This document shows positions 1-64,000 of a stretch of 64,000 nucleotides of DNA, one piece after another. The position numbers and the translations under genes are program-made. This stretch comes from Odiellus spinosus (Eukaryota > Arthropoda > Arachnida > Opiliones > Phalangiidae): NCBI GenBank assembly GCA_963920705.1, contig OY987234.1, positions 3,503,351 to 3,567,350 of the forward strand. The letters run 5' to 3'. Under the pieces are notes generated by a model. The model did no database searches, was not told where the DNA came from, and saw only the letters and a program-made list of their open reading frames with translations. The first letter of the stretch is position 1; each line of letters starts with the position of its first letter.

Positions 1-882
1 GGCGATACAGTTAAAGTTTGAGTTCTGTGGGTCCATCATTTACCCCTGGTCTTAGCGCTGCACTTCCTTGAGCGGGGTTCCCTCTCGTTTTGTCGCTCGT
101 TTCGTGCTTTGGTTTCAAATTCGGTGGTGGTTGAATTCGGGATTCGTTCTGATTTTACCTTATTTCTTCTCTCGATTATGCCTCAGTTCAGGGGGATACG
201 ATGGAGAGATCTTCGTCAGTGACAGTTATAAATTTACCGTCCTAGGCTTGGGACGTGTCTGGTTGAAGGGTAAAAAAGGCGATCCAGCTATATAGGGTTG
301 GTATTTGTTGGGCAATCAAAAGTTTTGTTTCGGCGCAAAGATATTGATAGGTTATGTTTCGGTGATCTATTGATGGTCGTTTATATGATGCCTTAAGAGA
401 AGTTTCGGGGTGGGATTGTGCAATCCGAGGTGTTTTTCGGGGGTTTATGGAAAGTTTTGGTCCAAGAGGACCTTGAGAATGGATTGTTTGTGTCATATGG
501 CTCTTTGGGGGTTAAACTGAAGTTACGTTTTTCTTGGTACCATTTTTAGAGATAGGAACACGTTAATTTTAACTTAAGCTAGCAGGAATTTTTAGGGAGA
601 GATGAACTTATTTAAAGGCTTTTCCATTCTTTTGTCCAGAAAGGGAATGAACGTAATATTCTAGTTTATTTTAAAATATACTTATTGAAGGGCAACTGGC
701 ATGTAAAAAGAAAAAATAGATTTATATGATTACACAAAATTAAGATGAAAAATTTGAGGGGGTAGTGGGGTAAACCATGAGACGGGAACACACACTAACG
801 TTTCAACCAAAATTTTTTTTAAATGTAACCTTAGGTGAATAATGAATTAAAACTTATCTTGTGCAAATTTGTATATTTGTAG
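1..882. other. Unassigned DNA upstream of the EIF1AD exon
   Basis: AT-rich sequence ending in the splice acceptor of the EIF1AD exon at 883 (TTTGTAG before the exon). It should be intron of EIF1AD at least in its right part. I looked for the upstream EIF1AD exons encoding the S1/OB-fold core and did not find them, so they lie outside the window or are too short to see. No RNA gene or convincing transposon was recognised. Confidence 0.5.
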
Positions 883-991
883 GTGATTATGTTATACTGG
901 ATCCAATTGAAGAAGGAGATAAAGTTAAAGCCGAAATAACGATTATTTTATATAAGGACCAAATAAAATATATTAAGGCAGAAGGCGAATG
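883..991 (+). CDS. EIF1AD: EIF1AD penultimate coding exon (partial gene)
   Basis: Internal exon of the eukaryotic translation initiation factor 1A domain-containing protein, a small nuclear RNA-binding protein with an eIF1A-like OB fold. The exon begins with two bases completing a Gly codon, then reads DYVILDPIEEGDKVKAE and continues to a Trp codon split by the next intron. The block DPIEEGDKVKAEI is diagnostic of the family, whose vertebrate members have a near-identical stretch. An AG acceptor precedes position 883 and a GTGAGT donor starts at 992. Reading frame and phase join exactly to the exon at 5243. Upstream exons are not in the window. The gene is convergent with TRAPPC6B. Confidence 0.9.
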
Positions 992-1278
992 GTGAGTATT
1001 ATCATCAAGAGTTCATTTTGGAGTGATTAACCTAGCACAGGGCCTATGTAAGTTGCATTTCCCACGCCAGATGTCACATGAACTCGTAACTAAAAATAGT
1101 TACGAACCAGCCACAGCCAATAGGAAATGGTTTTAGAGTCCAAATGAGGGAACCTGTTGAATGTATAACTAGAAAACATAACACTGACAAATTGAAAACT
1201 AAGCCACGGGTTTAGTAAGATAATCCAGATAAACTACTTTGGTGGAATATTTTATTGGAAGAGGTTTTCCAGAAGTTT

Positions 1279-1389
1279 CCCGTACCGAAAAACGTTAGTC
1301 GGATCGGAAGAGGTCCTCAAGAACGCTACAGAGTGCCCAAGACCTCTTAAGACTACATAAGACACCCGAAAGACCTCTTTCGGTAGGGG
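1279..1389. mobile_element. Degenerate copy of the CCCTTAC MITE
   Basis: Starts CCCGTACCGAAAAACGTTAG and ends with a matching inverted TTTCGGTAGGGG. It shares the internal GGAAGAGGTCCTCAAGAAC and CAAGACCTCTTAAGACT blocks with the better copies at 4981-5128 and 9995-10143. It is shorter and more diverged than they are. It lies about 50 bp before the 30-bp minisatellite. Confidence 0.6.
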
Positions 1390-1440
1390 TTGATTGGCCT
1401 TCAGAGAGAAGTGCGACTGGACAATGTTCTTCACAAGTCT

Positions 1441-1681
1441 GACTTTTCAGAAAGAAGCCTGACTGGAAGAGGGCCTTCAGAGAGAAGCCTGACTGGAAGA
1501 GGGCCTTCAGAGAGAAGCCTCACTGGAAGAGGGCCTTCAGAGAGAAGCCTGACTGGAAGAGGGCCTTGAGAGAGAAGCCTGACTGGAAGAGGGCCTTGAG
1601 AGAGAAGCCTGACTGGAAGAGGGCCTTCAGAGAGAAGCCTGACTGAAAGAGGGCCTTCAAAGAGAAGCCTGACTGGAAGAG
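1441..1681 (+). repeat. 30-bp minisatellite, left segment
   Basis: About eight direct 30-bp units containing GGAAGAGGGCCTTCAGAG and AGAAGCCTGACT. This is the left part of one array whose right part resumes at 2455; the 773-bp element between them is an insertion. The unit length is a multiple of three and lacks stop codons on the minus strand, which creates a long spurious open frame. Confidence 0.95.
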
Positions 1682-2454
1682 CATGGACTAATTATAGTAT
1701 ACACAGGGACGAGTGGCAGACACAGATTTCCCTTATAGCGCCGCGTCCGAGTCTTGTTAAATGTCGTGCCCTGTTTTTACCCCCCGACCAAATCTAGCCG
1801 AGTCGAAACGAAAAAAAAAGGAAACAGAATTATGCGGCTAATGCCATCTTTCTGCCGTGAACTGAACTATTTTATTCAATGTAGTTTGAAATTTTCGTCT
1901 GCTTATCAGCTAGGATATATTTCTAAACGGTTATTTTAGTCTCTTTTGTTAAAATTTAACGAATTATTAGTTGGTTAGTCTTAGAAAATCATCAAAAAAT
2001 TTATGATAGAATTACTATATTACACTAAAATAATAACTTAATAATATACTTAAAATCAATGTTACTCGAGTAGAAAGGCAGTGATCAAGCCCTTAAATAC
2101 TGCTTCAAGGTAAGGTCGATTTTAAGTTTGTTAAAAGTTATTTTTTTTTTTTTTTAAAAAAAGCCAAAACTTACCATCATCTGAATCTCTTAATACACTT
2201 TTACTTTTTTTCTTCTCTGGAGAATGTGTAAAATCTCCAAACAATGTCTCAAACGTTTGAGCACTAAAATCTTAACACGTGCGTAAAGGCCTAACTTTAT
2301 AAATCTTGTGCTAGTATTTTTCCCCGCGTTCCTACCCCCTTTTGACTCGGTTTGTCGTTAGTTCCCAGAAATGCCGCTGGAGCGCGCATTTAACAATCGT
2401 TAGCCAGAAAATTACTTCTGCCACTCGTCCCTGTGTATACTATAATTAGTCCAT
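1682..2454. mobile_element. 773-bp non-autonomous DNA transposon inserted in the minisatellite
   Basis: Terminal inverted repeats of about 37 bp begin (C)ATGGACTAATTATAG and contain ACACAGGGACGAGTGGCAG; the right copy occupies 2418-2454. The element is flanked by the 8-bp direct repeat TGGAAGAG (1674-1681 and 2455-2462), part of the surrounding array unit. Removing element and one duplication restores the array in register. Eight-base duplications suit the hAT or P superfamilies. No transposase frame was seen. Confidence 0.85.
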
Positions 2455-3723
2455 TGGAAGAGGGCCTTCAGAGAGAAGCCTGACTGGAAGAGGGCCTTCA
2501 GAGAGAAGCCTGACTGGAAGAGGGCCTTCAGAGAGAAGCCTGACTGGAAGAGGGCCTTCAGAGAGAAGCCTGACTGGAAGAGGGCCTTCAGAGAGAAGCC
2601 TGACTGGAAGAGGGCCTTCAGAGAGAAGCCTGATTGGAAGAGGGCCTTCAGAGAGAAGCCTGACTGGAAGAGGGCCTTCAGAGAGAAGCCTGACTGGAAG
2701 AGGGCCTTCAGAGAGAAGCCTGACTGGAAGAGGGCCTTCAGAGAGAAGCCTGACTGGAAGAGGGCCTTCAGAGAGAAGCCTGACTGGAAGAGGGCCTTCA
2801 GAGAGAAGCCTGATTGGAAGAGGGCCTTCAGAGAGAAGCCTGACTGGAAGAGGGCCTTCAGAGAGAAGCCTGACTGGAAGAGGGCCTTCAGAGAGAAGCC
2901 TGACTGGAAGAGGGCCTTCAGAGAGAAGCCTGACTGGAAGAGGGCCTTCAGAGAGAAGCCTGACTGGAAGAGGGCCTTCAGAGAGAAGCCTGACTGGAAG
3001 AGGGCCTTCAGAGAGAAGCCCGACTGGAAGAGGGTCTTCAGAGAGAAGCCCGACTGGAAGAGGGTCTTCAGAGAGAAGCCCGACTGGAAGAGGGCCTTCA
3101 GAGAGAAGCCCGACTGGAAGAGGGCCTTCAGAGAGAAGCCCGACTGGAAGAGGGCCTTCAGAGAGAAGCCCGACTGGAAGAGGGCCTTCAGAGAGAAGCC
3201 CGACTGGAAGAGGGCCTTCAGAGAGAAGCCCGACTGGAAGAGGGCCTTCAGAGAGAAGCCCGACTGGAAGAGGGCCTTCAGAGAGAAGCCCGACTGGAAG
3301 AGGGCCTTCAGAGAGAAGCCCGACTGGAAGAGGGCCTTCAGAGAGAAGCCCGACTGGAAGAGGGCCTTCAGAGAGAAGCCCGACTGGAAGAGGGCCTTCA
3401 GAGAGAAGCCCGACTGGAAGAGGGCCTTCAGAGAGAAGTCCGACTGGAAGAGGGCCTTTAGAAAGAAACCCGACTGGAAGAGGGCCTTTAGAAAGAAACC
3501 CGACTGGAAGAGGGCCTTTAGAAAGAAGCCCGACTGGAAGAGGGCCTTTAGAAAGAAGCCCGACTGGAAGAGGGCCTTTAGAAAGAAGCCCGATTGGAAG
3601 AGGGCCTTTAGAAAGAAGCCCGACTGGAAGAGGGCCTTTAGAAAGAAGCCCGACTGGAAGAGGGCCTGCACGAGTCTAACCGAAAGAAGGCTTGCACGAG
3701 TCTGACCGGAAGAGGGCCTCCGC
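2455..3723 (+). repeat. 30-bp minisatellite, right segment (about 40 units)
   Basis: Near-perfect tandem 30-bp units occur in ordered variant blocks: first AGAAGCCTGACT, then from about 3019 AGAAGCCCGACT, then from about 3450 CTTTAGAAAGAA. The last units (3660-3723) decay into CGAGTCTRACCGRAAG sequence. The block order points to growth by local duplication. The long minus-strand open frame across it repeats ALFQSGFSLK and is an artefact of the period. Confidence 0.95.
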
Positions 3724-4097
3724 TAGTCTGTTTAACAGTGAGATTTCAAACTCGGCATATATCGGTGTCCAACCTAATTTCTGAATTATCAGTTTTGCAA
3801 ATTTTTAAACTAGTGAATATCACCTATTTTAACTACATTTAATAGATATATCACTTGTCCCTAATTACCAAAATCTAAATTGTCAAAAAAACTACTAAAT
3901 AATAAATCTTCAACTTGGTTTCAAGTTTGTATTTGGGACAAATGTATACCTATAAACCAACCTGGTTTGTGCCACTAGAATCCAACTAACAAGCAACTTG
4001 ATTTGTGCCAGTAAAATCCAAGTATTATTCCTGATAATATATATAAAATTTTTTTTTTGGTTTTTTTTTTTTAATTAATTTGGTGGTGAGAAAAGGC

Positions 4098-4325
4098 CTC
4101 TTTTAGCAAAACTTTGATTAATGATTTAAAAATTTCGCGGCCTCTGTCGATCTTCCGCTGTAAATCCTATACATTGTTAATCAGCAGTCTGGTTAAACAA
4201 CAAAACTTGTATCCGTTAAAATTTTCTGGGATAAGAAATGTTTATTTTTGTAGTACTTTTAAAATGGAACATTAAATCTAACGGGATCATTTAAAATCAT
4301 TACTCAAAGTTTTGCCAAAAACAAT
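4098..4325. mobile_element. Small inverted-repeat element (MITE candidate)
   Basis: The left end TTTAGCAAAACTTTGATTAA is mirrored by TACTCAAAGTTTTGCCAAAA at the right end, giving imperfect inverted repeats of about 28 bp around a 170-bp core. No clear target duplication was seen. Confidence 0.45.
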
Positions 4326-4980
4326 TATCAATTTACTTTTCATTGCGATGAATGAGAATTGGTGTGGCCACATTTTAAGATAAGCCTTTGCTCTAAAAAA
4401 AATAATTAGGACAAACACTTAAATCGACCGTAATTACATTTAATTTTCTAAAGTAAGTTTTTAGCCCACTAACCTGACACGTCCGCGAATAGACTGAGAA
4501 AAAATTGAGCTATCTGATCCAAAAACCTTCGTGCCGATACCTACCAGAACTCAAGATATGATGTGTTGAACAGACCCATCATTTTTGGTTCAACCATATA
4601 GCTTTACATAAACATAGAAATTTCAGCTCAAAAGATGTGCCCACAGCCCCCAAAAACAATATTTTGTGATTTTTCGTTTTATGGCCAAATATCTCGGTCA
4701 AATTAAAGTTCTCTCACCCAAGTCAGTGATGTTCCCCGACTTACTGGAGATCTCCATCTCATTTGTAGGCGCCTTGTGCTCCTCTGGTTAGGGTCTATCT
4801 GATTGCTAGATGGTAATTGTACCTCTCAACATTAAGACACCCAATGAACTTCTCAAGCTGCTAGAAAAGTCCCTTGATTGAAGTATTTTGACTTTCAAGT
4901 CGTCTCGTGTGAAGACGTCGGAATCGCACACTGACGCTACGTGTGGCTTGCAAATATTTTTTTTACATTTTTACTGGTAT

Positions 4981-5128
4981 CCCTTACGGAAAAAAGTTAG
5001 TCTGTTGTGAAGAGGTCCTCAAGAACACTAAAAAGGTCTTGGAGAAGTCATTAAGACCTCCCCAAGAATTCTTGACATAATGGAAGACTTCCCCAAGACC
5101 TCTTAAGACTAACTTTTTTCGGTAAGGG
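4981..5128. mobile_element. CCCTTAC MITE, 148 bp
   Basis: Terminal inverted repeats CCCTTACGGAAAAAAGTTAG and the reverse complement at the right end, ending GGTAAGGG. The flanks read TAT and ATA, so a TA target duplication is possible. The interior is itself rich in short inverted GACCTC and CAAGACCTC blocks. Closely similar to the copy at 9995-10143. Confidence 0.85.
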
Positions 5129-5242
5129 ATAGAGTATTACAGTGCGTATCGGTGAACATATGGCGCCCACAAAGTCTGGTTTAATCACGCCAAGATTAAC
5201 TCATTAAAGATATTTTAAAATTTTCTAATTTTGTTAATTTAG

Positions 5243-5393
5243 GCCTGAAAGGTTTGAAGATCCTCAAGCCAAATTCCAAAATGAAGATAAAATATTCCCT
5301 GATTCGGATGATGATGAAATATGTTGTAACATAAACAGAAATTTGGTTCTCGAAGATGGTGAAAATTCAGATGAAACGGAAGAGTCTGACTAA
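5243..5393 (+). CDS. EIF1AD: EIF1AD terminal coding exon
   Basis: Terminal exon: one base completes the Trp codon, then 49 codons and TAA. It reads PERFEDPQAKFQ, then an acidic tail with DSDDDEICCNINRN and a final EDGENSDETEESD. Family members have the same layout after the OB fold: a W-P-E junction, a Ser/Asp-rich stretch, an N-x-N-R motif and an acidic C terminus. The exon is preceded by TTTGTTAATTTAG, a normal acceptor. Confidence 0.9.
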
Positions 5394-5424
5394 GCTTTTA
5401 CAAGAATTTTTGTATATCAATAGA

Positions 5425-5430
5425 AATAAA
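5425..5430 (+). promoter_or_regulatory. EIF1AD polyadenylation signal
   Basis: AATAAA 32 bases after the EIF1AD stop codon, in an AT-rich context, at a normal distance for a short 3' UTR. Confidence 0.7.
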
Positions 5431-5879
5431 CCTTTACACAAAACTTATTGACTATGGTGATTAATTTAAAATATTAAATTAACGAAGAAAACTGTTTTTT
5501 AGAGGAAGAATGACACCTAACAAGTGATTCTTTTATCAATTAAAACCACTAGTAAATTTTTTTACAAACAAATATTAAACTAGAAATCAAATTAAATCTT
5601 TCCTAGAAAATAGATTATTGTCGCTCCATAGCATTGCCCATGGCGGCCATTTTGGCGGCAACTTTTTCCTTATGGGAAATAGCCTTTGCTCATTGGTTGA
5701 TGATCCTTATATACAAAGAACTCAAGAACTATATGAATCCAGCAAAACCTATTTTCCATTAAGCTTTAAATTAATTTTTAGTTCAATATTTGTAAAAGAT
5801 TTTTACTAGAAGACGACCTATTTAAACGGCAAGGAATCCTAATACTATCCTATCCCATCTTCATTTGTACTTTATAGAA

Positions 5880-6145
5880 GTAACCTAACCTTGAAACGAA
5901 ACTAACCTAACTTAACCTAATCTGGAAACTAACCTAACCTAACCTTTTATTAACCTAATCTATTCTAACCTGGAACCTAGCCAAACCTAACCTGAAAGTA
6001 ACATAACCTGGAAACTAATCTAACCTAACCTGGAAAATAACACAACCTAACCTGGAAAATAACACAACCTAACCCAACTTAACCTGGAAACTATCCTAAC
6101 CTAACTTAACCTGGAAACTAACCTAGTCTAACCTGCAACATAACC
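5880..6145. repeat. Degenerate CCTAA-type (telomere-like) tract
   Basis: Many AACCTAACCT blocks are separated by GGAAACTA-type spacers, giving a loose 17-bp higher-order unit such as TAACCTAACCTGGAAAC. CCTAA is the complement of the common insect telomere motif TTAGG, but the tract is interspersed and impure. Confidence 0.8.
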
Positions 6146-6196
6146 TAAAGTAAACCACTGTTTCACGTTCAAAAGAGAAGTTTTTTAAAGGAGAAT

Positions 6197-6956
6197 TGGT
6201 AGGATTATAGTTTACCTACCTTACCCAACAAACACATTTTTCTGCCAAAAAAATATTGGGCCGCCGCAAATATTTTTAATTTTATTTTTTTTTGAAAATT
6301 TTAAAATTGCATGATTTTTTCCGATAAATTCCGCATGCTGTATTACGCACTCGAGTGGGGTGGGTGAAGTACCTTCATAATGGGCTCGCGACGGAGATAT
6401 ACCTATGTAAGTTCAAACATTTATAAAAAGGCGCCAGTTCAAAAACCAATATTTTGGAAAAGGCACAGTATTATGTATGATTTTGAACCTAATTAGACTT
6501 TCCAATATTTTAGCAAATTGAATGGTAAAAGGTACTCTGGAGAGTTTTAAATATTTAAACTGGCATTTTTAAAACAGTCTCGCGCTGCTTCACAATTGAC
6601 TGATTTTCTTTATTTCGAGGCTCTGTAGCAAAAATGTTCGCCGTCTTTGCTGCCAGCCATTCTTTAACGAATGAAACGAAGGTTAGCAAATTTACCTAAA
6701 ACACTGTGCCTTTTTTAATTTTTTTTTTTTTTTTATTTCAATTCAGCTCATTCATCAAAAACACTGGGAATTTTCCAAAATATTGGTTTTTGAATTTAGA
6801 TCCTTCACCAAAAACATGCAATTTTGAAATTTAAAAAAAAAAATTAAAAATATTTGCGGCGGCTCAATATTTTTTTAACTATTTGTTTTGAGCTCCCCAT
6901 GTTATAATTAGAATAAGGTGTTTGTTGGGTAAAGTAGGTAAAATATAATCCTACCA
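6197..6956. mobile_element. 760-bp inverted-repeat element
   Basis: Ends TGGTAGGATTATAGTTTACC and, inverted, TATAATCCTACCA. The inverted similarity continues inward through ACCCAACAAACAC and GCCGCCGCAAATATTTTTAA. The inner part is AT-rich and shows no transposase frame. No certain target duplication. Confidence 0.75.
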
Positions 6957-9273
6957 GAGAGGTAACAAATGAGCATTACTTAAATGGAAAATTTATAATT
7001 TAGTAATGTTCGTAAACCACACCACTTTTAGTTTTTATTTTAGCATATCAAATAGCTGGACCCTTAGTTAAATTAAATTTCTAATTAAACCAGGTATAAA
7101 ATATGCAAAACTGACTTACAACACAGCAAAAGCATGAAAACTGACACACAAAATTGCCTAATTTTTCTACATTTATCCTACATTATCCGAGACTGCTACC
7201 AGCAATTTAAACTGAAAGGAACAACAAGTATCATTAAAATTCGTACAAATCATATAATTCAATAATTATAACATACCATTTTCCAAAAGTAGGCTCGAAC
7301 TCACTATTTTCTGAATAACACCCGTCTATGCTAACCATTTTGTTACCGGATCACGGCGGCTAACTCAAAAACCTTAGGGGGATTTTGGGCGCCTCCCGTT
7401 TTAAACAGCATTCGATCATTTTAAGTTCGATCGAATGAGAATAAACCCAAAACTTGGTGATTCTACTACAATAGTATTTTAAATACTATAACTTCGATCA
7501 ATTGAAATTCGATCCAATGGACATCGTTCAAATGGACCAAAAGTCAAAACGAGTATTAAATAAATTTGATCGAATTCGATCACATATTTTTCGATCTAAT
7601 GGAAATAAACCTCCTCAAACTCCTTGGCATGATTATAACAAATGAAAAAATTTTCACAAAAAATATTTTATCTCATTTTCCACCCCTCCAGAAGATCAGC
7701 ACACTTCTCCCTCACTCTTATAGTCAACGGTTTTCTTTCTCATTGTAGGTCGCTGGGGAAGGTGTGAAATGGGAGTACTAGGAGTGGTACAGGACTGAGT
7801 AAGGTTTATTTTTCCTTGGTATTTCATTAGTACTATGCCTAAGTTTGCGCTGGTATATCGCTTTGATCTCGAACTTGCGAGGCAGTTTTTTTGACCCAAA
7901 GATTAATTGATTTTCTATAAAAGGTGAGCACTAAGCATTAATTAATGATGAAAGAAACAAAATCTCGTTCATTTTTTACTCGGGTACCAAGGTGAAATTT
8001 AAGCCTTGTCACGGGAAATTTGAGGCAAAATGTTTTCTACTCAAGTGCCTTTCAAGTAATAGAAATTTGGTGTGTTGATTATTGAGGCGAGTACTCGACG
8101 ACTAATCGTAGAGTATCGAGTATTCGCACAGGCCTAATCATTTGTCTTCTTGATTTGGCTTGGCTTTGGCCTTTCGGACTCTGTTGCGATTTGGAGGGGC
8201 TGCTGTTCGGATCTTGCATCACACTCGTTTTGCTTTACTATTGGATTTTGCTAGCTTTGGACTTGGCTTTGTTATGAACTTTAGTTTTATCCCTTGACTT
8301 TGGGCCTCGGACTTGGTTTTTCTTTGACCAATGGATTTTACTTTCCATTTTTGCTTCGATGATTTGAATTTGGACTTTGTTTATTTTGTGTTTTCTGTAT
8401 ACAGATTTCAAATGGTCTTTTGGTTTTTGATTTTGGTGTGTCTTAATTTTATCTCTTTTCTTCCCCTTTCCCCACTCATATGGGCAGTTCCCTGCCTTCG
8501 TATTTGGGACTTTTACTAAATAAACTAATGAATCTGTTTAATACTGAAAAATTAACTTTAATTACATTTTACTTTTGGATTTTACTTTCCATTTTTGCTT
8601 CGATGATTTGAATTTGGACTTTGTTTATTTTGTGTTTTCTGTATACAGATTTCAAATGGTCTTTTGGTTTTTGATTTTGATGTGTCTTAATTTTCTCTCT
8701 TTTCTTCCCCTTTCCCCACTCATATGGGCAGTTCCCTGCCTTCGTATTTGGGACTTTTACTAAATAAACTAATGAATCTGTTTAATACTGAAAAATTAAC
8801 TTTAATTACATTAATTTTACACCACATAATTGTATTTCTGGTACAACAACGCCACAATGGTGTGGCTACGTCACAATTTTACTTGGTATTATTTATGGTG
8901 ACATTATACCCTCTATTTTGCCATTGAAGAACGATAGAATCATGAAACAAGTTTTCTCCCAGAAAGAGTTAGTAATGGGTTTATGTAGGACTATCAACTA
9001 CTGGGCACCTGTCTTAATATTTAAAGATTAATTATAAAACATGGCGTTCGTTCATGTTTTTTGTTACTTCTTCCCCCCCCCCCGCAGTGTTTAGGCCATT
9101 AGAGGGACGCTTATGAACGAATGACAGGTTTTGATGTTCATCTTAATCAATTAAAAGATAGGGGTCCAGAGTTAAAAGTCCTAGGTTCCATTGAAAAGTG
9201 GACATAATCAGTACAAATAATAATCTAGCAAAGTACTTTTAAACATTGTGTTGCGCTTGTATTTGAAATAAAC
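6957..9273. other. Intergenic DNA between EIF1AD and TRAPPC6B
   Basis: AT-rich sequence between the two convergent genes. A cluster of ATTCGATC-type words lies at about 7390-7620, and the 244-bp tandem duplication at 8332-8811 is listed separately. I see no exon with a conserved product. Short open frames here show no protein-like composition. Confidence 0.5.
8332..8811 (+). repeat. 244-bp direct tandem duplication
   Basis: Sequence from 8332 repeats from 8576 with only a few substitutions, for example TTGGTGTGTC versus TTGATGTGTC. The copies run from TGGATTTTACTTTCC to TTAATTACATT. The two 62-aa open frames in it are the same frame duplicated; nothing suggests a real protein. Confidence 0.9.
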
Positions 9274-9438
9274 CTATAAAATTAATATTACAAGTAAAAC
9301 ATTTTTGTTTAAAATCAAATTTAACTCTGTACACATGATCTTACAAATAGGAAGTTTTTCAGTTTGACCAGTAACAACGGACATGATCCCTAAATTAGCT
9401 AGAGCTCCGCGGATTAATCCGCAAGTGAACGCCATATG
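9274..9438 (-). CDS. TRAPPC6B: TRAPPC6B exon 5 (terminal)
   Basis: Last exon of the TRAPP complex subunit 6B gene. It follows a TTTTTACAG acceptor on the minus strand and reads HMAFTCGLIRGALANLGI, the most conserved block of the Trs33/TRAPPC6 family, then SVVTGQTEKLPICK. After the conserved Cys-Lys the protein should end within about seven residues, but here it runs on for 21 more (IMCTELNLIL...). That tail resembles translated 3' UTR and may reflect a one-base shift. Phase is 0 with exon 4. Confidence 0.88.
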   Translation of the reverse strand, partial: HMAFTCGLIRGALANLGIMSVVTGQTEKLPICKIMCTELNLILNKNVLLVILIL

Positions 9439-9502
9439 CTGTAAAAATATTGAATTAGTCATTCGCAAAATAATACGATATAAGGCTCATTTAAACCCTT
9501 AC

Positions 9503-9586
9503 TTTGGATGCCACCTCTAAATACTGAGTGCCATTGGAAATAGCGCTCAAGAATCTGAAAGAGTTATCTTGCAAGACGTAAACTCC
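9503..9586 (-). CDS. TRAPPC6B: TRAPPC6B exon 4
   Basis: 28 codons reading GVYVLQDNSFRFL then SAISNGTQYLEVASK, matching the family's YVLQD...FR block. A GATAG acceptor precedes it and a GTAAGG donor follows. A 64-bp intron separates it from exon 5, phase 0 at both ends. This block belongs to the alpha/beta fold that pairs with TRAPPC3 (Bet3) family subunits. Confidence 0.88.
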
Positions 9587-9994
9587 CTATCAAATAGTTC
9601 GATAGAATTTCACAGATTAGAAATAATATACAGAGAGTAATGGGTAGCGAGATAGAAGTTACACTGAAGAAATCTCGCAATGCTGCCATATACAGATTTG
9701 CCTCTTGATTTCTAGAGACAGGGATAATCAGTGGAAAGACCAACAATTAACTATATATTCTAGCACTCTAACGTCAATTATTCCCAAAGCTGACGCCATC
9801 TACCAAAATGGGTAATCGATGCCACAAATACATGTTTACGTGTTTAGAAACCAATTTCGCACGCGTCACTCACATGACCTCCAGTCTCGAGGTGTGGTGA
9901 AAAGGTACTGTCAAAGCCACATATTATCTCATTCTCCGAGATGGCAGCACAATCAACCTACGGGTTTTTGAAGAGGCATCTATTTAGCGCATCA

Positions 9995-10143
9995 CCCTTA
10001 CTGAAAAAAGTTAGTCTGATCTGAAGAGGTCCTCAAGAACACTACAAAAGTCTTGGGGAAGCCTTTAAGACCTCTCCAAGACTTCTTGACATAATGGAAG
10101 ACTTCCCCAAGACCTCTTAAAACTAATTTTTTTTTGGTAAGGG
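9995..10143. mobile_element. CCCTTAC MITE, 149 bp
   Basis: Ends CCCTTACTGAAAAAAGTTAG and, inverted, AACTAATTTTTTTTTGGTAAGGG. The interior matches the 4981-5128 copy nearly base for base (CTCAAGAACACTA, TTGACATAATGGAAGACTTC). With the degenerate copy at 1279 and the fragment at 47951 this is at least a four-member family in the window. Confidence 0.85.
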
Positions 10144-11150
10144 CATTGCAAGATCTCTGGCTACAGTGGGAATTCTAAACGAACGTAATTTGGCTGCATT
10201 CAACTTTTAATTGCGGGAGTACTTTGTATAAAGTTCTGGTTATGAGGTTTTTCTTCCAGGAGTCCCCTGAATCTCAAATTATAATTAGAGCTGTTCAAAT
10301 AGTGAATTTTCAAAGAAAATTGAAAATCGAAACAGTTATTCGAAAAAATTCGTTATTATTCGGTCTTATCTTGTTTCCCACAGTTTTAACAACGGTGTAG
10401 AAGAGGAAAAACACAAATTTCACGAGAGAAAAATCTGTCGCATTCAAATTGGCGCGAAATTTGAATAATCGGTTTTTATTCAGTTTATAATTAAGAAATT
10501 GTTTTTTAAATAGTATTTGGTTATTTTTTTTTTTTTTTTTTTTTTCGAATAATCGTTTGAAAATTCGGATATTTGAATTTTAAGGAATAGCAAGTCTGAT
10601 TCGTCAAATCGCAAAATCGATTAAAAAAAAAAACATATATTTGAGATTAAGGTTATTCAACAAGAAATAACCCCAGGTTGCGGCAATGCTTATATCTAAT
10701 TATAAAACATCACAGTGAAGGAATTATTACCGTGTAAGTTTTGGCGATCATCTTTGATGCTAACAACCAATCAGGGAAACTCGTTAAGGGCAAGATGATT
10801 AATGGCTTCATCACCTCAACTGCCCATTTTTGGTTAAATCATTGTATAATGGGGTTCATAAGGATTCCCAGTGTAACTTCTGTCCTTAATTATGGGACAA
10901 AAAGAAGGGGAAATGTCTGAGTTGCTTGTAAGTACGTGATTATACTTAACTAAGAGATTAGTCACCCTGGACTACACGCCCTGGATGGCAAATCATAGAC
11001 TATACATGATGCAACTGAGGGTCAGACTAAAAAAATTTAATTTTTATTTAAAAATCGACAGCGGGTGACTCTGGTTTCAATCGCGAGAGAAAAAACTACT
11101 AAAATATCTTACTAACATATTCCTTGACCTCCTCTGGCTGACAAAATATC

Positions 11151-11983
11151 AAAGGGCATAGCCGGATAAGATAGTGAAAACTGCCTTTGAACGAATCGAA
11201 ACAAAAAAATGGTCCCATAATAAGCATGACTAATGGTGGTTATGTGCAAATTTTCAGCTCAAAAACACATATTTTGTGTTTTTTCGTTTTTTGGCGATAT
11301 CTTGTCCAAATTTTCACTAAATCGAATATACTTTTTTTAAATTAAAGGTCTCTGGAAGCCCTACAAGGTGGTATTTTTTAAAAAAATTCACGTTCAAAAG
11401 CAAATTTTTTACAAGTGTTTTAAAATTTAAAAAAAATATTTAAAAAAAAAAAAAAAAAATATGGCCTCCTCGAAAAAAAAATTTAATGTGTATTTTGGGT
11501 CATAGTTGACCCCTGAATTTTTTCAGATTTTTAAAATTGGTGGTGACCGTCTCATATTTATAATATGGCCGAAAATTCAGTTTTAATTTTTTTTTGACAT
11601 TGTTCCACCAATTTTAAAAATCTGAAAAAATTCAGGGGTCAACTATGACCCAAAATACACATATTTTTTTTCGAGGAGGCCATATTTTTGGTTTTTTTTT
11701 TAAATAATTTTTTAAATTTTAAAACACTTGTAAAAAATTTGCTTTTGAGCGTGAATTTTTTTAAAAAATACCACCTTGTAGGGCTTCCAGATACCTTTAA
11801 TTTAAAAAAAAAAGTATATTCGATTTAGTGAATATACTTATATATAATATTTATGTGCGCATCTTTTAAGCTGAAAATTTGCACATAACCACCATTAGTC
11901 ATGCTTATTACGGGACTATTTTTTTTGTTTCGATTCGTTCAAAGGCAGATAGTTTTTCACTATCTTATCCGGCTAGGCCCTTT
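11151..11983. mobile_element. 833-bp fold-back element with about 390-bp arms
   Basis: The left arm begins AAAGGGCATAGCCGGATAAG and the right arm ends CTTATCCGGCTAGGCCCTTT. The arms pair almost throughout, including ACCACCTTGTAGGGCTTCCAG and TCAGGGGTCAACTATGACCC; only about 50 bp in the middle (near 11555-11605) are unpaired. No coding frame and no certain target duplication. The arm motif TTTTCAGCTCAAAA also occurs near 4623, so other copies exist. Confidence 0.9.
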
Positions 11984-12569
11984 GTTCTTATAAGCTAATG
12001 TTCCTTTAAATATCTTTCAATTCAATTGAAGAGAAAACTATTCAAGCCTGGCCCAAATTTTCAAAACTTGATTAAAGCCTGACCCGTTAAATTTTGCAAA
12101 TTTGGAAAGCCCAGGCTGGGCTGGGGCTTAAGCTTGGCCCGTGTCTCTGATATGAGTTAGAAAAGACAGTAATGGTTGTATTTAATTCAAGAATAACTGA
12201 AATTTACATCATCATAATTAGGCAAATCACAGAGTAATAATCATGGTCAGACCATGGTTTATTAGCACATTAGATTTGAGGTAATAGATAAAGCTCCTAA
12301 CTTTTATCTGAATAGAACAAACTGTACACGTTGTGCAAATAAGTTAGCAGATAAACATGACCTTTGGACTATTCAATCCCTTTTCAACTGATTTTCATGT
12401 TTGAGTGAATTATCCCAACTGATTCCATTTTTGTGAGCAAATGTGTAATGGTTACTAGAATATTTGGCCGCTCTTCCATCCTCTGGGTTTTGGGAGTCAC
12501 TAGGATCTAAGGAGTTCAGAAAAAAATTAAAAAATCTCCAACCAGCGGAAGTTTGAGAAAAATGTCACA
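11984..12569. other. Intron DNA without recognised content
   Basis: AT-rich sequence within TRAPPC6B intron 3. I see no exon, inverted repeat or tandem repeat of note. Confidence 0.4.
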
Positions 12570-13494
12570 ACACGTCTAGCACAGTTGCAGACCATTCTTG
12601 ATAATTTTCGCGGCTAGAATTTTCTAGATTTTTCTACTTGACCTCCAGTACGCCAAGGTCGCGAACGAGCATTTCTGACGTCACGTTTCACCCGAAAATT
12701 TGCGATAAAAACGGGTCGCGTAATGAGCAAGCTGTTCTCCAAATTCGAGAAGAAGCTCCGTAAGTTCTCCCACCCAGTCGTTTCTATCTTTGGAAGTTTC
12801 GCCAGCTCGGACCCTCTTTTCCAGCTGCCGAAATTGGGTTTATCTCTCTGTTCTACCAATCGCCAGATAATTGGAAACATGTTCTCAGGAAGGGATAAAG
12901 AAACATTGCCTCAATGGTCGCTTGACCTTTCAAGGAGGCAATTCAGGATCTCCATGAATCCCGCTAGGCCTATTTTCCAAGTAAGTTTTAAATTTGTTTT
13001 GTAAACTTTTTATTGGTGGATTAGGCCTATTTAAACGATAAGGAATCGATAAAAAAATCACTTGTTATTAGGTAGCATTATCCTTTTAACAGAAATCTAG
13101 GAACCTCTCCTTAAGAGAGATTTATTAATTGTAATATTTTATTAATCCCATAAATCCCCTTCAGGGATATATGTTAGAAGAAATGAATAAAGATAATTTC
13201 TAAATTGTGAGTTCTTATTTGAGTTACTACCATCCTTGTCTTTATATTTCAATATGTTTACTGAGTATCCCTGATTTTAGTTTCGTTAATTTCCCATTAG
13301 TTTTATTTTAGTTATTTTTTGTAATTAGGAAATTATTGGGAAGGTAATTCGATCTAGCATATCAGTACACTAATTCCGTTAACGAACCCTGAGGAAAGTC
13401 AATCTGGATAGAAAGATTAGTACAGGGCGTTGAATAACTAAGTTTAAGGAGGAAGCAGCTAGAATTGAGTTTTTATTGAGGACTTAAGTTCCAA
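12570..13494 (+). repeat. Dispersed repeat, copy A of a tandem pair
   Basis: Shares its length with copy B at 13545-14715: CTTGACCTCCAGTA, GATAAAAACGGGTCGCG, TTCTCCCACCCAGTC, TCAGGGATATATGTTAG and CCTGAGGAAAGTCAATCTGGA occur in the same order. Copy A lacks the 336-bp insertion of copy B. It contains a 93-codon frame starting at 12723, but copy B does not preserve it, so I do not call a gene. Confidence 0.8.
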
Positions 13495-13544
13495 CTAAGT
13501 CTATTTTCTGGATAAGTTTTACATTTATATTTAGTTTATTATTG

Positions 13545-14715
13545 CAACAGGTCAGACACCATTGCAGACGTTTGTTCAAAATTTTCGCGCCTATAATATT
13601 CCAGATTTTTAGACTTGACCTCCAGTAGGCCAAGGTCGCTATTCTGACGTCACCTTTCACCCAGAAATTCGCGATAAAAACGGGTCGCGTTATTCAGTGA
13701 GCAAGCACTTCTCCAAGTTCGAGAAGAAGATCAGGACATTCTCCCACCCAGTCATTTTCCTCTTTGGAAGATTCCACAGCTGCTGTTCCAGCTGCCAAAG
13801 TTTTGAGTCTTAGTTGTTTTTCTACCATTCGCCATATAATCGGAATCATGATCTCAGCATGGGCCAAGAAACGTGATACCAGGGCATAACAGCCGCAGCT
13901 TCGTACGTACAAACTCAGACAGTCACTAGTTGTATCGGGCGACGCTCGTGATGGGGGTGAAATGTTAGGGGGAGGGAAGAAAATTGGGTACGGAATTTCC
14001 GTTTTTTCCAGACAATGGTTTAAAATGTATAAAAAATATACCCTATCACGTGACCTTTATATTTGTACCTAAAGTGACGTAGTTCCGAAATTTCGTGCTT
14101 TTGTCAAAAGGGGGCGATAGTTGACGCGTGTTACAGATAGGGGGAAAGGTTTTTTAGAAAAGTCATGTCCTGGTATCACGTTTCTTGGCCCATGATCTCA
14201 GGAAGGGATAATGGACATTGCGCAAACCGACTGTAGGCCTGGCCTAGGACTGTGGAGATGTCAGTTTCCTCGAACAAGGTATGCTACAATTTAGTAAATA
14301 TTCTAAATTTAGAATTATAGGAATCTCTTAAGGAGAGAGATTCATTAATTGTAATATTTCGTTAATCCCATATTTCTCCTTCAGGGATATATGTTAGTAG
14401 TTATTGAATAAAGATAATTTCTAAATTGTAAATGAGTTCCTTTCTGGTTACTACCATCCTTGTCTTGACATTTCGATATCTTTACTGAGGATCCTGAATT
14501 TAGTTTTATTTATTTCCCTTTAGTTTTATTTTAGTTAATTTTTTGTAAACACGGAATTATTATTTGTAAGGTAATTTGATCTAGTAGATCAGTACACTAA
14601 TTCCGTTAGCAAACCCTGAGGAAAGTCAATCTGGACGGAGAGATAAGTACAGGGTGTTCAATAACTATGTTTTAGGAGGAACGCAGCTAGATTCGAATTT
14701 TTATTTAGGACTACC
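13545..14715 (+). repeat. Dispersed repeat, copy B, carrying a nested transposon
   Basis: Direct repeat of copy A about 975 bp downstream, diverged by substitutions and small indels and interrupted at 13858-14193. Either a local segmental duplication or two insertions of one repeat family. Confidence 0.8.
13858..14193. mobile_element. 336-bp MITE with 8-bp target duplication
   Basis: Inverted ends (C)ATGGGCCAAGAAACGTGATA and TATCACGTTTCTTGGCCCAT. It is flanked by GATCTCAG at 13850-13857 and 14194-14201. Copy A has the empty site, reading CATGTTCTCAGGAAGGG. The ends (C)ATGG...CCAT match the style of the 773-bp element at 1682, so the two may use the same kind of transposase (hAT or P type). 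Confidence 0.85.
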
Positions 14716-14941
14716 TCCCAAAGTAGTTGAGATAGCGAAAGGAGAAAAAGAACAGTAATTTCCCACCATTCCCAACCATATAATATTGGTTTAAATTTTT
14801 TTAATGTTGGATTAGGACCTTTATTCATTGCATTCTCCCTTTAAAGGGATTATCGGCGATTGTCAAATAAATCCCCTTTAAAGTCGCCTTCTTTTCTAGC
14901 TTAGCAAGTTAGCAGACGACGTTGCACAAAACAAATTGTAC
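14716..14941. other. Intron DNA with a short CTTTAAAGGGATT motif
   Basis: AT-rich. Contains CATTCTCCCTTTAAAGGG, similar to the terminal CATTCTCCCTTT of the fold-back element at 17186-17922, so it may be an element end. No gene. Confidence 0.35.
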
Positions 14942-14955
14942 AGTCAAAGCTAGGC

Positions 14956-15528
14956 CCCCCCTCCCCCCACCTGTGGCGTGCGCAGGGTGGGGGTAGTGTT
15001 CCATCCTTGTCGTGGTGAGGGGGCCCGAGTCTAGGATCTGTCCTAGTTCCGCGAAATTGGAACACGGCCGTCTCATCGCAACCCGGCCGACTCGTGAGGT
15101 GGGTTCATCCCGAACGGACTGCACCCTACCCGGGGTCGGGCCGACGGCCCTGGGTACCGGTTTCCACTTAGGGGCTAAGTCGGGGCTGCGCCAGCACGTT
15201 ATTGGGGGGGGTACTCTCGTGCTAAGCGGGGGTACCAGCCTCGGCGTCATCCTATGCCATTGAGTCGGTCCTTGTGGATCACGGTTACATTACGGGGGCC
15301 GTATGGCACTGCTGTGTGGGTTCTGGTCGCCATGTCATATACCTTTCCTTCTGCTGCCTTAGCCTCTCTGCACGTGTGTGCGGATGCACTGGCTCTACAT
15401 AGCCTTGCTTCCGTTCCGGGCGTGGTTTCGCGTGCGGCACTAGCGGACAAATGATGAAGCCGCACACAATGGCGGGGGTGTTGTGTGCTACCCAGCACGA
15501 TGCACCCCCTCATCAAACAAATCTGATG
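14956..15528. mobile_element. C+G-rich 573-bp insertion with 14-bp target duplication
   Basis: Abruptly C+G-rich DNA in an AT-rich intron, flanked by the exact 14-bp repeat AGTCAAAGCTAGGC at 14942-14955 and 15529-15542. A variable 13-16 bp duplication suits target-primed reverse transcription, so this is probably a SINE or a truncated LINE. It begins with a C/G-rich run and ends CAAACAAATCTGATG, without poly(A). Several overlapping open frames of 60-113 codons reflect the base composition; I recognise no domain. Confidence 0.75.
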
Positions 15529-15542
15529 AGTCAAAGCTAGGC

Positions 15543-16405
15543 TGTGTGCGTAAGGGAAGAGTATTTTAAAGGGGCAAGTTTCAGAGCAGATAGGGCCTTT
15601 AAGGACGAATGTCTATGATGTTTTATTAGAACGCTTACATTATCGTTTCCAAAAACCAGGCGAAAACAGCCACTAATTACTGGTGGATTAGGTCTATTTA
15701 ACGATAAGAAAACCAAAAACACTGGTTCATAGATTTCATTCTCCTTTTAAACAATATTAATTTGATTAACAACAATCTTGCATGGGAAGAATTTGAGGCC
15801 CATACCAGTTACAATGGTTTCTCCTACCTAAAGGTCAGTCATGTGGGTAACTAATTAAAATTGTGGTAAATATTTAAAAGCATTGTTTTATAGGTGTTAA
15901 GAAAGATCTTGCTGGGTAACTCCATGCCAAATCCACCAATTTCGAAAAAACAATTTAGATCTTGGTGGAACTTTAACCTTCAAGAATTAAACTGATTAAA
16001 TCTTAATACTGGAAAAAGGGTCTGGGATTATCTGTTTAGATTATATTTAATTCAATTAATCTTTAATTTTTTTTGCGTCAAAGGTGAAAGTTTTAGTTGT
16101 TAGAGTTTCACAGAAACTGTAACAAACTTACTAATTATTTTAAAAAGATCTCAATAGGATAATAGGCATATCTACTTCAAAACTGATACTCGGGTTGACT
16201 ACGACTAGTATGTTTTGAAATGAAACCCAGCACTCATCTTTTTTTTTTTTTTTTTTTTTTTTTGGGGCAGAGTTCAGATCTTTGCGTTTAATTATTTAAA
16301 ACATTCTGGATATGGACGTGCAAAATTATTTTGATGAAAAAAATCTAGTTCCGATTCTGGAAGGGGTTTTTTGTGTTTCACAACTCAATTTTACCCTAAA
16401 TTGAG
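15543..16405. other. Intron DNA, low complexity
   Basis: AT-rich with a T-homopolymer at about 16240-16263. No exon or element recognised. Confidence 0.4.
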
Positions 16406-16421
16406 AGTTTTTTTCTCATTA

Positions 16422-16771
16422 AAATTTAAAAGAAGGATCTCATGGATTAAATTTTTAACAACTTTATTAAAAGTTCCTGCGAGCTTTCGACCGGCCCGGC
16501 GGTCTTCCTCAGGCATACTAAAATTACAATAGCAAAACACTCATCGCGACAATAGTAAAAAACCGCTTCACGATAGATCTATTACTATCTATTTACTATT
16601 GTCGCGATGAGTGTTTTGCTATTGTAATTTTAGTATGCCTGAGGAAGACCGCCGGGCCGGTCGAAAGCTCGCAGGAACTTTTAATAAAGTTGTTAAAAAT
16701 TTAATCCATGAGATCCTTCTTTTAAATTTTAATTAGTCAATACCATGGACGGGATATTATTTAATATTAAT
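16422..16771. mobile_element. Palindromic insertion with 16-bp target duplication (Penelope-like or retrozyme-like candidate)
   Basis: The two arms, about 16422-16553 and 16595-16730, are nearly perfect reverse complements around a 40-bp loop. The exact direct repeat AGTTTTTTTCTCATTA flanks the unit at 16406-16421 and 16772-16787. The right arm contains CTGAGGA, a GACCG/CGGTC stem, then GAAA, the order of a hammerhead core (CUGANGA, stem II, GAAA), followed by an AATAAA. Penelope-like elements carry such cores and head-to-head ends, but no reverse transcriptase is present. Confidence 0.6.
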
Positions 16772-16787
16772 AGTTTTTTTCTCATTA

Positions 16788-17185
16788 CAAAACTTTCTCG
16801 GCAATTTGTATGACCAGTAAAAATGTCGCCGCACCTTTTTGTCACGATTTTAGAAGTTAATTTACCGAATTTTAATTGTAAAAAAAATGGTACCATTTTC
16901 GATCGTTATTGCTATAGTGTACAACACTAACAATCTTAAGATATCCTTCATTAAATCTTCAGACTTGGGAGTAAAAAAGTTTGAGCTGCCTTACATGGAA
17001 TTTTACAAAAATTGTTCTCAAAAAGTACTTCTGAGCTGAAAATTTGGTTATCCTATTAAAAAAGTCTAAATTATAAGTGGTTAAAGCTTCACAAAATTCT
17101 AAATTGGCATGGAATGACGCTGCTTAGATTTGTGTCATTTTTAGGACTAGTAACATTGAAAAATTTACATCATGCACTCGACTTG
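16788..17185. other. Intron DNA without recognised content
   Basis: AT-rich; nothing with a conserved frame or clear repeat structure. Confidence 0.4.
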
Positions 17186-17922
17186 AAGGGAGAATGAAAG
17201 GCCGAAAAAAACTATTTTTAATCGATAAAGAATGCTAAAATAATGAGAAAAACAATAATATAACTCACCAAAAATATTTCGTTATTTTATAATCAATTTC
17301 CAAAGTTCCGAAACTTGCAGTAAGTTGTTTTTTCTGACGATTTTAAATTTATACTTGTTTTTAATCAAACTAAAACAATTATTGATTTTAAAGGGCTTTC
17401 CAACTAAATTTCGGCGGAGATGAGTTCGTATGGTTGAACCCCGGGCCCTAAGCCTTGCCACGAACTCATCTCTGCCGAAATTTAGTAGGAAAGCCCTTAA
17501 AATATCAGTAATTGTTTTAGTTTGATTTAAAAACTAGTATAAATTTAAAATCGTCAGAAAAAACAACTTAAGTTTATTTACTTGGATATGAGGTCAAAAC
17601 TTGTTGGAATAGGCACGAAAAACGTAAACAAAAGTAAAGTCGGTAGAAATTCATCGCGCGCGTTCTGAGTGGCTGACGATAAAATACGCATACTCGCTCG
17701 TGATTGGCGACCAGATGTTACGCAAATTTTAAAAAATACAGATCGTGCTCGCCTAGTTCGTGGAGCTAGGCAGCCAAGGCTTAGCATCTGTGAGTTTCGG
17801 AACTTTGGAAATTGATTATAAAATAAGGAAATATTTTTGGTGAGTTATATTAATATTTTTCTCCTTATTTTAGCATTCTTTAACGATTAAAAATAGGTTG
17901 TTTCGGCCTTTCATTCTCCCTT
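17186..17922. mobile_element. 737-bp fold-back element with an insertion in one arm
   Basis: Ends AAGGGAGAATGAAAGGCCGA and TCGGCCTTTCATTCTCCCTT. The arms pair over more than 200 bp (for example AAAGGGCTTTCC with GGAAAGCCCTT) around a short centre near 17440. The right arm carries about 220 bp (roughly 17570-17790) absent from the left arm, including the start of a spurious 69-codon frame. Confidence 0.85.
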
Positions 17923-18461
17923 TAAAAAGACTTGGAATCAAGATAGACCGCTTTCAAACTTTACTTAATTATTTTTCCTCACTATAACAAATGTTTCCCC
18001 TGCAAAGCTTGTAAATTACGATACAGAACTTTAAGGGAAACTCGCGGTGGATTGGTGGGAGTGTGTGCCCGAGTAGCCAATAAATGTATTACAGCCTATT
18101 ACAAATAGGAAATTGAAAATGGGTGATATAAGATGACAGTACAACCCAGGGTTAATAGCGAGTGTTAGATATCAGCAGCTCGGTGTCGTTCAGCTACTGT
18201 TTCCTACCGTGCTCTATATTGGAGGTCTTCTTGCCCAGAAAATGTACCCATTATCTGGTTTCCTGTTCAACCCCCTTTTCCCCAAAAAATGTCATGTAGG
18301 GAAGCGCTATGGCAAATAGAATTGGTACAAGATATAAATGTTTAGTCTAGAATAGGCATATTTTGTACAGAGAAAGGCTAGAAATCATTTAGCTTATGGA
18401 GCAAGGGTGACTAGTCTCTGTGATACTCCACCAAGCGGGGGGGGGAAGAGGTTTGACTAAC
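17923..18461. other. Intron DNA before TRAPPC6B exon 3
   Basis: AT-rich, with a G-run at 18437-18445. No feature apart from the exon 3 donor at its right end on the minus strand. Confidence 0.4.
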
Positions 18462-18579
18462 TTGATGATTCGTTCTCAGGTTGTCTATTTGTTTCTTGAA
18501 AACAGCAGACCAGAATTCCTTGCAAAGAAACTTGACAGTGTCAAGTTCATCTTTGAAACGGGGCCAGTCTTTTGTTAAT
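18462..18579 (-). CDS. TRAPPC6B: TRAPPC6B exon 3
   Basis: One base completes an Arg codon, then 39 codons: LTKDWPRFKDELDTVKFL, then CKEFWSAVFKKQIDNLRTNHQ. This matches the Trs33/TRAPPC6 signature of a TKD...RFKDELD helix followed by K-F-x-C-K-x-F-W and FKKQIDNLRTNHQ. The acceptor is GTTTTCAG; the donor GTTAGT opens the 8.9-kb intron. The protein is a core subunit of TRAPP complexes, acting as a tethering factor and Rab1 exchange-factor component in ER-Golgi traffic. Confidence 0.93.
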
Positions 18580-18638
18580 CTGAAAACGCACTCTCATTAT
18601 ACCAGGAACTAGGCGTATCACGGGTGAATTAAACTCGC

Positions 18639-18700
18639 CTTTCCACAAATCTGTAGCCAGTGCAGAAACCCATGTGTTCGAGCTTCGAGACAGTTACTTC
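18639..18700 (-). CDS. TRAPPC6B: TRAPPC6B exon 2
   Basis: Twenty codons plus two bases, reading EVTVSKLEHMGFCTGYRFVE and the start of Arg. Family members share KLE-MGF and a G-x-x-L/F-x-E-R segment here. The acceptor is ATGTGTTAG. To keep the frame into exon 3 the exon must end at 18639, giving a GCGAGT donor; the only nearby GT would shift the frame of the conserved exon 3. The intron to exon 3 is 59 bp. Confidence 0.85.
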
Positions 18701-18776
18701 CTAACACATGATCAAAAGTCTTAAATTTTATCAGAAATACCAATCATTGGTACACTGGAGAATACTCTGTTCTTAC

Positions 18777-18851
18777 CTTATCATTATTAACGGAACTAAA
18801 CGAAGTCGTTAACTCAATGTGAAGAAGGTCGAACAGAACATCTTCAGCCAT
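18777..18851 (-). CDS. TRAPPC6B: TRAPPC6B exon 1 with start codon
   Basis: Begins ATG at 18851 and reads MAEDVLFDLLHIELTTSF then SSVNNDK, with a GTAAGA donor. The MA-E/D-x-x-LF-x-LLH start is that of TRAPPC6 proteins. A 76-bp intron follows. The summed coding sequence (75+62+118+84+165 bp) gives 167 aa, slightly longer than the usual 150-160. No promoter motif could be singled out upstream. Confidence 0.88.
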
Positions 18852-19302
18852 TAGAAAGTGACCTAAACTCTATTCCAAAGTCAACTATGCAAAAACGCGT
18901 AGACAGATCTTGAAAAAGGAATTATAAACAGATTTTTCAGTTTCGCCTTGCTGTTTAATTTATTTTTGCCCTTAACACGTCTTAACAAGCTTCTCATCCA
19001 AGCTTTGACATCGATAACAAAAACAACGTGAACTTTCGATATAGTGCCTTAAATTCTTGAGTGCGGTAACCTCAAATCGTTCAAGATCTTAAACAAGTTG
19101 ACGTCCCTAAGTAACGTCTACTCAAATTTTAAAATTAGCTCGAATTGTGTAAAAATTAAGAATATAAATGTTCCTGGCTTATTTCGAGGCTGCCCAAGAT
19201 TTGATACGTGTTTTGGGACTAACCTAGCGCCAATACCCAACAAACATGAACTCGGTCGTGTGAGCAGAGTCAGCACTCAGCAGACGACTTCGGACTTCGG
19301 AA
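18852..19302. other. TRAPPC6B upstream region
   Basis: About 450 bp before the TRAPPC6B start codon, up to the large inverted-repeat structure. It must hold the promoter and 5' UTR. I cannot identify a TATA box or initiator with confidence. Confidence 0.35.
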
Positions 19303-19729
19303 CAGCGTTGCCAGATCGAAAATTGAAAATTATGGTATCCACGTTCAAAAATTATTGAATTCTTGGCGGAATTATTGCGCCTCCCCTGATGGGCCGGGGC
19401 AAGGGAATTTTGGCGGGAATCTCTAACTGAAAACGAGTTATTGAGCGTACACTATCTTAAATCATTATTATATTTGGAATTTATATTTATATAAATCATA
19501 GCCTCCTCGATCACGCGCTTCGGCTGCGCTCGCGCTATAGAAGCCCCGGCAATCGGCCGAAAATCGCGAATAAATGTATTCTCGAGATTTACAAAACTCC
19601 CCCAAACTGATGCACGTCTCAAAGGGGGGAAACTGACCAAATTTGAAGGGTTTTGCCCTTTTCAGGTCTTTAATGATTTTTAAAAGCCACAATTAAAATA
19701 TATGTTTTGCAAATTAGTTTATTTTATCT

Positions 19730-20103
19730 CCCTAACCAGGTTTCATAATTTTAGGGTGATTAGTTTTTAAGTAAAAAATTAAATATCAACGTAAGATTGT
19801 AGCGTGTGCAAAGCTTTACCGCGTACAATTTGGTGCTTCAATCATTAACTCGGGTAAGTTTTGAAATTTTGGGAGAGAAGTTTTCCTGCCATTTTCCAAA
19901 TGCCATACATAGGTATTTAACTATAATGATAATAGATTAGTGTTAATCTACTCTCATTATAGTTAAATAACTATGTATGGGTTTTGAAAACGGCAAAAAA
20001 AACTTCTCTCCCAAAATTTCACAACTTACACGCTACCACCTTACATTGATTATTAATTTTCAATTTAAATTTATCACCCTAAAATTACGAAATCTGGTTA
20101 GGG
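19730..20103. mobile_element. 374-bp fold-back element
   Basis: Starts CCCTAACCAGGTTTCATAAT and ends ATTACGAAATCTGGTTAGGG. The arms also pair through TTTTGGGAGAGAAGTTTT and CATACATAGGTATTTAACTA, meeting near 19935. AT-rich with no coding frame. Confidence 0.8.
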
Positions 20104-20548
20104 AAATATTTCGCCTTACAACCCTAGATTAGATTAAATAACTAGGTTTGGAAAAAATGTTGTTTGGGGCAATCTTATATTGGTATAGTTTTATAAATAT
20201 ATTTTTTACAACATATTGATACTACTACTATCTGATCATAGGTTAAGATGGTGGTGAATGTTTTAAATTGAAAGAGAATCTCAAATTATTTGGGGACTCT
20301 CATTCCACAATGCTATTGTTTACGAAAATATTAAGGGATTTCTTACAAGTTAGTGTACAAGAATGTGATGTACTACTAGGAAATAAATACCCATCATAGA
20401 GCTCTCAAAATTTTTAGATAACTGTATCCTACGAAAAGACAAGAGAAGACCGCCGTATTTAGATTTTGGCGCCGAAACAGGGAAGAGTGGTTTGAAAACA
20501 GAGTTGTCCCGAATAGACGATAACATAAATTCCGACTACGTCGCAACC

Positions 20549-20722
20549 TTGAAAAAATGTCCCATCTTCCGTATAAACGGGTCCTATTTAACGGCTCTTT
20601 TTGTTAGTTTCAAGGCTGGAAAAAGTATAGAAAATCCTATACTTTGTACCAGCCTTGAAAAAAGGGACCATCTTCAATACAAACGGGTGCTTTTTAACGG
20701 TTCTTTTATTCGTTTCCAAAGA
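20549..20722 (+). repeat. Imperfect 103-bp tandem duplication
   Basis: CCTTGAAAAAATGTCCCATCTTCCGTATAAACGGG recurs about 103 bp later as CCTTGAAAAAAGGGACCATC plus AAACGGGTGC. The join contains a short palindrome (AAGTATAGAAAATCCTATACTT). A 112-codon frame starting at 20492 crosses it; I do not recognise the product and treat it as non-coding. Confidence 0.65.
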
Positions 20723-21488
20723 TTATTTTATAATAAGGCCTATTACCCGGCTTCAAAATTTAGTAATTTCTCTCTCTTATCAATTCTCACAATTGCAACC
20801 TTATTAATTTTAACACTTGTTTTTGAGTAAAATAGTATATTGTCATAGAATAAAAATCAAATCAGAGGGTGAAATTAGAATATAAGTTTATAAATAGCAT
20901 CTACAACAGCGTGACTGCAGTGCCTGTGTTAATGGATCAAGTCTTTAGATTTAAAAAGAACCCCGCGCAATAGGTGAAAAGCGCAAAAAGCTCCGTCAGT
21001 AAAGAAAAATAATAGGTTCGCTAGTTTCAACAATTATTAACGCCAAATCTGTAATTCTCAAAGGCTTGGAATTAATTTGTAAATTATCCGTACATACTTA
21101 ATTAGATGTGGTTAAAAAATCAGGAAGCTGGAGCGTAAATTTAAAACTTTAGACAAGAATTTGTTTCTCCCCTCGACTTTTCCCCCCTACATTTTAGTGC
21201 TTTTTCGCGCCGTCTTTTGGGGGAGTTTTAATTTCCCATTTATTCTCTCAAACACACCGAAGCGCGTGATCGAGGAGGCTATGTATAAATATACTTGAAT
21301 TTGGATAAAATTCAAAAATTATTGAAAATATGGTATAGCTTAACAAAATTATTGCAATTATTGCACAGCCTAACAAATTTATTGCAATTAATGTGCAATA
21401 TTGCACATCACTAAAATTATTGCACAAACGAAATTCAGTGTTCGAATTATTGTTTTGTGACATAATTATGGCACATCTGGCAACGCTG

Positions 21489-22087
21489 CCCAAACTATTT
21501 TGGCCTTATGCCGCGATATCTTTTAGTGAATTGAAGCGTATAATTCATTTAAAATTTAATTTAATATCATAATATTGTTAAACTGAATCTAATTAATAAC
21601 GAAGCTGAAAAATCAATTAAAAATTCGAGATAGTTTAGAAGATATTTAAGAAATTGTCCAAAAATTTAGTGAAATTTGACCGTTTTATACCAGCTTGAGT
21701 TGGCAACACGCGCTATGCTGTTTTCCATATATCATTTAGTCCAAAAAGCAAAGGTATAACGGGCAGTATACCTGCAGTCTTGCTGCAAACTTGGGGTGGA
21801 TTGAAGAATCTAAATAAAGGTACGTTTACACGGGCATCCAAGATAGAAATGATATAAGATTTAAAGCTGAGGCGGATTGATACAAAATGTTAAACCTCTT
21901 AAGAAAAATGATAGTGGTGAAAAATCTCCTTGAACAAAAGTACAGTTGGTTTCCCGTGTTTAAAAAACAACAATTTTGAAGAAAAAATTACATCTGATGT
22001 TGGAAAAAAAAATAGGCTTCAGTTTTCTCCACTATAAAACCAAGAAACATTTCCGGTTATTTTCATAATCGAAATCCGCCTTGTACA
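21489..22087. other. Intergenic or intronic DNA before the 8-bp repeat
   Basis: AT-rich. An exon-like 52-bp segment (21779-21830) has a CCTGCAG acceptor and GTACGT donor, but its open frame does not join in phase with the candidate exon at 22088. Otherwise nothing recognised. Confidence 0.35.
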
Positions 22088-22353
22088 GTGAACTTCGAGA
22101 CCAGGGGACCAGGGGACCAGGGGACCAGGGGACCAGGGGACCAGGGGACCAGGGGACCAGGGGACCAGGGGACCAGGGGACCAGGGGACCAGGGGACCAG
22201 GGGACCAGGAGACCAGACGAAAGAGAGTATAATGACTTAAGGGAGATAATCAACCAGCGCAGAATGTTATCACCATTTGAAGTCAACAGAGCAGCGACAC
22301 GGCTTTCATTTATCACCAGAAAGAGACGGCCCGGCTACGATGAATTGAAACGT
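22088..22353 (+). CDS. Candidate exon of an unrecognised gene, crossing an 8-bp microsatellite
   Basis: Preceded by CCTTGTACAG, a good acceptor. The frame runs through the repeat as RDQGTRGPGDQ units and then gives protein-like, charged sequence: REYNDLREIINQRRML, then SPFEVNRAATRLSF and ITRKRRPGYDELKR. It could end at 22353 before GCAAGT (a GC donor in phase with the exon at 22528), or at 22357 before GTAGTT. I do not recognise the family. The absence of stops through a repeat whose period is not a multiple of three is partly chance. Confidence 0.3.
22099..22216 (+). repeat. 8-bp microsatellite (ACCAGGGG)n
   Basis: About 14 near-perfect units of ACCAGGGG; the last units vary (CCAGGAGACC). 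Both strands are open through it, as expected for a three-unit, 24-bp reading period without stop codons. Confidence 0.97.
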
Positions 22354-22527
22354 GCAAGTAGTTAGTGTTTTCGAATTCGACATATGCGATACCTACAGTC
22401 AGTAAAAGCTCGGCAGTTCTTCATACGGCTTCGTAATTGTAAACATAAAAGCAGCTATTCAAATATAAGTACTAACGGTATGGAAATTAGTCTACTTTCA
22501 GTCTTTTTAAGATATTTTTTATCATAG

Positions 22528-22695
22528 GAGTGGAAGCTAACGTCTTGTCAGCCGGTTTGGAAAATAACCTCTCGACCATCTCCATCCTTGGATTCTTCCA
22601 ATGACTGGTATCACTTGTATGATGAAAATATCAGTAATGGTCCTCTATTAGCACGTCAAAAAAAGAATTTCAGAGGAAAATTGTACCGGAAGTAA
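22528..22695 (+). CDS. Candidate terminal exon of the unrecognised gene
   Basis: Follows a TTTTTTATCATAG acceptor and is open for 55 codons to TAA: EWKLTSCQPVWKITSRPS, then PSLDSSNDWYHLYDENIS, then a basic end with RQKKNFRGKLYRK. The Trp/Tyr-rich, basic-tailed composition looks coding. It joins in phase to the upstream candidate through a GC donor. With the alternative GT donor a different frame ends after about 25 residues. An AATAAA occurs about 245 bp downstream. Function unknown. Confidence 0.35.
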   Translation, partial: EWKLTSCQPVWKITSRPSPSLDSSNDWYHLYDENISNGPLLARQKKNFRGKLYRK

Positions 22696-22947
22696 TTACC
22701 AATCATCTACCGACAATGGGTTGTAAATGGAACATTCAGTCTACAATATTCCTTGGTTTATCCAAGAGGAACTTGCTACCATATCTTCGTCGTTTTCATT
22801 CCTTGTCTTCCTTGCCATCCCAGACTAAATTCTTCGTCTTTATCAAATCAGTGGATTATCTAAGATAATCACGCAGTACAGCCTATGCTCAAGTGTTAAT
22901 ATATATTACAAGAACTTGTATTTTACATATTTACTTTGAAAATAAAC

Positions 22948-23077
22948 ATTTCATTTGGTGTGTCTATTAAGAAATCTACGCCCTGTCGCATATAATTATG
23001 GGTAACGCAGGACATTTCATTTGGTGTGTATATTAAGAAGTCTACAACCTGCCGCATATAATTATGGGTAACGCAGG
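22948..23077 (+). repeat. 65-bp tandem duplication
   Basis: CATTTCATTTGGTGTGTCTA through GGGTAACGCAGGA is repeated immediately with a few substitutions (copies 22948-23012 and 23013-23077). Confidence 0.9.
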
Positions 23078-23290
23078 ACACTCTTTTGCATTCTCTGAAT
23101 CCTTGAGGATAAGGTAAAATACTTATACTCCGTAACCTAGATGGGAAATAGAGAAGTGTGATTGTAATGCACGCTGTTTCTTCTACTCTTCCAATACTCT
23201 ACACTTCTTCTTATCTTTTATTTTAGGTAAGGTTAGGTTAAGTTACCTTAACGTCGGGGTCGGGGAGGTTATATTTTGGTTTCCCAACTT

Positions 23291-23531
23291 GTAATTATGT
23301 TACTGTCAGTCGAAATACATTGTATATAATAAAATATGCCTTAACTGAATTAGTATTTTCTTTATTAAAATCAATCTTTAATATGACTGACATTAAAAAA
23401 AATTGCATTTCCTAATTGTGGAAAATCCATTCCAAATTGAATTACCGCTATTAGGAAACGCAAATTTTGTAATGTCAGTTAAGGCATATTTTATTGTATT
23501 CAATGTATTTCGACTGACAGTAACATAATTA
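23291..23531. mobile_element. About 240-bp inverted-repeat element
   Basis: Left GTAATTATGTTACTGTCAGT and right ACTGACAGTAACATAATT are inverted, and the pairing continues through CGAAATACATTG, AATATGCCTTAACTGA and GCATTTCCTAAT. MITE-like; target duplication not resolved. Confidence 0.75.
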
Positions 23532-24160
23532 AAACCAACAATATTTCACTGTGGCTGTGATATTGTTTTTTAATGTTTCATAAAAAAACAGTATTCAAAT
23601 TTTACAGTTTTCTTTACGTCACAATAGATAAATATATAAAAGGGCGGAGTCCTTTTTCGTAAGTTGAGCGTCGACGGCCCCCGCAGTCAGAATGACAAAA
23701 TTCTAAAGATCTCTAGTTTTACTCTCAAGCTTAACGCCTGCTTTCTCTGCGCTTGCGCTCTTTATACATCCGGAACTCTAGGGGATGAGTGACGTCTACA
23801 GTGACGCGGCCGCTAAACTAACAAGTTGATCAAGCCGAACTGAGCTATTTATATAATCATCTATTAATGTCTCTTCTCCTTCAATTTTGCACTACAAGCA
23901 CCTTTCAATGACGTCATGTATTATTTTTTTATTTGTTAGAGGGCTAATGGTGCAGGGTTTGCATTTGCGGCCGTTTTGGCGTTCGAGTAGATTTTTCACT
24001 GACGTCATGGGTGCTAGAGAAAGATGGCCGATTACAGTCAAGTTGTGAGGAACTTCCGTTGTCGTCATCGTCGGCATAACCTTCCTAGAAGCATAGAGGA
24101 TAGATAGAACCTTGGTCAAAATAACAGACCTGGAAATAGCAGATGTCTACTGGTCCATAA

Positions 24161-24401
24161 CAAGAAGGATCAGACAAGGAGAGGAAAAGTAGGGCTGCGT
24201 TGAGTTTGAGATAGAAGAGCCAACCTCCCACTCGGGTGGAAAAGGGGATAGGAAATTCTCGAGGTAAACTGTTGTTTTACCCACGTGACAACATTTTACC
24301 ACGAAACATCTCTACCCCCGTTCTCCCAGAGTGGGAGTTTAGGCCGACGCAGTAGGAACTGCGCCGTCCCCACTTTTCCTCTCCTTGTCTGATCCTTCTT
24401 G
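24161..24401. mobile_element. CAAGAAGG MITE, copy 1 (241 bp)
   Basis: Exact terminal inverted repeats of about 28 bp: CAAGAAGGATCAGACAAGGA and its complement. Flanked by TCCATAA at 24154-24160 and 24402-24408; the next base is C on the right and the first element base is C on the left, so an 8-bp TCCATAAC duplication is equally possible. No coding capacity. Same family as 25237-25528. Confidence 0.93.
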
Positions 24402-24559
24402 TCCATAACCAGTTTATTAATTTCCCGAACCAGTTTTTTAAATATTTTTTTCTATGGAAATTGGAAATTGAAGCGGAACCACTTTAAAAATTCAAGCTTT
24501 CTTCCAAATTCTACTCCAAGACTATTTCTTTCAACAATAAAATCCAATCTAGAATCCTA

Positions 24560-24622
24560 TAATTTTGAATTTGTTAAGGGGGTTACTGGACATTCGTCCA
24601 ATAAGAAATTTTTCTTATGTCT
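24560..24622 (-). repeat. Inverted copy of a dispersed repeat also at 25890-25950
   Basis: TTGAATTTGTTAAGGGGG and TACTGGACATTCGTCCAATA are mirrored by TATTGGACAAGTGTCCAGTA and CCCCCTTATCAAATTCAA downstream. The same words recur once more near 26013-26030. The origin of the repeat is unknown. Confidence 0.6.
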
Positions 24623-24699
24623 GTCCCTGGTCGGGACTCTTTTTTCCTATGGCTACTCCGAGAACTCCGGCCGTGCTCTGAATATATTTATATAAATAT

Positions 24700-24760
24700 A
24701 TGACCTGATGATGCGCCTGTAAGACGCGAAACTAGTTGTCGCTAATGTATTAATTATTTG
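24700..24760 (+). ncRNA. Possible hammerhead ribozyme-like core
   Basis: CTGATGA (24705-24711), a GCG/CGC stem with a nine-base loop, then GAAAC (24728-24732) and GTTGTCG gives the conserved core order of a type I hammerhead as found at ends of Penelope-like elements and retrozymes. Stem I pairing between the flanks is weak in my reading, so it may be decayed or fortuitous. No reverse transcriptase is adjacent. Confidence 0.3.
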
Positions 24761-24840
24761 TTTAATTTTTATTGCGTTTTTAATATTTTATTGCGTAATT
24801 AAAGTTGAAACCTTTCAATTAGTATTTTTACATGCAAGTT

Positions 24841-25208
24841 AGTCACTGTTAATTTTGAATATTTTTTTGCCTTCCATTGGTCAAAATGGAGCGCTTCCAA
24901 GATGGAGTAACGTCTTCCAATGGGCCGCTCGCTCTCTCGCGGAGCACTACGAGCTGCTCCAGCTCGAGAGACGGAGTAATGATTTCGGAGAACTCCGATC
25001 TCCAGTGGAAGATAAAAGTAATGAACCACCGGCAGACACGACCCGCTGCGCGAAAAGTGTAACTCTGGAAAACATGTCGTCTTCCTTTGGGAGATCACTT
25101 CGAGACCGTTCCGTGGTCTTCGGAGCGCGAGCGTTGACGTTACAAAAAAATCTGGAGCACTATCGGTCTCGGAGCAGTTCTAGTGGAAAACGCCATAAAT
25201 CAGGGTAG
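24841..25208. other. C+G-richer island of unclear nature
   Basis: Contrasts with its AT-rich surroundings and contains several overlapping open frames; the longest plus-strand frame (24855-25208, 117 codons) ends in a Ser/Arg-rich stretch. It also has local inverted words (CTTCCATTGG, CCAATGG). It could be a first exon or promoter-proximal island, or a repeat. I recognise no domain and do not call a gene. Confidence 0.25.
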
Positions 25209-25236
25209 GAGACTGAGAACAATAAGCGACTAAGGG

Positions 25237-25528
25237 CAAGAAGGATCAGACAAGGAGAGGAAAAGTGGGGCTGCGTTGAGTTAGAGAGAGAAAAGCCAAC
25301 CTCCCACTCGGGTGGAAAGGGGGATAGGAAATTCTCGAGGTAAACTGTTGTCACGTGGTCGCTAGCGTCGTCGGTGACTACGCGTCTCATAAAGGATCCG
25401 TTTTACCCACGTGACAACAATTTACCACGAAGCATCTCTACCCCCCGTTCTCCCAGAGTGGGAGTTTAGGCCGACGCAGTAGGAACCGCGCCTTTCCCAT
25501 TTTTCCTCTCCTTGTCTGATCCTTCTTG
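25237..25528. mobile_element. CAAGAAGG MITE, copy 2 (292 bp)
   Basis: Same termini and interior as copy 1, flanked by CTAAGGG at 25230-25236 and 25529-25535 (CTAAGGGC if 8 bp). It carries about 48 extra bases near 25351-25398 (GTCACGTGGTCGCTAGCG and on), absent from copy 1. That stretch starts and ends near CACGTG words and may be a small internal insertion or an ancestral segment lost from copy 1. Confidence 0.93.
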
Positions 25529-25535
25529 CTAAGGG

Positions 25536-26157
25536 CGGAGTCTTTAATCGGACTCAGCACTGCGCAGTAAGCGCCAGTTAAAGTAGATTAGTACTAGGAG
25601 TGTATACTTTATAATGTATAACTGGAGACTTTTATTTTTATTAATTGTTATAATTAATAAACTAGTCCCATTGACCAGTGACAAGTTTATTTATTATAAC
25701 AGATTTTGAATTAAAAAAGTAATTAATAAACTGGCTTTTGACCAGGACTTGTCTTATTTCGCAGTCTGCTCGGTACGGTTGTTAGGCAGGCACCATAAGA
25801 AAAAAAGATAGAAATGTGAAAAATAAATAAACAAATAAATAAAAAATAATAATATTAAAAACATAAACTGCCTGCGCCTAGGAACAGAAATAAGAAAAAT
25901 TTCTTATTGGACAAGTGTCCAGTAGCCCCCTTATCAAATTCAAAATTATATGACATTTAAAAACATTATCAGACATTTTTAGATTTCCTGTTTTAATAAG
26001 TACTTTTTCTTATCGGACAAATGTCCAGTGACCCCCTCTCAAAAATGAAAAGTTATGGGACATTAGCATGCCAATTTATCGGATAATCCAGTGACTTATG
26101 CTAATTTCCGTCCCTGCCTGCGCCCTGCGGACTTGTGCAGTTGTGCAGAGCTTCGAA
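25536..26157. other. Intergenic DNA before the C-rich LINE
   Basis: AT-rich, with duplicated TTAATAAACT words near 25655 and 25720, an AAATA-rich run at about 25815-25860, and copies of the GGACAAGTGTCCAGT repeat. No gene recognised. Confidence 0.4.
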
Positions 26158-26334
26158 ACTTCGGAATCCTTTTCGGTTCCAGCTTTTGCAGCAGTCAGTC
26201 GCTTTAGTTCGCTCCGTGTTCTTCTAAGCCTTTTCGCTTTCGCTTCGCGTTTACTTACTCTTTTGCCGTTTCCGTGCCTTTTCTCTTTTACGCAGCTTAT
26301 TCTCCTCGTTATTTCTTTCGTGTTTCTTAAGCCT

Positions 26335-27720
26335 ATGCAGGCTTTGCCTGTCGGCCCCCCTCACAGCCCGCCGGAAGATTTTCGGCGCGGTTCAGTTCAG
26401 CTTTCTCCCCGGTCTACCCGCAACGATACTTCGCCTCCCATGGATGCTCAATATTCCTCCGCCTCTCATACCAAGCGCTCCCGTCACTCTACGCCCGCTA
26501 CTCACCAATGGCCTACACTACGCTTCCAGCCCGCCCCTGCTCCGAAATTCCCTGGGTTACCCGTTATCGTCTCGCCACTCGCAGATAAGTCCGACTATTT
26601 TCGTTCCATGTCCTTTTCCGACCTCACCACTTTTCTTCGAGACCTCGCTGAGGGTGACGTAGCTGAAGCTCGCCGTCTACCCAGCGGAGCCCTCTTCGTC
26701 GTCCCTAGTTCCGTCGCCCAAGGAGACCTCCTCGTCTCCAAAGCCGATACCCTACCAGCGTCCACCCAGTACACCATCAAAGCCATTCGCGACCCTACGA
26801 CTTCCAAATGCCAAGGCCTTATTCGGGACGTTGACCCCACCCTGACCGCAGATGCAATTCTCGAACTCGTCCGCACCAAAACGCCACAAGCCACCGCCTC
26901 TCGCCGCCTCCCGGGCTCTACCACAGTATTTCTCGATTTTGACCTTCCCGAACCCCCTGAACGCGTCTTTCTTGGCTTCCTCAGCCACCCGGTCACCCTG
27001 TGCCGCCAGAAACCCCGTCAATGCACCAACTGTTACCGTTTTGGACATCTCGCCAAACACTGCCGCAGCACCCCTCGATGCAAGGGCTGTGGTTCCACTA
27101 CTACCACGGACCACGAGTGTCAGCGCCCCTCCTGCCCTAACTGCAAAGGACCCCATGAGGCACGCTCCCGCAACTGTCCTCACTACCAACGCGAGTGCGC
27201 GGTCCTCGCTACTCAACAACAAGACGGCATCTCTTTCCATGACGCCCGAGAACGCGTTCCGCGCCCGCCCAACCACACCGCACATTCTCGCTCCCTTTCC
27301 CTTCCCCGCACCACGCCTCCGCCCACCCCCCCAACAGACACAGACTTACCTCCTCCTACCACCGCAGCCTTCTCCACCTCCCGCCGGAAGCGCTCTTCCA
27401 ACCCCCGCCCTCAACCAACGCCGGCCGCCTCAACCACAACTTTTCTACCCGCCCCTGCCCCCACCCCCTGCACCCATTGCCACAATGCCTCAGCGCCATT
27501 CTCCCGCACCCAGGTTCTCTTTCTTCTGAAAGCGCTCTTTCCCCTCCTCGCTCGCAGTACCCAACGCTCTGCGCAACCCGCTAATCTCCAACTCCTCTCC
27601 GACGCCGCCTCACATCTGGGCTACGAGATTTCCCCATCGGAATTGCAATCGTTCACCCTCCTCCCTCCGCCCCAAGACGTTCCCTCCGTCGACATGACCG
27701 ATGACTCCACGCACGCCTAA
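26335..27720 (+). CDS. LINE ORF1: Gag-like protein with three CCHC zinc knuckles
   Basis: 461 codons from the first in-element ATG. The open frame extends upstream to 26098, but that part includes the target duplication and lies outside the element. The N terminus is Pro/Ser-rich. Three consecutive knuckles sit near two-thirds of the length: CTNCYRFGHLAKHC, CKGCGSTTTTDHEC and a CPNC...H...C variant. The C-terminal third is Pro/Thr-rich. ORF1 proteins of this type bind the element RNA. Its last 20 nt overlap the start of ORF2. Confidence 0.9.
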   Translation: MQALPVGPPHSPPEDFRRGSVQLSPRSTRNDTSPPMDAQYSSASHTKRSRHSTPATHQWPTLRFQPAPAPKFPGLPVIVSPLADKSDYFRSMSFSDLTTFLRDLAEGDVAEARRLPSGALFVVPSSVAQGDLLVSKADTLPASTQYTIKAIRDPTTSKCQGLIRDVDPTLTADAILELVRTKTPQATASRRLPGSTTVFLDFDLPEPPERVFLGFLSHPVTLCRQKPRQCTNCYRFGHLAKHCRSTPRCKGCGSTTTTDHECQRPSCPNCKGPHEARSRNCPHYQRECAVLATQQQDGISFHDARERVPRPPNHTAHSRSLSLPRTTPPPTPPTDTDLPPPTTAAFSTSRRKRSSNPRPQPTPAASTTTFLPAPAPTPCTHCHNASAPFSRTQVLFLLKALFPLLARSTQRSAQPANLQLLSDAASHLGYEISPSELQSFTLLPPPQDVPSVDMTDDSTHA

Positions 27721-30400
27721 CCTCCCTCCCAGCCACACATTCCTACAATGGAACATCCGAAGTGTTACCGCCAACTTTGGCGAACTAGCCGCCATCATTC
27801 TAGACCTCCACCCCGTCATCATAGCCCTCCAAGAAACTTTCCTCAAGCCTTCCTCCTCCACTAATCTCTCCTTTGGCACCTACACCAGCCTTCGCTCTGA
27901 CCGCACCACAAACCCTGGCGGTGGAGTGGCGCTCCTCCTCGCCTCCCACATCCCTCACACCCGTCTCCCGCTGCCCCCTCTGCCTCCACTTGAACTTATA
28001 GCGGCCCGCTGTCAAATCAACGACCTCTGGCTCACCGTAGTCTCTCTTTACGACCCTCATGGCACCGTAACTTCTGCTACTCTGGATGCCCTTCTTCTCC
28101 TCCTCCCCCCGCCCTTCCTCCTGCTGGGCGACTTTAACGCTCGCCACACCGATTTTGGCGATCTCCACACTACCACCCAAGGCCGACGCCTCGCCTCCTG
28201 GATCCAAGACAACACGGACCTCGTCCTTCTGAATGACGGTAGCGTCACTCGCCCAAGCCCCACAGGCGGCAGCATCCCGGATCTCACCTTAGCCACCCCT
28301 GACATCGCTGGCACCCTCACGTGGTCCACCGTTACCGCTGGTGGTAGCGACCACCACGCTATCTCCGTCACGCTTCCCTCCACTCCTCACGCGCTATCCC
28401 CGTCCTCCTTTCGGTGGGACCTGAAAAACGCCAACTGGTCGCTCTACACCTCCGTTCTAACCGCCAACCCACCACCGTTCCCCGACTCCGTTGACGCCAT
28501 TACAGCCGACCTTCAGGCCGCTGCAGCCGCTGCTATACCGTCTTCCGGCTCCACTCCCGATTCACCGTACCCCACGCCTCCTCCCTGGTGGAACTCCCGT
28601 TATCGCGTAGCAGTCCGTCGCGAGAGGGCCCTCCTTAAACGAGCTTCGCGCACCCACTGCCTATCGGACTATACCCGCTATCGCGCCGCCCGGGCCGCCA
28701 CCCGTCAACTCTTTCGCAGCCTCAAACGCCAGAGCTGGCACTCGTATTGCGCTCGACTTGCCTCTAATACCCCCCTCCCGCAAGTCTGGAAACGCGTCCG
28801 TTGGTTCTCCACCTCCCAGGAACCCCGTCGCACCCCGATTGTTCTACGGCACCACGACCAAGACCTAACCCATCCCCTGGCAGTAGGCACTCTCCTACGC
28901 GACACCATTCTCTCTACCTCCCCCACTCCCCCTCCCCCTCTCCCCCCCGTGGACGCCCACCCCTGGGGCCCGCTCCCGGACACCACAGGCTACAACGCTC
29001 CCTTCACTCTCGAGGACCTCGATCTCGCCATCGCCGCCCTCTCCTCTACCGCCCCTGGTCCCGACACCCTCTCAAATGACATGCTCCGTCATCTCCCCCA
29101 TTGCTCTCGCCTACGTCTCCTTGCCCTCTACAACGCCCTCTGGGCCCAAGGCACTATGCCCCACCAGTGGAAACGAGCCATCATCCTCCCCTTCCTCAAA
29201 CCAGGCAAGCCACCAACTCTACCAGACTCCTACCGCCCCATCGCCCTTCTAGACGTCCTAGGAAAACTGTTTGAACGCCTCGTCCTTCGCCGCCTCACCT
29301 CCTGGGCTGAATCCAACCACATCCTCCCAGACACACAATCCGGCTTTCGCACAAATCGCCAAACTGCAGACAACCTCGTGGCCCTAGTCACCACTGCACA
29401 AACCGCCATCGCCCACGACCACTATTGCACCGCTGTGTTCCTCGACATCAAGGACGCCTTTGGCAGTATTCACCCTGACGCCCTCCTCTGCAAACTCAAT
29501 AACTATGGCCTTTCTGGCCGCCTCCTCTGTTGGCTCCGTAGCTATCTCCACCACCGCACCGTCGCCGTCCGGACGGGTACAGTCACCACCCCCTACGTCT
29601 ACACCACCTTGGGCGTCCCGCAAGGTAGCGTCCTCAGCCCCATCCTCTTTACTCTCTTCCTCGCCGACCTCCACATTCCCCGCACCAACGGCGTCCTCGA
29701 CAGTGCCTTTGCAGACGACCTCCTCCTCTACATGCGCGACTCCTCACTCACCGACATCGAAACGGCCCTCCAAGTCGCCCTCAACATCACGCATGACTAC
29801 TCCCTACTCTGGGGCATCACTTTCCAACCATCCAAATGCAAGGTTTTGACCTTTGCCCGTCACCCAGAAACTCTGGACCCGGTAGTCCTCCGCCTGGGCG
29901 CCCACTATCTGGAAGAAGTCGTCACCTACCGCTACCTCGGCGTCCGACTCGACCAGTCTCTTACTTGGGCCCCCCACATCACCACCATGCTCCACTCAGC
30001 CCACCGCCGCCTTCACCTCCTCCGCAGTGTATCCGGCCAATCCTGGGGCGCCACCCGGTCTTCCCTCAAGCTCCTCTACACGCAATACATTCGCACCCTC
30101 TTCGACTACGGATCCCTCCTCTACGCCTCGGCCAAACCACCCCTCCTCCGTCGCATCGATCTCTTCGAACGTTCCGCACTCCGTACCATCCTGGGCGTTC
30201 CACCCTCAACTTCTATTGGCTCCATGTACGTGGAAGCCGGGATCATCCCCCTGCCTCTCCGACGACCGGAATTAGACGCGAGGTACTTGGCCCGTTGTGC
30301 CACTTCCGATGCCCACAATCTGTTCCGCACCACCCTATGGACCCTTGCCTCCGCCCCAACTGCCCCCCCCCTTCCCGCTCCCTTCCCTCCCGCGCTCTAG
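27701..30400 (+). CDS. LINE ORF2: endonuclease and reverse transcriptase
   Basis: 899 codons. The N-terminal AP endonuclease shows WNIRS, ETF, LLGDFNARHTDFG and SDHHAISV. The reverse transcriptase shows SYRPIALLDVLGKLFERL, FLDIKDAFGSIHP, GVPQGSVLSPILF and the catalytic FADDLLLYM. It starts at ATG 27701 inside ORF1, in the +1 frame. The frame closes at 30400 just after a nine-C run (30363-30371), and the rest of the protein continues in the -1 frame. Either one C has been lost or the ribosome shifts there. Confidence 0.92.
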   Translation: MTPRTPNLPPSHTFLQWNIRSVTANFGELAAIILDLHPVIIALQETFLKPSSSTNLSFGTYTSLRSDRTTNPGGGVALLLASHIPHTRLPLPPLPPLELIAARCQINDLWLTVVSLYDPHGTVTSATLDALLLLLPPPFLLLGDFNARHTDFGDLHTTTQGRRLASWIQDNTDLVLLNDGSVTRPSPTGGSIPDLTLATPDIAGTLTWSTVTAGGSDHHAISVTLPSTPHALSPSSFRWDLKNANWSLYTSVLTANPPPFPDSVDAITADLQAAAAAAIPSSGSTPDSPYPTPPPWWNSRYRVAVRRERALLKRASRTHCLSDYTRYRAARAATRQLFRSLKRQSWHSYCARLASNTPLPQVWKRVRWFSTSQEPRRTPIVLRHHDQDLTHPLAVGTLLRDTILSTSPTPPPPLPPVDAHPWGPLPDTTGYNAPFTLEDLDLAIAALSSTAPGPDTLSNDMLRHLPHCSRLRLLALYNALWAQGTMPHQWKRAIILPFLKPGKPPTLPDSYRPIALLDVLGKLFERLVLRRLTSWAESNHILPDTQSGFRTNRQTADNLVALVTTAQTAIAHDHYCTAVFLDIKDAFGSIHPDALLCKLNNYGLSGRLLCWLRSYLHHRTVAVRTGTVTTPYVYTTLGVPQGSVLSPILFTLFLADLHIPRTNGVLDSAFADDLLLYMRDSSLTDIETALQVALNITHDYSLLWGITFQPSKCKVLTFARHPETLDPVVLRLGAHYLEEVVTYRYLGVRLDQSLTWAPHITTMLHSAHRRLHLLRSVSGQSWGATRSSLKLLYTQYIRTLFDYGSLLYASAKPPLLRRIDLFERSALRTILGVPPSTSIGSMYVEAGIIPLPLRRPELDARYLARCATSDAHNLFRTTLWTLASAPTAPPLPAPFPPAL

Positions 30401-31464
30401 CCCTCATCGCCGCCCACAATCTCCACTGGCTCTTCGCTCTCCTCTCAACGGATTCGAAGTCCCTCTCCTACCCCACCCCGTCTCCCCCCAATCTCCGATA
30501 CCTCGACAAATGGTTACCGCAGACCAAGCGCCTCTACACCGACTCAGAACTCCGCCATCTCTTCTACTCACACCTTCAAACCGCCGCCCCTAATTCGTTC
30601 CTCCTCTACACCGACGGCTCACTCGACCCTTCAGCTGCAGCCTCAGGCGCGGCCTTCTACTCACCTCAGACCGACACTCGCCACCTCCACACCGTCCATC
30701 TGGGCCACGCTATAAGCAGGGTAGAGCTGTACGCCATCTACCGCGCCATCTGCTGGGGCCTCACTGCCTCTCCTCTACCTCTATGCATCTGCACCGACTC
30801 CCGCGCCGCCATCGCCACCCTCCGCAATCCCACTTCGGTGGACCCGTTAGTTTGCCTAACGCGCCGACTTCTCCTCCGCCACCCCCGCGACGTCCTTGTC
30901 TTTTGGACACCAAGCCACTCCACCATCCACCCCAATGACGTGGCCGACTCTCTCGCCGCCACGGCCATCGCCACTCGCCCACCCTTGATCACAGACACCC
31001 TACCGTACGTTTACAGTGAAATCAAATCTCTTCTCCGCCGCACCACCCTGGCTTCCTGGGCAACTTCCTGGGCCCGTGATGCAGGCGGTCGCCTCCTATA
31101 CACCTACCGCAGCGCCGTCTCCACCTCTCCCCCGGTCCACCATTTCCCCGACAGAGAGAGCGACACTCTCTTCGCCCGCCTCCACTGCAACCGCCTCCCC
31201 ACTAATGCTACCCTTTACCGATTTGGCCTTGCTCCTTCAACCACCTGTCCACACTGCCCTACACTCGACGACACCCTTTCCCACCGCCTATTCCACTGCC
31301 CCAATCTGGCGCACCACACCCGCTCCCTACACTCAGCGCTCACTCGCCGCTCCATACCCCTCACCCTACACCACCTCCTATTGCTCACTACTTCCGGCGA
31401 TCCCTCCATCAGCTGTACCCTGGCCTCCACCCTCCGCCTCCTCTTCCCCTCTCCCCAACGATAG
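30372..31464 (+). CDS. LINE ORF2 continuation: RNase H and C-terminal Cys/His motif
   Basis: Continues ORF2 in the -1 frame beyond the poly-C run (that frame is open from 29836, but only this part is homologous). RNase H catalytic residues are visible in YTDGSLD, VELYAIYRA, CTDSRAA and PNDVADSLA. A CPHC...H...C motif near the end resembles the zinc-binding tail of these proteins. The stop is at 31464, followed by 55 bp of 3' UTR and poly(A). Confidence 0.85.
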
Positions 31465-31517
31465 TAGCTCTCTTCCGAGCTCCCCGTGCGGGTGCAAAAA
31501 CTATCCAGTTACGCGCC

Positions 31518-31560
<43 letters not shown>

Positions 31561-31719
31561 ACTTCGGAATCGGAACTAGAGAATTGTGCGTTAACTGCGA
31601 TGGTTTTTACTCTTTTTATTTAAAATTAAGCATTATCAAGTATTAATTGTTTACCTTAATTTTCATATGAAAAGAGTTTATTTCGTCATGTGAATGAAAG
31701 TCAATATTGCAAGAAAGAA

Positions 31720-31998
31720 ATGGACCTGGAACTCGAAAGTTTTGTTTCAATTATAACGCATACCTTGAAAGATCCTATTATCATTCCGGGAAAATGCATT
31801 TTCATTGCTGAAGATCTGTACATCTATGCCTCAAGATTATGCGAAATTGGGCCCATTGCCCGCCATTTATTTGGGCTGTGGTGTACTAGTTCTAAATCCT
31901 GGCTTAGTCCTTGCGAAGAAGTTGACGCCACTGGATCCAAAAAATGGGCATTTGAATTGAAGTTTCGCTTTAAATTACCGAATATAGGCAGACTCGAA
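31720..31998 (+). CDS. hop: Janus kinase (hopscotch) first recognised coding exon, FERM F1
   Basis: Encodes the start of the FERM domain of a JAK tyrosine kinase: AEDLYIYASRLCEIG then PIARHLFGLW, followed by a W-L-x-P segment and KKWAFELKFRFKLPN. This is the F1-lobe layout of JAKs, where I-x-P-I-A-x-x-L/VFGL and a W-x-x-P motif recur. I chose ATG 31720 because the frame has a stop shortly upstream of 31690 and no other in-frame Met. An upstream acceptor giving a non-initial exon is also possible. The donor GTAATA is phase 0. JAK FERM domains bind cytokine receptors at the membrane. Confidence 0.82.
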
Positions 31999-32060
31999 GT
32001 AATAATTTACGATATACTTATATTTTGAAAATATTATAGTTTCTTTTCCTCTCTTGATAG

Positions 32061-32357
32061 AAGTTGAAAGACCTGGCTGCGTTAAACTATTACTTCCATC
32101 AACTGAGGCACGATTTTCTCAACAGTAAGATTCCAGAAATGGTTCAACATAAGAACAAGGCGTTAGGACTAGCTGCCACTGATATGATTCGCGAAATGCT
32201 GGAGCAAAATTTAAATATTGAAGATATGAAACATCGCTACAAAGATTTTTTGCCTCGAGAATTATGGAAAAATCATAGGTACTGGGTAAAAACTCCTCTC
32301 TTGGAAGCCGTTAATCGGGGCTGGATAAATAGCAAACAGAATGTTGGCTACGTTAAA
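32061..32357 (+). CDS. hop: Janus kinase exon, FERM F2 lobe
   Basis: 99 codons, phase 0 at both ends, between CTCTTGATAG and GTAAGT. It reads KLKDLAALNYYFHQLRHDFL, then NSKIPEMVQHKNKALGLAAT, with the helical Y-F-x-Q-x-R-x-D-F and later A-x-D-M-x-R-E pattern of the JAK F2 lobe, then RYKDFLPRELWKNHRYW. The 62-bp intron before it is short. The intron after it is about 20 kb and holds most of the transposons of the window. Confidence 0.88.
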
Positions 32358-34810
32358 GTAAGTTTTAGTTTTATTCTATTGACTCTAAATAAGGCTTGTT
32401 GTGAACTCGATGGAATATAGGAGTACTCGATCTATTGGGTCAGTCCTAAAGGGAGCTGCCAAGGGAGACATTGATACGTCAGAGGTTCCTATCTCTCACA
32501 TCAGTGCAATCCCTCTAGTGAGGGAGTTACAGTATTCGCCATTACAAGCGGTCTCCCAGTAAGGGGATTCCATGATGTCAGGCTTTCTTTCCCCTCGGCT
32601 TTTTGCTGTCTCCCTATTATCGTACTCTATTATCAGAAGCGTACTCTATTATCAGAAGCCTAATGGCAAAGAGCCTTTGAAAAATTGCTAAGGGCAATTG
32701 ATTTGATTAAATAATTAATTATAGATTAATTACCAAAGCATGTTTTAGTATGTTTTTCCTGCGTAGCTCTTAGTGAAATGTAGTTAGGTTGAAATTCTTT
32801 CTCGCATTTCAAATACAAAAACTATATCTAGTACCTAAAATATTTTTTAAATTAATCACTCTAAAAGCAAATTAATTATCTAGTAAGAAGCTTAAAATCT
32901 CTAATTGAAAATATAGTTTTTGTCCGACGCAAGAAACTTTTTCCTAATAATAAATACATTTCTTTAGTACCTAAATATGTTTTCAAAACATTCAAACCAG
33001 AAGATAATTTAATATTAATTAAAACTAAAGTTTTCTTGCATATTTCATCAAAAAATATTATTAGGCTGAAAATTTTTTTGCATTTGGTTGAGCAAATCTT
33101 TAACTAGACCTAGAATCTAAAAAAACGTTTAGGATGCGTAATGTTTAAACATAGTTTATTATTTAAATAAAACCCCTGCAAACCGTTAAAGTCATCAAAC
33201 CAATAGGCGGCAGTATAGGGCTATTTTATAAGACTTCTAAAAATAGGGGAAAATCGTAACTAAGCTACTATCAGGAGGGGTGCAAAAGGGGATTTACTAG
33301 TGTCATAAAAACCTTAGGTAATACAATAACGAGGGCTAGCTATTAAGCTTTGAACATCGAGACTATTGACGAATTCGGACTGTCCATACTCATAAACCAA
33401 CTTCTAGGGGCTAGGTACAAATATAATGATGAATTATCGCAATAGATGGCGCGCCTACCCCTCACTCTATCTCTCGCTCTCGTACCTATCCACGCATTAC
33501 AACCGCTGCTATGGGAAACGTGTAGAGAGGAGGAATTATCGATCGCCTAGTTTGTCTCTCTCGTCATAGCGGATCAGAATGGGAACTACAACACTGACAT
33601 CTCTTAAGAGATCGGCGCGTAAAGAGTGTACTCCAATGGAGGCTGCCCGTGCAAGTTCCTCTTCAATTCCGAATTCGTCTATTTACAAATTAAAGGGATG
33701 TATTGCCCAGGGGGTCAAAGGATGGTGGACAATTTGTAGGAGGGTATTACTGTACCTGGGTCTAACTAAGGAAAATGAAATAACGAAAGTGAACGTTGGA
33801 GTAGAGATAAAAAACTAGGGAAAAGGCGACTTGGTATCTATTGGGTCGTGTCCCTTGAAAGACATCAGCCTTAACATTACCACATTTTTGGGTAAAATAT
33901 CGAGAAACGGTAAAAATGTTTTTAATTTCCAGTCAACCAGAGTTAGTTACTAAGCTAGTAGCTATCTTTGTATTGCTATCTTTGAGAAAATTGCTCTTGT
34001 CCAAGCCTGCCCAGGTACTGACTATTGTAACATCTTGTTTTTTAGAACCCCTCCATATTCAAACAGTTCTATATTTCTGTATGACTTGAAAACCGAATAA
34101 TATTGATATAAATCTGCATAGAAGTCTAGACTGTTGAAAGTTATCTATGATTTTTGAACTGTACTCTGAATCAGGTTTAGTTTTCAGAACAGGTGATTCT
34201 GAAGATCTCAAAGATATAAATAATAAATAGAAAGGGAGCTTGTCCTTTAACGTGCTGTAAATCAAATCAATTCAGGCTATTGTATGCCTACAGTTTTCAA
34301 CTTCAGTACTTTTATTTCACTAGGGATTTTTATGAAATAGTAGCTTGAGATAGTGTGTGTTTTTCTTTTGCAATTCATTTTGAAATGTTGACCCTCTGTT
34401 TAAAAAGTGGGTAGCCCTTAAAAGGGCTGTGGTTTTGATCAGTTTTATGCATCACGAGTCACGACCAGGATCAAAAATTATTATGAAAAAAATACTCAGA
34501 GTCTTTCAATCCTCTTTTCTTTTTCTTTTCTTTTTCGGTTTTTGTTTAGAGTTAGGGCCCTAAGGCCATTACAGCTCTTGAGTGTAAATTCTCCAAGAGA
34601 GAGGACAATACAATTAAGTTGATATAAAAACATAGTAAGTTTAAAATAGGATTAGGTTAAATTTTTAAATTGATATTTAAGTTAGGTTAAATTAAGATAA
34701 TAATTAGGATAAGTTAAATTAAGTTACTAAGTAGGTTAAGTTAGATTAAGTTAATAATTAGGGTAAGCTAAATTGATTTAATATTTAGGTTAAGTTAAAT
34801 TAAGTTAATA

Positions 34811-35125
34811 TTACTTTGAAAAATGTTGTTTAAACTTAAGTTTAAATGTATTAATAGAGGGAGAGTTAACCACCTCGGAGGGTAGTGAATTCCAAAGGGG
34901 GACAGCTCGATAAAAGAAGGAATTCTTTACGAGATTTAATCTAGGTCTTTGAATAAATAGTTTGCGTGAATGGCCGCGAGTGATTCCTGTATTGGGAGTG
35001 AAGTAATGTTGGGAGGGATGAGACAGGATGGTATATAGTAGAGTTAAGTCCACCATATCCCATCTTGTGGACAGGGTGGGCCAACGAAGGGCTTCCAATC
35101 TATCCTGACGGGGCCTGCCTCTCAA
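34811..35125 (-). pseudogene. LINE A ORF2 C-terminal piece (frameshifted)
   Basis: 104 codons containing RQDRLEALRWPTL and RPRLNLVKNSFFYR, equivalent to the last part of LINE B ORF2. It is out of frame with the RT piece ending at 35100; the shift lies near 35150-35170. The final residues are KQHFSK. Confidence 0.8.
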
Positions 35126-36960
35126 CGACGGAGGAATCTTGGTAGCGCGGCGCTGAACCAGCTAATATAGAGATGTCTTTAGCAAGGTGAGGGCGCCAGA
35201 TTGGGGAACAGTATTCTAAAATGGGCCGCACATATTCATTATATAAGATGGTTAGGGATAGCGTATCCAAGAAGGAAAAATTTCTGTTTAGGGCGCCAAC
35301 AATACCACTCAGCCTGGACGCGATAGTGGCACAGTGTTTGGAGGAAGATAAGTTGGATGATACTATAACACCAAGATCACGATGGTCAGCTATACGCGTG
35401 AGACAAGAGCCATTTAGAAAATAAGGGGAGAGTGTATTGACGGTTGAAACCTTGGAGGCTATTCTAAGTTGGTAGGATTTATTGCAGTTAAAGGACATAC
35501 CGTTACGGGTAGCCCAATGATGCAGCGTATCAAGGTCTTGTTGAAGAAGCTGGACATCTGTGTAAGATTTAATTACACGGTATAATTTTGCATCGTCAGC
35601 GTAAAGCGCGATAAAGCTTAATACTGAGGAAGGCATGTCGTTGATGTAGATTAGAAAAAGGAAGGGGCCTAGGACACTCCCCTGAGGGACGCCACTAGTA
35701 ACCCTAACTGGGTCGCTGAGGGTACCCGCGATCGAAACCCTCTGAGTACGCTCCCCAAGGTAGACCGAAAGCCATCGGAGGAGTTCACCACCGACGCCAT
35801 AACATTTCAACGTAGAAAGAAGCCTTGAATGAGGAACAGTGTCAAAGGCCTTGGACAAGTCCAAATAGATAGCATCAGTAGGAAAACCCTCGTCAAAGGC
35901 CTCCAGCCAGCTGTGGAGAGTGGAAAGGAGATTTGTACCCGTAGATTTACCTTGAAGAAATCCATGTTGGGATTTATGGAGAAACTGTTCAATATGCTGG
36001 TAGATAGTAGTTTTAAGATACTTCTCCAAAACTTTACAAATTGCAGAGGTTAGACTAATAGGCCTATAACTAGACACATTGGTTCGAGATCCTGACTTTT
36101 TGTACACAGGGACCACAGTCGCGGTAAGCCACTCAGGCGGAAGCTTGCCCTCTTCCAAAAATCTAGTGAAAAGCATAGCCAGAGGCCGAGAGATGGTGTT
36201 AGCGCAACCACGTAGGAAACGGTTGGGTATAAAGTCAGGACCAGCAGAAGACTGGACGTTTAACTTCCTTAAAATTAGTCTGACCTCGGCGCGAGTAGGG
36301 GGTGAAAAGTTTAATGGAGAACAGGGAATACTTGGTAAGTCTGCAGTGGGGGAGCAGTTCAAAGTAGAGAAACTGACAAAAAAGTGAGAGTTAAATAAAT
36401 TTGATGCCTCAAGAGGAGTGGGACCACTGCCATCGTGAAGTTTGACAGAGGGAGCCGAGTTGCGAGGTTTGATACGTTGATTTACAAATTTCCAAAAGGA
36501 AGAGGGATTACTTTTAATCTGCTTGAGCTTCCTAGTTTCTTGGCGACGTTTAGCAGAACTAATCTCAGGTTTAGTGTCTGTAAGTAAGGCATTATACTGA
36601 CGGCGCAACAGGGCAACACGTGAAGTGCGGATCTGAGAGATGGCCATTTTAAGTTTACGCCATAAGCGCTCTTTCTTTCGAAGTTTACGTTTGAGGGATT
36701 TGGAAATCCAGGGTCTGGTTACTTTAGAAGCAGAGATGGTCTTAAAAGGGGGAACATACTTATTTATTATAGAGCGGATAGTAGTGAGGAAATTGGTCCA
36801 GGATAAGTGGAAATCGTCCACCTGCAACAGAGCCTCCCAGTCAACCTCCGCGATGGCCTTATTGAGGGAATCATAATCTGCGTTAGAGAAATTTAGTAAA
36901 TCTCCATCTGCTAGGGGAGAGGGACCAGCGCTGTCTAAAGGGAAGATGATAGAGAGAATT
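35100..36960 (-). pseudogene. LINE A ORF2: end of endonuclease and reverse transcriptase
   Basis: The open frame with Met starts at 36827, but the homologous frame continues upstream (towards 36960) to the copia boundary. RT motifs: SYRPISLTSAICKVLEKYL, YLDLSKAFDTVPH, GVPQGSVLGPFLFLIYINDM and catalytic ALYADDAKLYR. The frame is lost near 35160, where 28 non-homologous residues precede the stop. Interrupted upstream by copia and broken downstream, so not functional. Confidence 0.88.
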
Positions 36961-36965
36961 GTGTG
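36961..36965. repeat. Copia target-site duplication, left
   Basis: GTGTG immediately before the left LTR, matching GTGTG at 42435-42439. A 5-bp duplication is the size expected of copia-type integrases. Confidence 0.9.
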
Positions 36966-37322
36966 TGTTGAATTTGAAACGCTTTTTCTTCTATAAACGT
37001 TTAGTATAGTAAAACCGCACCATGTTGATCTAATTATAAAGCACTTCTGATTTTTAACTTTGTTTTATTTTCCTTGTTATTTAAATTAGTAAAAACTATT
37101 AATTTACATATTATTTATTATCAACTGAACTATCTTCCTCCTTTGCTCATTACCAAAAAAAAAACAACTTCTTACTCTCAGTCCAGAATTCAACTCTGCA
37201 TCAACACAAAACATCTACATCTACACAAAACATCTACATAAACCTATAAACCAATCAGAGAAGATCATGTGGTCATGACCCTTGTACCATAAATATCTAT
37301 GATAATACTGATACTACCAATA
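36966..37322 (-). repeat. Copia 3' LTR (left on the plus strand)
   Basis: Plus-strand sequence TGTTGAATTTGAAACG to GATACTACCAATA. It differs from the other LTR only in one A-rich tract (A10CAAC versus A12C). Its transcriptional 5' end reads TATTGG rather than the usual TG. Confidence 0.93.
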
Positions 37323-37662
37323 TTCTTCCCTAATTTTCATAGATATATATATACATAGCCTATATTTATCTAATATCTTAATTTCATCATTATACATAAT
37401 TCTATAAATTTTCTTTTCGCTATTATTTTAGTAAATATGTCCGCTAAATTTATATCTGTTTTAACATATTCTACATTAAATAATTTCTTTTCCATACAGT
37501 CTCTAATATAATGATATTTAAATCTATATGTTTTGTACGGTTGTTCTCGATATTATTTCGTGACAACGCAATAGTCGCTTGGTTATCACAATAGATTAAA
37601 GGTATATCTAATGTTTGTTCAATCTTATAAACATTTAACAGTTCGGTCATTATTCTTGTTAA

Positions 37663-39918
37663 CTATATAACGTCTTTTGCTGTTTCCGCCAGGGCAATAT
37701 ATTCTGATTCTGCACTGGACTGAGCTACGCACATTTGTTTCGTTGATCTCCAGTGTACCGGATTATCTCCTATATTAATCAATAGTCCCGTTGTTGACTT
37801 TCTATCATCTAGATCAGAGCCCCAAGAAGCGTCTGAATAGGCTACTAAATTTATGTAACTTAATTGATGATAATTAAGTCCGTAGTCACTTGTATCTAGT
37901 ACATATTTTAGAACACGTTCTAAATTCTCACAATGTATTTTCGCCGGGTTCGATGAAAATCTTGCTAAACACGATACAGCGTAGGTAATATCTGGTCTGG
38001 TCCTCTGTGCGATATACGATAGTATTCCTATTAATCTTTTGTAAGGGTAATCTTCCGGATTGGTCTCTGGAGGGCATTGTCTTTTCGATAGTGTCAATCC
38101 CTCTGGTAACGGTGCTTCGTAAGTCTTCTTGGTTTTTATATTCCAAATTTGTTTCAATTTTTCTAGGTAACCCTTTTGGTGTATACGAATTTCTCCTTGT
38201 TTAGGAAATTCAAATTCAATTCCCAGAAAGTAATGTAAACCTCCAAGATCATCTACTTCGAATACATCTGAGATCTTCTTAAAAAGTTTCTGCATCGTCT
38301 TTTCATCCTTTGCGATTATTACTATATCGTCGACATAAACTAATAAAATGCCAGATCTTTTGTAATTATAAATACAATTACATCCTAATATTCTCGTAAA
38401 TCCAAGTTCGTTTAAACTGTGGTCTAATTCGTTGTACCATTCTCTTCCACTTTGTTTTAAACCATATAGGGCTTTCTTTAAACGCCATACTTTATTTTCT
38501 TTCCCCTTCTTTAAAAAACCTTGAGGTTGCTTTACATATATTTCTTCCTCGAGATTTCCATACAGATATGCACTCTTTATGTCTAATTGTTTGTGACACC
38601 ATCCCATACATGCAATAAATATTAGTATGCACATTCTTATTAACGTAAAATTTACTACGGGTGCATAAGTTTCGTTGTAGTCTCGTCCTTGTACTTGAGT
38701 ATAGCCTTTAGCTACAAGTCTTGCTTTATGTCGTATGATCTCACCCTTTGCATTTCTTTTTATGGCATAAACCCATTTGGTTCCAATTAGCTTCTTGTCT
38801 TTAGGTTGATCGACGACTTCATAAACTTCTCGCTTCTTAAACGTTTTTAATTCAGTTTTCATTGCTTTTCTCCAACTTTCCCCGTCTTCACTATTTATAG
38901 CTTCGTTGAATGATTCTGGTAGGGTAGTGCAATGTAGTTCTACGTTTCCTACATACGCTTTCTTTACCGTTGGTTTCTTTATCGGTTTGAATGAAAAATT
39001 TGATAGATCGTGTTTCATTTTATTTTGTTTTAAATAAGTGCGTACTTCATTCTCTGTTTTGAAACGTTTATCCTTGTCCGAAAAATAATATACATCCACT
39101 CGTCCTTTACATTGTCCTTTAGTTCTTATCTTTTCTTCACGACGCCAACCCTTAGGTAGGATAGGTTTCTTTGGAGGAGTTGCAGAATTTTCTTCTTCAT
39201 CTTCTGAATTTTCTAAGTCAGTGGAGGTATTTTCGAGTTGTAAATCGTGTTCTTCTTCTTCTGCTGAACTCTCTTCTTCTTCTGAGCTTTCTTCGTTTTC
39301 AACTCCCCCTTCTAATATTTTCACCTTTTCTTTCTGTTTACTTGTAGTTGGTATTTCTTCGGTGTCTACCTCTTCATCTTCAGGTAACCAAAATTCGTTA
39401 AATAATTCGGTATACTGTTCTTCTTTGGTTTCACGTAAAGCCTTTATACCCAATTTGTTCTCATTAAAAGATACGTGTTTCGTTTCCATAACTCTACCTT
39501 CCGAAGGAAACCATATTCTATATCCTTTCGTTTTGATCGCGTATCCAACCATTATCCCCAGCTTCGATCTGTTTTGAAATTTATTTCGATTTGGTTTCGG
39601 GATAAATACAAATGCTAAACATCCGTATCGCTTTAAGTGTCGTACTGATGGAATTTTCCCTGACCATCTTGTTATAGGGACTTGAGGTAATTTCGAATGA
39701 GGCAACCTGTTCGATAAATAAGTAAATGCTTGAACTGCTTCACCCCAACACTTCTGCGGTAATTCTGCGTCCTCTAAAAGTGTCCTAACTCCGTCCAATA
39801 GAGTTCTATTCCATCTCTCGGAAATTCCGTTCATCTCTGGTGTATAAACATTAGTTCTTTGTACTTGAATTCCTAATTTATTACATGACTCTTCAAATCG
39901 TCGTGAACAGTATTCCAT
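37663..39918 (-). pseudogene. Copia pol, second open part: integrase end, reverse transcriptase, RNase H
   Basis: 751 codons open. It begins in the integrase core (YTPEMNGISERWNRTLLDG carries the catalytic Glu region), then the RT with GTKWVYAIKRNAKGEI, KARLVAKGYTQ, QLDIKSAYLYG and the YVDD box in LLVYVDDIVII, then RNase H with SDASWGSDLDDRKSTTG and SSAESEY. It is out of frame with the upstream gag-pol part. It stops early in RNase H at a TAG where family members have Trp, and the remaining homology (37560-37660) needs a further frameshift. Confidence 0.88.
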
Positions 39919-39922
39919 TCCA

Positions 39923-41692
39923 TTATCTGTTCGTAAGTTCTTGACGTTCTCCTGTTTGACGTTCTACAAACGCTTTATACTCCTGAAATTTGTCGAATGC
40001 TTCATCTTTTCTCTTCATCAGGTATACAGTAGCTCTTCGAGAATAATCGTCGATGAAGGTTATTATATATTTGGCTCCTGATAATGAATTAACCGGAGCT
40101 GGTCCCCAAACGTCACTATGTATAATTTCTAATACTTTCTTTGTTGCTATCCCTTTAAGTTCTTTCGAAGATGTTTTTGAAGCTTTTGATAAACGACATG
40201 GATTACAGATATCCATTTTCCCTTTCAGGTCTGGTAAACCTTCAACCATATTATGATGGTGAAGTTTCTTCATTCTATCTTCACTCGGATGACCCAGTCT
40301 TTTATGCCATAATACTAAATTATTCGATGATGTACTAAAGTAAGTACTTGCGTCATTTGATTCTTGTTTTATATCTTCTACATAACTTTTCGTAATGTAT
40401 AGATTCTCTTCTGATAAATAAGCATTCATTAATAGTTTCTTCTCATCGTCAAATATTTCGACTGTTCCGTTGTTAATCACCGTTTTGCATCCCTTATTAT
40501 CGAATTTTCGTATTGATAATAAATTCCTACTATAACCAGGTACGTATATTACTTCTTTTAAGGTGATTACCTCTTCTCCATTTCTTATTGTTAATTTGAT
40601 ATCTCCGATGCCAACTGCTTTTGTACCTCCTTCGGCTATCTCGATAGGTGTATCCATAGTTCGATAATTCGAAAACCATTCTTTTCTGTTACTAAAATGA
40701 TGCGATGCACCGCTGTCTAGTATCCACGCGTCTTTATCTACACTAGCCGCCATTAATGTTGTTGCTAAGAAAGTTCTACCTTTAGAGGGCTTCTGTTCTT
40801 TAGTTCCTTGACTATTCTGATTTGTTGATTTCTTACCCCGACAATTTCTTGCGTAATGCCCGGGTTTTCCGCAATTATAACAATTGAAATCATTTGTAGA
40901 AGATTGTTTCTTACTTTGGTTCTGGCTTCTTGTTCTACTGTTAATTCGATTTCTATTTACTGACGAAGTAAATCCAGACTGTTGCTCAGGTTGATTTTCT
41001 TCTGATTCTTCCCGTCGTTGACGATCATATTCGGAAATCAGCAACTCCTTTACTCTTGTTGGTGTGAAATCTACATCCTCCCAATGATATGCTAGTGCCG
41101 CTACTTGACGATACTCTTGTGGTAGTTTATGTAGCATTTGGAACGCTATTTCTGTATCGGTCAATTTTAATCCAGCCTCCTCCAAGTGTTGTGCTATACA
41201 GATTATCTTCGCCATGTATGGTGACATAGATTCAATTCCATCGTATTTACAACTTATGAATTCGGATCGTAAGTCTGCTATTCTTGCCTTTGATTTAGGT
41301 TCATAAATGTCCTTTAACGCTCCCCATACGTCCTGTACTGTATCATACTGTGCTACGATTCGTTTATGTGTATTATCCAACGCTAATGACACCTTTGATA
41401 ATGCTTTCTGTGCCAGTCGTTGATATTTTTCTTTTGCTGCGATCGACGCTGATTCGGCTGGTTCTGTAATAGTACCGTTTAATAAACCCCATAGGCCATA
41501 ATACAATAAAGCCATCTTCATGTCAAATTTCCAGGTTTCATAATTAGTATCATTTAATTTGGCAAATGAAAAAGTTCCTCCCAGTTCTTCATTATTTTCA
41601 GCCATTATTAACTCTTCTGTAACTCTTAGTTCATTAACTTCACTTATTAATACCTCCTCTGTAACTCTTTGTCCATTATCTTTACTTGCCAT
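39923..41692 (-). pseudogene. Copia gag and first part of pol: Gag, protease, integrase
   Basis: 589 codons. The Gag N-terminal domain (YETWKFDMKMALLYYGLW) lies near residues 51-70, the zinc knuckle CYNCGKPGHYARNC at 271-284, the protease with DSGA in WILDSGASHHFSN at about 323-335, and the integrase zinc domain (H...H...CNPC) and first catalytic Asp (IHSDVWGP) near the C terminus. The frame is lost close to 39945-39970, between the first and second catalytic Asp of the integrase, so this copy cannot make a full polyprotein by ordinary translation. Confidence 0.9.
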
Positions 41693-42067
41693 TCAATCTT
41701 GTTTAATCTTGTTTTATTTCACCAAGGCCCAACATCTCTTCAATCGACTCACCCTCCATGTGGTTTCTTCACTCTATTCTTAAAGCCGAATGTTCTGGAC
41801 AAATCTTGCTCACGTGATCACAAAATTCTTCAATCTCGTTGGTCCAATATAAACGCTAACTCATAAAGCCGAAAGTTCGTTAAATCCGAAAACTCATAAG
41901 ATCCATTGGTCTGATAAAAACGAATTCCTTTAAACCCGATAGTTCGAAAAACCAGAAGTTCTATATCATCTTCGTAGATCGTTACCCTGATGATATTTTT
42001 CTTGTTATCACCAATAATTGTAATTACTTTTAATAGTTAACTGTCTTTAATGTATGCGGTAACCACG

Positions 42068-42078
42068 CTCTGCTACCA
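42068..42078 (-). promoter_or_regulatory. Copia primer-binding site (initiator tRNA-Met)
   Basis: Directly inside the 5' LTR on the minus strand: TGGTAGCAGAG, complementary to the last 11 nt of eukaryotic initiator tRNA-Met including CCA. This is the common primer of copia-type elements. Confidence 0.8.
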
Positions 42079-42434
42079 TGTTGAATTTGAAACGCTTTTT
42101 CTTCTATAAACGTTTAGTATAGTAAAACCGCACCATGTTGATCTAATTATAAAGCACTTCTGATTTTTAACTTTGTTTTATTTTCCTTGTTATTTAAATT
42201 AGTAAAAACTATTAATTTACATATTATTTATTATCAACTGAACTATCTTCCTCCTTTGCTCATTACCAAAAAAAAAAAACTTCTTACTCTCAGTCCAGAA
42301 TTCAACTCTGCATCAACACAAAACATCTACATCTACACAAAACATCTACATAAACCTATAAACCAATCAGAGAAGATCATGTGGTCATGACCCTTGTACC
42401 ATAAATATCTATGATAATACTGATACTACCAATA
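42079..42434 (-). repeat. Copia 5' LTR (right on the plus strand)
   Basis: 356 bp, same ends as the left LTR. Followed by GTGTG (42435-42439), the second target duplication. Confidence 0.93.
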
Positions 42435-42439
42435 GTGTG

Positions 42440-42995
42440 GTCACTGCGTCCCAAAGGGGCCTCAGCCGAGACATCGGGCTCAAAATTACTGTGCGTTATG
42501 ACTAAATCCAGAGTAATAGAGCTATTATTGTTACACTGACTAAACCTCGTAGGGAAAAGGACATGTTGGTATAAAGAAGAAGAGTTAAGAAGGTCGATAA
42601 GGGACCTATGTTCCGTGGAAGAACCCACTTTAGCCATAGGGACTGGGCCAATGGAGGGAAGATTAATATCTCCAGCAATGTGGAGATTGGGAAACCTACA
42701 GGCATATTGGGAAAAATTAGAAAAGAGAAGAGTAGTAGTGGTAGATGGGGCCCTATATACACAACATAATAGAACTGGTACATCCCCCCCGGTGAGAGCC
42801 GAAGTGTAAGGCATAACTGCTCTGCAAAGGAAGGATCAGCAACTGAGAAAGTGTGCGCGAGTATGTGTGATTTAACATTCCCCCACCGTGAGAGTGAAGC
42901 CTATCCTTTCGAAAAAGGGCATATCCGGGGAGGAGAAGGGAGATATCAAGAATAGTGGGCTTAGCAAATGACTCAGTGATACAGATAACATCCGC
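42440..42995 (-). pseudogene. LINE A, 5' portion: endonuclease fragment
   Basis: The open part 42377-42814 includes the CCVYRAPS and GDINLPS blocks and PLGRSDHT (SDH box) of an AP endonuclease; residues after that box belong to the copia LTR. In the same frame further upstream are VICITESFAKP and LLLPGYALFRKDR. Homology stops near 42995, so the element is 5'-truncated or diverged there and lacks ORF1. The frame joins the RT half across the copia insertion. Confidence 0.82.
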
Positions 42996-43209
42996 TTATT
43001 TAGGCTTATGAAAGTACACTTTAGACGGATGTGGTTTGTAAGAACTTCCCACTTTGTAATATGGTGGCTGTAATAAAGTTATAAAAACTATCCAAAAATT
43101 TTACCAAACAGAATTTTCGAGTCCAATGTTTTTAGTGAAGAACCAAAAATAAAGGTTCAGAGTCCAGCTAGCTACCAAATTTCCAAAAAAAAAAAAAAAA
43201 AAAAAATAT
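42996..43209. other. Spacer between LINE A and LINE B
   Basis: About 210 bp of AT-rich intron sequence ending in a run of about 24 A (43184-43207). No gene. Confidence 0.4.
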
Positions 43210-43302
43210 TGCTTTCTTTTTCTTTTTCTGGTTTGGAAAGGAGCTAGGGATGTAGGTACATCCTTAACAGCTCCGAATACACAGCATGTCACATTAGGTT
43301 AA

Positions 43303-44175
43303 TTAATTGTCCATGAGAAATGTAGAAAATTTTGATTTGAATGATGCGATTGATTTAGACTCGACAATGTAAGACTGGAGAGAGTTCCATTTAGGGATGA
43401 CTCGCAGGAAGAAAGAGTTTTTAACGACATTTAGCCGAGCGCGCCTCACAAATAATTTTCTGGAGTATTGGTGTTGATGTGGGTCATTGAGGATCCGATA
43501 TAAAAGTAGGAGGTCACATAAGTCCCATCGCGTTTGGAGTGTGGGCCATTGTAGAGTTTGAAGTCGGTCGTGACGCGAAAGAGAACGGAGCCGCATGGGG
43601 GCTTTGGAAGCAGCGAACTGAATTTGCTCTAGTGTGATGTTGTCTTTGACTAGATGAGGGCGCCAGATCGGGGAGCAGTATTCTAGAATCGGCCGTACGT
43701 ACTGATTATATAGGGTAGTGACGATTTGGTTGTTCATATAGGAGAAGTTCCTTCGGATAGCGCCAACAATCCTACTGGTGCTCGAGGCTACGTAGGCACA
43801 GTGGTGCGCCGAGGATAAATTGCTGGAGACTAGTACTCCAAGATCACGGTGATGTGGAGTGAATTGTAGGCGCGTTCCAGATAGAAAATATGGAGAGAGC
43901 GTATTATTATTATGTAACCCCAAGGGTTGCGTGGAAATCCGCAGGTGATATGATTTTTGGGGATTGAAAGAAAGGCCATTGTCAATGGCACAAGATTCGA
44001 GGCCGCGTAAGTCTGCTTGTAGAGTTTTGACATCTTCATGGGATCGAATAGTACGATGTAGCTTGGCATCATCCGCGTAGAGAGCGAGAGCGCTGAGTAT
44101 GGAGGCTGGCATGTCGTTTATGTATAATAAAAATAGTAGTGGCCCCAGGACCTTGGGGAACACCACTGAGAACAC
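43303..44175 (-). pseudogene. LINE B ORF2: reverse transcriptase end and C-terminal domain
   Basis: 290 codons. The homologous part begins with LGPLLFLLYINDMPA and includes the catalytic ALYADDAKLHR, then the thumb and the conserved EYCSPIWRPHL and LQTLQWPTLQTRWDL blocks. It is out of frame with the preceding piece by a small deletion in the GVPQG motif near 44150-44160. The initial Met is not a true start. Confidence 0.85.
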
Positions 44176-45907
44176 GTAAGGAGTTACTCAATACGCCATT
44201 GAGGGAGACTTGTTGGGTGCGACGAGTAAGATAATTGGAGAGCCAATCATACAGAATACCATTTAAGCCAAGTGCCTGAAGTTTAGAGAGGAGACGAGAG
44301 TGAGGCACAGAGTCGAATGCTTTAGAGATATCCAGATACAGAACATCTGTGAAAAAGCCTGCGTCTAGAGCTTGAAGCCAGTATGATAGAGTTGACAGGG
44401 GATTTGTCGTTGTAGAGCGACCTCTGAGAAAGCAATGTTGAGAAGGGTGCAGAGCGTGTTTGACATGGGTATAGATTACGCTATGTAAATAAGTTTCGAG
44501 AGTCTTGCAGATGGAAGAGGTAAGGCTTATTGGGCGGTAGTTTTTGGGGTCAGATTTGGACCCAAGTTTTTTATATATGGGAATGACATGGGCTGAGAGC
44601 CAATCGTCAGGGAACGTCGCAGAGTGTAGTGAGAGCGAGAAGAGTAGGGCTAGAGGACCTGAGATGGTATTGCAGCAAATTCGAAGGAATTTGTTGGGTA
44701 TCCTGTCAGGGCCAGCGGATGAGCCTTGTTTGAGGTTTTTTAATATGAGTCGTATATCAGAACGAGTGGGAGGGATGAACTCAATACTTGTCGGATGATG
44801 AGCAGGGGGGTCTACCGGAGGAATCGAAGCCGAGGTGAAATTGTTATAAAAGGAGTTGTTAAAGATATTGGCCGCATCATGTGGGAGGGGGACCGAGCCA
44901 TCCGGAAGTTTAATGGAGGAAAAGTGATTGCGGGGTTTAACACGGCGGTTTACAAATTTCCAGAAGGAACCAGGATTGGATTTCAGGTTATTGAGTGTTC
45001 GAGCTTCGTGTCGTCGTTTCGCCTGGTATATCTCTCGCTTGACGTCGGTGAGAGTAGATTTATAGAGTAGCCGAAGATTAACAATACGAGAGGGCTGGTT
45101 TAGCGCAATAGCTCGTTTGAGTTTTTTCCATAGTTTTTCTTTTTTGCGAAGGAGACGACGAGTATTCTTGGACAGCCATGGTCGTGGTATTCTAGTTGTC
45201 GAGATTGGAGCGAATTTTGGAACATGGTTGTCTATAATATTAAAAATCCTCGTTTTGAATATATTCCAGGCGGTATGGATATCGCAGTGAGTGAACAAGG
45301 AGTTCCAATTAATGAGAGCAATTTCTTTATTAAGTCGCTCAGCGTCTGCGGCGGCAAAGTTGTAGGCCGAGTGAAATGATTCGGTAATAGTTATAGAGGT
45401 AGGTAGCGGGAATAGTACGTGGATCACGACGTGATCACTGTTGCCTAGAGGATAATCTTCATCTACCACCGGCTCAATATGAGTAGGGGTTAGAACAAGG
45501 TCCAAAATGTTTTTAGAGATTGAGCGCGATTGGCTGTAGCGTGTGGCAAAAGTAATATGCTGCACGAGGGAGCAGAGGTTTAACGTATTAATGAGATGGT
45601 GGTGTGATTGCGAGGCACCAGGTCGGGGCTTAGGGAATTGCCAGTCGATATCGTTAAGGTTAAAGTCTCCGACGATTAAGAGCGAGTCGAAAGTATGGGA
45701 ATACTTTGCCAAATTATCCAGTAGTAAAATAGTGTCGTCGAGATTAGTTGATGGGGCGCGATATACACAACATACGAGAGTCGGGCTGTCGGTGGGTGAT
45801 CTGCGCACAGTGAGACATAATTGTTCCGCGAAGGAGGGAGTAGGTAAGTCGTAGTGATGGGTGAGTAAATTAGTTTTAGTGTAGACGAGAAGGCCGCCGC
45901 CAAACAC
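44069..45907 (-). pseudogene. LINE B ORF2: endonuclease and first half of the reverse transcriptase
   Basis: 612 codons with CCVYRAPS, LLIVGDFNLNDIDW and GNSDHVVIHV of the endonuclease, and RT motifs NYRPISLTSSICKTLETYL and YLDISKAFDSVPH up to LSGVPQG, where the frame is lost. Homology upstream of 45907 continues in this frame to about 45965, where the first frameshift lies. Confidence 0.85.
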
Positions 45908-45964
45908 ATCATCGGTGCGGTCCTTGCGTAGTAGAGCGTACCCGGGTAGTAGAAGGGTGCTACT

Positions 45965-46347
45965 TGTGAAGTAGCGAATGATTCAGTGATACATATAATG
46001 TCAGAGGCCCAGGTAGAGGCACGGACGGCTAGTTCATGTAGTTTAGAGAGAGCGCTTTGGGCATTTAAATAGGTGACTGTTAGGTTACTGTCAGAGGTAG
46101 AAGGGACAAGCGAGGAGGAACCGACACTGGTGGAAGATACTGAGTGTTGTACAAACGCGGCAGCCGGAGGAGGCGACACACGAATATCGGCAGTATCTCC
46201 AGTATCACAGTTTAACGGTTTGTCATTAATCCTATCACAGGTTAACAGTTTTTCATTAATAATATCGGCAGTATCACAGTTTAACGGTTTGTCATTAATA
46301 CTATCACAGGTTATCAGTTTGTCATTAATACTATCACAGGTTAACAA
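45965..46347 (-). pseudogene. LINE B ORF2 N terminus with a 30-bp internal repeat
   Basis: The frame (open 46347-45676) has TYLNAQSALSKLHEL and DIICITESF of the endonuclease near its end. Its first 55 residues are repeats such as TCDSINDKLI and NCDTADI, from a 30-bp tandem repeat at 46190-46395. Downstream of about 45965 the frame is no longer homologous. The start codon of ORF2 cannot be fixed because the repeat may belong to the spacer. Confidence 0.75.
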
Positions 46348-46395
46348 TTGGTCATTAATAATATCACAGGTTAACAGTTTGTCATTAATAATATC
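46190..46395 (-). repeat. 30-bp tandem repeat near the LINE B ORF2 start
   Basis: About seven imperfect units built on ATCACAGGTTAACAGTTT and GTCATTAATA (plus-strand words), some with an extra ATATCGGCAGT. The period is three-fold divisible, so the repeat is translated as TCDSINDK units. Confidence 0.85.
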
Positions 46396-46455
46396 ACGGG
46401 TATAGTAAGTATTAGCAAGAATGGAAATAGAGTGGTTGAAAGAGTGGCGATGATT

Positions 46456-47610
46456 TCATGAAGATTGCGTAGTGGTGGTATCCACGGAATTACGGTCAAC
46501 TAAGAGGCCGTTATGTATATAAAAGTTAGTATGGCCTTCATTACGAAGGCGACGTAATTCTTGACGGAGGTTGTTAAATTGCTGTTGTTGTAGGGGAGTG
46601 CGATCAGGAGAGTAGGAGAAGGGGAGGTTATAGTTGACATCGGAACGCATTTCATGGAGCTGAGAGATAAAATATTTGCGATCCTTGACGGATCCGAAAG
46701 TGAGGATGAGGGCGCGAGGTTTTGGAAGATCACGAGAGTAGGCACCGCGTCTGAAGATACGGATACCTTGGATTTGCGAATGAGAGAAGCCAGAGTCGCG
46801 GAGAAGAAGGGAAACTGTGTGGTAGTCTGCCTCTGGGTCGTCGAAATCTGGCACGGAGAAAAGGACCGCATTGTATTTTCTCCGATTTATTTCAAATTGT
46901 TCTGCCAATGAGATATCTGAAGAAGCTTCCGGCGATGAAGGATAAGAAGGTCGGGCTGGTACATTGGCGGAATTAACCGTGGCTAATTCCAGACCATGCT
47001 TTAATTCTTCCATGGAGGAAGTGAGCTTTTCTATGTCAGCTTGATGCTGACAGTTGACTTCATTTAGCTTTAAGGACAGGTGATGGATAGAAGTGGATAT
47101 CAAAGAAAGCTCAGACCTGCGAATGAGGGGGTCGGAAGGTGACGGATCTTGTTCCTGCACAAGCATTGAAGAAGCAACTTGAGCCTTAAGTGTTTTAACA
47201 TCGTTGTGAAGTTCCAACACGGTGGAGAACATTTTGGGAAGTTGCGGGAGACACCCATCACAGAAAAAAAGAAAGTTTTTGGTATCGTTGTCGGTAGCAG
47301 TGCTAGAATGGAAAGCGTAAACCTCTGGTGAGATGTTACAGCAGCCGATGTGGGTCCAGCACTTGCAGAGTTCACAGTAAAAGGCCTGATCGTCATCCCG
47401 AACGGTGGTAACGCAAATGGGGCATTCTGAAGAGCCAGAGATGTCTAAAGCGGCAAAAGTTGAAGAGGAGGGAATAGCTTTCCCCTTACGAGTGGCATGC
47501 TGTGGTTTAGGCTTGTTGTATAGGGGAAGGTGGGTCCATTGGGACGTTGCCGACGAGATTTGGATTTTTCGTTGTCCGAGGATTGGGAGTAACTGAGGGT
47601 GGGCCATCAA
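46456..47610 (-). CDS. LINE B ORF1: PHD finger, coiled coil and RRM-like domain
   Basis: 384 codons, intact. A PHD-type zinc finger occupies residues 63-120 in Cys4-His-Cys3 order (C63, C66, C79, C82, H87, C90, C117, C120). A helical, probably coiled-coil part with HHLSLKLNEVNCQHQADIEK follows, then an RRM-like region (RKYNAVLFSVPDF, RALILTFGSVKDRKYF) and a basic-aromatic end. PHD-bearing ORF1 proteins are known in the CR1 group. It precedes ORF2 by about 110 bp. Confidence 0.85.
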   Translation of the reverse strand: MMAHPQLLPILGQRKIQISSATSQWTHLPLYNKPKPQHATRKGKAIPSSSTFAALDISGSSECPICVTTVRDDDQAFYCELCKCWTHIGCCNISPEVYAFHSSTATDNDTKNFLFFCDGCLPQLPKMFSTVLELHNDVKTLKAQVASSMLVQEQDPSPSDPLIRRSELSLISTSIHHLSLKLNEVNCQHQADIEKLTSSMEELKHGLELATVNSANVPARPSYPSSPEASSDISLAEQFEINRRKYNAVLFSVPDFDDPEADYHTVSLLLRDSGFSHSQIQGIRIFRRGAYSRDLPKPRALILTFGSVKDRKYFISQLHEMRSDVNYNLPFSYSPDRTPLQQQQFNNLRQELRRLRNEGHTNFYIHNGLLVDRNSVDTTTTQSS

Positions 47611-47950
47611 GTCTTACAGAGAGTGTTAGTATTGTCCACGGGGGAAACTTCATGAACCGGAAGAGGCTGACTTTTAGTGGGGGTGTGTGTGAGACCCATA
47701 GCTAGTTGAGACAGAGACAGTTCTTAAAAGAACTATGCCATAAGATAATCCAAATTTCGCGAATGAAAGACGCGGAAACAACCGCGTTAGGCTTAAAAGC
47801 TTGATGGGGAATTAACGAGCAGACGAAGTTTATTAAATCCTCGACCCCCGAAACGACGCGCCATCTAACCACCGAACCCCTGGGGCCCCTGCATTTGAAT
47901 TTCCGATGCCTCACCCGATCAATAGGCATAGATTAGACCATATGACCACA

Positions 47951-48012
47951 CACTTCTTGACATAATGAAAGACTTCCCAACACTTCCTAAGACAAATTTT
48001 TTTGGTAATGGA
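47951..48012. mobile_element. Fragment of the CCCTTAC MITE
   Basis: CTTCTTGACATAATGAAAGA, then CCTAAGACAAATTTTTTTGG matches the right half of the MITE copies at 4981 and 9995. The left half is absent, cut off where LINE B's 5' end begins. Confidence 0.65.
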
Positions 48013-49414
48013 GGTATCCCATTTTGCTACTGGTGACTAGTATCAAGTATCAACCCACTTCTCGATACGATTTTTGAGGAACCTCCACAGGCTCAAGCGG
48101 TAGTTATTAGTCCCTTATTTTTTAAATTTAAGAGTTTTTGATTTTATGGGTGTTTGAGAATTCAGTGCTTGCAAAAAAGAATATACAAGAACAATAAAAG
48201 AGTACCTCATAACGGCCAAAACCAGTGCTGGCCCGTAAATATTCCACATCCCCAATACAGGGTGTAGGAGTTGGTTCCCAAAGATGTGACTTTGGCAGTG
48301 CACAAGAAGATACGAAACTTACTCGCTTTACCAATTACATATCCTAATTCTAACTTACCATCATCTATTTTATTTTGTTCAGATATAGATAACGGGGTTC
48401 ATGCAGGGAGGTTTTATGTCGTTAGGAATAATTATGTTGTTAGCAGTTGTGTCCTTGTGGCAATATGACTTTACTAATTGCAGCTCCAAAAGCTTAATTT
48501 AACCAAAATGTTTCCGTCATTTTGAAATTGCCAAAATTGAGGTGGGCCAAAAATGTGTGTCTGGGGTTTTATTTTTGGGAACTTAAAAATTAATGTTTAA
48601 AGTATCTTTTAAATAAATATTTACCTTCTGTTAAATCGTTTTTTGTTTTTTGGGTGGAAAAACAATCATTTTAGTTTCAACATTTTAAAAATATTTTGAC
48701 TACTATATCGAATTGCACTAATGGATATGAATTATGCGAGTAAACTTAAAAGAGCTGACTTGTTTACCAATGATCATTTAAAAAAAACCAATATATAAAG
48801 TATACTAAGAAGTATAATCGCTGCTCGTTTTTATTTTTGGTTGCTGTTTTTCAAAACATGTTTTGCACCCTGAGAAATAGGCGAAATCTATCACTGCATA
48901 CGATACATTCTAATGTTGGGCGTGGTTTCAGTCTCCAATGAGTAATAATAATATTTATTTCGCTAATATGTAGCAGGCAACCTCGGAGGCATATGGGCTA
49001 ATCGGCAAAGTTCAGAGGCTGTCGCTAATTGCCGCCAGTCCTCCACATATTTTATATTCCAAGAAATAATTTACTGATAAATTAAAAAAACTAAGGAACT
49101 TTCCTCAATAATCCTATATAAAAAAGAAATAATATCCTGGCTGATTAAGACTGGTACTTTGAGGTTGAATTCTTTGTTAGATAATTAGTAATTGTATATA
49201 GTACTAATGATTAATGCGAAAAATCTTACTGCTTATTCTTTATTCCTTATTCCCCATTTTTACTTATAATATCTAATATTATAAGAAACATTTTTGTGAA
49301 CTCCCAGCCACGCACAAGCAATTCTTGCTTATGTGGCAAAGGGAGGATGAAAACTTAAATTAACAAATTAATTATGTAACTTATTGCATCATAAAATAAA
49401 ATAAAAAAAAAAAA

Positions 49415-51637
49415 AATTAATGCGCGTTTAATTCTAAATTAATGCGCGTTTAATTCTAAATTAATGCGCGTTTAATTCTAAATTAATGCGCGTTTAATTC
49501 TAAATTAATGCGCGTTTAATTCTAAATTAATGCGCGTTTAATTCTAAATTAATGCGCGTTTAATTCTAAATTAATGCGCGTTTAATTCTAAATTAATGCG
49601 CGTTTAATTCTAAATTAATGCGCGTTTAATTCTAAATTAATGCGCGTTTAATTCTAAATTAATGCGCGTTTAATTCTAAATTAATGCGCGTTTAATTCTA
49701 AATTAATGCGCGTTTAATTCTAAATTAATGCGCGTTTAATTCTAAATTAATGCGCGTTTAATTCTAAATTAATGCGCGTTTAATTCTAAATTAATGCGCG
49801 TTTAATTCTAAATTAATGCGCGTTTAATTCTAAATTAATGCGCGTTTAATTCTAAATTAATGCGCGTTTAATTCTAAATTAATGCGCGTTTAATTCTAAA
49901 TTAATGCGCGTTTAATTCTAAATTAATGCGCGTTTAATTCTAAATTAATGCGCGTTTAATTCTAAATTAATGCGCGTTTAATTCTAAATTAATGCGCGTT
50001 TAATTTTAAATTAATGCGCGTTTAATTCTAAATTAATGCGCGTTTAATTCTAAATTAATGCGCGTTTAATTCTAAATTAATGCGCGTTTAATTCTAAATT
50101 AATGCGCGTTTAATTCTAAATTAATGCGCGTTTAATTCTAAATTAATGCGCGTTTAATTCTAAATTAATGCGCGTTTAATTCTAAATTAATGCGCGTTTA
50201 ATTCTAAATTAATGCGCGTTTAATTCTAAATTAATGCGCGTTTAATTCCAAATTAATGCGCGTTTAATTCCAAATTAATGCGAGTTTAATTCCAAATTAA
50301 TGCGCGTTTAATTCCAAATTAATGCGCGTTTAATTCCAAATTAATGCGCGTTTAATTCCAAATTAATGCGCGTTTAATTCTAAATTAATGCGCGTTTAAT
50401 TATAAATTAAAGCGCGTTTAATTCTAAATGAAAGCGCGTTTAATTCTAAATGAATGCGCGTTTAATTCTAAATGAATGCCCGTTTAATTCTAAATGAATG
50501 CCCGTTTAACTCTAAATGAATGCGCGTTTAACTCTAAATGAATGCGCGTTTAATTCTAAATGAATGCGCGTTTAATTCTAAATGAATGCGCGTTTAATTC
50601 TAAATGAATGCGCGTTTAATTCTAAATGAATGCGCGTTTAATTCTAAATGAACGCGCGTTTAATTCTAAATGAACGCGCGTTTAATTCTAAATGAACGCG
50701 CGTTTAATTCTAAATGAACGCGCGTTTAATTCTAAATGAACGCGCGTTTAATTCTAAATGAACGCGCGTTTAATTCTAAATGAACGCGCGTTTAATTCTA
50801 AATGAACGCGCGTTTAATTCTAAATGAACGCGCGTTTAATTCTAAATGAACGCGCGTTTAATTCTAAATGAACGCGCGTTTAATTCTAAATTAACGCGCG
50901 TTTAATTCTAAATTAACGCGCGTTTAATTCTAAATTAACGCGCGTTTAATTCTAAATTAACGCGCGTTTAATTCTAAATTAACGCGCGTTTAATTCTAAA
51001 TTAACGCGCGTTTAATTCCAAATTAACGCGCGTTTAATTCCAAATTAACGCGCGTTTAATTCCAAATTAACGCGCGTTTAATTCCAAATTAACGCGCGTT
51101 TAATTCCAAATTAACGCGCGTTTAATTCTAAATTAACGCGCGTTTAATTCTAAATTAACGCGCGTTTAATTCTAAATTAACGCGCGTTTAATTCTAAATT
51201 AACGCGCGTTTAATTCTAAATTAACGCGCGTTTAATTCTAAATTAACGCGCGTTTAATTCTAAATTAACGCGCGTTTAATTCTAAATTAACGCGCGTTTA
51301 ATTCTAAATTAACGCGCGTTTAATTCTAAATTAACGCGCGTTTAATTCTAAATTAACGCGCGTTTAATTCTAAATTAACGCGCGTTTAATTCTAAATTAA
51401 CGCGCGTTTAATTCTAAATTAACGCGCGTTTAATTCTAAATTAATGTTCGTTTAATTCTAAATTAATGTTCGTTTAATTCTAAATTAATGGGCGTTTAAT
51501 CCTAAATTAATGGGCGTTTAATCCTAAATTAATGGGCGTTTAATCCTAAATTAATGTGCGTTTAATTCTAAATTAATGTGCGTTTAATCCTAAATTAATG
51601 TGCGTTTAATTCTAAATGTGCGTTTAATTCTAAATTG
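49415..51637 (+). repeat. 22-bp satellite array, about 100 units, CGCG-containing
   Basis: Near-perfect tandem units of TTAATGCGCGTTTAATTCTAAA. Variants occupy ordered blocks: TTAATGCGCG to about 50410, TGAATGCGCG to about 50645, TGAACGCGCG to about 50885, TTAACGCGCG to about 51435, then TTAATGTTCG, TTAATGGGCG and TTAATGTGCG at the right edge. In the ACGCGCG blocks each unit holds the perfect palindrome AACGCGCGTT. Lies in JAK intron 2, about 840 bp before the next exon. Confidence 0.97.
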
Positions 51638-52475
51638 ATGATAAAATTTGGTTAACGAAAGTGCTTCATATATTAAATATTCTCAATAACTGTCACGATA
51701 GGCCAAAACAAAGACCTAGGGTATGGGGAATGTGGAAAAACCAAACACTTTGCAAACAGTATGATTGGTATAAAAACCCACTATTCAGTCTTCCTCGTGG
51801 GCTCACTGAGCTGTGTAGTTGAAAGACAAAAATGATTTCTGGATTCAGAATTGGTGGTTCCCGATTCTGAATGTAATGAGCATCCTTGTCGAAAAGCTTA
51901 AAGTTTAAACTTAATTATAAAATTATTTAAGGTTAAAATAAATTGAAAAATATTGTAACCGGGGAAAAATTAGGTGGCTTTCTCTATTTATTTATTTTTA
52001 TTATCTAATCTATTTTTCCCCAGGTTTACTTAATTTCCTTTCAAAGGAATTGGGAAATATTTTCTAAATATTATAATGTATTGCCCTCGCGTTAACGTTG
52101 ATCTCCTTTCCTCCAAAATGATGAAAAGATTAGTTGTTTACATAAATAATTACAATTTTATTCTAAGCTTTTACTCGGTATTTTATTTCTTGATATATTC
52201 TCTTTGAGAACACAAATCTATCTCTCTAGAAATCTATTATCAATCTGTTAACAATCTCAGTCTGTCTTATTTTCTCATTGTGATACAAAGAAAAAGGGGG
52301 TGGAACTTTGCAACAGGGAGTCCAGCTGGAAATTTGTCTAGTAATAAAGATTTTGAGTTATTAACAAAGTGCAGCGCTTCCTTGTTGAAAATTTGATAAT
52401 GAACTTTACCCGCAAACAGTAATTGGAATTTTAGAATAAATATCGTAGTCTTGATGCTTTACTCAATCTTTTCAG

Positions 52476-52640
52476 GAACAATTTATCGTTCAAGTCTGTG
52501 ATTTAGCGCCTGATTACGGTAGCGAAGAATATAAAGCTCAAATAGACGAAGATGGTAAAGTTTGGGAAGTTACTCTTCAAATTACTCCATACAATTCGGA
52601 ACAACCTGGGTTGAGGATGCAAATAAAGAGTAGCAAACCC
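52476..52640 (+). CDS. hop: Janus kinase exon, FERM F2/F3 junction
   Basis: 55 codons, phase 0, between CTTTTCAG and GTGAGT. It reads EQFIVQVCDLAPDYGSEEYK, then DGKVWEVTLQITPYN and PGLRMQIKSSKP. JAKs have the APNYG...E-x-Y/F-K pattern after the F2 lobe, and the strands that follow open the PH-like F3 lobe. It joins in frame with the exon ending at 32357 across 20 kb. Confidence 0.85.
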
Positions 52641-52708
52641 GTGAGTATTTAGACCACCAACTTTACTAGCGAATCAGTTTTGCTCGAATAATCTTTAATT
52701 TCGTTTAG

Positions 52709-52804
52709 AAATGGATTCATATTTGCTCAATCGAAGATTTATACTACATTAGTGTACGGAAAGATAATACTCTGGAGATCAGTAGGCGTAATGGAATACC
52801 TCAA
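52709..52804 (+). CDS. hop: Janus kinase exon, FERM F3 lobe
   Basis: 32 codons, phase 0, between TTCGTTTAG and GTAAGT: KWIHICSIEDLYYISV then RKDNTLEISRRNGIPQ. The W-x-H-I/L-C-x-I-E-D/E-L and V/L-E-I-S-R-x-NGIP pattern is characteristic of the JAK F3 lobe. The next exon should start the Y-F-x-F...SFVSLLDGYYRL block; I searched the remaining 11 kb and did not find it. Confidence 0.9.
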
Positions 52805-53827
52805 GTAAGTTTTAAATAGTTTTGCTAAATGGAAGTATTTCCATTTAATTCTGCAATATCTTTGTATCTTCAAGCAATAAGAAAGGCTAGTAGATCAGCA
52901 GTAACCCTATTAATTGTCTCTATAAATGAAGGACTTCAATACGGCCCCATACTAATGACATTGTCCGTGCGCGAAGAATTGGAAAGAATCACGATATGAT
53001 AGTGTGATCCCAGTTTTAAAATTTTCTACTCAAAACCCAATCTTCGGTGAAAAACTGTCAAACTGGGCTAATTATTGAAAACCCTCCTAAGCTAGACACT
53101 CTCATATCTTAAAATCACGTCAAGTCTATCTAACAATTGAGGCTAAAATCGATTTAAAACTTCGTTCAACTGTTAAAGGCTTGTAGAAACTCGAGACAAA
53201 GAGGGAAAATCAGACAGGTTTTGTAAATATATACTGTACTGGGCTTTTATTCAGACTGCGTCGGGCTTGGACTGTATTCCCGTTTTATTCAAATGTAAGA
53301 TATTTTAAAGGAACATTAACATTGTGACCAGAGACCTGCACTGGCCTACTTTTTCAGGCCTGATCCGAGCCCGGCACGGGATTTAGCATTGAATTACAAA
53401 GTAGTTGTAGGCCCTGCCTGTTACATGAAATGATTTGACCCAGGCTGTCCCATTACCTGAAAGACTCTCTAAATATTATATCAAAAATGTCTTTGGGAAC
53501 AAAGACGCAGAAAGACCTGTTATGATTTCGGATGGCTCAAGAGACAGATATTAAATTTTCTTTTAAAACGTAGCAATCTGACAGGATTTAGAGTTTCAAA
53601 TTTCAAAACAACTGATTTTATTCACTTGCAAATATTAACAGACGATTTTCTCCCATTGATCCTTAGCTTAATTATTTCTCAGGTAAAACGTGTATTGAAC
53701 TGATTTTTTTTTAGTTCACTTTTTGTTTTCTTAAACCGTCATCAGAAATCGATTTACTTATGTTTTTAGGCTATAAGAAAGTGCAGTCGTTTCTCTTTTA
53801 AATGATTCGATCCACAATAGACCTGAA
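52805..53827. other. Start of JAK intron 4
   Basis: AT-rich intron sequence after the GTAAGT donor up to the tail of LINE C. No exon recognised. Confidence 0.45.
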
Positions 53828-54092
53828 TGAATGAATGAATATTTATTTGCTTTCCATTTACTACAAAATGGATCCCTTTTATAGCAGGGAGGAACAATGG
53901 TTCGCAAACGGTTAACCATGCGGTAACTAATGTTACGCGTTACATAAATCAAAAATAAGAAAACAAAACAAAATTAAATTTAAATTAAGCTAAGTTAAGT
54001 ACAAATATCAAAAGTTCAATCAAGTTGACGCGTGCACGCAGCAGACAGTCTTATAAGCTTTAAGTATATAGTCCGAGATGAGTTTTCAGTTT

Positions 54093-54690
54093 TCAGGTGT
54101 TAAAATTTGGGTTAATAGTGGTCAAAAGTCTAAGGGAACTCCAACGAAGAAGAAGGTCTTTAACCTTGTCAATGATAGTATAATCAACCTGTACAAATCC
54201 AAGAAGGCCCGGTAAATGAGGTGAGTCCATAAACGAAGCGGGGAGACCATTCCTCTCCTGAGAAAGAGCCTGGCAGTGTAATAAAATATGAGGCATATCT
54301 TCAACCGGAGCACCACAAAGGGGGCAAGCTGGGTCCTCCCCAAATATGTCGGAGAGTCGCGAAGCCGTGGGCAAGGAACCGACGCGAGCGAGAAAATAGA
54401 GGTTACTGGCCCGACCATTCGAATAAAACCTCTCTACCGATGGACAGTCCTTTGCTCGGTATAGAGAAAGGCTATCATGGCGTTCAACTTCAGCTTTCCA
54501 ATACGCGGTCGAGTTCTCCCGGACCGCCCGGCGCACCACATTGCTCCACTCCCGCAACGACTCCACATCACCCCGAGGGTGGCCCTTGCCAAACTTGCAG
54601 TCTAAGTGCCATATGCGATTAATCCATTTAGTTCTGTGACCCATGGCACGGAGGTACTCGTATACCTGTTTCGCCCAAGGAATAGAAGCT
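54093..54690 (-). pseudogene. LINE C ORF2 C-terminal part (frameshifted)
   Basis: Open from 54644 with MGHRTKWINRIWHLDC; homology extends upstream to about 54690 in the same frame. It has a Cys/His motif CPLCGAPVEDMPHILLHC of the reverse-transcriptase zinc-binding type. It lies one frame away from the main ORF2, with the shift between about 54680 and 54700. Ends NPNFNT. Confidence 0.82.
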
Positions 54691-57439
54691 TACTAGACGC
54701 CTCGCGTTCGACGAAGGTAGACCAGGCAAGCTCACCTTTGATGGCAGCGTGGGAGGTCATAAAGTTTCCTCCGATTCCAGCTTTGCCCACCACAAACTGT
54801 GCTTGATCGAGGCAACGAGTTGTTTGTTCGGAGAGACACAGAACTTCATTCGAGTACGTCAAGCTTGGAACGGCAACAGACTTCCATAAGGTACGGGTGA
54901 CAGTGTACTGGTTGTAAGAATGCGCTCCTTTGTGTTTCACTGCCCCCATGTAACGTCTGGCCCTCGTGCGTAAATTCTGTTCATGAGGGTCCAGGTATGT
55001 AAAAGAGTCGTTAAGCGTAACGCCCAGATACTCTCCGGAGCTACATCTCTTTATTGGACTTCCCTGGATTGAAAACGCGAAATCAGGTATCGAAAGAGGG
55101 GCTCCCAGGTACATGACGAAGCATTTTGATGGGCTGAAGAGAAGACCCATATCCGACGCAAAATCACCACAAATGTCGAGCAGGTTTTGCAGGGAAGCTT
55201 CGCAATCCGAGACGCAAAAAATATCGTCGGCGAAGAAAAGTCCTGGGATTGTAAAGTCCAATAAAATGTTTGAAGGATGGCGCAACCGATAATCCAAACC
55301 GCTCGCCAACAAACTACGAGAGAGTGGTTCCAAGAAAAGCGCGAAGAGTAGCGGTGAGAGTGGGCATCCCTGTTTCAGGCCAACGCGACTCGCGAGATAA
55401 TCCGTAGATATTTTTCCAAATAAAAATCTATATTTCGTAACCGAATACAGCGCAGAAATATGCTCTACAAAATTCTTCGGAATACCAAGGTCTAAAAGCG
55501 TGCTCCAGAGACGTTCCCTGTTAACCGAGTCGTAAGCCTTCTTGAGATCAAGAAACGCGACGTGAAGTTCACGGCCCTCTATTCTCGCAGTTTCAATTAG
55601 TTGCGTAAGCACAAACAAATTGTCAGCGCCGCGTCTTCCACGACGGAATCCATTTTGTAGTTCGCCAAGGATAGCGTGACTTTCAACATACATTTCGAGA
55701 CGGTGCTTGAGTAGTGACATGTATAGCTTCGAAAGACACTGAGAGAGGGCAATGGGACGATAATTGTCTAGTTCTAGCGGGTCTTTAGTACCCCCTTTAA
55801 ATAATAAGCGAATGTCAGTTAAAGACCAAGACTCGGGTATGTCATTCGTAGTTAGAACGGTGTTGAACAGGTGACAGAGGGTAAAACGAGCCGCAGGACC
55901 GAGGGCGCGTAATAGTTCATTAGTTATCTGGTCTTCCCCAGCCGCTTTACCAGTAGGTAGACGTCGAATAGTTTCATTTAACTCAGGAACGGTAATATTT
56001 TCAGTAAGAGTCGAATCCAGATTAAACGAAGGGGCTACGACTCGAAATCTAGGCGAGATCAATGAAGAGTGTCGCGCGTGGAGAGCTTCCTCTTCCATGA
56101 TAGCAAATTCCTCCAATCGGTGCTGCACCTCTATGGGTGATTCAAGAATGTTCAAACCCGAAGCATCCTTTATCGCGAGAGCGGGTTGGGCGGTAGGTTG
56201 TTCCTTGAAGAGACGCCAAAACTTTTTGGAAGCGAGGTTTCCGGCTGAGAGGATGTCATCTTCAGTTTGGCGGTCAATTTCTTTTATTTTCCTAGAAATT
56301 AAAGCCGTAACCCGCCTCTTTTTCTCCAAGAAGAGGTCCCAGTGATATTGTATTATTTCCTTTTCATAGACGAGCGGTTTACGGGAAAACCGGCGGTACA
56401 CCTTGTTCGCCTCCTTTCTTTCCGCTATGGCCAGTTTCACCTCACGATCAAACCAACGTTTTTGAATACGCCTTTTCGAATCGCCTGTTGTTCTGCCCAA
56501 GTGTTTAGTAGCTGTATCGATTATTAGACCCTGAAAGGTTCCATAATCTGTTTGTTCAGAGGCCTGAATCGCTTTATCCAAATCAACACTATAAGCAACC
56601 ATGGTATCTTCATTTTGAGTTCGCCAGCGCACTTCACACTGTGAGTTCGTAGCGATTGGGCGTGTCAGAGCAAGGTTGAACTCAGCTATAAGAGCGTTAT
56701 GATCGCTTCCAAAGCTCCAGAGACCATCTTCGTGGATCACAAGACCAACCAGAAGGTTTGACATTAAGGGGTTGCAAAGGGCATAGTCAATAGAAGACGT
56801 AAGACCACGGGCGGACCATGTAACCTTTCCCGCGCACATAGCTGGATCCAGATTTGTTATAGAGAAGTCATGATCAGTAGCCCAGGACCTCAGGGCGGTG
56901 CCGTTAGTATCTTCATAACCATCCAGATCATGCAAGTGGCCATTAAAATCACCCACAAGGTAAACTGGAAGAGTATCGGAGGGGTTCAGACGTACCAAGT
57001 CAGCCGACATGCAGGACCAGATGGATTCGTTCCAAGAAGCTTCTTCTTTAGCGGTAGCGATATACACCACCCCTAGCATGAAAACCATCTCGGCAGCCTT
57101 TATTTCCAACCATAAATGTTCTTTACAATAGTGTGACCCGAGGCAGCTGACACCCTCCCTCAACACGACACCAATACCACCACCTTTCTTCTGACCTTTT
57201 GATCGATTTACACCATACCACTGGAAGCCTTGACCAAGTTCTGGACTTTCGTCGTCTCTGAGAAACGTTTCCGCAACACAAAACACCATGGCTTGCGACC
57301 GAACCATTTCTTGCTCTATTTCTTGCCAGAGTTCTCGCTTTCGGCCACCCTGAACGTTTAGGAACCCAATCTTCAAGTAATTTAGTTTAGCTCTCTTTCT
57401 CTTTGCTCTTCTTGGTTTTTTCTTTTGCTGCGTGCCCAC
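54602..57439 (-). CDS. LINE C ORF2: endonuclease and reverse transcriptase
   Basis: 945 codons. A basic start (KKKPRRAKRKRAK) is followed by the AP endonuclease with IGFLNVQGG, VAETFL, YLVGDFNGHLHDLD and GSDHNALIAEF, then the RT with NYRPIALSQCLSKLYM, AFLDLKKAYDSVNRERL, GLKQGCPLSPLLFALFLEP and the catalytic FFADDIFCVSD. It starts 9 bp after the ORF1 stop codon. The last 15-20 residues before 54602 are out of frame relative to the element's own C terminus, which is the only lesion I see. Confidence 0.9.
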   Translation of the reverse strand: MGTQQKKKPRRAKRKRAKLNYLKIGFLNVQGGRKRELWQEIEQEMVRSQAMVFCVAETFLRDDESPELGQGFQWYGVNRSKGQKKGGGIGVVLREGVSCLGSHYCKEHLWLEIKAAEMVFMLGVVYIATAKEEASWNESIWSCMSADLVRLNPSDTLPVYLVGDFNGHLHDLDGYEDTNGTALRSWATDHDFSITNLDPAMCAGKVTWSARGLTSSIDYALCNPLMSNLLVGLVIHEDGLWSFGSDHNALIAEFNLALTRPIATNSQCEVRWRTQNEDTMVAYSVDLDKAIQASEQTDYGTFQGLIIDTATKHLGRTTGDSKRRIQKRWFDREVKLAIAERKEANKVYRRFSRKPLVYEKEIIQYHWDLFLEKKRRVTALISRKIKEIDRQTEDDILSAGNLASKKFWRLFKEQPTAQPALAIKDASGLNILESPIEVQHRLEEFAIMEEEALHARHSSLISPRFRVVAPSFNLDSTLTENITVPELNETIRRLPTGKAAGEDQITNELLRALGPAARFTLCHLFNTVLTTNDIPESWSLTDIRLLFKGGTKDPLELDNYRPIALSQCLSKLYMSLLKHRLEMYVESHAILGELQNGFRRGRRGADNLFVLTQLIETARIEGRELHVAFLDLKKAYDSVNRERLWSTLLDLGIPKNFVEHISALYSVTKYRFLFGKISTDYLASRVGLKQGCPLSPLLFALFLEPLSRSLLASGLDYRLRHPSNILLDFTIPGLFFADDIFCVSDCEASLQNLLDICGDFASDMGLLFSPSKCFVMYLGAPLSIPDFAFSIQGSPIKRCSSGEYLGVTLNDSFTYLDPHEQNLRTRARRYMGAVKHKGAHSYNQYTVTRTLWKSVAVPSLTYSNEVLCLSEQTTRCLDQAQFVVGKAGIGGNFMTSHAAIKGELAWSTFVEREASSKLLFLGRNRYTSTSVPWVTELNGLIAYGT

Positions 57440-57448
57440 GTGCTCGAT

Positions 57449-58414
57449 TCATTGTTTGGACTGCCCTTCCTTGCTACTTGTACTTTTTCCACGCCTACGG
57501 GCTAGATAGGAACGTCTGTTCCATAGCTCTTGTCGTGTTAAGTCCGGTCGAATAAAAATATTTTCAAAGCCTGGCTTGGACTTTAGGGTACTGGCCTTGT
57601 CCAGGATGCGTTTCCTCGCTGACTGAGAATCTAAAGTGATGCAAAAAGGAGGGGCCTTATTTTCAGCACCTCTCAGGCGTACGCTATGCGTAACGGTGAC
57701 AGAGGAAGATTCGAGATCCAGGGCGGTTTCTAACCAACGTGCAGCTTCTACTGGGTCTGATAATCCGTCAGCATCACCGCCAAAAATCATCACATTTTGA
57801 GCTCTGGCTTCATGATCTTGCACCTCCTTTATAACACGACGTGCAGCAAAGTCTATAGTACCATTTGGCAGGGTAGGAGTAGCCCCAGTACCAATCGATT
57901 TTTCCAAACGATGCACCTCGCTTCGCAGCTCCTCCAGGTTTTTCTTGGTAGTCTCTCTAAGTTTCGCCACGTCTTCATGAACCTCCTCAAACTCAGTAGC
58001 TACCGCGGCAAAGTGCCCATTCACGACGGAAATTTCATCCTTTAGTTTCTCGGTCACTAATTTGCTGCAATACTGTTCAATATCAATTCGTAAGCCCGAT
58101 AGTTTAGAATCCAAATCTGCCGCAATTTCAGAGCGTAACGAGTCGAGCCCCGCGGACAACATTTTTCCAAGCAAAGCATCAATCGAGCGTAAAAATCCGT
58201 CCTGATCGTCCGTCACACTTTTATTCGAAGAAGGCGCAGCCTTGGCGGAAGTAGCTTTCATACCCTCCGTTATAGCTTTCGAGCTTTGCGTGAGAGGGTA
58301 TTTTTTGTTGCCAGTTCGTGCAGTTCCCGAAAGATGGGGTGATGCCAAGTTCGAATTGTTCAGTCTGTCATGAAGACGAGTACGAATTTGGGCAACCTCT
58401 ATATCACTCGCCAT
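57449..58414 (-). CDS. LINE C ORF1: coiled coil plus RRM-like RNA-binding protein
   Basis: 321 codons, intact. A polar N-terminal part is followed by helical heptad-like sequence at about residues 85-170 (FEEVHEDVAKLRETTKKNLE). An RRM-like domain with AQNVMIFGGDADGL, RWLETALDLE and VTHSVRLRG follows, and the end is basic (RQELWNRRSYLARRRGK). The layout is that of trimeric LINE ORF1 proteins that coat element RNA. No zinc knuckle and no PHD finger. Confidence 0.85.
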   Translation of the reverse strand: MASDIEVAQIRTRLHDRLNNSNLASPHLSGTARTGNKKYPLTQSSKAITEGMKATSAKAAPSSNKSVTDDQDGFLRSIDALLGKMLSAGLDSLRSEIAADLDSKLSGLRIDIEQYCSKLVTEKLKDEISVVNGHFAAVATEFEEVHEDVAKLRETTKKNLEELRSEVHRLEKSIGTGATPTLPNGTIDFAARRVIKEVQDHEARAQNVMIFGGDADGLSDPVEAARWLETALDLESSSVTVTHSVRLRGAENKAPPFCITLDSQSARKRILDKASTLKSKPGFENIFIRPDLTRQELWNRRSYLARRRGKSTSSKEGQSKQ

Positions 58415-58640
58415 GAACGAAAAGCGCTAGGATCCGAGGGGGGCAAGAAAACAAGACAGCACCCACCGTTTAAAATGGCGGATAAACCGAAGAGGTACGC
58501 GAAGAAGCACGATGAAGCTCTGCTGAAACTGAGACGGTTCACGTAGCCGAGAACGCTGGGAGGAATGGCGGGATGAATTTGTACCGTTAACGTACGAAAG
58601 CGGCCGACAGAAATATTGAGAAATCGAGTAAATACTGTAC

Positions 58641-58927
58641 ATTAAAGCACGAAACTGGATATCTACAGGCAGCCTAGCACATACCGAATAAAGTGTTAGT
58701 AAATCCGATACCTAACTAACTAAAATTTATCAATATTTCAAGAAAGAACGGGAGCTTAATATAGCGCGTGTTAACTGTCGTCGTCATCAACTGTTAAGAC
58801 CTATCTTCATATTCCGGGGAGAAGACCCTTTCACAGGGGGTAGATGTATAAAAAGATTTTGGAAAGACTTCTTCAAAGATGGCAGTAGTAACAAATAAAT
58901 TTTAGTCAATCGCTTGGCCTTTAGGCT
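58641..58927. other. Intron DNA between LINE C and the P-like element
   Basis: AT-rich; may include the true 5' end of LINE C. An AGACCT word near 58796 also occurs next to the LINE C tail, but it is too short to call a target duplication. Confidence 0.35.
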
Positions 58928-59414
58928 GGAGTACCCATAGATATCGTATATATAACTGGCTAGATACCGTATTAAATCGAGGGAAAATACGGGAGGTATA
59001 GATAGCAGACTACGGCTATGGAGACCTACAATGCTGGGGAAAAATCAGATCAGCGCCATCTATACCCGAAAATGGAAAGCTCAAAATGCGAGAAGTTTAA
59101 TTTTCCCGCTTCGGCCTTTTTTTTTTTTTTTTTAATATTATTCGACAGAAGAGAATGAAATCGGCTCAAAACGTGTTAAAAAAGTTGTTTTTTACATGAT
59201 CCATCAATTTTTAAAAGGTAAATATAACATATATATTATTTAAATCAATAAATATTATTTGGTTCGCTAACCCTTGGCCTTCTCTATAATGGAATTTCAG
59301 TTTAACTCTGCTTACAATTACGATACAAGTTCTAGAACTGACTACAAGACGAGCAAAATGGGTGAATATTTTGACTTTGCATGACAAGGGAAGCGTAATC
59401 CTTTTCAAATAGAT

Positions 59415-59703
59415 TCAATGTTGAAGAATAAAGTTTGAATTACCCGCGGAATAAAAAATATTTGCTTTACCGCCATCCACCATCAAGATGGTTGATTGTT
59501 GATTAAACACTACCAAAAAGTGTAATTGCTTAAGTATAAACCTTGGAAGGTATTGCTTGCTTTGAAAGAAATCGTTTCGGTGGACAATATCACTTTCCAA
59601 AAAATGTTCGCTGCAAATGAAGGAATTGGAATTAGGCCTAAAATCATCTAAATCAACAGCCTCAATCCATTTGGCATGTAATTCCGGGTTGGATATGGTA
59701 AAT
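59415..59703 (-). CDS. THAP-only protein, exon 2
   Basis: Follows the acceptor AATTTATAG. One base completes an Ile codon, then FTISNPELHAKWIEAVDLDD, FRPNSNSFICSEHFLES and a tail to TGA at 59415. The W, FRP and CSEHF (Cys-x2-His) elements are the second half of the C2CH THAP zinc finger. About 50 residues after the domain have no recognised similarity. Alternative donors (CCAAG before GTTTAT, or TTTTTG before GTAGTG) could link to exons outside the element, but none was found. Confidence 0.75.
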
Positions 59704-59764
59704 CTATAAATTTGCATGATATTAGTTATTAATTTACTTAATTCTTGAGTAGTTTTGTTCATAC

Positions 59765-59835
59765 ATGTGAAAAGATATTTCTTTTCTAGTGGTTGACTTT
59801 TTACGGCAATGTGAAAACGAACAGGTTTTAACCAT
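59765..59835 (-). CDS. THAP-only protein, exon 1 with start codon
   Basis: ATG at 59835, reading MVKTCSFSHCRKKSTT then RKEISFH plus two bases, with donor GTATGA. It provides the Cys-x4-Cys pair of the zinc finger at the extreme N terminus, where THAP domains sit, and the ISFH segment expected before the F-P motif. A 61-bp intron (59704-59764) with correct GT-AG ends and matching phase joins it to exon 2, for a 119-aa product. Confidence 0.75.
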
Positions 59836-60100
59836 TTTGTATTAAAAAAAAAACACTTGCTTCAAAAATAGCCGAGCTTTATTTCTTATAGTTTCTTTAC
59901 AAAAGAAACAAAAATTCCCGCGGGTTTTTGAAAAAGCACTTAATTAGAGGTTCCAGGTATCTAATATAGATGGCGGTGTTCAGATTTTTCCCCAGATAAT
60001 AACCGTCGTCTGCTATTTGTCCCCTCCGCGTTTTACTCCTCGGGCCTAACCCAGGGAAATGTATCTAGCCAGTTATATATACGATATCTATGGGAGTACC

Positions 60101-60731
60101 AGAAGGGTTAATTTTCCCTTTTATTGATAATTTTGACATCTTCTAGCACAAGTGAATCATATACGCTCCCTATAAGTTACTGACGCCTAATTGAACTAAT
60201 GAATCCAACATTTTGTTCCAAGTCTGGCACACTGAGGGAGGGGGAGGGTGTAAAGAATGACCGTTTTGTGACAAAGAATAATTTTGGATCGTCTGCTTAA
60301 AGATTTACGGTTAGAAGAAGTTTTTAGTAATATTTATTTCACAACCAAAGTTGTAGGCGCCCACAGCCTATTAAACGTTTCTTTTCATTGAAGTCATGGC
60401 TTTGGTTTCTAAATTGCGTAGAGAAGTGTTGAAAATAATTTTTAACCATTACTTTGCATCACGCGTTACATGGGCTTCTCATATTATTGTCATTTTGCCT
60501 ATTCGGTATTACTAATCTAGCAATCCTCGTTCAGGATCTAAAACTACGAACGGGTGATGATTTCGATCACTGCGGTGAGGTATTCCACAACTTTATATAG
60601 TATTCAACGTTGATTTAACAAGCTAACACAGGCTGGCAGGAGTGTCGGCGTGAAAAATGAGTTTGCTTTACCGCACGATGCTTTAAAACTGACTGAATGT
60701 GCTGCCATCTATATTTTTCAAGTTTGCAGTA
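60101..60731. other. JAK intron 4 sequence
   Basis: AT-rich, without recognised exon or repeat apart from a GGGAGGGGGAGGG run near 60237-60250. Confidence 0.4.
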
Positions 60732-62087
60732 GGGTCATTCCATCTCAAATCGTCACACCCATGCTGGTCGAAAATTACAGATTTTCATGAAACTTTTTTC
60801 TATGGTCCATTACCATCTGTAATGAAGACTCTGGAAGTTTAGCGACTTTAAATTATAAATTTTTAAAGGTATGATTTTTTTGAAGTTTTTGGCCCATTTT
60901 CCAGTCTTTGCTTACTTGGCTCACATTTAGTTATATATCTTTGTCAGTATTATTTTTAAACTTCTGAAATTGGTTAACCCTAGCAAAAAACGTGTCCCGA
61001 GTCTGTATTTGAAATCCGTTTAGCTCCATACACTCAAGTTTTTGAGTTAAGCAATTAACAACCACCTTCAATTTTAATGAAATATTTAGAGAATCACCTA
61101 CGTATACATTAAGAATAAACCCTAAAATTAGGTTTCACAGAAACCACTATTTCTATCGAAAAAAAAAAATATATATATTTTATATTTTTACTTTTTTTAA
61201 TCTAGTTGAGCACCTTGATTCTACTCTAAGGTATAAAACCTCTATTCCAGTAACGACGCATTGTCTACTTAAATTAAGTACGGTGTAGTATTCCAGGGGT
61301 CGGACAGTGCAGACACTTACCATAATTGTGTACAGGATTTTAGGATTTTTAAGCTGTTTTTGGGAATGATTTTTGGGATTTTAATGTTAATTTGCTATAC
61401 AGATCTGAAAACTCAATATTCTATGGTAGGATAATATTAACATTGAGCGCGTGCGTTTTATGCAATTTCATTTCATTCGAACTCGCGTGCGAGATTTTTG
61501 AAAAAATTAATTTGATTAGCACACGCGCAATGTTATTTTTATCCCCCATAGAAGCTATAGTGTTTTTTGATCTGAACCACCCTGTATAGGAAATTAACAT
61601 TGAAATACCAAAATTCAACAACAAACTCGACAGAAATAGTGGTGTCTGTGAAACCAAATATTGGGGTTTATTTTAAACATATACGTAGGTGATTCCCTAA
61701 ATATTTCCCTAAAATTGGAGGTGGACCTTTTTGGGCATTAATTGTAAATTGCCACCCCCTAATTAGCACTTAACTCAAAAACATGAGTGTATAGAGCTAA
61801 ACGGATTTCAAATTCAGACTCGGGACACGTTTTTAGCTATGGTTAACCAATTTCAGATGTCTAAATATAATACCGGCCAAGATTTATAATTAAATGTGAG
61901 TCAAGTAATCAAAAATTGGAAAATGGGCCAGAAACTTTAAAAAATCATAACTTTAAAAATTTTCAATTTAAAGTCGCTAAACTTCCGGAGTCTTCATAAC
62001 AGATGGTAAGGGACCCTAGAAAAAAGTTTCGTGAAAATCTGTAATTTTCGACCAGCATGGGTTTGACGATTTGAGATGGAATGACCC
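60732..62087. mobile_element. 1356-bp element with about 430-bp inverted repeats
   Basis: Starts GGGTCATTCCATCTCAAATC and ends GATTTGAGATGGAATGACCC. The arms pair over about 60732-61150 and 61660-62087, for example ACACTCAAGTTTTTGAGTTA and GATTCTCTAAATATTT words. About 500 bp of unique core remain, with no transposase frame (the 61392 and 61421 frames are short and unrecognised). Target duplication unclear; flanks read CAGTA and AGTCAGTA. Confidence 0.85.
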
Positions 62088-64000
62088 AGTCAGTAATTGT
62101 TTTTTCTAGCAGTCCTGGAATGAAGCTGCTTGGTAAATCCTCGCTTTAACCTCCCCCCACGAGTAGAGGAATTTCGTTAGGACCCGCTTTTTAGGCCAGT
62201 GGTGGAATATTAATGATCCTTTTTCGACCATTTACAGTATAGTTCTGTAAAATAGATATCAGTTTAAAAAAATGGTTTTGGTTAGTTTAGGAAAGCTTTA
62301 AACTACTTATATTTCAGTCGAAAATACAAAATAGTATATGATTGAAACATTCCACAGTAAAGAAAAATCGTCTCTTTATGTCTGCATTTGGCAATGGATT
62401 AAACAATCGCCCAACGTGATGGAGAATAATAGATATTAGTGGGCCAAGTAATATTACGATACGGGTTTGCTTCCAAAACAACTAAATAATGGTTTCATTT
62501 TGAGCTCTAATATTTTTTGTATACCAAGATTAGATTTAACACAAGAATATTGAATCGTACTCTATATTTGACATAATATGTGATATGATTTTCACCCTAT
62601 CACGAGCTTTCGAGGTCTGCGACACTCAGCTAGCTCTGCCGCCAACGCCTCCATCCCTGCAGCCTGACATTCCCATCTTCGCACTTATCGTAGAAAACCG
62701 CTAACCTATTCCTGTGCATGTGACAGGTGCTGTAACAGCCAGATGGCGTTAGTGTGCCGCTGGGTGAATTGGCGCCACCTGGTGTTACCCAACACGAAAC
62801 TCCGGCTGGAGTTAGTTGGAAGAGAGTTGTCTAAGTATGCAGTAGCAGCCTAGCAGGTGTTAAAGTCACTCTGAGGAGAAAATAGGTATTACAGGATCTA
62901 AATAAATAACAAAGTTAATAACTGGAACAATGGTGAGCGGCCCACAAATGGATAACACCTCCTTCGCAGGATACAAGTTTAGAACCGTTTAAGCCTTGGT
63001 TCGTTACAGCGCTGCGTAAGACCACCATAGGCTTCGTCCGATTGTGACTAGTGCACATACAAAGGTATATAGCGCTCAATATTCTTCTGTTAAACCTATT
63101 CTTGGTATACCAGTAGTGTTATCAGATGTATTATTTTCTCTGAGTGCATTATACTTAACAAGAGTCCTAAACAGGCATTTTAATAAGACGGAACCATAAT
63201 GAAATCAGCTAGATTGTAGACGAGCGTGTCAATCGCTAGTGAATAAATTGCAACCTGACTATATTGAAATAAAGTTACAATCCCTCTCTGAAATATAAGC
63301 GGATGTATTAGTCATTTTCCATAGCCCACATTCACACGTGGCCATGCACCATTATAATACGTGTCAAACCCAGTTGTATTATTATGTTAAAGAAAAACAA
63401 GCTTGACTAATTTCCTTTCTTGAAAACTAAGCAAATAACGATGAATTATATTCAAACCATTTTTACGTGAAAGAAAATTATTATAATTTCTAGAAATATA
63501 GAGGAAAACAAAGGATGCAAGGGGTTGTGTACCTTATTTTATTATTGAGAAGGAACACCAAAAACTGTGTGCTAAATTTGTACCACATAATAATTTTAAT
63601 GAAACACCAAAAAATTTGTGAACTAGCTGAAGACCCACAGAATCAGACAAGCAAAGGAGGATGAAACATCTCTGTCACTCCTCATCGCCTTTACAGGTCT
63701 GATTCAGTGGATTTCCTACCCCCATTGGAGGGGATCAAAATAAACGCGAGAGGTCTTTTCCTATCTGTCTCACCGTCGTCCCTATCCTTAAGTGTGGGCT
63801 TCTAAACTATTTGCATCGCTCTTAGGAGTTTTTATATTTTTCCCTATATTCTCATGCATATAATTCTAGCTACATATACCAGAATACCCAGCATGAATCT
63901 ACGTTTTGAAGTGCTACTCTGTTTGGAAATGTGTCTGGGGAGAGGGGATTGAAAGGATTTGTTACAATATTATTCGGCAACTAGGGTGTCTAATCCTAAA
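62088..64000. other. JAK intron 4 sequence to the end of the window
   Basis: Contains a more C+G-rich patch at about 62590-62960 that may be an LTR fragment (see findings), and a 63-bp hairpin at 63641-63703 (AGAATCAGAC...GTCTGATTC). No JAK exon was recognised here. Confidence 0.4.

Follow-up and report, generated by a model that had tools for sequence, protein, structure and literature searches.

Short, internally deleted derivatives are a common form of the P element in Drosophila, where they may be the preferred substrates and can give rise to repressors if the DNA-binding part is kept (PMC12393704, PMC6917496, PMC7776569). Such non-autonomous derivatives, KP among them, are able to retain the N-terminal THAP part (PMC7776569, PMC12393704). 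The KP repressor consists of 207 aa (PMC7776569) and dimerizes, according to the title of a paper cited in the same source. An even shorter derivative, Har-P, of about 630 bp, dominates new insertions and needs transposase from other copies (PMC6917496).

Related elements have been described outside Drosophila. In Anopheles gambiae, the seven full-length P subfamilies carry terminal inverted repeats (TIRs) of 27-31 bp, and the P elements and P-MITEs of this mosquito are associated with 8-bp target site duplications (TSDs) and include non-autonomous copies related to a master element (PMC1562414). In zebrafish, the Pdre/THAP9 elements start with CATA and occur in multiple internally deleted copies, and Pdre2 combines TIRs of 13 bp (CATACCTGTCAAC) with 8-bp TSDs and with subterminal repeats of 12 bp (PMC10983969, preprint). 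Among the open-licence papers listed in literature searches, no title or abstract opening named a short P-type element with a THAP-only frame.

Here, we describe an element from Odiellus spinosus which belongs to a recently mobile, non-autonomous family, most likely, judging from its sequence anatomy and that of its relatives, of the P superfamily. The window analysed is a stretch of 64,000 nucleotides of genomic DNA, in which the element, 1,157 bp in length, occupies positions 58936-60092. The original prediction had described an 8-bp duplication and CA...TG termini, and both were confirmed: the duplication is perfect, with GGAGTACC directly on both sides of the element, and the termini lie at 58936 and 60092. 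An inverted repeat without mismatch extends over the outermost 32 bp of the two ends, CATAGATATC...GATATCTATG; inverted-repeat detection assigns it 34 nt because two flanking bases pair as well. Further inward, the similarity is patchy and comes down to two blocks, of 36 and 52 nt, at 75%; the proposed inverted ends thus hold for the outer 32 bp, and inverted repeats of 150 bp as a single unit were rejected. The terminus is not a chance feature: at a tolerance of up to 3 mismatches, its first 24 nt occur in the window at the two element ends only (mean 0.00 in 100 shuffles), and the element recurs in the genome. Viral contigs queried with the 31-nt terminus gave 0 matches.

Between the TIRs and the interior, three subterminal blocks are mirrored in the window copy at nearly equal distances from the two ends (Table 1). 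The outermost of these, ATAGCAGACxACGG at 67 and 77 bases, is a candidate binding region for the transposase or its THAP domain; in P and Galileo elements, THAP binds at sites located about 41-70 bp from the ends (PMC3688188). The element shares TIRs and subterminal repeats, the CATA start, the 8-bp TSD and the occurrence in multiple copies that are, here apparently, internally deleted with Pdre, from which it differs in the length of the TIR (32 bp compared with 13 bp) and in that a full-length transposase is known for Pdre and is not in hand here.

Table 1. Coordinates of the element and its parts, as positions in the window
Feature	Position	Strand	Remarks
Left TSD, 8 bp	58928-58935		GGAGTACC; the other seven copies read each have their own, different perfect 8-bp TSD
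Left TIR, 32 bp	58936-58967	+	Perfect
Subterminal block ATAGCAGACTACGG	59002-59015	+	Start at base 67, mirror at base 77 (counted from left and right end, respectively)
Subterminal block TGGGGAAAAATC	59035-59046	+	Base 100 from left end; mirrored at base 99 from right end
Subterminal block GCCATCTATA	59055-59064	+	Base 120 from left end; mirrored at base 119 from right end
THAP exon 2, as read in window copy	59415-59703	-	Sister frame only down to 59574/59575, then frameshifted tail
Central variable block, filler A	59420-59494		Common to window copy and L002; other sequence in L003-L008; borders set by hand
Junction of 7-bp deletion	59574-59575		TTTGCCA on plus strand in the seven sister copies read; shifts THAP frame
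Intron	59704-59764	-	61 nt, GT...AG, codon 24, phase 2; variant-free in eight copies
THAP exon 1	59765-59835	-	71 nt, ATG at 59835; carries C5, C10, H23
Mirror of GCCATCTATA	59965-59974	-	
Mirror of TGGGGAAAAATC	59983-59994	-	
Mirror of ATAGCAGACTACGG	60003-60016	-	ATAGCAGACxACGG
Right TIR, 32 bp	60061-60092	-	Perfect
Right TSD, 8 bp	60093-60100		GGAGTACC

The element was compared with the assembly from which the window derives (443,074,358 bases, or 443 Mb, in 286 contigs). The 134 match rows, spread over many contigs, were grouped by hand into at least 40 places; 252 candidates were found at first look and 40 were scored, so that all copy numbers given here are lower bounds. Among these 40 places, 22 contain the whole query in one piece, 16 contain both ends in two pieces and 2 contain the right-hand part only. 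The two-piece places span about 1.05 to 1.58 kb, as obtained by subtracting coordinates by hand, and longer copies lie on C4, C8 and C244. Two pairs of copies of the class of about 1.45 kb, opposite-facing and about 10 kb apart, were noticed at C8:4939042-4951682 and C244:40937-53922; these pairs are perhaps two alleles of one region.

Eight copies, the best matches among the 40 places, were read base by base (L001-L008, L001 being the window copy). They measure 1,157-1,195 bp, longer than Har-P, and in their case, too, dependence on another copy would be expected. Perfect 32-bp TIRs are present in all eight, the outer 31 columns at each end are free of variants, and every copy is flanked by a private perfect 8-mer, with eight different 8-mers among the eight copies. 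Other copies with the same termini, on which the original prediction had made its case depend, are present in number. When the eight TSDs are oriented with the element, they display a loose majority pattern, GTnGAAAC as the aligner prints it, hinting at an insertion preference.

The copies are nearly identical. Pairwise comparison of the seven sister copies yields 3-9 differences per 1,080-1,108 compared sites and comparison of the window copy with the sister copies yields 8-17 per 1,070-1,071, with window positions 59430-59515 masked and with a small number of columns at the filler's left edge scored as differences between filler types; of the eight, the window copy has diverged furthest. This low divergence indicates that the family moved recently. 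Filler A may be the original inner sequence of the element, given that element positions 1-553, which take in most of it, are matched at 99% in six further two-piece places. The presence of two central fillers in near-identical copies, together with the size range of the two-piece places, fits several independent internal deletions.

All seven sister copies read encode, through the same two exons, a protein of 83 aa that comprises a complete THAP domain, with the stop codon just behind it: MVKTCSFSHCRNKS...HIFPI(S/Y)NPELHAKW...ICSEHFLESDIV(H/Y)RNGKRFLSKQAIPSKVYT. The form encoded by L002 matches the Pfam THAP profile PF05485 with E 1.1e-15 (58.6 bits; profile positions 1-85 of 87) and the human THAP1 structure 2ko0 with E 4.2e-14, residues 1-79 aligning with 1-79 without gaps. 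By sequence, the THAP1 zinc finger provides the closest solved structures, and the zinc ligands carry the same numbers, although THAP1 is a cellular gene and not a transposon. The position and phase of the element's intron coincide with those of the first intron of human THAP1, which follows coding base 71. Apart from the zinc ligands, Pro26, Trp36, Phe58 and Pro78 are key residues of THAP domains; a literature search on these four residues returned no THAP paper. In THAP1 numbering, L002 contains C5, C10, P26, W36, C54, H57, F58 and P78, and all eight of these positions are retained in each of the seven sister copies, as is the AIPS sequence that resembles the AVPTIF box. This box, at the end of the THAP domain, supports folding, and changes in it have been found to lower protein stability (PMC7334247, PMC6944463).

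The presence of this frame raises the possibility that a working repressor of minimal size is made from the sister copies. Consisting of THAP alone (83 aa), it would occupy the transposase sites on the element ends in the manner of KP, so that the family limits its own spread, the window copy being a broken member. Apart from the intactness of the domain in all seven sister copies, and its near-complete match to the profile and to THAP1 with the key residues in place, this reading gains from the definition of putative P repressors by an interrupted transposase and a retained DNA-binding domain (PMC12393704), which the anatomy of the sister copies fits. The frame has no counterpart in the text on the A. 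gambiae MITEs drawn on here, which makes no mention of a complete THAP frame such as that seen in 7 of the 8 copies read (PMC1562414). The KP protein, however, is longer and, going by the title mentioned above, dimerizes, whereas the 83-aa product stops at the THAP domain and has no separate dimerization region. A further difference from KP is the intron that splits the THAP domain of the element at codon 24.

Relative to L002, the codon differences are N12K and P26T in L001, for which the comparison covers only the 66 codons ahead of the deletion, S28Y in L007, I37N in L003 and L007, and H65Y in L006. All five changed codons are nonsynonymous, compared with a random expectation of 79%; there is no sign of selection, with little power to detect it from five changes, and constraint on the product is not apparent, a point against a repressor. 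Relaxed codon evolution, one of the refuting conditions named in the original prediction, is compatible with these data. At less than 1% divergence, seven open frames out of seven would be expected without selection. Furthermore, the match table leaves element positions 554-712, where the second half of the THAP domain is encoded, without a match at C3:4836989-4838041, and positions 554-639, where the domain ends, without one at five other places; these six places argue against retention of the THAP frame throughout the family. On balance, we consider a repressor function of the sister copies unlikely, if worth keeping in view. Less likely again is its extension, under which many copies of this short P-derived family would retain a spliced THAP-only gene for the smallest P repressor in nature; this gene would spread along with the sites that its product binds, and transposition would be damped as copies accumulate, with the window copy as a dead member. 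That the THAP frame of all seven sister copies could have been kept for a reason is, nevertheless, a point against the explanation that we prefer, namely, passive derivatives produced by internal deletion.

Assignment of the family to the P superfamily rests on the TSD length, the ends, the subterminal blocks and the THAP domain. Taken together, the 8-bp TSD, the TIRs with CA...TG termini, the subterminal inverted blocks, the N-terminal THAP domain and the dispersed copies, a mark of transposition, fit this superfamily, and we agree with the original prediction in regarding the element as of a non-autonomous P type. A different superfamily (hAT, PIF/Harbinger or Kolobok) with a captured or common THAP gene might be considered, as hAT elements also generate 8-bp TSDs and the P catalytic part is not in hand for this family. 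The TSD of Kolobok is TTAA and that of PIF/Harbinger is 3 bp long, neither of which fits the element. THAP has been found beside DDE_Tnp_4 as well (PMC13228809, preprint), but it is P elements that are matched jointly by the 8-bp TSD, THAP, the CATA...TATG ends and the mirrored subterminal blocks, which makes another affiliation very improbable. Remnants of a transposase were sought in part of the 3' region and in filler B, which contains a C-terminal-looking frame. Neither yielded a Pfam match at a limit of E 10; at the same limit, the filler B frame had no match in the PDB.

The explanation that we favour, and hold to be probable, is that the family is young, that it consists of derivatives of a P-superfamily transposon produced by internal deletion and moved in trans, and that the window copy is a decayed passenger. 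Under this scenario, a full-length relative, present in the genome now or recently, would supply the transposase. This enzyme would recognise the mirrored subterminal blocks along with the common 32-bp ends, and would insert the copies with 8-bp TSDs. Internal deletion would have taken out the middle of the transposase gene, sparing its first two exons, those for the 83-aa THAP product, beside the ends. The window copy would have acquired its frameshift and the P26T change later. The family resembles the A. gambiae P elements and P-MITEs in the similar length of its TIRs and in its 8-bp TSDs and would, like those non-autonomous copies, be related to a master element. It would be akin to KP in what it retains, although the products differ: 207 aa in KP, 83 aa with THAP alone in the sister copies and 119 aa, frameshifted, in the window copy.

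The THAP gene of the window copy itself fits the role of a passenger. The two minus-strand exons, the splice sites and the 119-aa product of the original prediction were borne out by a GT...AG intron and a match to PF05485 (E 9.9e-11, 42.7 bits). The product aligns with residues 1-66 of human THAP1 (E 5.8e-10) without gaps and with the numbering in step (C5, C10, W36, C54, H57, F58), so that all four C2CH ligands, C5, C10, C54 and H57, are present and W36 and F58 are retained. The finger is not the full one that had been claimed: the profile match covers positions 1-71 of 87, P26 is replaced by T, and the window copy lacks the C-terminal end that THAP1 possesses. Alone among the eight copies read, it is missing 7 bp at 59574/59575 and departs from the sister frame after HRN, before P78 and the AVPTIF end; downstream of the deletion, its residues are out of the sister frame, and the last stretch lies inside filler A. 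Given this frameshift and P26T in comparison with the seven sister copies, an intact THAP protein from the window copy was rejected, and the 119-aa frame is presumably a decayed leftover devoid of a function of its own. That the 119-aa product of this copy works as a repressor or as a small transcription factor, as had been proposed on the strength of the open spliced frame, the four zinc ligands and the THAP match, is scarcely credible in view of P26T, a frameshift inside the THAP domain that is absent from the seven sister copies and removes the AVPTIF-like end, and an out-of-frame tail that ends in a filler absent from six of the eight copies; the idea survives for the sister copies only, with their complete 83-aa domain.

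The element was further placed by the original prediction in an intron of a JAK gene, antisense to it. Upstream of the element, the plus strand contains JAK-like FERM F1 (PF18379, 1e-6) and F2 (PF18377, 2.7e-8) frames at 31660-32417, for which the best solved match is JAK2, a weak one (E 0.0094), and the THAP gene runs opposite to these frames. Among the plus-strand stop-to-stop peptides of at least 15 aa after 60092, inspected by eye, no JAK exon was recognised, and one of these peptides had no Pfam match. The opposite orientation thus stands, and a location inside a JAK intron is no more than plausible.

Other repeats populate the window. Two LINEs with long open frames for endonuclease and reverse transcriptase occupy 26098-31464 (plus) and 54602-58426 (minus); both are possibly young, and the latter lies about 0.5 kb to the left of the element. 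A Ty1/copia element at 37663-41692 (minus) has a pol frame in which aa 263-327, placed between the integrase/SH3 part and the reverse transcriptase, match a methyl-CpG binding domain (PF01429, E 2.7e-14) that may serve in targeting; a literature search for this combination returned 0 papers. A 22-bp satellite at 49414-51640, with about 101 copies matching at 98%, falls in the interval that separates the JAK-like FERM frames from the P-type element. A 30-bp minisatellite is present at 1446-1681 (about 8 copies) and 2455-3667 (about 40 copies), and in the longer array four frames, counted over both strands, stay open for about 400 codons, which a period of 30 allows.

The family provides a clean, recent example of what appear to be P-type elements with internal deletions, in which the ends are identical and the TSDs fresh. 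It also illustrates that a protein which looks plausibly 'intact' in a single copy can turn out, on comparison with sister copies, to be a frameshifted remnant. Should it be true that the 83-aa THAP protein of the sister copies is made and binds the element ends, the family would offer a minimal test case for the self-limitation of P elements.
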